Assembly: GCA_937927755.1 (NCBI GenBank)
Contig: CALBDB010000148.1
Coordinates: 1-34,214, forward strand
Origin: an uncultured Lysobacterales bacterium
GTDB lineage: Bacteria > Pseudomonadota > Gammaproteobacteria > Xanthomonadales > SZUA-36
Reading direction: 5' to 3'
Length of the DNA stretch: 34,214 bases
Each line of letters begins with the position of its first letter. Position 1 is the stretch's first letter. The notes under the pieces are model-generated. The model did no database searches, had not been told where the DNA came from, and saw nothing but the letters and a program-made list of their open reading frames with translations. This document shows positions 1 to 34,214 of this stretch, in pieces. The position numbers and the translations under genes are program-made.

Positions 1-1110
1 TGCAGGTTTGATCTTCAGCCCACGAGAGCCTGGCAGGTCGCGGGAAACGATGTTACCGGCGAGCGACAGGAACAGGCTCGAGGTGGACAGCGCCGCAGCC
101 AGCACCGCCGGGTAGACAAACAGCTGTGCGACGATGCCGAGGTAATCCGCGACCTTGAATACTGCCTTGTCAGGGTCAACGATTGTCAGTGTGCCGTTGG
201 CCACCAGGTAAATGGCGCAGTAGCCGACCGCCATGACCATCATGCCTGCCACCATGTTGGTGAGCACTGCGTAAATGGACAATTGCGGCATGTCGCGTGG
301 GCTTCTGAGCATCAAAATGCGTGTCAGTACCTGGGGTTGGCACATGATGCCGAGCGTAGGCAGCAGCACCCAGGCAAATGAGTAGGATCCGGGCAGGCTG
401 CCCCAGGCCGTCATCGAATCCGGGTTAAGCCCGGCCGCTGCTCCCTGTTGTCCTGAGATGGCTTCCAGCACCGGGCCGAATCCGCCGGTCACTGTGAAGA
501 AAGCAATGATAAAAATAAGACCGGCCAGGACGATCACAAAACCCTGGAATGCCTGGGTGAGTATGCCGCCGATTTCGCCGCTGATGACGGTGTACGCGAT
601 GAGGATGGTGAATATCACCGCGCTGATTACGAAGCGGTTCCAGTCAAACAGGTTTTCGAAAAGCTTGGCGCAGGCTTCGACCTGGGCTGACAGGTACATC
701 ACACAACCGATAAACAGCATGATCGAAAGTATCAGCTTGATCCCGCGGTGGTGGTTAAACCGGAGATCCGAAAGGTCGCCGAGACTGGCGACGGTGCCGA
801 TTTCTGCCATACCCCGCAGCTTCTTGCCGATGACCAGGTAGCCGAACACGAACGCAGGTGCGGCAAACATGAACAGCAGGATCGTATTGCCCGTGCTGTA
901 CACCAGCCCGGGCACGCCAACCACGGCAAAGGCGCTGCCGACCGCAGCCATTGTGGCAAGACCGATCGTAACGGGGCCGAATATCTTGGCGCCGCCGAAG
1001 AACGCCTCCGGCGAGGTTACTTTTTTCTTGGCCCACAGGCCGATGCCAAAGGATATGGCAAGCACCAGGAAAGACGAGAACAGGATCAGGTACTTGGCAG
1101 ACTCACTCAT
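1..1110 (-). CDS. Sodium:solute symporter (SSS family), partial at window edge
   Basis: An open frame of 370 codons runs on the minus strand from the ATG at 1110 off the left edge, so the C-terminus is missing. The protein begins MSESAKYLILFSSFL and alternates hydrophobic helices with short loops. It has the N-terminal SSS pattern: residues FFGGAKIFGPVTIGLATMAA after helix 1, then GYLVIGKKLRGMAEIGTVAS and AYTVISGEIGGILTQAFQGF, close to proline/acetate/pantothenate symporters. Such proteins import a small, often carboxylate, solute with Na+ across the inner membrane. Its start overlaps the stop of the small membrane protein upstream as ATGA (1107-1110), implying translational coupling. The neighbouring TonB receptor suggests it carries the inner-membrane step for the same substrate. 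That substrate cannot be read from sequence. Confidence 0.88.
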   Translation of the reverse strand, partial: MSESAKYLILFSSFLVLAISFGIGLWAKKKVTSPEAFFGGAKIFGPVTIGLATMAAVGSAFAVVGVPGLVYSTGNTILLFMFAAPAFVFGYLVIGKKLRGMAEIGTVASLGDLSDLRFNHHRGIKLILSIMLFIGCVMYLSAQVEACAKLFENLFDWNRFVISAVIFTILIAYTVISGEIGGILTQAFQGFVIVLAGLIFIIAFFTVTGGFGPVLEAISGQQGAAAGLNPDSMTAWGSLPGSYSFAWVLLPTLGIMCQPQVLTRILMLRSPRDMPQLSIYAVLTNMVAGMMVMAVGYCAIYLVANGTLTIVDPDKAVFKVADYLGIVAQLFVYPAVLAAALSTSSLFLSLAGNIVSRDLPGSRGLKIKPA

Positions 1111-1574
1111 GCCTGCCCCTCCTTGTCCCTGTCGCCATCCTCACTCATGGGCTCGTGCACTTGACGGACGAAGTCATCCCAGCGCTCCTGCGACAACCAG
1201 CGGTCCTTGACCATTTCGAATCCAAAACCCATCAGCAGGGTCGGTACCACCCAGAACAGCACGACGATCGCGGCGAACGAGGGGTGGAAGCCGAGGATCG
1301 TGAAATCGGGGTATTGACCGGCAAATGCCAGGGCATAATGGTCGCCGAGCCAGAATGCCGCAGCCCACATAATGATCCATACCAGGGCGGGGAAGGCTAC
1401 CAGCTTCAGGTCGAAGCGCCCTTTGTGAGATGACCCGAGCACGCCGTAAATCAACAATAAGCCCAGCAACACATAGAGCCCGGCGAGCCAATGCCCGGTG
1501 CCCGCCAGGCCGACCATCATGATCCATAAAACCGCGCTCAGTGTTATGAGCGATGTTTCAACATTAAATTTCAT
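1107..1574 (-). CDS. Small integral membrane protein, probable partner of the SSS symporter
   Basis: A 155-residue protein with about four hydrophobic segments (roughly residues 8-28, 30-47, 57-76 and 97-117) and a charged C-terminal tail rich in Asp, Glu and Lys. I see no enzyme motif. The ATGA overlap with the symporter, and the position directly upstream on the same strand, suggest a membrane partner. Some SSS transporters have short accessory subunits of this kind, such as the DUF4212-type small subunits, but this one is longer and I cannot confirm membership. No clear Shine-Dalgarno precedes the ATG at 1574, where the upstream bases are pyrimidine-rich. Translation may therefore be weak or depend on the upstream hairpin. 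Confidence 0.7.
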   Translation of the reverse strand: MKFNVETSLITLSAVLWIMMVGLAGTGHWLAGLYVLLGLLLIYGVLGSSHKGRFDLKLVAFPALVWIIMWAAAFWLGDHYALAFAGQYPDFTILGFHPSFAAIVVLFWVVPTLLMGFGFEMVKDRWLSQERWDDFVRQVHEPMSEDGDRDKEGQA

Positions 1575-1598
1575 TGAGGGAAATTGGTGATGGTACCA

Positions 1599-1624
1599 GC
1601 GGGCCCATATGTAAATGGGCCCGC
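1599..1624 (-). terminator. Strong hairpin between receptor and symporter genes
   Basis: GCGGGCCCAT (1599-1608) and ATGGGCCCGC (1615-1624) form a perfect 10-bp stem with a 6-nt loop. It lies 12 bases past the receptor stop and 25 bases before the small membrane protein start, all on the minus strand. No U-run follows it in either direction. It is therefore either a partial terminator or an mRNA 3'-end stabilising/processing hairpin that would set receptor and symporter levels apart. Confidence 0.5.
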
Positions 1625-1636
1625 CACGTACTTACA

Positions 1637-3985
1637 TCAGAACCAGTTGAACTGCACGGTACCCCAAATCTGGCGGGGGTTGCCGTAGAACGCAGTGACG
1701 TTATTTTCGAGGCCAAGGCCCGGGAAGTAGTAACCGGCTACCTTGTACTCTTCATCGGTCAGGTTCTTGCCATGTAGACCTGCACTCCAGCGGCCGCTGT
1801 CATCCGCCCATACCAGGCTCAGGTCCCAAAGTGTATATGAGTCCTGGTCAAGCTCGGGTGTGGGAATTTCAAACTGGCTGGTCTCGCCCCGGTACGACAG
1901 GGAGGTAATGAATGAAAACGTACCCGGAGTGTTGAAAAGGTTAACAGGTATGTCGTAGGTCAGCGCACCGGTTGCAGTCCAATCCGGTGTATTCTGGAAT
2001 ACCCGCTCATCCGCCACGTCTTCGCCTGTCGGGCCAATAAATTCCTTGTATTCGGCATCAATATAACCAACTGACCAACCCAGGCGTAAGCTGCTGCCAG
2101 CCTTTACAAGGTCATCAGCCAGGATGGCCTGGCCTTCCCATTCAATACCATTGATATCTGCAGCACCGGCATTGGTGGTAATACCAATAAAGGTGTCTTC
2201 AAGACCATCACCCGTTGTGTCCACACCAACGGAACCCGGTACCTGTACATCGGTGTAGTCGGAGAAGAACACGGAGAGCTTGGAGGTCATGCGGCCCTGC
2301 GCAAGCGTGGCCTTCCAGCCGAACTCAATAGTCTCAACGGTTTCCGGATCGAACTTCATGTATTCAAATATTTCTTCTTCGGAGACAACGCCATTACCAT
2401 CAGAGTCCGGAGCCGCAGTGGTCTGACCGCGTGGGTCAAAACTGCCGCCCTTGAAGCCTTCGCTGTAAGAACCGTAGATCAGGTGATTGTCACTGGGTGT
2501 CCAGTCAACAGCCAGGCGGGGTGTGAAATCGCTGAAAGTCTCCGAACCGTGGAAATCGGATGTCGTTGCAATCGGAATCGCGCTGCCGCCAAAGATAGGT
2601 GACGTTCCTCCAATTTTGCTTTGTCTCAACACCGTTGAAGTGCGCTTGTCTTCGGTATATCGACCACCAAGCGAAACACTCCACGCATCTGTAATGTTAT
2701 AAGTGAAGTCGCCAAATACCGACCAGGTCTTTGTGTTGACATCACCTTCCGTGAAAGCATTAAAGCCCGGCAATCCAATGAGACCGCCAAGCTGGGCAAG
2801 GATTACATCAAAAGCGGTGTGTGCGTTGGCGTCGAGGTAATAGAAACCAAGCAGACCGGACCAGCGGTCGGCAGAGAACAGCATCTGGAGTTCTTCGGAG
2901 AACTGGTCATTGTCGTAAATGGCGGGCACATCGAGATCAGCTGCCGGCAAACTGTCAAAATCAATTGGCGTCCAGCTCTCATCATCACGGGAAGACACGA
3001 TATTTTTGAATGTTATCAGGTCACTGGCATTCCATTCGGCCAGCAGGGACCAGCCCTTTGCCTCCACAGATTGTGTAGGATTATTGAGGCCTGCTTCCGT
3101 GTCATAGACATTTTTCAGCACGGGGTTGCCAGAGACAGTAGCAGGATACAGGCGATGTCCCTGTCTTGGATCAGAATCATCCTCTACATAGTCGGCTGCA
3201 AACCTCAGGAACCAGTCCTCGTTAGGTTCCCACTCGGCGCTGAAGCGGGCACCCAGTACATCCTTGTTGTAGTTTTCCACGCCCTTGATATTGAGGTTGT
3301 CACCAAATCCGTCACGATTGAAGCTGGCAACCGAAGCGCCGATCCTGAAGGTATCGCCCAGTGGCATAGAACCGGTCAATACCAGGTCGAGCATATTGTC
3401 GGTACCGTAGGAAAACCGCACGTTGCCTTCCGTGCTATCCGGGTTGAGACGCTTGGTGACGTACTTGATGGCGCCGCCGATCGTGTTACGGCCGTACAGG
3501 GTACCTTGTGGTCCGCGCAGAACTTCGATACGTTCCACGTCATAGATATCCATCACTGCTGCCTGCGGACGATTCAGGTAGACATCGTCGAGGTACAGTC
3601 CGACACCGGACTCAAAACCTGCAACCGGATCCTGCTGGCCCACACCACGGATAAATGCAGTCAACGTGGTGTTGGTGCCACGTGAGACCTTGAGTGTCGT
3701 GTTTGGGGACATCTGTGCGATATAGGTAATATCCAGGGCACCAAAAGCCTCGAGTTCTTCACCTGAAAAGGCTGAAACCGCGATCGGCACTTCCATCAGG
3801 CTCTCTTCCCGGCGCGTGGCCGTGACGATCACTTCTTCGAGCGTGTTATCGTTTTCTACAGCTACGTCTTGTGCAAACGTTGCCGTGGTTGTCATGGACA
3901 TTGCGAGCAGACCGCTTGCAGTGGCCATTGAAAACCCTCGCCATGCAATCGGTTTGCTCCTTCGGTTTATGGTGGATCTGGTCAT
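1637..3985 (-). CDS. TonB-dependent outer-membrane receptor
   Basis: A 782-residue receptor for energised uptake across the outer membrane. The start at 3985 is chosen over upstream ATGs at 4063 and 3997 because GGAG sits six bases before it and a signal peptide follows directly (hydrophobic to about residue 38, cleavage near TFA/Q). A TonB-box-like EEVIVTATRREESL lies near residue 50. The plug domain follows, with VPIAVSAFSGEELEAFG, IRGVGQQDP, YLDDVYLNRPQ and VEVLRGPQGTLYGRNTIGGA-type motifs. The rest is a beta-barrel with alternating aromatic strands, ending in NWF, the usual C-terminal Phe. This plug type is common in receptors of sphingomonads and marine Gammaproteobacteria that take up organic compounds as well as siderophores. 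Position beside a symporter and opposite an esterase/acyl-CoA operon favours an organic substrate over iron. This is inference. Confidence 0.93.
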   Translation of the reverse strand: MTRSTINRRSKPIAWRGFSMATASGLLAMSMTTTATFAQDVAVENDNTLEEVIVTATRREESLMEVPIAVSAFSGEELEAFGALDITYIAQMSPNTTLKVSRGTNTTLTAFIRGVGQQDPVAGFESGVGLYLDDVYLNRPQAAVMDIYDVERIEVLRGPQGTLYGRNTIGGAIKYVTKRLNPDSTEGNVRFSYGTDNMLDLVLTGSMPLGDTFRIGASVASFNRDGFGDNLNIKGVENYNKDVLGARFSAEWEPNEDWFLRFAADYVEDDSDPRQGHRLYPATVSGNPVLKNVYDTEAGLNNPTQSVEAKGWSLLAEWNASDLITFKNIVSSRDDESWTPIDFDSLPAADLDVPAIYDNDQFSEELQMLFSADRWSGLLGFYYLDANAHTAFDVILAQLGGLIGLPGFNAFTEGDVNTKTWSVFGDFTYNITDAWSVSLGGRYTEDKRTSTVLRQSKIGGTSPIFGGSAIPIATTSDFHGSETFSDFTPRLAVDWTPSDNHLIYGSYSEGFKGGSFDPRGQTTAAPDSDGNGVVSEEEIFEYMKFDPETVETIEFGWKATLAQGRMTSKLSVFFSDYTDVQVPGSVGVDTTGDGLEDTFIGITTNAGAADINGIEWEGQAILADDLVKAGSSLRLGWSVGYIDAEYKEFIGPTGEDVADERVFQNTPDWTATGALTYDIPVNLFNTPGTFSFITSLSYRGETSQFEIPTPELDQDSYTLWDLSLVWADDSGRWSAGLHGKNLTDEEYKVAGYYFPGLGLENNVTAFYGNPRQIWGTVQFNWF

Positions 3986-4058
3986 TGTTTTCTCCATCTC
4001 TGTGCGCTTGAGTGCCGGTATTCCTGGAATAATTGTATTTGTTTCGAACACCGGGATC

Positions 4059-4093
4059 GGCAAATAAACTTGCCAATTGCGTCAAAGTTTGCC
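4059..4093. promoter_or_regulatory. Candidate TetR operator in the divergent promoter region
   Basis: The 120-bp gap between receptor and TetR genes holds overlapping symmetric elements. GGCAA (4059-4063) pairs with TTGCC (4070-4074) across 6 bases. GGCAAA (4059-4064) also pairs with TTTGCC (4088-4093), and AAACTT (4066-4071) with AAGTTT (4085-4090). It lies 13 bases before the tetR start codon and about 75 bases before the receptor start. An autoregulatory TetR operator controlling both transcripts is plausible. No experimental consensus was matched. Confidence 0.4.
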
Positions 4094-4105
4094 ACATTAT
4101 GAAAT

Positions 4106-4720
4106 ATGAATCAAGTTTCAAGTAATAACAAAAAGCCAAAAACGGCACGCGGCAGAAAAACCCGCGGTAAATTGCTGGAAGCGGCTGAGATCGAATTCGG
4201 AGCAAAAGGATTCCACGAGGCAAGCATCAGCGGTATCACCTACCGTGCCGGAGTGGCGCTCGGTACCTTCTACACATATTTTGAAAGTAAGGAGGAAATT
4301 TTCCGGGCGCTGGTACGTTATATGAGCCGCCTGACGAGGGAAACGGCTTCCGAGACGATTGCCGGCATCACAGATCGCCTGGAAGCTGAGCGCAAGGGTA
4401 TCGAGGCGTACATCGAATTCGCCCGCCAGCACAAGAGCATCTACCGCATCATTACCGAAGCCGAGTTCATAGCACCAGAGGAATATCGTGCTCATTACGA
4501 GGGTTTTAGCCGCGGTTACCAGTTTAATCTCGAGAAGGCCGCCCTGAAAGGACAAATTCGTGAGGGTGACTTCGAAACCTGGTCCTGGGCAATTATGGGT
4601 GCCATAGTCTTCCTGGGTATGCGGCATGCTGATTGGGACGACAGCCGCCCGGCTTCGGCAATAGCTGATATTGTCGTTGACCTGATTGCCAGGGGTATCG
4701 GACCGGAGACAAAAACATGA
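4106..4720 (+). CDS. TetR/AcrR-family transcriptional regulator
   Basis: A 204-residue protein with the N-terminal TetR helix-turn-helix: KTRGKLLEAAEIEFGAKGFH (about residues 19-38), then ASISGITYRAGVALGTFYTY and FESKEEIF. The C-terminal ligand-binding half is all-helical and divergent, as is usual for the family. Most members are repressors relieved by a pathway metabolite, often an acyl-CoA or the inducing substrate. It is the first gene of the plus-strand operon and diverges from the TonB receptor, so it is well placed to control both arms. Its stop overlaps the next start as ATGA. No Shine-Dalgarno is visible before the ATG, which suggests a low level of translation. Confidence 0.92.
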   Translation: MNQVSSNNKKPKTARGRKTRGKLLEAAEIEFGAKGFHEASISGITYRAGVALGTFYTYFESKEEIFRALVRYMSRLTRETASETIAGITDRLEAERKGIEAYIEFARQHKSIYRIITEAEFIAPEEYRAHYEGFSRGYQFNLEKAALKGQIREGDFETWSWAIMGAIVFLGMRHADWDDSRPASAIADIVVDLIARGIGPETKT

Positions 4721-5754
4721 CGCATATGGGTATCGTTTCCACTGGCACCTGGTTTCCGGAAACCTATATCACAGCGGCAGAAATCGCAGAAAAAAGCGGA
4801 ATGCCCGAATGGGTGGTTCGCGAAAAGCTTGGCATCGAGCGCAAGCATGTTGCTGATCCAGAGGTCCATCCCAACGACATGGCTGTGAACGCGGCACAAA
4901 AGGCGATTGACAAGGCAGGCATTGACCCGATGGAAATCGACGTCGTGCTCTGTACCACCGAGGAATGGCGGGAGCACCTGTTATGGACCACTGCCATTGA
5001 TCTCGGCTACCGGGTCGGAGCGAAAAACGCCTGGGGACTGGATATTCACACGCGTTGCGCCACGACCGTTGCCGCACTGAAACTGGCCCGCAGCCTGATG
5101 GCCGACGATCCCTCGGTCAATACCGTGTTGATTGGCGGTGGTTACGCAATCTCACATTTCATCGACCTGACCGATGTAAACACGTCATTTCTTTTCAACA
5201 TCGGCGCAGGTGCCGGAGCAATGATCGTCAAGCGTGACTGGCCTGAAAACAGGGTGCTCGGTAACCACCTGATAGCAGACGGCGTGATGAGCCGTCACGT
5301 GATCGTACCTGCCAGCGGTACGGTGCAGCCCCCCACAGACGAAGCAGTACGCGCTGGCGGTTTCAAGTTCCGGCTGGTGGAACCCGAGTCTATGAAGACC
5401 CGGCTCGGCGAGGTCTCAATCAGCAACTGGCTGAAATGCGTAGATGTTGCGCTTGAGAAATCGGGCAACAAGAGTGACGGAACGCCCTATACGCGTGACG
5501 ATATCGATTTTTTCAACATGTCCCTGGTCAAACCATCCGCCCACCGCGAAATGCTCGACCACCTGGGTCTCAGCGAAGAGCAGAGTGTCTACATTTCCGA
5601 TATCGGGCATATCGGTGAGCAGGACGCCATCATCAATATCGAAAAAGGTATTGAACAGGGTCGCCTGAAGCCGGGCGATACGATGGCGATTATCGCTGCC
5701 GGCATCGGTTATGTCTGGGCAGGGGCGATCGTTCAATGGGGACCGGCAAAATGA
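4717..5754 (+). CDS. Atypical beta-ketoacyl synthase III (FabH/thiolase-like) enzyme
   Basis: A 345-residue thiolase-fold protein of FabH-like length. It has the opening GIVSTGTWFPE, the segment WVVREKLGIERKHVAD, and a Cys nucleophile at C114 (DIHTRCATTVAALKLARS), matching the catalytic cysteine of FabH. The other two catalytic positions differ. The PHQAN-type His motif is replaced by KPSAHREML (H276), and the GNTSAAS-type Asn motif by GHIGEQD (H298). The enzyme should therefore not be assumed to start fatty-acid synthesis. FabH relatives with altered residues act as acyltransferases or in retro-Claisen-type reactions on acyl-CoA. It overlaps both neighbours (tetR and the acyl-CoA ligase) by ATGA, which places it firmly in the catabolic operon. 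A beta-ketoacyl-CoA cleaving or condensing step is my inference. Confidence 0.8.
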   Translation: MTHMGIVSTGTWFPETYITAAEIAEKSGMPEWVVREKLGIERKHVADPEVHPNDMAVNAAQKAIDKAGIDPMEIDVVLCTTEEWREHLLWTTAIDLGYRVGAKNAWGLDIHTRCATTVAALKLARSLMADDPSVNTVLIGGGYAISHFIDLTDVNTSFLFNIGAGAGAMIVKRDWPENRVLGNHLIADGVMSRHVIVPASGTVQPPTDEAVRAGGFKFRLVEPESMKTRLGEVSISNWLKCVDVALEKSGNKSDGTPYTRDDIDFFNMSLVKPSAHREMLDHLGLSEEQSVYISDIGHIGEQDAIINIEKGIEQGRLKPGDTMAIIAAGIGYVWAGAIVQWGPAK

Positions 5755-7280
5755 AACAATCCTCTCATTACGCAACAGACTGGCTCGACAAACGGGCAAA
5801 GCTGACGCCTGACCGTACGGCCCTGATCGATTACGCCAGTGGCTCGGAAACAAGCTACGCCGAATGGAACAGGCGTGTTAACCAGGCCGCGAATTACCTC
5901 CGGAGCCTGGGTGTGACAAAAGGCGACCGGGTCGCTGTGTATGCCTCGAACAGGCCCGAGTACCTGGACCTGTTCTGGGCTGCGCCAAAGATTGGTGCGG
6001 TGCTGCAAAACCTGAACTGGCGTCTGACGGTGCATGAATTGATCAGTATCGTCGAGAGTGGGGAGCCCTGTGTGCTGGTGTACAGCGAGGACTGGCGGGC
6101 GCAGGTCGTAGAGCTCAAACCGACCTTCACCACGGTGAAGCATGTCGTCGCCATGACCAACCCCGGGCAAGGTGAACGCGACTTCGCGGAACGGGATGCG
6201 ATGAGCGCGGTGTTGGAAGACATCCCGGATCTGGATATGGACGACCCGTGGGGTATTTATTACACCGGCGGCACAACGGGGCTGCCCAAGGGCGCCGTCG
6301 TAACACACGGGAACGTGACCTGGAACAGTGTTAACACGATCACTTCATGGGGCATCAACGGCCAGCACAAGGCAGCCGTGCAATTACCCTTCTTCCACAT
6401 TGGCGGGCCGATGATCTTTATGGTGCCGTTGGTACACGCCGGCGGCACCAACATCCTGTGTTCCGGCTTTGACCCTGATGAGACCTTCGACCTGGTGGAG
6501 CATTCAGGGATCACCCACTATGTTGCGGTGCCGACAATGTTCCAGATGTTGCAGGAGCACCCGAGATGGGATCAGGCCGATTTTTCGAAACTGGAACTGG
6601 TTATCTCCGGCGGCGCACCTTGCCCGCTCCCGATCATGGAGAAATTCTGGGCGCGGGGGATCGATTTCAAAATGGGATATGGCCTGACCGAGGCCTCCGG
6701 CAATAATTTCTGGCTGCCGCAGGAACTGGTGCGGAAGAAAATCGGCTCTGTTGGCTATCCGATCTTTCACATAGACATGAAGACCATTCACGAGGACGGT
6801 TCCGACTGCAAGGATGGTGAGGCGGGCGAACTGTTGATCCGTGGTCCACACGTTATGGCTGGATACTGGCGAAACCCCGAAGCAACCACGGACACCATTC
6901 GCGATGGCTGGCTCCATACCGGTGATACCGCGGTACGCGACGAAGACGGCTGTTTTTCGATTCTTGGTCGTTCAAAGGAGATGTTTATCAGCGGCGGCGA
7001 GAATGTTTACCCCGCTGAAATCGAATCCGTTCTGCTGGCTCACCCCGAGGTGCTGGAGGCGGCCGTCGTCGGTGTGCCGAACGAGACCTGGGGAGAAGTT
7101 GGCCGGGCTTACGTCGTGGTTTCTGATGGTTATGACGAGGAAAACTTACGCACATTCCTCGGGGAACGACTGGCGCGTTACAAGCTGCCGCGCAAGATCG
7201 TCGTTCTTGAGGCACTGCCGCTGACTGCAATTGGTAAAATCGATAAAAAGTTGCTGGAATCCAAAGAGGTTACGGAATGA
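5751..7280 (+). CDS. AMP-forming acyl-CoA synthetase (ANL superfamily)
   Basis: A 509-residue cytosolic ligase that activates a carboxylic acid to its CoA thioester with ATP. Motifs are in order: the phosphate-binding loop YYTGGTTGLPKGAVVTHGN (about residue 170), GYGLTEASGNNF (about 310), GWLHTGDTAV (about 386), GRSKEMFISGGENVYPAEIE hinge region (about 405-425), and the catalytic C-terminal Lys in PLTAIGKIDKK (about 493). The start at 5751 is preferred over the ATG at 5736 because it forms ATGA with the preceding stop and follows a GGGGAC purine run. Family members include medium-chain, long-chain and aromatic acid ligases, and substrate cannot be fixed by eye. In this operon it probably activates the acid released by the esterases. 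Confidence 0.92.
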   Translation: MKQSSHYATDWLDKRAKLTPDRTALIDYASGSETSYAEWNRRVNQAANYLRSLGVTKGDRVAVYASNRPEYLDLFWAAPKIGAVLQNLNWRLTVHELISIVESGEPCVLVYSEDWRAQVVELKPTFTTVKHVVAMTNPGQGERDFAERDAMSAVLEDIPDLDMDDPWGIYYTGGTTGLPKGAVVTHGNVTWNSVNTITSWGINGQHKAAVQLPFFHIGGPMIFMVPLVHAGGTNILCSGFDPDETFDLVEHSGITHYVAVPTMFQMLQEHPRWDQADFSKLELVISGGAPCPLPIMEKFWARGIDFKMGYGLTEASGNNFWLPQELVRKKIGSVGYPIFHIDMKTIHEDGSDCKDGEAGELLIRGPHVMAGYWRNPEATTDTIRDGWLHTGDTAVRDEDGCFSILGRSKEMFISGGENVYPAEIESVLLAHPEVLEAAVVGVPNETWGEVGRAYVVVSDGYDEENLRTFLGERLARYKLPRKIVVLEALPLTAIGKIDKKLLESKEVTE

Positions 7281-8344
7281 GCACTGCCGTACTCGATGGT
7301 GTTACCGCCCGCACCATCACGACAGATCGATTGACTACCAGGGTGTTGTTCACAGGCCCTGACGATGGCATTCCCGTACTGTTTATCCATGGCAATTTCT
7401 CTTCCGCCACCTGGTGGGAGGAGACCATGCTCCAGTTACCGCCACGATACCGCGGGATCGCGCCCGATCAACGTGGTTATGACGGGGCGGACCCTGATGC
7501 CAGGATTGACGCCACGAGGGGTATGGGCGATTTTGTGGATGATGCGCTCGCATTGATGGATCATCTCGGTCACGATCGTTTCCACCTGGTCGGAAACTCG
7601 CTCGGCGGCCTGGTCGTATGGTGGATGATGGCGGACGCGCCCGGGCGCCTGGTTTCAGCCACTCTCGCCGGTCCCGGTGCTCCTTTCGGTTTCGGCGGGA
7701 CCAAAGATGCCACCGGCACACCAACCACGCCGGATTATGCAGGCTCGGGCGGGGGTCTGATCAACCCTGTCCTGATCCAAAGCCTGCTGGATGATGACCG
7801 TGATTCGATTTCCGATTTCAGCCCGCGTGGCATCATGCGCCGATTGGTCTGGAGCGGTGGTGACATTCCGCAGCGTGAAGATGCGTTTATCGATGCAATG
7901 TTCCGGGTGCACATCGGTGACCGCCAATTGCCTGGAGACAAGGAAGAATCACCGCACTGGCCGTTCGTGCGGCCGGGTAAATGGGGTGCTACCAATGCCA
8001 TGTCACCCAAATACGTCGGTGACCTGGTCGAGCGGATACTCGCTGCCGAACCCAGGAGTCATGTATTGTGGGTCTATGGCGCCGATGACCTGGCAGTATC
8101 AAATACCGCGGCTTCAGACCCCGGCACCTGGGGTCCGACCGGGCGCTTGCCTGGTTTCCCGGGTTCCGAAGCCTACCCACCTCAACCGATGATGGACCAG
8201 ATTAGCAAGATGCTTGAAGATTACGTGTCGGTAGGTGGATCTTACGAGGAGGTGGCCATTCCCGAATCCGGCCACGTGCCATTTATTACACACCCCGAAG
8301 AATTCAACCGGGTATTCCATGCCCATCTTGACAAAACAAGTTGA
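7277..8344 (+). CDS. Alpha/beta hydrolase (cytoplasmic esterase/lactonase-like)
   Basis: A 355-residue alpha/beta hydrolase. The oxyanion strand is VLFIHGNFSSATWW (about residues 34-47), the nucleophile elbow is LVGNSLGGLVV with Ser near residue 108, the acid is in WVYGADDLAVS and the His in PESGHVPF near the C-terminus. The lid between the elbow and the acid residue is long. It includes a stretch rich in Gly and Pro around residues 140-160. No signal peptide is present, so it acts in the cytoplasm, in contrast to the secreted esterase encoded next. The start overlaps the ligase stop as ATGA. Likely roles are hydrolysis of an imported ester, oligomer or lactone. Specificity is unknown. Confidence 0.88.
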   Translation: MSTAVLDGVTARTITTDRLTTRVLFTGPDDGIPVLFIHGNFSSATWWEETMLQLPPRYRGIAPDQRGYDGADPDARIDATRGMGDFVDDALALMDHLGHDRFHLVGNSLGGLVVWWMMADAPGRLVSATLAGPGAPFGFGGTKDATGTPTTPDYAGSGGGLINPVLIQSLLDDDRDSISDFSPRGIMRRLVWSGGDIPQREDAFIDAMFRVHIGDRQLPGDKEESPHWPFVRPGKWGATNAMSPKYVGDLVERILAAEPRSHVLWVYGADDLAVSNTAASDPGTWGPTGRLPGFPGSEAYPPQPMMDQISKMLEDYVSVGGSYEEVAIPESGHVPFITHPEEFNRVFHAHLDKTS

Positions 8345-8357
8345 GCGGAGGCCGATC

Positions 8358-9332
8358 ATGAAATTACCTTATCTATTATTAATGCTTGTTGCCAACACGC
8401 TGATGGCTGGTGAGACCCCGGTATTAAATATCGACAAGAGCCGTGTTACAACCTCGGGCATTTCCGCAGGCGCCATCATGGCCCACCAGTTACATATCGC
8501 CTATTCAGACATATTTTCCGGTGCCGGGATTGTATCGGGCGGGCCATACAACTGTGCAGAGAATTCCATGCTCACGGCCATATCCAGATGCATGATGAAT
8601 ACCGATGAGCCACTGCCGGTTTCGGAGTTTGTCGCCGCAATCCACTCTGCGGCTGAGGCAGGCGGAGTCGCGGACACCGGGAACCTGGCAGATGACCGTG
8701 TTTGGCTTTTTCACGGCACGAAGGATTCCAAGATTTCTGCCGAGGTCCACAGTGCGGCAGCAACCCTATATGCCGAGTTCATTCCCGTGGAACAGATGCA
8801 CAGTGTGGATGACGTTGTGGCCGAACATGTTTTTCCGACAATGGACCAGGGTAACGACTGCATGGAAATGGTATCGCCATTAATAGGTGATTGTGACTAT
8901 GACGCAGCCGGTGAGTTGCTCTCATATTTGTACCCCGGCCTGGAGACGCCCGGCGCCGAAGTTAAAACAGGACTACTGGAAGTCACCCTGCCGGGAGCCG
9001 GCGAGGCCAATTTACTGGATGCAGCCTACCTTTACGTACCCCCAGCGTGCGGTGAAGCTGACAACAGTTGTGCACTTCACCTTGTTTTGCACGGCTGCGC
9101 CCAGTCGGCTGAAACGGTCGGCACCGAGTTTATCGAACTGAGCGGCTATCTGCCGTGGGCCGAGGCCAACGATATCGTGATGGCATTCCCGCAGGTTAAA
9201 CCAAGCATGGTTGCACCCATAAACCCGCATGCCTGCTGGGATTGGTGGGGCTATACCGGTGACGACTACGCAAAACGAAACGGCAAGCAGATGCATACGC
9301 TGGTCGACTGGATCAATGGTTTGTCGCAATAA
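8358..9332 (+). CDS. Secreted type-2 (circularly permuted) PHB-depolymerase-like esterase
   Basis: A 324-residue protein with a signal peptide (MKLPYLLLMLVANTLMAG) at the chosen start. That ATG follows GGAG by seven bases. An in-frame extension to 8235 would lie inside the preceding gene and is rejected. Catalytic elements occur in the order lipase box GISAG (Ser36), Asp123 (LFHGTKDSKIS), His157 (AEHVFPTMDQG), then oxyanion motif VLHGCAQS at 242-250. This order, with the oxyanion segment after the lipase box, is that of type-2 extracellular polyhydroxybutyrate depolymerases and is permuted relative to type 1. There is no C-terminal substrate-binding or linker domain, and about six Cys residues may form disulfides. 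It probably acts in the periplasm or outside on short polyester or oligomer substrates rather than on crystalline PHB. The 13-base gap to the hydrolase implies co-transcription. Confidence 0.86.
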   Translation: MKLPYLLLMLVANTLMAGETPVLNIDKSRVTTSGISAGAIMAHQLHIAYSDIFSGAGIVSGGPYNCAENSMLTAISRCMMNTDEPLPVSEFVAAIHSAAEAGGVADTGNLADDRVWLFHGTKDSKISAEVHSAAATLYAEFIPVEQMHSVDDVVAEHVFPTMDQGNDCMEMVSPLIGDCDYDAAGELLSYLYPGLETPGAEVKTGLLEVTLPGAGEANLLDAAYLYVPPACGEADNSCALHLVLHGCAQSAETVGTEFIELSGYLPWAEANDIVMAFPQVKPSMVAPINPHACWDWWGYTGDDYAKRNGKQMHTLVDWINGLSQ

Positions 9333-9366
9333 GCTGTATCCAGCCTGATTCAAAAGGAGCAACACA

Positions 9367-9807
9367 TTGTCTGCAAGTGAATTAAACGGCTACTACTTCG
9401 AGGATATATCTGTCGGGATGACGGCCAGCTTTGGTAAGACACTGACCGAAGCAGATGTGCTGATGTTTGCCGGTGTCTCCGGCGACATTAACCCGTCCCA
9501 TATCAACGAGGAGTTTGCAAAAACCACGCGTATGAAAACACGCGTGGTTCACGGCATGCTGTCCGCCAGCCTGATCTCGGCCGTGCTGGGGTGCAAGCTT
9601 CCCGGTCCGGGTTGTTTATATGTCAACCAGACATCGAATTTCAGGGCCCCGGTATTCATCGGTGAAACGGTTACAGCCCGTGCAACGGTGACCAGGCTGG
9701 ATGCCAAGCGGAACTTTGTTGAATTCGAAACCATTTGTGAAGTCGATGGCAAAACCGTTGTTGACGGCTCCGCTTTGTTATGGGTGCCCTCAAAGGAAAG
9801 TAAATAG
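9367..9807 (+). CDS. MaoC-like (R)-specific enoyl-CoA hydratase
   Basis: A 146-residue single-hotdog protein. The hydratase-2 signature is ADVLMFAGVSGDINPSHINE, with the catalytic pair Asp40 and His45 at the same five-residue separation as PhaJ, followed by VVHGMLSASLISAVLG. These enzymes interconvert trans-2-enoyl-CoA and (R)-3-hydroxyacyl-CoA, linking 3-hydroxyacid monomers to beta-oxidation. Translation starts at TTG (9367), supported by a strong AAAAGGAG seven bases upstream. No ATG lies between that Shine-Dalgarno and the conserved core. It lies 34 bases after the depolymerase-like gene, which makes (R)-3-hydroxyacyl chemistry the natural reading of the operon. Confidence 0.88.
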   Translation: MSASELNGYYFEDISVGMTASFGKTLTEADVLMFAGVSGDINPSHINEEFAKTTRMKTRVVHGMLSASLISAVLGCKLPGPGCLYVNQTSNFRAPVFIGETVTARATVTRLDAKRNFVEFETICEVDGKTVVDGSALLWVPSKESK

Positions 9808-9864
9808 CAGCTGAGTATTCCGGTCCTTTCTCACGGCCTTTATGTCGGTCTGTATACTGCGTAG

Positions 9865-11148
9865 ATGCAAATAAGAACAGCCAATCCCAAGAATTCCCGG
9901 CGTCTGTCCGACAGCCGTGCATACGTGTTGTTTATCCTGGTGCTGGTTTACACATTCAATTTTATAGACCGGCAGATCGTGGGGATTCTCGCCGTTCCAA
10001 TCAAGGCAGAGCTGGGTCTCACCGATGGCCAGCTGGGCCTGATGGGCGGTTTGGCATTTGCACTTTTTTATACCGGGCTGGGCATACCGGTGGCGATGCT
10101 GGCAGACCGTTTCAGCCGGACCTGGATCATGACCGCCGCATTGGCTATCTGGAGTCTGATGACAGCGGTTTCGGGGCTGGCCACCAATTTCTGGCAGTTG
10201 TTTGCCGCCCGGCTTGGTGTTGGGGTGGGCGAAGCGGGTGGTGTTGCCCCGGCGTATTCACTGATCTCGGACTACTTTCCACCTGGGCAGCGTGCTCGGG
10301 CAATTGGCATCTACTCCTTCGGAATCCCGATTGGCAGTGCGACCGGAATTGTGTTCGGGGGGATCATAGCCAGCCTGATCGATTGGCGTTACGCATTCTT
10401 TATCGTGGGCCTGGCCGGTCTTCTGCTGGCGCCGGTATTCAGGATGACTGTCAGGGAACCAGAACGTGGCCGGTTTGACCGCTTGCGAAATAAAAGCGAG
10501 GCGCCCGGGCTTAAACTGATATTGCAAACACTGGCAGGAAAACCGAGTTTCTGGTTGCTGGCCCTTGGTGCTTCATTTTCGTCGATGATCGGCTATGGAA
10601 TTTTCTTTTGGCTGCCCTCTTTCTTTGTGCGCAGTTACGGCTTATCCCTGCTGAACGCATCGCTTTTCTACGGCGCAATATTGTTGCTTGGCGGGATAGC
10701 CGGTATCTGGTCGGGTGGCTGGCTGGGTGATCGTTTTGGCCAGGAAAGACGTGCCCAGTACGCAAGAATACCGGCGATCGCTTTCCTGTCCACCGTACCA
10801 TTCTATGTGCTGGCAATCCTGTCGCCCAACCTGGCGTTAAGTTTCTTTATTTTCCTGGTGCCCACGGCGCTGGGGCTGGCATGGCTTGGACCCGTGATGT
10901 CTGCATTGCAGCACCTGGTCCGGCCTGATATGCGGGCAACCGCATCGGCGGTATTTCTATTCATTATCAACCTGGTCGGCATCGGCGTGGGTACCTATGC
11001 AATCGGCGCTCTGTCCGACACGCTGGCAGCCCGGTTCGGTGACGATTCATTACGTTTTTCCATCCTGGCCGGTACCGGCTTTTACATTATTGCAGCGTTC
11101 CTGTTCTTGCTGGCTTCACGCTGGCTGGAACGGGACTGGGAAGATTAA
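9865..11148 (+). CDS. Spinster-like MFS transporter
   Basis: A 427-residue protein with about twelve membrane helices. Family features are YTFNFIDRQIVGILAVPIKA in helix 1, the loop 2-3 motif with ADRFSRTWIM, and GVGVGEAGGVAPAYSLISDY in helices 4-5. The last resembles Spns/bacterial spinster-like MFS proteins, which often accompany lipid, steroid or aromatic catabolism genes. A second half-motif, GGWLGDRFGQERR, lies near residue 285. The protein may import a hydrolysis product or export a by-product. A TATACT sequence at 9853-9858 directly before the ATG, and a weak Shine-Dalgarno, raise the chance of an internal promoter with a very short leader. The downstream gene follows after 20 bases. 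Confidence 0.9.
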   Translation: MQIRTANPKNSRRLSDSRAYVLFILVLVYTFNFIDRQIVGILAVPIKAELGLTDGQLGLMGGLAFALFYTGLGIPVAMLADRFSRTWIMTAALAIWSLMTAVSGLATNFWQLFAARLGVGVGEAGGVAPAYSLISDYFPPGQRARAIGIYSFGIPIGSATGIVFGGIIASLIDWRYAFFIVGLAGLLLAPVFRMTVREPERGRFDRLRNKSEAPGLKLILQTLAGKPSFWLLALGASFSSMIGYGIFFWLPSFFVRSYGLSLLNASLFYGAILLLGGIAGIWSGGWLGDRFGQERRAQYARIPAIAFLSTVPFYVLAILSPNLALSFFIFLVPTALGLAWLGPVMSALQHLVRPDMRATASAVFLFIINLVGIGVGTYAIGALSDTLAARFGDDSLRFSILAGTGFYIIAAFLFLLASRWLERDWED

Positions 11149-11168
11149 ATTGAATTTTGGAGAAAGAA

Positions 11169-11912
11169 ATGAGTTTGGCAGATCAAAAAGTTGTTGTTAT
11201 CACGGGTGGTGCACAGGGAATTGGGCTGTGTGCTGCAGAACGCTTCGCCGAAGAAGGCGCCACCGTTTCCATCTGGGATTTTAACGAGGAAAAGGGCAAC
11301 GCAAGTGCAGCCTCACTGCAGGCAAAGGGTTACCCGGTTCGTTTCCAGCAGGTAAATGTTGCGGATATGGAATCTGTCAAAGCGGCAGCGGAAACCTTGC
11401 AACAGGACACCGGCAGAATCGATGTGCTGGTAAACAACGCCGGCATCACGCGTGACGCCACGTTGTTAAATATGACCGAGGAACAATGGCAGCAGGTGAT
11501 AGACGTCAATCTCAATGGCGTATTCAACTGTACCAAGTCTATCGCCCCGTTCATGGTAGAGCAGGGCTCCGGCTGCATCATCAACACCTCGTCGGTGGTT
11601 GGGCTGTATGGCAACTTTGGCCAGACAAACTATGTGGCAACCAAGTCCGGCGTCATCGGCATGACAAAAGTATGGGCACGTGAACTGGGCCGTAAAGGCG
11701 TACGCGTCAATGTCGTCGCACCGGGCTTTATCGCCACCGACATGATCGATTCGGTGCCCGAAAAAGTCATCGAGGCGATGGTTTCCAAGACCCCGCTGGC
11801 ACGGACCGGAAAGCCCGAAGATATAGCCAATGCCTATATTTTCCTGTCGTCCGATATGGCGGGATTTATCACCGGAACCGTGATCAGTGTGGATGGGGGA
11901 CTGGTCACCTGA
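11169..11912 (+). CDS. Short-chain dehydrogenase/reductase (FabG/PhaB-like)
   Basis: A 247-residue classical SDR. The nucleotide-binding motif TGGAQGIG lies at about residues 12-19, NNAGITRDATLLNMT near 87-101, and the catalytic Ser (INTSSVVG), Tyr155 and Lys159 (TNYVATKSG) follow. The C-terminus VISVDGGLVT is that of 3-oxoacyl-ACP or acetoacetyl-CoA reductases. The nearest functional guess is an NAD(P)-linked 3-hydroxyacyl/3-oxoacyl dehydrogenase. The ATG at 11169 is preferred to the TTG at 11157 because GGAG stands six bases before it. As last gene of the operon, followed by terminator hairpins, it would oxidise the hydroxyacyl-CoA made upstream. Confidence 0.9.
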   Translation: MSLADQKVVVITGGAQGIGLCAAERFAEEGATVSIWDFNEEKGNASAASLQAKGYPVRFQQVNVADMESVKAAAETLQQDTGRIDVLVNNAGITRDATLLNMTEEQWQQVIDVNLNGVFNCTKSIAPFMVEQGSGCIINTSSVVGLYGNFGQTNYVATKSGVIGMTKVWARELGRKGVRVNVVAPGFIATDMIDSVPEKVIEAMVSKTPLARTGKPEDIANAYIFLSSDMAGFITGTVISVDGGLVT

Positions 11913-11917
11913 ATAAA

Positions 11918-11932
11918 GCCCGCCAGGCGGGT
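11918..11932 (+). terminator. Short GC-rich hairpin after the SDR gene
   Basis: CCCGC (11919-11923) and GCGGG (11927-11931) form a compact GC stem with a CAG loop, extendable by one G-T pair. It begins 6 bases after the SDR stop and is followed by tccggtgtttt. It resembles a modest Rho-independent terminator for the plus-strand operon. Confidence 0.5.
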
Positions 11933-11943
11933 CCGGTGTTTTC

Positions 11944-11973
11944 AGCCAGGGCGTGATCACTTACGCCCTGGCT
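11944..11973. terminator. Bidirectional hairpin between convergent genes
   Basis: AGCCAGGGCG (11944-11953) and CGCCCTGGCT (11964-11973) form a perfect 10-bp stem with a 10-nt loop. It sits between the convergent SDR and patatin genes, 15 bases past the patatin stop on the minus strand. The lack of a long T-run makes the mechanism uncertain, but the position fits a shared terminator. Confidence 0.6.
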
Positions 11974-11988
11974 TATGTAATTCCCTGT

Positions 11989-13023
11989 CTAAGCAGTCGA
12001 TGTGGGGTGGTTAATGGCCAGGTCCTTGCTGGTATCTGACCACCACTCCAGGTATTTCTCGGCTGATTTACGTCCGGATTCCACCAGTTGTTTTTTGCGG
12101 CTATCGCTTAAATCAAACTCGGTTGTGCCGACGCCAAGTGAGTCTATGTAGACCGTTCTGTGCCAATCGTCGCTATGCAGGTGCTGGCTGTTTTGAACAG
12201 CAAGTACTGTCTTGATCAGTTCCATCGTGTAATCCATAAAATGCTCGATCTCATTGCTCTGCGGTTCCTGTCCGTCACGAAATACGGCAATTTCTTTTTC
12301 CGAATCCAGGCGGAACCCAAGGGTTTCCTTGTTATATATGTACGGACTGCTATCGGGTAGTGTTTCGGCAATCTTCTTGTTTTCATTCTCGTAGTACGGC
12401 GGGATTCTCGTCAAACTTGGATCGGACAGGTATTTATCACGATCGAAAAGTTTTACCGGGTAATTATTGATTACACCACCGTCAACAAAAACGTCCTCGC
12501 GGTCATCACGCACCGCGCGAAAGAAAAGGGGTATGGACATTGATCTTCGAACGGCATCTACCACTCTCATGCGGGGGGTATGCTCGGGAGAATAGACTTC
12601 TCCAAAATTGGTGGAGATATTCGAAGCGTAAACATAAAGCTCTTTGCCTGAGTGCTCGCGCAAGGCTTTAAATGTGATATTCGAACTGCCGGTTTTCTTC
12701 TTTAATAGACCGCCGATCCACTCTTTGAAAAAATTTCCCTTGTACCAGCCAAATTGCTCTCTCAGCCGGTTCATGTCACGCAGCTTGCCCCAGCTATCAT
12801 CTTTGAAGTCATTAAAATCCAATTTTTTCAATTCGTTATACGTTGCCGTGTTGCTGAACCCTGCAGCAAACAACACCGCATTAATCGACCCGGCGGATGT
12901 GCCTCCGACCCTGGTGATATTTTGCAGAATGCCTTCTTTCTCCAATGTTCTCATCGCACCAACATATGCGATTCCTTTAACACCACCGCCTTCAAATATT
13001 AAGTTCCTGAATGGATAGGTCAT
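11989..13023 (-). CDS. Patatin-like phospholipase
   Basis: A 344-residue patatin-fold lipid acyl hydrolase. The oxyanion motif GGGVKG is at residues 12-17, the nucleophile elbow GTSAG at 41-45 (Ser43) and the catalytic Asp in VDGGVINNYPV at Asp181, giving the Ser-Asp dyad. The start at 13023 is chosen because a good Shine-Dalgarno, GGGAGGATCGAAA, precedes it and the conserved core begins at once. The upstream ATG at 13104 adds 27 non-conserved residues. No signal peptide is visible, so it is cytosolic or delivered in another way. The roughly 150-residue C-terminal part after the DGG motif is charged and has no motif I know. The gene stands alone on its strand. Patatins include phospholipases A and secreted toxins, and no toxin-specific feature is evident here. 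Confidence 0.9.
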   Translation of the reverse strand: MTYPFRNLIFEGGGVKGIAYVGAMRTLEKEGILQNITRVGGTSAGSINAVLFAAGFSNTATYNELKKLDFNDFKDDSWGKLRDMNRLREQFGWYKGNFFKEWIGGLLKKKTGSSNITFKALREHSGKELYVYASNISTNFGEVYSPEHTPRMRVVDAVRRSMSIPLFFRAVRDDREDVFVDGGVINNYPVKLFDRDKYLSDPSLTRIPPYYENENKKIAETLPDSSPYIYNKETLGFRLDSEKEIAVFRDGQEPQSNEIEHFMDYTMELIKTVLAVQNSQHLHSDDWHRTVYIDSLGVGTTEFDLSDSRKKQLVESGRKSAEKYLEWWSDTSKDLAINHPTSTA

Positions 13024-13158
13024 TTTCGATCCTCCCGAGTATGTGACTGACCGGTTTGCAGCCGGCTCAGTGGATTTGCGGATTTGCAGTTTGGTTATCG
13101 GCAAAGGCCGCAGAAACTCTGCAGGCCCCTGTTAAGAGCCCGCAGAATCAACAAATCA

Positions 13159-13215
13159 CCCAGTCCTTTCGAGTTGGACTGGGAGGTTCAGCTTCTTACT
13201 CTGCGACTTGTAAGA
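13159..13215 (-). other. Tandem hairpins in the 13024-13406 gap, possible 5'UTR structure of the patatin gene
   Basis: Two adjacent hairpins occur in the 383-bp gap. CCCAGTCC (13159-13166) pairs with GGACTGGG (13176-13183) around a 9-nt loop, and TCTTAC (13194-13199) pairs with GTAAGA (13210-13215) around a 10-nt loop. They lie 136-192 bases upstream of the patatin start. They match no riboswitch class I can recall. They may be a leader structure, a small RNA, or a remnant repeat. The rest of the gap is AT-rich around 13220-13255 and carries the aldehyde dehydrogenase promoter region at its right end. Confidence 0.35.
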
Positions 13216-13351
13216 GGTTGGGTTATCTAAAATAAATATAGCACAAGGGGAAAATACTGCTGTCGGGCTGCAGGTTCCGTTTTGTCAAGGTTACAAACTC
13301 AATGATAACGGCCACTAGCCACCCCCGATTAAGGAAACCAACACTGACAGT

Positions 13352-13379
13352 TTGAGCCGTTTTGGCATATCATTAATAC
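13352..13379 (+). promoter_or_regulatory. Predicted sigma-70-type promoter for the aldehyde dehydrogenase gene
   Basis: TTGAGC (13352-13357) and TAATAC (13374-13379) are separated by 16 bases and end 27 bases before the ATG at 13407. An alternative pair, CTGACA at 13344 with TATCAT at 13368, overlaps it. The call rests on consensus resemblance only. Confidence 0.35.
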
Positions 13380-13406
13380 TGAAGGGTTCACCTACTGGAG
13401 ATTGTT

Positions 13407-14903
13407 ATGTCGTTCCAAAAACCTGATTTCAAACCGCAATATGAAAATTACATTGGGGGCGAATGGGTCGCCCCCGCTGATGGTGACTATTTTGAAAATA
13501 CCTCACCCATAGATGGAAGCGTTATTGCAAGGGTGCCGAGGTCCAATGCCAATGATATTGACATGGCAGTCAAAGCCGCCTGGAAAGCTGCCGATGCCTG
13601 GGGCAAGGTCCCGGCGTCCGAGCGTTGCAACATTTTGTTCCGGATCGCTGCACGTATCGAGGAGAACCAGGAATTACTGGCTGTGGCAGAAACCTGGGAT
13701 AATGGTAAGGCGGTAAGGGAAACGATGGCGGCTGATATCCCATTGGCCGTTGACCATTTTCGTTATTTTGGCAGTGTGATCCGTGCAGAAGCCGGACAGG
13801 TGGCTGATATTGACGCAGGCACTGTTTCCATGGAAATCCACGAGCCACTGGGTGTCGTGGGGCAAATCATCCCCTGGAACTTTCCTATTCTTATGGCCAC
13901 ATGGAAATTGGCGCCAGCGCTGGCTGCCGGTAACTGCGTGGTTCTTAAGCCCGCCGAGCAAACACCCGTATCCATTTTGATGCTGGCGGAAATCATCGCC
14001 GATTTATTACCGGCCGGTGTTTTGAACATTGTGAATGGATTCGGTCCGGAAGCTGGCAAACCACTGGCGACACACCCTGATATCAAGAAAGTTGCATTTA
14101 CCGGTGAAACCACGACCGGTCGGCTCATCATGCAGTACGCATCCGAGAATCTTATCCCCGTGACACTGGAGCTCGGTGGTAAATCCCCTAATATTTTCTT
14201 TGAAAGTGTCATGGCGGAGGACGATAACTTCCTCGACAAGGCCATTGAAGGTCTGGTGCTGTTTGCATTCAACCAGGGAGAGGTGTGCACCTGTCCATCG
14301 CGGGCATTGATACAGGAGAGCATCTATGAAGAGTTCATGGCTCGCTGCCTGAAACGAATTGAGGCCATCCAAATGGGCGACCCTCTTGAGCTGACTACAA
14401 TGATGGGTGCACAGGCATCGAATGACCAGTATGAGAAAATTCTGAATTACATCGATGTCGGCAAACAGGAAGGTGCGGAGGTCCTGATTGGCGGTGAGGC
14501 CTACCAGAATGAGACCTACCCTAATGGCTACTATGTCAAACCCACCGTGTTCAAGGGCAATAACAAGATGCGAATCTTTCAGGAGGAAATTTTCGGTCCG
14601 GTTTTGAGCGTGACAACTTTCAAGGATGAAGCTGAAGCGATGGAAATCGCCAATGACACCTTGTACGGCCTGGGTGCCGGCGTCTGGACGCGTGACGTAC
14701 ACCAGATGCAGACATTCACCCGTGGTATCCAGGCGGGCCGCATCTGGTGCAATTGCTACCACGCCTATCCCGCTGGTGCGTCGTTTGGCGGCTATAAGAA
14801 ATCCGGCATCGGGCGTGAGAATCACAAGATGATGCTGGGTCATTATCGCCACACAAAGAACGTGCTGATGTCTTACGACAAGAATCCTCTTGGCTTTTTC
14901 TGA
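13407..14903 (+). CDS. NAD(P)-dependent aldehyde dehydrogenase (AldB/ExaC-like)
   Basis: A 498-residue aldehyde dehydrogenase that oxidises an aldehyde, probably acetaldehyde or another short chain, to the acid. Visible residues are the oxyanion Asn in IIPWNFP (N158), the general base in [14 protein letters not shown] (E255) and the catalytic Cys294 in [20 protein letters not shown]. This [10 protein letters not shown] motif is shared with E. coli AldB and Pseudomonas ExaC. The C-terminal [20 protein letters not shown] is also typical. GGAG seven bases before the ATG supports the start. A DUF779 gene follows, the usual partner of this ALDH subgroup. It is not clearly linked to the acyl-CoA locus to the left. 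Confidence 0.93.
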
Positions 14904-14914
14904 CGAAATCAGGG

Positions 14915-14939
14915 CGGGCAGTTCACCAGGAACTGCCCG
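14915..14939 (+). promoter_or_regulatory. Intercistronic hairpin between ALDH and DUF779 genes
   Basis: CGGGCAGTTC (14915-14924) and GAACTGCCCG (14930-14939) form a perfect 10-bp stem with a 5-nt loop. It begins 12 bases after the ALDH stop and ends 8 bases before the DUF779 ATG. With no T-run it is probably a partial terminator, an RNase-processing point or a translational control hairpin that lowers DUF779 output relative to ALDH. Confidence 0.5.
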
Positions 14940-14947
14940 TATTACCG

Positions 14948-15331
14948 ATGAGTCTGCCTATGTATGTTGAACGGGTATCAGTGACGGAAAAAGCCGCGGC
15001 GGTCATAGACCAGCTCCGGCAACAGCATGGCGACCTGATGTTTCACCAGAGCGGGGGCTGTTGCGATGGCTCCTCGCCAATGTGTTTTGCAAAAGACGAC
15101 TTCCTGGTGGGCTCGAGGGATCTGTTACTGGGCGAGGTTCATGGCTGCAGTTTCTACATGGCGTCGGATCAATTTGAGTACTACAAGAATATGCACGTCA
15201 TGATCGATGTCACCCAGGGCAGGGGCTCGAGCTTTTCATTGGAAATTCCGCTCGGTTTGAGATTCATGAGCATTTCAAGAATTTTTACGGATGATGAATT
15301 GGCCAATCTTAGACCGCTGGAGGTCTGCTAA
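14948..15331 (+). CDS. DUF779 family protein, partner of aldehyde dehydrogenase
   Basis: A 127-residue soluble protein with the family hallmark HGDLMFHQSGGCCDGSSPMC, followed by a conserved beta-rich core (GCSFYMASDQFEYYKNMHV, IDVTQGRGSSFSLEIPLGLRF). The CC-x5-C cluster suggests metal binding or redox sensitivity. DUF779 proteins are found next to AldB/ExaC-type aldehyde dehydrogenases in many Proteobacteria, but to my knowledge their biochemical role is not settled. There is no clear Shine-Dalgarno at 14948. An alternative ATG at 14960 would remove four residues. The intercistronic hairpin just upstream may explain the weak initiation region. Confidence 0.88.
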   Translation: MSLPMYVERVSVTEKAAAVIDQLRQQHGDLMFHQSGGCCDGSSPMCFAKDDFLVGSRDLLLGEVHGCSFYMASDQFEYYKNMHVMIDVTQGRGSSFSLEIPLGLRFMSISRIFTDDELANLRPLEVC

Positions 15332-15432
15332 ACGGTGTATTCCGATTTCAGTCTTTGTGAAGTCGTGGGTCTCGCAATGGTTGAAAAACGGCAACCGCCC
15401 AGGGAGTTAACCTGTATAAATTTGGCCAGTTG

Positions 15433-16281
15433 TCATCCCATGACGGCACTGACATATTCCACCAGTTTAAGGACGGCTTCGCTGGCGTGTTCCCTTTTGT
15501 ATACCAGGTGGATACCGACTTGCCCCAGTTTTGGAAACTTTTCGGAGAAAGGCAATATTCTGAGAGATTTCGGGACAGTTTTCTGGGCCAGCACGGTGAC
15601 ACCCAGACCTTCTTCAATGGCAGATGTGATGCCGGTTATATCCTGGTTGGTATAGGCAACCCTCCATGGTCTGCCACTGATTTTCAGCGTTCTGAAGGCC
15701 CTTGACCGGTACAGACATGGAGCAGGGGCCACGATTAACGGCAGGGGTGACTGCAGGTGTGTGTCGTAGCTTGCGCTGGTCACCCAGACCAGGTCGTCCG
15801 CGCCAATAAATGATGGACGGCTTTTGGATGGGGCATCCTGGAGGCCGAGTATCAAATCATAATGCCCCAGATGCTGTGCAAACAGCTGTTCACTCAGGTC
15901 ACTGATGATTTCCAGCGTGACGGCGGGGTAGGACTGTGAAAACCGGCCCAGTATTTTTGGCAATAAGGTGGTTGCAAACTCACTGGGGATGCCGAAGCGG
16001 ATACGGCCCGTGATCGTGGGTTGGGTGAGTTCCGCCAGTGCCTCGTCATTGAGCGCCAGGATCTGGCGTGCGTAGTTGAGCATACGGTCGCCGGCAAGTG
16101 TCAGTTCCAATTGTGGCCCGCCACGAAAGAACAGTTGTGAATCAATGAGCTCCTCCAATCGCTTGATTTGCAGACTGATTGCAGGCTGGGAGCGACCCAG
16201 TAATTGACCGGCCACGGTGAAGCCGCCCATCTCGACCACCGTTACAAAAGAACGGAGTAAATCCATCGGAATATTACGCAT
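15433..16281 (-). CDS. LysR-family transcriptional regulator
   Basis: A 282-residue LysR protein. The winged helix-turn-helix covers about residues 6-65 (LRSFVTVVEMGGFTVAGQLL, then GRSQPAISLQIKRLEELI and LTLAGDRMLNYARQIL). The effector-binding domain starts near residue 92 with GRIRFGIPSEFATTLLPKIL. The start at 16281 has GAG nine bases upstream, and the internal Met6 does not. LysR proteins usually activate a divergent target with a small-molecule coinducer. Here the divergent genes are an aminotransferase and a transketolase, so they are the likely regulon. The 3' end converges on DUF779 with about 100 bases between, in which I see no clear terminator. Confidence 0.93.
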   Translation of the reverse strand: MRNIPMDLLRSFVTVVEMGGFTVAGQLLGRSQPAISLQIKRLEELIDSQLFFRGGPQLELTLAGDRMLNYARQILALNDEALAELTQPTITGRIRFGIPSEFATTLLPKILGRFSQSYPAVTLEIISDLSEQLFAQHLGHYDLILGLQDAPSKSRPSFIGADDLVWVTSASYDTHLQSPLPLIVAPAPCLYRSRAFRTLKISGRPWRVAYTNQDITGITSAIEEGLGVTVLAQKTVPKSLRILPFSEKFPKLGQVGIHLVYKREHASEAVLKLVEYVSAVMG

Positions 16282-16302
16282 CTGTATCTCATTAAATATA
16301 TA

Positions 16303-16320
16303 AATTAATCTATATTAATT
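16303..16320. promoter_or_regulatory. AT-rich palindrome, candidate LysR binding site
   Basis: AATTAA (16303-16308) and TTAATT (16315-16320) are perfect inverted arms around a 6-base spacer. The site is 22 bases upstream of the LysR start and within the divergent intergenic region. It fits the T-N11-A style of LysR sites. The surrounding AT-richness lowers confidence. Confidence 0.4.
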
Positions 16321-16321
16321 A

Positions 16322-16351
16322 TTGATTATACAAATGAACAGGCTTTATTTA
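16322..16351 (+). promoter_or_regulatory. Possible promoter of the aminotransferase-transketolase operon
   Basis: TTGATT (16322-16327) and TATTTA (16346-16351) are spaced 18 bases apart and lie immediately downstream of the AT-rich palindrome. A LysR activator bound there would contact polymerase. The leader to the ATG at 16460 would be about 100 bases. This rests on consensus resemblance only. Confidence 0.3.
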
Positions 16352-16459
16352 AGATTTCACTCAAGGAACATGAACTGCCATGCGTGACTGATTTTCAGTG
16401 CGCAGGCGGTTGCAGTTGTGGTTAGGCATACACGGCCCCAGCAAAATGGAAAACACATC

Positions 16460-17758
16460 ATGAATCTCATATCAGACCGGACTTCACTTATTCACACCGA
16501 AAATGCGTTCAAAGTTGGACCATATATAGCCGCTCTCGAAGAGGCTGGACACAAGGTCGTCAAGTGTAATCTTGGCGAGCCTGACTTCCCTCTCCCGATT
16601 CATATCCGGGAAGAGGTGAAAGCACAACTGGATAAGGACAACACGCACTACACGAACCCCCAGGGTGTTCCCGGCCTCAGAAAAGCCGTTGCAAAATATA
16701 TCGGCGAGGCACGTGGTATCGACGTATCCTTTGAACAGGTGGTGGTGTTCCCGGGCGGCAAACCGCCCATTGGCATGTGCCAGCAAACCTATTGCAACCC
16801 GGGCGATGAAATCATCTATCCGAGTCCCGGGTTTCCGATTTATGAGTCCTTTATCCGTTACGTAGGTGCTGTTCCTGTACCCCTGCATCTGCGTGAAGAC
16901 CTCGGGTTCAGTGTGACGGGCGCAGATCTTGAGAGATTGATCACGCCCAAGACCAAGCTTATCTACCTGAACTTTCCGTCGAATCCGACCGGTGGTGTGG
17001 CGACAAAAGAGCAATTGGAAGAAATTGCCGATGTCATCAAGCGTAAATGCGATCCGAATATCCGTATATATTCTGACGAAATCTATGAAAACATCCTGTT
17101 TGACGGCGCCAGTAACTACAGCATCGCCTCGATACCCGGCATGCAGGAAAAAACCATTATTGCCACCGGCGCTTCAAAGTCCTACTCATGGACCGGCGGG
17201 CGTATTGGCTGGGCTGTTTTCCCGACAGTCGAGGAAGCGAAGTTATTCACAAACCTGAACATCAACTACTTCTCCTGCATTCCACCCTACAACCAGGAAG
17301 GTGCACGCGTCGCGATTGAGTCGCCATTGAGCAAGGGAACAATTGCCGAGATGAACCATGCCTTTGAAGAGCGTCGGGACTTTGTCGTCGGTGCACTGAA
17401 CAACATGCCTGGTGTCAGTTGCCAGCTGCCAAAGGGCGCGTTTTACGTTTTCCCGAATATCGCGGGCGTGGTTAAAAACATGAAGATCGACAGGGCCTAC
17501 GCAGCCTTGCCCGAAGACCTGAAGAAAACGACAAGCCCGTCGACCCTGTTCCAGATGTTCCTGCTCTGGAATTATCACGTGGCAACCATGGACCGTAAAT
17601 CATTTGGCCAAATCGGCGCCGAGAATATGCATTACCTGAGGTTATCCATCGCAACGGGTCTCGATGACCTGAAACTCGGTATGGAACGCATGGCCAGGGC
17701 AATCGACGACCAGGCCGGTTTTGACGAATTCATAAAAGCGCAAGCGCACTTCTCGTAG
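16460..17758 (+). CDS. Class I/II PLP-dependent aminotransferase
   Basis: A 432-residue fold-type I aminotransferase. The N-terminal substrate segment is KVVKCNLGEPDFPLP, the cofactor-binding Asn lies in LNFPSNPTGGVA, the Asp-Tyr pair is represented by IYSDEIYENILFDG, the PLP Lys is K240 in GASKSYSWTGGRIGW, and the C-terminal Arg is in YLRLSIATGLDDL. The family transfers amino groups between amino acids and 2-oxo acids. I cannot fix substrate beyond an aspartate-aminotransferase-like subgroup. The ATG at 16460 is preferred to the in-frame GTG at 16418 because the conserved fold begins there. It is 13 bases upstream of the transketolase-like gene, and the pair diverges from a LysR gene, suggesting a dedicated small pathway. 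Confidence 0.9.
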   Translation: MNLISDRTSLIHTENAFKVGPYIAALEEAGHKVVKCNLGEPDFPLPIHIREEVKAQLDKDNTHYTNPQGVPGLRKAVAKYIGEARGIDVSFEQVVVFPGGKPPIGMCQQTYCNPGDEIIYPSPGFPIYESFIRYVGAVPVPLHLREDLGFSVTGADLERLITPKTKLIYLNFPSNPTGGVATKEQLEEIADVIKRKCDPNIRIYSDEIYENILFDGASNYSIASIPGMQEKTIIATGASKSYSWTGGRIGWAVFPTVEEAKLFTNLNINYFSCIPPYNQEGARVAIESPLSKGTIAEMNHAFEERRDFVVGALNNMPGVSCQLPKGAFYVFPNIAGVVKNMKIDRAYAALPEDLKKTTSPSTLFQMFLLWNYHVATMDRKSFGQIGAENMHYLRLSIATGLDDLKLGMERMARAIDDQAGFDEFIKAQAHFS

Positions 17759-17771
17759 AAGGAATATTCAA

Positions 17772-20102
17772 ATGTCATTCGCACTCAATTTAACAGACCG
17801 GGGGACGGTGTATTTCCCACTCGATCCCAATGGAGAATTCCCGCTTCCAACTGAAGACAAGGATAGCCTGGAGTTTTACGACCTGTGTTACCGGACGCTT
17901 TGTGCGGTCATGTTCAACCATGCGTCCTCGGGGCATCCGGGCGGGAGTATTTCCAGCGGCCGTTTCGTGGAATCGCTCATTTTCAACCAGATGAACTATG
18001 ACATTTCCGATCCGATGGACCGCAGTGCCGACATAATTTCCTATGCGGCCGGTCACAAGGCGCTGGGTCTGTATGCCATGTGGGCTTTGAGAAACGAAGT
18101 TGTCAAACAGACGCACCCGGAGTTACTACCGGAAGTGGTCCAGCAGATGCGCCTCGAAGACCTTCTCGGGTTCAGGAAAAACCCGATTACAAAGACCCCC
18201 TTGTTCAAGCAGTTCGGCGCCAAACCACTTGATGGGCACCCAACACCCGAGACACCTTTTGTCTGGTTATCGACCGGCCCCAGTGGCGTTGGCGTTGCCG
18301 CAACAACCGGCCTGGCGCTGACCCTGAAGGACATGTACGGCAAAGATGCCCCCGGTGTACACATCATCGAAGGCGAAGGCGGCATGACCCCCGGGCGGGT
18401 CGCGGAAGCCATTGCAGCCGCCGCCAGTTCAGGACTGGACAACCTGTATTTCCACGTCGACTGGAACCAGTCGGCGATTGATTCGGACGCGGTGACGCGT
18501 GAGGGTGAAAAGGCCGGCGATTACGTACAGTGGGATCCCTGCGAGTTCTTGCTGGTACATGGTTTTAACGTCATCTACGTACCGGACGGCTTTGATTATG
18601 CTCAGATCCGTGCAGCTCAGAAAGAGGCGCTGGCGCTGAAGAACGGGCGCCCCACCGGTATCGTTTACCGCACCATAAAGGGCTGGAAGTACGGAATCGA
18701 GGGTAAAAAATCCCACGGTGCAGGTCATGGGTTTTACAGTGATGCATACCTGGAAGCTTTGAAGCCTTTTGAAGAAAAGCTCGGTTTGCAGTTCCCGCGT
18801 TTTGAGGGTGAAAAGACACCCGAGCGTGTCGAGCAGGCCTATTACGACTCACTGCTGGTGATACGCGAAGCGTTTGAATCGAACAAGGCGCTTACCACCC
18901 ACCTGGGCGACTGGATTGCAGAGCGCAAGCAGCAACACGCAGATGCACCCAGAATGATCCGTGATAACGCACCTGAGCTTGGCAAGCTGTACGAAGCCGG
19001 CGCAATATCGCCGCTGGAGCGTCCGCAATCCTGCACCTACGAGACCGGCTCGTCCCAGACTCTCAGAGGCACGCTTGCCGATAGCCTCGGACACATTAAC
19101 AAGCTTACCAATGGTGCGGTTCTTTCGGCTGCAGCCGATCTGTATGGTTCGACCAGCATTTCCAATATCAGCGGCGGCTTTGGTTCCGGTTTCTGGCACC
19201 CGACCGGGAACCCGTCATCGCGGCTTTTCTCGGCGGGCGGTATTGCCGAAGACGCGATGGGCGGCATCTGCTCCGGCATCTCTACGATGGGTTACCAGAT
19301 CGGTGTGGGTTCTTCCTATGGCGCATTTATCGCGCCGCTTAATACAATTTGTGCCAAGACCCACGGCATTGGCCAGCAAACGCTGAGACACCGGGTGCCC
19401 GGTGAGCCCAACAAGACGTTTGTCATTGTCTGCGGGCATGCCGGTGTCAAGACAGGTGAAGATGGTCCGACACATGCAGAGCCTCAAGCCCTGCAGGTGT
19501 TGCAGGAGAACTTCCCCGGTGATGTCATGATCAGCCTGACCCCCTGGGATCCGAATGACCTCTGGCCACTGACGGCCGAGGCCCTTCTGCAACGCCCGGC
19601 AGTTCTGGCTGCTTATGTAACCAGGCCGTCGGAAGTCATGCTGGATCGCCAGGCCCTCGGGTTGGCGCCGGCCGAGGACTCAGTCACGGGCGTTTATAAA
19701 CTGCTTGCAGCCAATGGCAAGCCCGATGCAACTATCGTCTACCAGGGCAGTGAGGTTGCCTATGCTTTTGCCAGCGGGGTATTACCACGGCTGAAGGAGA
19801 AGGGTATCAACCTGGATGTTTACTATGTTGCCAGCGCAGAGCTGTTTGATTGTCTCAGCGATGAAGAGAAGCAGCAGATATACCCGCATTCTGCAGCATC
19901 GTCAGCGATGATGTTCTCAGGCTTTACCGCTGCAACGACCTACCGTTGGATCATGTCCGAACGCGGCAGGGAGTTCACCCTGTACCCGTGGAAATCGGGC
20001 AACTTCCTCGGCAGCGGCCAGGGCGATGTCTGCCTCGAGCAGGCGGGTATGCACGCTGAAGCCCAGCTGGATGTTATCGAGAGGTTTATAGCGGGCAGAT
20101 AA
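17772..20102 (+). CDS. Transketolase-family ThDP enzyme, divergent
   Basis: A 776-residue protein containing all three transketolase regions. In the PP domain, SSGHPGGSIS, SYAAGHKALGLYAMW and GHPTPETPFVWLSTGPSGVG supply the active-site histidines. The ThDP/metal motif reads EGEGGMTPGR...DWN, with Glu where transketolases have the metal-binding Asp of GDG. The Pyr domain has SAGGIAEDAMGGICSGI and CGHAGVKTGEDGPTHAEPQ, a good match to the transketolase GEDGPTH motif. A C-terminal domain follows. It is about 110 residues longer than E. coli TktA, and no standard pentose-phosphate genes lie nearby. GAAGGA nine bases upstream supports the start. It probably transfers a two-carbon unit in a special pathway together with the aminotransferase. 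Which donor and acceptor are used is unknown. Confidence 0.85.
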   Translation: MSFALNLTDRGTVYFPLDPNGEFPLPTEDKDSLEFYDLCYRTLCAVMFNHASSGHPGGSISSGRFVESLIFNQMNYDISDPMDRSADIISYAAGHKALGLYAMWALRNEVVKQTHPELLPEVVQQMRLEDLLGFRKNPITKTPLFKQFGAKPLDGHPTPETPFVWLSTGPSGVGVAATTGLALTLKDMYGKDAPGVHIIEGEGGMTPGRVAEAIAAAASSGLDNLYFHVDWNQSAIDSDAVTREGEKAGDYVQWDPCEFLLVHGFNVIYVPDGFDYAQIRAAQKEALALKNGRPTGIVYRTIKGWKYGIEGKKSHGAGHGFYSDAYLEALKPFEEKLGLQFPRFEGEKTPERVEQAYYDSLLVIREAFESNKALTTHLGDWIAERKQQHADAPRMIRDNAPELGKLYEAGAISPLERPQSCTYETGSSQTLRGTLADSLGHINKLTNGAVLSAAADLYGSTSISNISGGFGSGFWHPTGNPSSRLFSAGGIAEDAMGGICSGISTMGYQIGVGSSYGAFIAPLNTICAKTHGIGQQTLRHRVPGEPNKTFVIVCGHAGVKTGEDGPTHAEPQALQVLQENFPGDVMISLTPWDPNDLWPLTAEALLQRPAVLAAYVTRPSEVMLDRQALGLAPAEDSVTGVYKLLAANGKPDATIVYQGSEVAYAFASGVLPRLKEKGINLDVYYVASAELFDCLSDEEKQQIYPHSAASSAMMFSGFTAATTYRWIMSERGREFTLYPWKSGNFLGSGQGDVCLEQAGMHAEAQLDVIERFIAGR

Positions 20103-20105
20103 ACA

Positions 20106-20184
20106 TGTAGGAGCGACTTTCGCGTCGCGATGGCACGCGGTTGCACGCGGTATAAAAAATCGCGACGAGCACGTCGCTCCTACA
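20106..20184. repeat. REPIN-like inverted pair of GTAG-type REP sequences
   Basis: TGTAGGAGCGAC (20106-20117) recurs inverted as GTCGCTCCTACA (20173-20184). Each arm contains a short internal palindrome (CGCGTCGCGAT at 20121, ATCGCGACG at 20159). The 5' GTAG followed by an imperfect palindrome is the signature of REP elements mobilised by RAYT (REP-associated tyrosine) transposases. The loop carries a tandem gcacgcggt(t) duplication at 20133-20151. It sits between convergent transketolase and hemerythrin genes, where it may also end transcription. A related copy is at 34039-34125. Confidence 0.85.
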
Positions 20185-20199
20185 GCTTAAATTGATGAT

Positions 20200-20592
20200 C
20201 TAGCCCAGAAGGTTGTGCAGGCGGACGTCATAGGTTTTGAAATGCTTGCCAAACCAGCCTGACAAGCTGTTGACCAGCAGCTCTCTGCCCATATTCGGGT
20301 CTTCCGCGAAGTGGAATTTCAAATCATGTATCTGTTCCAGCAGATGATCGTGGTCATGCTTGTGGTCTGCATATTCAGCAAAATCGGCTTCCTGCATCAG
20401 CAGTTCCTCGAGTGCAAAGTGGGAAGAAATGTCTGCTTCGAGATCATCCAGCATGGCTTCGATGGTAATGATGTCCAACGGCAAGCCAAGCTGTTCATAT
20501 AACTGGTTTATTTGTTCGATCAGTGACTCGTGGTCCTGATCGACCGAAGCAATACCTATGGAGAACCCCTGTTTCCATTCAATCTGCGCCAT
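20200..20592 (-). CDS. Bacteriohemerythrin
   Basis: A 130-residue single-domain hemerythrin, a four-helix bundle with a di-iron O2-binding site. All usual ligands can be placed: His21 (VDQDHESL), His58 and Glu62 (SSHFALEELL), His77 and His81 (ADHKHDHDHLL), His117 and Asp122 (GKHFKTYDVRLH). Length and the opening IEWKQGFSIGIASVD match the family closely. It is cytosolic and probably serves O2 storage, sensing or delivery. A Shine-Dalgarno-like TAGAGG lies about ten bases before the ATG. It is transcribed alone, with a DUF3617 gene upstream on the same strand separated by 73 bases. Confidence 0.95.
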   Translation of the reverse strand: MAQIEWKQGFSIGIASVDQDHESLIEQINQLYEQLGLPLDIITIEAMLDDLEADISSHFALEELLMQEADFAEYADHKHDHDHLLEQIHDLKFHFAEDPNMGRELLVNSLSGWFGKHFKTYDVRLHNLLG

Positions 20593-20665
20593 AAGTTTAA
20601 TACCTCTAGATTGTTATCGCCGTGAAGTGCGCTTCCCAAAGGTGCGCCCGTTACGGGTTCGTTTA

Positions 20666-21091
20666 TTATTCGCAGTCGCCGATGCGTTTGCCTGTCCAGC
20701 TCATATCAAACTTCATGGGTTGGCTGGCGATTTCGGCTGCCATCGAACCGGATCCGGAGATCGTATCTCCACCGGAGGTGAATTCCCAATTTCCTTCCAT
20801 CACAAAACCGCCTTCGGACGGGCAGCTGACTGACCAACTGGCCGTATCACCCTCAATTGCCACATCGGCTATATCGCAGGGGTTGTCCTCGTCCATGTTG
20901 AAGTCTTCAGGTCGCAGTTGTGATTCCTTTATACATTCCTTTACCGTTGTGGTTTGGGGTTGGGGCATCATGCTCATCGTGATCGTCGATGTCATTTCCC
21001 ATTCGCCCGGGTCTATGGACACACCTTCGGCAATCGCAGTTATGGAAAAAAACAGGGCTGTGAGGCTGGATAAAACTACGCGTAATTTCAT
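20666..21091 (-). CDS. DUF3617 family secreted protein
   Basis: A 141-residue protein with an N-terminal signal peptide (hydrophobic residues about 4-19, likely cleavage after AIA near residue 21). The mature part has the DUF3617 pattern: PGEWEMTSTITMSMMP near the start, a KECIKESQL segment, and an alternating beta-strand C-terminal half (GNWEFTSGGDTISGSGSM). Four Cys residues at about positions 53, 72, 90 and 140 could form two disulfides. The function of this family is unknown. It is widespread in Proteobacteria as a periplasmic beta-rich protein. There is no operon partner apart from the hemerythrin downstream. Confidence 0.85.
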   Translation of the reverse strand: MKLRVVLSSLTALFFSITAIAEGVSIDPGEWEMTSTITMSMMPQPQTTTVKECIKESQLRPEDFNMDEDNPCDIADVAIEGDTASWSVSCPSEGGFVMEGNWEFTSGGDTISGSGSMAAEIASQPMKFDMSWTGKRIGDCE

Positions 21092-21351
21092 TTTGAGTCC
21101 CTTCAGATGATTACTAATAGCGTGGCATTAGTATAAAGAATCGGGGGACGTTTTGTTATCAAAGATACCCTGATTTGAGATCCGCTGCACATCTCCCCGG
21201 AAAGTTCCATCAGGATCTATTCGAAGATAACCATGGGAAATCAACAACGAACAATCGTGTATTTCGGGTCATTGGTCGGATGGCAGGTGTACGTGGGGAC
21301 CATAGGTTGATACCATGCGCCGTTAATCAGAAACTTAAAATGGAAATAACG

Positions 21352-21822
21352 ATGAAAACAGGCGTAATTACAGTATGCTTATTGGTGCTTTTTGCACTAG
21401 AGGCAAATGCCGTGTACGCAAAAGAGGCACAGGAATACAGGGCTGAAGCCGACCAGTATTACGCTGCCAACAATTACAGAAAAGCTTACAAAAACTACCT
21501 CAAACTGGCCAAGCAGGGCGACCATTATTCCCAGGACCGGATTGCGCAGATGTATGCCAACGGCGAAGGAAAAAAAGTCGATTTGTCTGAGGCATATGCC
21601 TGGTCGGTGCTCGCAGCGGAAAGCGGCACGGACGAGTTTACGGAAAGAAGGGATGAACTGCTGCAACAAACCACCGATGAGTCGGCGGCACAAAAGAAAG
21701 CTGACAAGCTTATGGGCAAGTACGGCGAAGCGGCATTGGCCAAAAAGGCAGCAAGTAAAGAAAGATTAAGACGCAACACCAAGTCCGGTGGCTGTACCGG
21801 TTCGAGACTTGATTGTAGATAG
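21352..21822 (+). CDS. Small secreted SEL1/TPR-like protein
   Basis: A 156-residue protein with a signal peptide (MKTGVITVCLLVLFALEANA, cleavage near AYA). A helical repeat region follows with one clear SEL1-like unit: YYAANNYRKAYKNYLKLAKQ leads into GDHYSQDRIAQMYANGEGKK and VDLSEAYAWSVLAAESG. The C-terminal part is Lys/Ala-rich with a Cys pair near the end (GGCTGSRLDC). SEL1 repeats mediate protein-protein contacts in the periplasm. The start at 21352 is chosen because it yields the signal peptide. Longer in-frame starts at 21340 and 21175 add non-secretory sequence. It has no close co-directional neighbour. The roughly 260 bp upstream hold no other gene I can support. Confidence 0.75.
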   Translation: MKTGVITVCLLVLFALEANAVYAKEAQEYRAEADQYYAANNYRKAYKNYLKLAKQGDHYSQDRIAQMYANGEGKKVDLSEAYAWSVLAAESGTDEFTERRDELLQQTTDESAAQKKADKLMGKYGEAALAKKAASKERLRRNTKSGGCTGSRLDCR

Positions 21823-21867
21823 AGGTTTAAGCCTGGGCCCGGTTGGTAATCTTATCCGCGTATTAAC

Positions 21868-21889
21868 AGCCGGAGATTAATCTCCGGCT
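21868..21889. terminator. Perfect 22-bp palindrome at the convergent SEL1/parC ends
   Basis: AGCCGGAGAT and ATCTCCGGCT (21868-21889) form a perfect palindrome with effectively a TA centre. The parC stop codon lies inside it. It can form a GC-rich hairpin in transcripts from both directions, so it probably acts as a shared terminator. No T-run is present. Confidence 0.6.
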
Positions 21890-24129
21890 ACCTCAATGCC
21901 AGTAACGCGTTGAAAGCCCCTGGGGAGTTTTCGTCCGCGTTTGGCTCTTTCGCCCCTGAAGTGTTCCAGGTCCTTTCGGCCTATACGCATATAGCGTTGA
22001 CCCGCCCAAACCAGAATCTCCTCGCCCTCGGCGATCACAACCAGGCCAATCATGTATTCATCACCCGCCTTCAATCGCTTGGGCGGTATATTGATCAGCT
22101 TGTTGCCTTTGCCTTTTGACAGCGCCGGCAGATCCGCCAGCGGGAACGCCAGCATATAACCATCCGAAGTCACGCATACGACGGTTTCCGCCTCGTCGGA
22201 AGCAAGGATTGCAGGCGCCACCGGAACGGAGTCCCCGGGCAGGGAAATCATGGCCTTGCCGGCTTTCATCTTGCTGTGAAGGTTAACCGTCTCGGTCACG
22301 AAGCCGTAGCCAAACGAACTGGCCAGTACCAGTTTCTGCTTCACATCGCCTGAAATGGCATACAGGAACCGTCCGCCATCGGAAAGCGTAAAACGGCTGG
22401 TCAGCGGTTCGCCCAGGCTACGTGCCGATGGCAGGCTGTGGGCCGGCAGCGAATACGCCCTTCCGACTGAATCCAGGAATACAGCCTGTTGGTTGCTACG
22501 GCCTTTGGCGGCGTGCTGGAATTCATCGCCGGCCTTGTAGTTGAGCGTGGTTGCGTCGATATCGTGGCCCTTGGCGGCACGTACCCAACCGGATTTTGAA
22601 AGCACCACGGTACAGGGTTCTGATGGAACCAGGTCTTCCTGTTTCAGCGCCTGTGCAGCTTCACGCTCGGTCAACTGTGAACGCCTGTCGTCACCGTACT
22701 TTTCAGCATCGGAAAGCAGTTCCTTTTTGACCAGGGTTTTCATCCTTTGCTTCGAACCCAGGGTTGTTTCAAGGTATTCACGCTCCTCCTCAAGCTCGCC
22801 CTGCTCGCCGCGGATTTTCATTTCTTCGAGCTTGGCCAGATTGCGCAGTTTCAGTTCCAGGATGGCTTCAGCCTGGGTGCCGGTAATATTGAAATGACTC
22901 ATCAGCACAGGCTTTGGCTTGTCCTCTGTGCGGATAATGTGGATGACCTCGTCAATATTCAGGAACGCGATCAACAAGCCTTCGAGTATGTGTAAACGAT
23001 CCACAACCTGGTCGAGGCGGAATTCCAGTCTGCGGGTGACTGTATCCAGCCTGAAAGTCAGCCACTGCTTCAGCAGGTCGCGAAGGTTCAGGACCTGCGG
23101 CTTGCCGCTAATACCGATGATGTTCAGGTTGACGCGGTAATTTCGTTCCAGGTCTGTGGTGGCGAACAGGTGGTTCAACAGTTGTTCAAGATCCACCCGG
23201 TTGGAACGTGGAACGATGACCAGCCTGGTCGGGTTTTCATGGTCGGATTCATCCCGCAGATCTTCAACCATGGGCAGTTTCTTGGCCTGCATTTGTGCTG
23301 CGATCTGTTCCAGCACCTTGGCGGGTGAGACCTGGTGTGGCAGCGCCGTGATGACGATGTCACCGTTTTCCTTTTCCCAGACGGCGCGCATCTTGACCGA
23401 CCCGTGACCGGTCTCATACATCTTCAGAAGGTCTTCCCGGGGCGTGATGATCTCAGCATCGGTCGGAAAATCGGGCGCCGGCACGTGTTCACATAATTCC
23501 GTCACCGTGGCCTTTGGTTCTTCCAGCAGGCGTATGCAGGCGCTGACAACTTCCCGGAGATTGTGCGGCGGAATATCAGTGGCCATACCTACCGCGATGC
23601 CGGTACTGCCATTCAACAGGATATTGGGCAGCCGCGCCGGCAGCAGGGAGGGCTCTTTCAGGGTCCCATCAAAATTTGGCGCCCATTCAACCGTGCCCAT
23701 CCCCAATTCTGTCAGCAGCGTTTTTGCATAGGGCGACATGCGCGATTCGGTGTAACGCATGGCTGCGAACGACTTGGGATCGTCCGGTGAGCCAAAGTTC
23801 CCTTGTCCGTCGATCAGCGGGTAACGGTAGGAAAACGGCTGCGCCATCAACACCATCGCTTCGTAACAAGCGGAATCACCATGCGGGTGGAATTTACCCA
23901 GCACATCACCCACGGTGCGGGCGGATTTTTTGTGCTTTGAACTCGCGCTCAAACCCAGTTCACTCATCGCGTAAATGATGCGCCTCTGAACCGGCTTCAG
24001 GCCATCACCGATATGTGGCAGGGCGCGGTCCAGCACCACGTACATGGAGTAGTCCAGGTAGGCCTTTTCGGCGTACTCCCGCAGCGGGATCTGTTCGTGT
24101 TCGGAGAAGCTTTGTGTGATTTCGTTCAT
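21877..24129 (-). CDS. parC: DNA topoisomerase IV subunit A
   Basis: A 750-residue type IIA topoisomerase cleavage subunit, the length of E. coli ParC. The winged-helix region carries [20 protein letters not shown] and the catalytic Tyr126 in AAMRYTESR. The tower and coiled-coil follow, and the C-terminal region is the short ParC-type beta-pinwheel rather than GyrA's, without a GyrA-box (QRRGGKG). With ParE it decatenates daughter chromosomes. The quinolone-determining positions are the sensitive type: Ser86 and Glu90 (E. coli Ser80 and Glu84). parE lies upstream on the same strand, separated by 271 bases occupied by a repeat element. The stop is embedded in a palindrome. Confidence 0.97.
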
Positions 24130-24180
24130 CTGGTGATCCCTGGTGGATTCCTACCTCGGCGGATTCTTCTTGGAGGCCCC

Positions 24181-24364
24181 GGGATGGGTATACCCTCCTG
24201 AGACACAGCTGTTATGTACAGGATGTACGGTACTTCGCGATAGAGCACATGGATGTGCGACGCGAAGCATCCATGGCTCGCACGCCACATCAGGCTGTTC
24301 AGAAATCTTCGATCTGACTGCTGGTGGATTTTTTACGAAGGTCTCAGGAGGGTATACCCACCCC
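24181..24364. repeat. Structured inverted-repeat (MITE-like) element between parE and parC
   Basis: A 20-bp perfect inverted repeat, TGGGTATACCCTCCTGAGAC (24185-24204) against 24341-24360, extends to about 24 bp with one mismatch. Each arm is centred on the palindrome GGGTATACCC. A partial direct repeat of the preceding bases also occurs (GGCGGATTCTTC near 24159 and GGTGGATTTTTT near 24323). The interior has nested hairpins: CTTCGCG (24233) with CGCGAAG (24261), enclosing GCACAT-GG-ATGTGC (24245-24258), plus GTAC-N5-GTAC before them. There is no ORF of substance. Spurious frames read GWVYPPET on both strands. I infer a non-autonomous repeat family that multiplied in the genome. Confidence 0.7.
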
Positions 24365-24400
24365 AGAGCCTTGTGTGAAAATGGCATGCGACTGTGGATT

Positions 24401-26284
24401 CTAGGCACTTGCCAGGTCACCCTTGTCTTCGAGCCAGCTTTTGCGATCTGAAGCACGTTTCTTGCCGAGCAGCATATCCATCATCTCGCTGGTCTTGGCT
24501 TCACTGTCTATGGTCAGTTGCACCAGGCGGCGTGTATCCGGGTCGATGGTGCTTTCACGTAGCTGCAAGGGATTCATTTCGCCGAGGCCTTTGAAGCGGG
24601 TTTCCGTGATCTTGCCTCTTTTCTTTTCGGCTGCGATCACATCCAGGATGGCCTGGCGTTCTTCGGCGTCCAATGCGTAATGGGTTTCCTTGCCGACATC
24701 GATACGGAAAAGCGGCGGCATGGCGACGAACACGTGGCCGGTTTCGACCAGCGCGTGGAAATGTTTCAGGAACAGGGCGCTGAGCAGCGTGGCAATGTGC
24801 AGGCCGTCGGAATCCGCATCGGCCAGGAGGATGACCTTGCCGTAGCGTAATTCGGATATGACGTCGGAACCGGGGTCCACACCGATGGCGACGGAGATAT
24901 CGTGGACTTCCTGGTTGGACAGCACTGCTTCGGACTCGACTTCCCAGGTGTTCAGGATCTTGCCGCGTAACGGAAGAATGGCCTGGTACTCGCGATTCCG
25001 GGCCTGTTTTGCAGAGCCGCCGGCAGAATCACCTTCGACCAGGAACAGCTCGGTCAATGACAGGTCCTGGCTGGTGCAGTCGGCAAGTTTGCCGGGCAGG
25101 GCAGGGCCGGAGGTGACTTTCTTGCGTACCACCTGGCGGCTTTTCTTCATGCGTTTTTGCGCATTGGATATCGCCAGTGTGGCGATGGCTTCACCGTCGG
25201 TCACATTCTGGTTCAGCCATAAGCTGAAGGCATCTTTGACCACGCCTGAAACAAACGTAGCGCAGGCGCGGGATGACAGGCGCTCCTTGGTCTGGCCGCT
25301 GAACTGGGGGTCGCTCATCTTGACCGACAGGATGTAGGCGATGCGGTCCCAGATATCATCGGGGGCCAGGCGGACTCCACGTGGCAACAGGTTGTGCATC
25401 TCGCAGAATTCACGCAGGGCATCAACCATACCGGTACGTAGTCCGTTGACGTGCGTGCCACCCTGGGCAGTCGGGATCAGGTTGACATAGCTCTCCTGCA
25501 ATTGGCCGCCTTCAGGCAGCCAGCACAGGGCCCAGCTGACTTGCGAGTCGGTGCCCTTCATGTCGCCGGTAAACGGCTTTTCGGGCAATTGCGCGAAACC
25601 GGCCAGCTCGCTTTGCAAGTAGTCTTCAAGACCCTGGCTATAGACCCACTCCTCTTTTTCACCGGATTCGGCCACGCACAAGGTGACATGCAAGCCTGGG
25701 CAAAGCACGGCCTTGGCGCGCAGCAGGTGACGTAACTGCTTGTAGGATATCTTCGGGGTGTCAAAGTACTTTGGATCGGGCCAGAAACGTACCCGGGTAC
25801 CGGTGTTGCGTTGTCCTACGGTGCCGACGACTTTTAAGTCACTGACCTTTTCGCCATTACGGAGACCCATGTGGTACTCCTTTCCATCACGCTTGATCCA
25901 GACTTCAAGGTCGGTGGACAGGGCATTGACAACCGAAACACCAACACCGTGCAGACCACCGGCAAACTGGTAGTTTTCATTGGAAAACTTGCCACCCGCG
26001 TGCAGCCGCGTCAGGATCAGTTCGACCCCGGGGATGCCATGCTCCGGGTGATTGTCCACCGGCATGCCGCGGCCATTGTCGGTAACCTCGACCGAGCCAT
26101 CTTCGTGCAGCGTAACCTCGATGTCCTTGCAATGTCCGGCAAGTGCTTCATCAACACTGTTGTCGACGACTTCCTGGATCAGGTGGTTCGGGTGGGACGT
26201 GTCTGTGTACATGCCGGGGCGGCGTTGTACGGGTTCTAAACCGGTCAGGACTTCAATATCCCGGGCCTGGTATTGTTTGCTCAT
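24401..26284 (-). CDS. parE: DNA topoisomerase IV subunit B
   Basis: A 627-residue ATPase subunit matching ParE length. The GHKL ATP-binding motifs are VVDNSVDEALAGH, VTDNGRGMPVD and the ATP-lid GGLHGVGVSVVNAL. The transducer domain has QGGTHVNGLRTG. The TOPRIM domain has VEGDSAGGSAKQ, LPLRGKILNTWEV and the metal-binding DADSDGLHIATL. The C-terminal RFKGLGEMNPLQL is typical. ParE powers strand passage by the ParC subunit. The ATG at 26284 directly begins the conserved MSKQYQARDIEVLTGLEPV. parC is downstream across the repeat element. Expression of both from one transcript is likely but not shown. Confidence 0.97.
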   Translation of the reverse strand: MSKQYQARDIEVLTGLEPVQRRPGMYTDTSHPNHLIQEVVDNSVDEALAGHCKDIEVTLHEDGSVEVTDNGRGMPVDNHPEHGIPGVELILTRLHAGGKFSNENYQFAGGLHGVGVSVVNALSTDLEVWIKRDGKEYHMGLRNGEKVSDLKVVGTVGQRNTGTRVRFWPDPKYFDTPKISYKQLRHLLRAKAVLCPGLHVTLCVAESGEKEEWVYSQGLEDYLQSELAGFAQLPEKPFTGDMKGTDSQVSWALCWLPEGGQLQESYVNLIPTAQGGTHVNGLRTGMVDALREFCEMHNLLPRGVRLAPDDIWDRIAYILSVKMSDPQFSGQTKERLSSRACATFVSGVVKDAFSLWLNQNVTDGEAIATLAISNAQKRMKKSRQVVRKKVTSGPALPGKLADCTSQDLSLTELFLVEGDSAGGSAKQARNREYQAILPLRGKILNTWEVESEAVLSNQEVHDISVAIGVDPGSDVISELRYGKVILLADADSDGLHIATLLSALFLKHFHALVETGHVFVAMPPLFRIDVGKETHYALDAEERQAILDVIAAEKKRGKITETRFKGLGEMNPLQLRESTIDPDTRRLVQLTIDSEAKTSEMMDMLLGKKRASDRKSWLEDKGDLASA

Positions 26285-26378
26285 GTAGTTCCGTTTACTG
26301 GTGTTTTTTCGGCCGCTAAATCGCGTACGAAACGGGGATTGTTGTCAGCGCCAATCATGCTGAATTATACGCGGGAAT

Positions 26379-26918
26379 TCAATCTGATTTATGTCCGAAG
26401 CTGAACCCGGCTGTGACCGTGATTGCTGCTGTACCGAGAACCTGGAGTTCGGTAAATACCCGTTTGTATCTTAAACCGAAACTGGGAACAATTGCCGGCG
26501 CAACACCGAGTTCATTCAGCGGTATTTTGTCTTCGTAGGGCTCTTCATAGCCGTGTAAAACTCCACCCGTCAACTTGAAATAGGCCCAGTCCTTGCTGAA
26601 CAAGGGCCATATATAACCTGCGTACAGGTACTGGCTCGGTTGCCCGAATGAATTGTCAAAATGTGCAAAACCATAGAGCCAGCGGTTGGTGGTTTCAAAC
26701 TCGATATTGAGCAATTTTTGGTTATTGACATGATCCGGGTCAGAACTCCAGTGTTTTGTGTACAAGGATGTCTGGAATCGCCACTCGGCGATTTCCATAC
26801 CCCGGGCTTTTTGTGTACCAAGCAGCAAGAGCAGACCGATCAACAGGAATCCGGCCGGTTTTGCTGATAAGGGTATGCGGCGCGACGGGCCGGCTACGCG
26901 TATTGTTTCTGGATGCAT
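26379..26918 (-). CDS. Putative outer-membrane beta-barrel protein of unknown function
   Basis: About 179 residues, with a hydrophobic secretion signal (AGFLLIGLLLLLGTQKARG) after a charged N-terminus. The mature part has alternating aromatic strands: WRFQTSLYTKHWSSDPDHVN, WLYGFAHFDNSFGQPSQYLY and LTGGVLHGYEEPYEDKIPL, ending in VTAGFSFGHKSD. This suggests a small outer-membrane barrel, and the HxxxDP and DNSFGQPSQY stretches look like a PagP-like fold. Similar proteins have, from memory, been labelled glycerol-3-phosphate transporters by automatic annotation, which I find unconvincing. The start is uncertain: ATG 26918 is used here, while a GTG at 26951 would add eleven residues. It diverges from pyrG. 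Confidence 0.6.
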   Translation of the reverse strand: MHPETIRVAGPSRRIPLSAKPAGFLLIGLLLLLGTQKARGMEIAEWRFQTSLYTKHWSSDPDHVNNQKLLNIEFETTNRWLYGFAHFDNSFGQPSQYLYAGYIWPLFSKDWAYFKLTGGVLHGYEEPYEDKIPLNELGVAPAIVPSFGLRYKRVFTELQVLGTAAITVTAGFSFGHKSD

Positions 26919-27019
26919 TTGGTCTCTGCGCAAGATGCGGACAAGTTGCACGTTTTAACACAGATTGCATTTTGCATAAAGAAGAACAAATCTTTGTCGC
27001 CATGCGGTCGGGCGGTCGG

Positions 27020-30872
<3,853 letters not shown>

Positions 30873-30879
30873 ACTTTTA

Positions 30880-31194
30880 ATGCGAATAATTACCCTGATA
30901 CTATTTTTCATTCTGATATTGCTACAAATTAAGCTGTGGCTTGGAGAAGGTGGGTTCAGGGATGTAGCGCGTCTCGAAACGCGGGTTGAAGCGCAACGGC
31001 AACAGAACAGCGACCTGCTGCAGCGCAACGCGGAACTCCAGGCAGAGGTAGAGGATTTGCGTGAACGCCTGGATGCGGTGGAAGAACGGGCGCGTAACGA
31101 ATTGGGGCTGATCAAACCGGACGAAAAGTTTTACCAGGTCGTGCCACCGCCGACCGGCAACCCGGAAACCGGTGATAAGAAAGGAGAAGGCTGA
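30880..31194 (+). CDS. ftsB: Cell division protein FtsB
   Basis: A 104-residue bitopic membrane protein of the divisome. It has a short cytoplasmic N-terminus, one transmembrane helix (IITLILFFILILLQIKLWLG), and then a periplasmic coiled coil rich in Leu, Glu, Gln and Arg (VARLETRVEAQRQQ to RARNELGLIKPDEKFYQVV). FtsB links FtsL and FtsQ. The NELGLI and PDEKFYQV motifs and the position between eno and ispD are those of ftsB in E. coli. The tail, PPPTGNPETGDKKGEG, is variable. The ATG at 30880 is chosen over an in-frame start at 30847, which lies within eno. Its stop overlaps the next start (TGATG). Confidence 0.93.
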   Translation: MRIITLILFFILILLQIKLWLGEGGFRDVARLETRVEAQRQQNSDLLQRNAELQAEVEDLRERLDAVEERARNELGLIKPDEKFYQVVPPPTGNPETGDKKGEG

Positions 31195-31931
31195 TGTGCT
31201 CTGAAGCTTCTAATACGGGGTCGGCGAGTGCGCCACGAGTTCATGCCTTGATACCCGCCGCAGGCCGCGGCACACGCTATGGCGGCGCCGTACTCAAACA
31301 ATATCTGCCGATATGCGGTAAGGCAGTGTTGACGCATTCGATCAGGATATTCCAGTTTCATCCGCAGGTCTCCGGGATCACGGTGGTTCTGTCTGAAGAT
31401 GACCAGTGGTTTGATTCGGCCGTAGGCCCATTGGCTTCGGTAGTGAAAACCGTTATCGGTGGTGACACGCGGGCTAAATCAGTCCGTAACGGATTGCAGT
31501 TCATTGTCGACAATTACCCGGAAACAGACTGGGTGCTCGTCCATGACGGCGCTCGGCCATGCTTGTCGGCGCGTAGTCTCGACCGATTGCTGGAGCAGGG
31601 CCTGCAATCTCCCGACGGGGCCATCCTCGCGATGCCAGTGGGTGACACCCTGAAGCAAGCAGGAGAGCAGCGCGAAATTACCGCTACGATCGACAGGAAC
31701 GGGTTGTGGGCTGCCCAGACGCCCCAGCTTTTCCGGATCAAGGCGCTGACCAACGCCATTGATGCGGCCCATCGGGAAGGCCGTGAACTGACCGATGAAG
31801 CTTCGGCCATGGAGTTTGCGGGGGCCAAGCCAAAACTGGTGATGGGATCCGTCGCCAATATCAAGATTACCCACCCGACCGACCTGGCAATAGCAGAAGC
31901 CTTGCTGGGGCGGAGTGATCAGTCCACCTAA
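31194..31931 (+). CDS. ispD: 2-C-methyl-D-erythritol 4-phosphate cytidylyltransferase
   Basis: A 245-residue enzyme of the MEP isoprenoid pathway that transfers CMP from CTP to methylerythritol 4-phosphate. The nucleotide-binding N-terminus reads [20 protein letters not shown]. The family has PKQY here, so the Pro is replaced, but the Arg and Lys are kept. [33 protein letters not shown] and [16 protein letters not shown] follow. AAGGAG upstream and the TGATG overlap with ftsB support the ATG. The ispF gene begins two bases after its stop. The product CTP dependence ties it functionally to pyrG. Confidence 0.96.
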
Positions 31932-31933
31932 CC

Positions 31934-32413
31934 ATGAAACTTCGTGTCGGACAGGGTATTGACGTACACGCATTTTGCGAGGGTGACCATGTCACGCTCG
32001 GCGGTGTCCGGATAGCCCATAACAAGGGACTGGCGGCCCATTCCGATGGTGATGTGGCCTTGCACGCCTTGTGCGACGCCATGCTAGGGGCGGCGGCGCT
32101 GGGTGACATTGGCAGGCATTTTCCACCCGGTGATCCGGAATGGGCGGATGCAGACAGTCGCGACCTGCTGCGCAAGGTTGACCTGCTGTTAAAGCATGAC
32201 GGCTGGGGCGTTAACAACGCGGATATAACGCTGGTGTGTGAGCAACCAAAAATTACACCGCACGCGGAGCAGATGCAGAGCAACATTGCCGCAGACCTTG
32301 GCCTGGATCCAGAGGACATCTCTATCAAAGCGACAACCACTGAAGGTCTGGGTTTCTGCGGACGCGGTGAAGGTATAAGCGCACTCGCTGTTGTGCTGAT
32401 AAAAAGTTGGTAG
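31934..32413 (+). CDS. ispF: 2-C-methyl-D-erythritol 2,4-cyclodiphosphate synthase
   Basis: A 159-residue MEP-pathway enzyme, active as a trimer with zinc. Metal ligands are Asp and His in GIDVHAF near residues 10-12 and His in [21 protein letters not shown]. The substrate loop [20 protein letters not shown] and the C-terminal [16 protein letters not shown] are near-invariant in the family. It directly follows ispD with a two-base gap and overlaps truD, as in E. coli and many Gammaproteobacteria. The ATG at 31934 lies within a purine-poor stretch, so translation is probably coupled to ispD. Confidence 0.97.
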
Positions 32414-33459
32414 CAGTTCTCATTCCAGAGTGGCCATACTCCCTCGGCACGCCGTCAGCGCGTGGGGTCATCCGCAGTTGCCCGGAAGACTTCGTCGTAG
32501 AGGAAATCCCGAGAATTCGTCCACAAGGTGAAGGCAGCCACCTGTGGTTGTGGGTGGAAAAACGATCTGCCAACACCGACTGGGTCGCGCGGGAACTGGC
32601 CAGCGCGTTCGGCTGCCATCAGCGTGAGATTGGTTTTGCCGGAATGAAGGACCGCCACGCGGTAACCCGGCAATGGTTTTCAGTTCCAGCGACGGATGCA
32701 ATTGAAGAGATCCTGGAAAACATCCATATCGAAGATGTTCAAATACTTGAAAAGCAAAGACACACGAAGAAATTGAAGCGGGGCTCCCTGGACGGCAATC
32801 GTTTTGTCCTGAAAGTCCGTGACTTTGACGGCGATACCGATGAAACAGAGCAGCGCCTGGAACAGATTCAAATAAATGGCGTGCCGAATTATTTTGGCCC
32901 CCAACGCTTTGGCCACCAGGGCCGGAACGTGGAGCAGGGTTTCAGACTTTTAAGCCAGAATGCCAGGATGAAGCGTAACAAGCGGAGTATTTACCTGTCG
33001 GCCATAAGAAGTTTTCTGTTCAACCAGGTGTTGGCGGAGCGGGTACTCAAGGGTAGCTGGAGCACAATGATCGATGGTGAATTGGCCATGCTGGATGGTA
33101 CGCGTTCAATCTTTCCAGTTGATTTAGCCGATGCGGACATTGAAGACCGTTGCAAACGCCTTGATATACACCCCACGGGACCGATGCCCGGTGAAGGTGG
33201 AACACAGCCGCAGGGTGAAGTCGGCGAACTGGAGCAAGGGGTTTTGCAAAACTGGCCCGAGTTGGTGGAAGTGCTGGTTTCTCAACGAGTGGACAGCAGT
33301 CGCAGGGCATTGCGTTTGTACCCCAACCGGTTAACGTGGGAATTTGGAGGCACCACCCTGGAATTGGGTTTTGAATTACCGCCCGGTACATATGCCACTA
33401 CCGTTCTGAGGGAGATTCTTGACTTCACGGGGGCGGGGCCGGTAAGGGACCAGGATTAA
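32407..33459 (+). CDS. truD: tRNA pseudouridine(13) synthase
   Basis: A 350-residue RNA-modifying enzyme forming pseudouridine at tRNA position 13. The TruD signature [18 protein letters not shown] contains the catalytic Asp (residue 81), and [18 protein letters not shown] is the second family motif. [10 protein letters not shown] and [16 protein letters not shown] close the protein. Translation starts at TTG overlapping the ispF stop by seven bases. No in-frame ATG precedes the conserved [16 protein letters not shown]. The start is therefore likely but not certain. In E. coli truD is followed by surE and pcm. Here an FHA-domain gene follows instead. Confidence 0.94.
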
Positions 33460-33474
33460 TGTGAGTTGGAACGT

Positions 33475-33921
33475 ATGAGTCATTACAAGCTTAAAGGAAC
33501 TTCAGGAAGCGTCATCAACCAGTCATTCCCGTTCGGGGAATCTATCGTGCTCGGGTCTTCAGAAGACTGCGATGTACAGATCGATGGGCCGGGTATCGCA
33601 GAGCGGCACGCAGAAATACGCCTGCTGGACGACAATTCATTACAACTGAAAGACCTTGGTTTCGGCACGCTGCTAAACGGCGAACCGGTTAGCGAGACCC
33701 TGCTGGGTTCGGGTGATGAAATCCGCATCGGCACCTGCCGCTGGATGCTACAGGCGCCCGGTCTGCGGCCCGACCGCGTTTTGACCGAAGATGTGGTTCA
33801 AAAACGCACCCGCCGTTGGCCAAGTGTGCTTGTCTGGACCAGCCTTGTGGCAGGCGCCGCCGCTGTCGCTGTACTCAAGTTCAAACCAGAGTGGTTGGAG
33901 CAGATTCGGGCTTTGTTTTAA
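33475..33921 (+). CDS. FHA-domain membrane-anchored protein
   Basis: A 148-residue protein. Residues about 5-88 form a forkhead-associated phosphothreonine-binding fold: FGESIVLGSSEDCDVQIDG, then IAERHAEIRLL, LKDLGFGTLLNGEPV and SGDEIRIGTCRW. The classical GR and SRxH residues are partly changed (GS, ERHA), so phosphopeptide binding is possible but not certain. A Lys/Arg stretch (VQKRTRRW) is followed by one transmembrane helix (SVLVWTSLVAGAAAVAVL) near the C-terminus, so the FHA domain faces the cytoplasm. The start at 33475 has TTGGA upstream, and an in-frame TTG at 33466 is rejected. It begins 15 bases after truD, so it is probably co-transcribed. No kinase gene lies in the window. Confidence 0.85.
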   Translation: MSHYKLKGTSGSVINQSFPFGESIVLGSSEDCDVQIDGPGIAERHAEIRLLDDNSLQLKDLGFGTLLNGEPVSETLLGSGDEIRIGTCRWMLQAPGLRPDRVLTEDVVQKRTRRWPSVLVWTSLVAGAAAVAVLKFKPEWLEQIRALF

Positions 33922-33926
33922 AATAA

Positions 33927-34211
33927 TCCCCACAGATTACACAGATTACACAGATTACACAGATTAGGAGCGGGACAGGGATGGGTTAAATGGATGTGGG
34001 AGGCGCGTCTCGCGGCGAAAACCCGATCTCGCACACCCCTGTAGGAGCGAACGGCGAAGCTGATCGCGATTCCCCAGGCATTGTGCAAAACCAAACCAAT
34101 CGCGACGCGAGCGTCGCTCCTACAGTCGCAATATCGCCGCGAAACGCGCCTCCCACAGGTATATCATCCGCACAAATCGCTCTTGCTCTTAATCTGTGTA
34201 ATCTGTGGGGA
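33927..34211. repeat. Three nested inverted-repeat families (REP-in-REP-in-REP)
   Basis: The outer arms are TCCCCACAGATTA plus tandem copies (33927-33966) against TAATCTGTGTAATCTGTGGG and following GA (34190-34211). The middle arms are 33995-34018, beginning TGTGGGAGGCGCGTCTCGCG, against 34134-34157, 24 bp with one mismatch. The inner arms are CTGTAGGAGCGA (34039-34050) against TCGCTCCTACAG (34114-34125), the same family as 20106-20184. The pairs nest exactly with no crossing. No ORF is supported in this stretch. It may also act as the terminator of the truD/FHA transcript. The element could continue past the window end. Confidence 0.85.
33931..33966. repeat. Four tandem copies of a 9-bp repeat
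   Basis: CACAGATTA occurs four times head to tail from 33931 to 33966. Two inverted copies (TAATCTGTG) stand at 34190-34207. This forms the outermost arm of the nested repeat structure. The copy-number difference between arms suggests slippage. Confidence 0.9.
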
Positions 34212-34214
34212 GCC

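Follow-up and report, generated by a model that had tools for sequence, protein, structure and literature searches.

Gene content and organization of the locus

The window analysed here, 34,214 nucleotides long, is contig C148 in full and ends at base 1, so the SSS symporter gene that starts the stretch is incomplete. Gene families were assigned by Pfam and NCBIfam profile matches, and the open reading frame calls gave two divergent arms within positions 1-11912, a TonB/symporter arm and an eight-gene arm (Table 1). All genes named for this divergent pair in the initial annotation were found, and the three ATGA overlaps that it had described in the second operon were seen at 4717-4720, 5751-5754 and 7277-7280, the second of which requires a ligase start at 5751; an alternative in-frame ATG is present at 5736. 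A fourth ATGA overlap (1107-1110) joins the SSS gene to that of its small partner, for which Pfam and NCBIfam searches returned no match. The reading frame of the TonB receptor is open to TTG 4063, and the start at ATG 3997 was picked by eye. The locus contains no thiolase gene, as had been stated, but the genome has nine Thiolase_N (PF00108) matches, none of them on C148 and six of at least 165 bits.

Table 1 Features of the divergent locus at positions 1-11912 of the window
Feature	Position	Strand	Evidence or remark
SSS-family sodium:solute symporter, truncated by contig end	1..1110	-	PF00474, E 2.4e-17
Small membrane partner of symporter, 155 aa	1107..1574	-	Adjoins SSS; ATGA overlap with SSS
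TonB-dependent outer-membrane receptor	1637..3997	-	PF00593, 2.8e-39; PF07715, 9.2e-18
Imperfect 21-bp palindrome, candidate operator	4100..4120	+	Spans TetR start codon
TetR-family regulator	4106..4720	+	PF00440, 1e-12
KAS III-like protein of the NF005308/PRK06840 family, hallmark gene	4717..5754	+	403.1 bits vs cut-off 315
AMP-forming acyl-CoA ligase	5736..7280 (start 5736 or 5751)	+	PF00501, 5.4e-87
Cytosolic alpha/beta hydrolase	7277..8344	+	PF00561, 3e-19; Ser108-Asp271-His333
Single-domain PHA depolymerase, type 2	8355..9332	+	NF050059, 323.7 bits vs cut-off 280
MaoC-type enoyl-CoA hydratase	9367..9807	+	PF01575, 6e-23, 81 bits vs 27
MFS transporter	9865..11148	+	PF07690, 5.6e-52
SDR, FabG-type 3-oxoacyl reductase/dehydrogenase	11157..11912	+	NF004198, 308 bits vs 296

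Of the 10 relatives that carry the TetR gene, 8 had an exact copy of the palindrome over its start and one a near-exact copy; it was absent from the remaining one (L057). The window has one such site against 0 expected, but this count is partly circular because the relatives had supplied the pattern, and the right half of the site is coding. The top NCBIfam match of the regulator was the ScbR autoregulator family, well under the cut-off (52 vs 150 bits). The shared intergenic region and the conserved palindrome suggest that the two arms may be regulated jointly.

Conservation in related genomes and spread beyond the clade

The KAS III-like gene was present in 12 of the 61 genomes sampled (our own and 60 relatives; E ≤ 1e-40). 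The hydrolase gene was found in the same 12 and in one more, G369, where it lies 491 bases from the contig start, so a KAS III-like neighbour may be off the contig. Co-occurrence of the two genes across the 61 genomes gave a Fisher p of 7e-12, uncorrected for kinship. In 10 of the 11 relatives TonB, TetR and a ligase were retained beside the KAS III-like gene, and the eleventh kept the hydrolase alone. Identity of the TonB receptors ranged from 33 to 87% and dropped to 33-37% in 4 loci; a ligase orthologue (72-82% identity) was found in 8 of the 11, while L052 and L057 had a ligase at 37% only and L055 had none. The transporters varied by lineage and the core was constant: the SSS symporter gene occurred in 4/11 relatives (84-92% identical), always with the small partner adjoining it (68-80%), an MFS orthologue (70-81%) adjoined or lay near the TonB gene in 6/11, and the two transporters substituted for one another. 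The tail genes of the cluster also differed, with MaoC in 4/12 clade loci and SDR in 7/12. Orphan copies of the KAS III-like gene were seen at L034 and L036 (genomes G104 and G221).

Scattering of these genes in homologous neighbourhoods had been named beforehand as a finding that would refute the claimed locus, and in the relatives the core was clustered. The locus is a real conserved gene set and not a chance run of genes. The exact set of the initial annotation is not what is conserved, given the counts of MaoC and SDR and the interchange of SSS and MFS.

Genes of the NF005308 family were also found in catabolic clusters of several phyla of bacteria and, in haloarchaea, on plasmids, and no description of such a cluster was found in the literature searched. 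The wider comparison comprised 74 KAS III-like loci besides the 12 clade loci. Thiolase genes lay within about 10 kb of the KAS III-like gene in 26 of these 74, and inside the cluster in only 1/12 clade loci; the L054 cluster has an acetyl-CoA acetyltransferase gene truncated at the contig end. Both Etf genes and a gene for an acyl-CoA dehydrogenase were nearby in 8/74, including a sheep-colon Clostridia MAG (L102) where MaoC, a thiolase and a Cat1-like CoA-transferase accompany them, a set which by its gene content is a butyrate-type route. None of the three hydrolase families was found at the seven mapped Rhodocyclales/betaproteobacterial loci.

Depolymerase families and the probable substrate

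The window esterase matched a solved PHB depolymerase (PDB 2d80) with E 1.5e-48 over residues 21-320, and NF050059 was matched by 8/8 cluster homologs at E ≤ 1e-70 (the family has 11 members, and three duplicate loci were omitted). S37, D124 and H158, followed by H246-G-C, were invariant in all 8. According to PMC2666664, type-2 depolymerases are recognized by GxSxG with a hydrophobic x1 and by an oxyanion hole C-terminal to the triad, and the window esterase, whose lipase box is GISAG, has both. Sequence similarity over residues 21-320, the lipase box and the C-terminal oxyanion His link it to the extracellular type-2 short-chain-length (scl) PHA depolymerase of Penicillium funiculosum (2d80/2d81). 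The putative window esterase differs from the type-2 enzymes in that the linker and substrate-binding domain are absent (325 aa, with the NF050059 model ending at residue 321), but there is likewise no space for a substrate-binding domain in the chain of the Penicillium structure (318 aa, of which 3-310 aligned). The N-terminus is hydrophobic by eye, a candidate signal peptide, and the enzyme is predicted to be periplasmic or extracellular. A type-2 depolymerase was found in 0/12 KAS III-like genomes of other lineages, which is weak evidence because 14 controls were also silent.

The triad of the cytosolic hydrolase was assigned by conservation, and its Ser, Asp and His were invariant in 22/22 aligned sequences (28 family members found). 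The profile of its family (Gamma and Chloroflexota) had as top PDB match the intracellular nPHA-scl depolymerase 8ynv (E 5.5e-32), over positions 20-210 of 355 only. The window protein itself fell far under the cut-off of the curated PHB depolymerase model NF050089 (55.7 vs 300 bits), and x1 of its lipase box was Asn, as in 15/22 aligned sequences; Trp, which PMC2666664 gives as the criterion for intracellular nPHA-scl depolymerases with a lipase box, occurred in 4/22. A true relative of those depolymerases (Bacillus thuringiensis seed, in the same paper) was found in the Bacillota and Acholeplasma clusters, where the abh11 hydrolase matched NF050089 in 25/25 at E ≤ 1e-80 and 8ynv at E 2e-120. 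In 10/10 genomes searched, from 24 loci, abh11 was above the NF050089 cut-off, was the sole copy at E ≤ 1e-40 and lay at the cluster coordinates. The window SDR did not reach the curated 3-hydroxybutyrate dehydrogenase model NF009093 (200.9 vs 258 bits), but the SDR of the L058 cluster is a 3-hydroxybutyrate dehydrogenase (TIGR01963, 311 vs 307 bits; NF009093, 286 vs 258).

Because the window esterase resembles PHB depolymerases, a different, intracellular PHA depolymerase family occupies the Bacillota and Acholeplasma clusters and L058 has a 3-hydroxybutyrate dehydrogenase, the locus probably allows oligo-3-hydroxybutyrate, or an ester close to it, to be used. On balance we favour scavenging of short (R)-3-hydroxybutyrate oligoesters (PHB fragments), or of a very similar 3-hydroxyacid ester. 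Our genome had no PhaC_N match, so turnover of a storage polymer was ruled out. Against PHB fragments stand the hydrolase and SDR of the window, which fail the curated models, the orphan copies L034/L036, the seven loci without a hydrolase of the three families and, weakly, the type-2 silence in other lineages.

A less likely reading is that the same architecture handles another substrate, such as a lactone, a short ester of a hydroxyacid, an ester of algal or lipid origin or a different hydroxyacid polymer, and that the depolymerase-like hydrolases have drifted. The alpha/beta hydrolase fold is common to many esterases, the window hydrolase has no PHA-type lipase box, and the divergent TonB receptors of 4 clade loci, the distant ScbR likeness of the regulator and the type-2 silence in other lineages (weak, as noted) point the same way, but two PHA-depolymerase families and a 3-hydroxybutyrate dehydrogenase agree on one substrate.

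Active site of the KAS III-like protein

The AF2 model (pLDDT 94.4) has the KAS III fold, with a best Z of 37.6 over 317 residues at 2.5 Å. Cys114 and His298 are retained, and Cys was found in 54/54 aligned homologs, but the column of the FabH catalytic His held His in 0/54 (Leu, Ser, Ile, Val or Gln instead) and that of the catalytic Asn held His in 54/54. Assignment as beta-ketoacyl-ACP synthase III by the Cys-His-Asn triad therefore failed, only the Cys being kept. Fold, length and nucleophile are shared with FabH, and the aligned residues indicate that the FabH-type active site is rebuilt. Glu82, Glu83 and Glu86 were invariant across the 54 aligned homologs. Three haloarchaeal members of the family have Ser in place of Glu82. 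The Glu of the ATE/TTE motif of HMG-CoA synthase (two enzymes) aligns with Glu82, but HMG-CoA synthase retains its own His and Asn and the KAS III-like family has neither.

For this protein we prefer an acyl transferase over a condensing enzyme or thiolase, and tentatively propose that it may be a CoA-dependent transferase which moves 3-hydroxybutyryl between ester and CoA on Cys114, with thiolytic release. The Ralstonia depolymerase PhaZa1 is not known to have the KAS III fold and differs from it in this. CoA cleavage of polyester by PhaZa1, giving 3-hydroxybutyryl-CoA, is described in PMC7147478, and the KAS III-like enzyme would follow the same logic. A more doubtful extension is that NF005308 as a whole is a new thiolase-fold Cys/His CoA-dependent depolymerase for thiolysis of oligo-3-hydroxybutyrate, a hallmark of PHB-fragment scavenging across bacteria and haloarchaea, and that "3-oxoacyl-ACP synthase" is a misnomer. 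If so, thiolysis would save the ATP otherwise spent on hydrolysis and ligase.

The initial annotation had suggested that the KAS III-like protein could fill the place of the missing thiolase. This role, or another C-C forming or breaking one, appears unlikely: the fold and Cys nucleophile are retained, the clade clusters have a thiolase at one locus only and Glu82 aligns with a residue of a C-C enzyme, but the FabH His and Asn are replaced throughout, thiolase genes lie near it in 26 of the 74 other loci, six thiolases are encoded elsewhere in the genome, and the protein gave no thiolase Pfam match, including the Thiolase_N domain (PF00108). A biosynthetic beta-lactone/olefin set of OleA-OleB-OleC-OleD pattern, with the same four superfamilies (KAS III-like, hydrolase, AMP ligase, SDR) in one operon and OleA structures among the fold matches, is very improbable, since the hydrolase nucleophile is Ser in 22/22 and that of OleB is Asp, the top ligase matches are CoA ligases, the TonB, importer and PHA depolymerase genes point to uptake, and similarity to OleA in sequence is weak (E about 2e-5). 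Ordinary neighbours without shared function, for which the varying tail genes and the orphan copies might speak, are hardly credible, and for the core they are refuted by its recurrence in relatives and other phyla and by the Fisher test.

Proposed pathway and significance

In the route that we favour, the TonB receptor would bring oligomers across the outer membrane, the secreted depolymerase would cut them, and the SSS pair or the MFS transporter would import oligomers or small acids. Inside the cell, 3-hydroxybutyryl units would be freed and activated by the cytosolic hydrolase together with the KAS III-like enzyme, and the AMP ligase would activate free acid. The SDR would lead to acetoacetyl-CoA, MaoC possibly to crotonyl-CoA, and thiolases encoded elsewhere in the genome would perform the final step. 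TetR would control both arms. The annotated uptake-to-acyl-CoA locus for a 3-hydroxyacid ester is thus kept, with its core clustered in relatives, and narrowed to oligo-3-hydroxybutyrate, but without the substitute thiolase.

Storage of PHB is common among bacteria, and the polymer is also sold as a bioplastic; to our knowledge the capture and use of its soluble fragments are poorly described. Our analysis suggests that a widespread gene cluster serves this purpose. Its marker may be the KAS III-like gene, labelled as a fatty-acid enzyme in databases, and culturable Bacillus relatives make the reaction of this enzyme accessible to direct test.

Organization of the locus

The window is a single entire contig of 34,214 bases, in which no tRNA gene was found. 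Gene calls and Pfam and NCBIfam families agreed on two divergent operons in positions 1-11912, and the observation made in the initial annotation was confirmed as a whole, including the three ATGA overlaps in the second operon; a fourth overlap links the symporter and its small partner. In the relative L050, a topoisomerase IV/gyrase subunit A gene adjoins the cluster and a homologue lies in the window, hinting at a common chromosomal site.

Features of the divergent operons, neighbouring window genes and genes of two other loci
Feature	Position	Strand	Remark
SSS symporter	 	-	Arm 1; truncated at contig end; Pfam, NCBIfam
Small membrane protein	 	-	Arm 1; no Pfam or NCBIfam match
TonB receptor	start assumed at 3997	-	Arm 1; Pfam, NCBIfam
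TetR	 	+	Arm 2; Pfam, NCBIfam
KAS III-like protein	4717-5754	+	Arm 2; Pfam, NCBIfam
AMP-forming ligase	 	+	Arm 2; Pfam, NCBIfam
Alpha/beta hydrolase	7277-8344	+	Arm 2; Pfam, NCBIfam
Type-2 PHA depolymerase (esterase)	8355-9332	+	Arm 2; Pfam, NCBIfam
MaoC	 	+	Arm 2; Pfam, NCBIfam
MFS	 	+	Arm 2; Pfam, NCBIfam
SDR	 	+	Arm 2; Pfam, NCBIfam
Patatin-like phospholipase	11989-13104	-	Directly after SDR, opposite strand; no counterpart seen in neighbourhood stretches of relatives
Aldehyde dehydrogenase, then DUF779 protein	13407-15331	 	Separate small pair
Topoisomerase IV/gyrase subunit A homologue	21877-24129	 	
Topoisomerase IV/gyrase subunit A of L050	670-2922	 	750 aa
KAS III-like gene of L063 (JAOZRW010000025.1)	10001-11035	 	Acidimicrobiia MAG

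Conservation among relatives

Among 61 genomes, the own one and 60 relatives, 12 had the KAS III-like gene (E <= 1e-40), all 12 within the window's own family, 37 genomes of which were searched. The hydrolase occurred in these 12 genomes and in one more, and all 12 likewise had the PHA depolymerase, which was present in 11 further genomes. Fisher p values for co-occurrence with the KAS III-like gene, uncorrected for kinship, were 7e-12 (hydrolase) and 8e-7 (PHA depolymerase). Neighbourhoods were retrieved for all 11 other genomes, and TonB, TetR and ligase accompanied the KAS III-like gene in 10 of them; the ligase was an orthologue (72-82%) in eight, and L052 and L057 carried a 37% ligase instead. 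The family step over the 12 loci including the window, two of them truncated by contig ends (L049 and L053), gave hydrolase 11, TetR 11, TonB/SSS/MFS 11, ligase 10, PHA depolymerase 8, SDR 7, MaoC 4 and thiolase 1. Thus, the search for gene-set conservation proposed in the initial annotation found a core clustered in relatives and a variable tail. Near the TonB gene lay the SSS pair in some loci and the MFS gene in others, and the window had both. The closest partner of the KAS III-like protein within the clade was the hydrolase, the sole partner retained in L055. A chance neighbourhood was ruled out by the recurrence of the core and by the co-occurrence (Fisher p 7e-12).

Distribution beyond the clade

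Scanning named genome contigs yielded 80 loci, the best 80 of 414 relatives. L060, L061, L062, L064 and L082 were left out before counting because their contigs were identical to relatives already counted, and L116, missed in the family step, was also outside the counts, so that 74 loci remained. Among these (from the best 80 of 414), a ligase or CoA-transferase was present in 55, an SDR in 49, a hydrolase of three families in 41, TetR in 27 and a thiolase in 26, and a LIV-type ABC permease in 51 (54 counting any ABC part); the families came from BLAST clustering, and the SDR, ABC and ligase groups may contain outsiders. The 41 loci of the same selection with at least 5 kb on each side gave ligase or CoA-transferase 38, any ABC part 35, hydrolase 28, SDR 23, TetR 17 and thiolase 17.

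By title, the matches listed came from Bacillota, Acholeplasma, Chloroflexota, Ignavibacteria, Rhodocyclales, Spirochaetes, Acidimicrobiia and others. In the class and phylum draws, both of which included the own genome, the KAS III-like gene was over the cut-off in 3 of 369 genomes and at E <= 1e-70 in 1 of 398; its occurrence there is thus rare and patchy. G104 and G221, genomes of another gammaproteobacterial family, each had two divergent KAS III-like paralogues outside such clusters. Three loci (L034, L035, L036) from two genomes of the other gammaproteobacterial family were kept out of the 74-locus counts; two were orphans, and in L035 an acetyl-CoA hydrolase/transferase adjoins the gene. 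Ten haloarchaeal plasmids matched the protein at 33-37% identity, and in the three examined (L150-L152) the gene ends a LIV-type ABC operon, with ligase and hydrolase close by in two.

The tree placed the window within a Pseudomonadota/Acidimicrobiia clade near Chloroflexota (long branches, mixed bins flagged), a position that suggests gene transfer. The KAS III-like gene of L063 is 81% identical to that of the window and has LIV-type ABC genes downstream, with the TonB gene absent from the stretch examined, so L063 reflects either gene transfer accompanied by an exchange of transporters or a bin of mixed origin. L069, L073 and L079 (Chloroflexota/Ignavibacteria) carry a second, remoter KAS III-like gene (~28% identical). 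It is accompanied by a protein with a thiolase domain and by a small partner, which in L069 has ChsH2 zinc-ribbon/OB-fold domains. In ruminant-hindgut Clostridia (L102, L106, L115), MaoC, acyl-CoA dehydrogenase and EtfBA are extra genes upstream (domains verified in L102), suggesting fermentation to butyrate.

The KAS III-like protein

The protein exceeded the cut-off of NF005308, a family titled 3-oxoacyl-ACP synthase, and its AlphaFold model (pLDDT 94.4) had the KAS III fold; no single KAS III subgroup stood out in the fold search. We aligned 54 rows, namely 53 of the 80 named loci (best 80 of 414) plus the window, with 16 FabH proteins, a comparison set using 16 of 27 loci. All 54 rows retained the Cys and carried His in the FabH Asn column; in the FabH His column the residues were Leu, Ser, Ile, Val or Gln. 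Cys114 and His298 were invariant in five haloarchaeal/gammaproteobacterial homologs (34-37% identity). A separate smaller alignment included two HMG-CoA synthases; Glu82 aligned with the HMG-CoA synthase Glu, but it was replaced by Ser in three haloarchaeal homologs.

The initial annotation had offered the protein as a possible substitute thiolase. This role is disfavoured, because thiolase genes lie within ~10 kb in 26 of the 74 other loci (from the best 80 of 414) and, outside the locus, six Thiolase_N matches of at least 165 bits occur in the own genome; the protein need not be a thiolase. Identity with FabH is unlikely and was set aside, since the triad is changed and two further KAS III-like genes, 26% and 25% identical, turned up in a protein search of the own genome. 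An OleABCD-type set was ruled out by the nucleophile of the hydrolase, the OleB nucleophile being Asp.

Substrate

Reading the locus as one for an ester or 3-hydroxyacyl compound held in part, through the conserved core, and three converging lines (window esterase, hydrolases of Bacillota and Acholeplasma clusters, L058 dehydrogenase) narrowed it to oligo-3-hydroxybutyrate, which we regard as the probable substrate. The window esterase aligned over residues 21-320 with the PHB depolymerase 2d80/2d81 (E 1.5e-48) and passed NF050059, as did 8/8 cluster homologs at E <= 1e-70. The triad assigned from the alignment, Ser37, Asp124 and His158, was invariant in the 8/8 homologs, as was the oxyanion His246 that follows it. 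This order matches that by which PMC2666664 defines type 2 PHA depolymerases. The esterase has no substrate-binding domain. In Bacillota and Acholeplasma, the cluster hydrolases (family abh11) matched the intracellular PHA depolymerase model NF050089 in 25/25 members at E <= 1e-80 and PDB 8ynv at E 2e-120. Ten of 24 abh11 loci were submitted to a genome search, and in 10/10 genomes the cluster gene, identified by coordinates, was over the cut-off and the sole copy at E <= 1e-40. Among the genes of the L058 cluster is one for a 3-hydroxybutyrate dehydrogenase.

The window hydrolase family (22 of 28 members aligned, duplicates and truncated ones dropped) likewise had 8ynv as best PDB match, limited to profile positions 20-210; the window hydrolase fell below the curated depolymerase model and did not have the Trp used as a criterion in PMC2666664. 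Three points count against oligo-3-hydroxybutyrate. Seven Rhodocyclales or betaproteobacterial loci had no hydrolase of these families, and the window SDR is of FabG type. The type-2 depolymerase, considered as a general companion, gave no match in 12 genomes from other lineages that carry the KAS III-like gene, a weak negative because the controls were silent in that search too. Turnover of PHB stored by the organism itself was ruled out, as PhaC_N had no match in its 97% complete genome (the same search was positive in 1 of 14 controls), which argues for scavenging rather than storage.

We propose, with low confidence, that the KAS III-like enzyme may exchange 3-hydroxybutyryl groups between ester and CoA. 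For Ralstonia PhaZa1, a different protein, PMC7147478 discusses cleavage of PHB by thiolysis.

Regulation

The arms are separated by a 108-base gap if TonB starts at 3997. Across the TetR start lies a palindrome of 21 bases. Eight relatives carry it exactly, one relative and the window have it in near-exact form, and L057 lacks it; conservation of the right half is confounded because that half is coding. The window had no second site, a stricter pattern matched 0 of 147 loci, and a consensus promoter/terminator scan of window 3800-4200 gave no match. A large protein (family f17) occurred within 10 kb in 11 of the 74 loci from the best 80 of 414 (L086, L095, L109, L114, L128, Chloroflexota loci), and the 1,088-aa member in L114 contains TPR repeats together with a BTAD (bacterial transcriptional activator) domain. 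A MalT-like identity of the long regulator adjoining many clusters was ruled out by the BTAD domain.

Significance

We found no literature on PRK06840, the family of the KAS III-like protein, and no published description of this cluster in the literature searched. As far as that literature goes, the locus is an undescribed, conserved pathway built of ordinary parts, and its core enzyme is probably mislabelled in databases.
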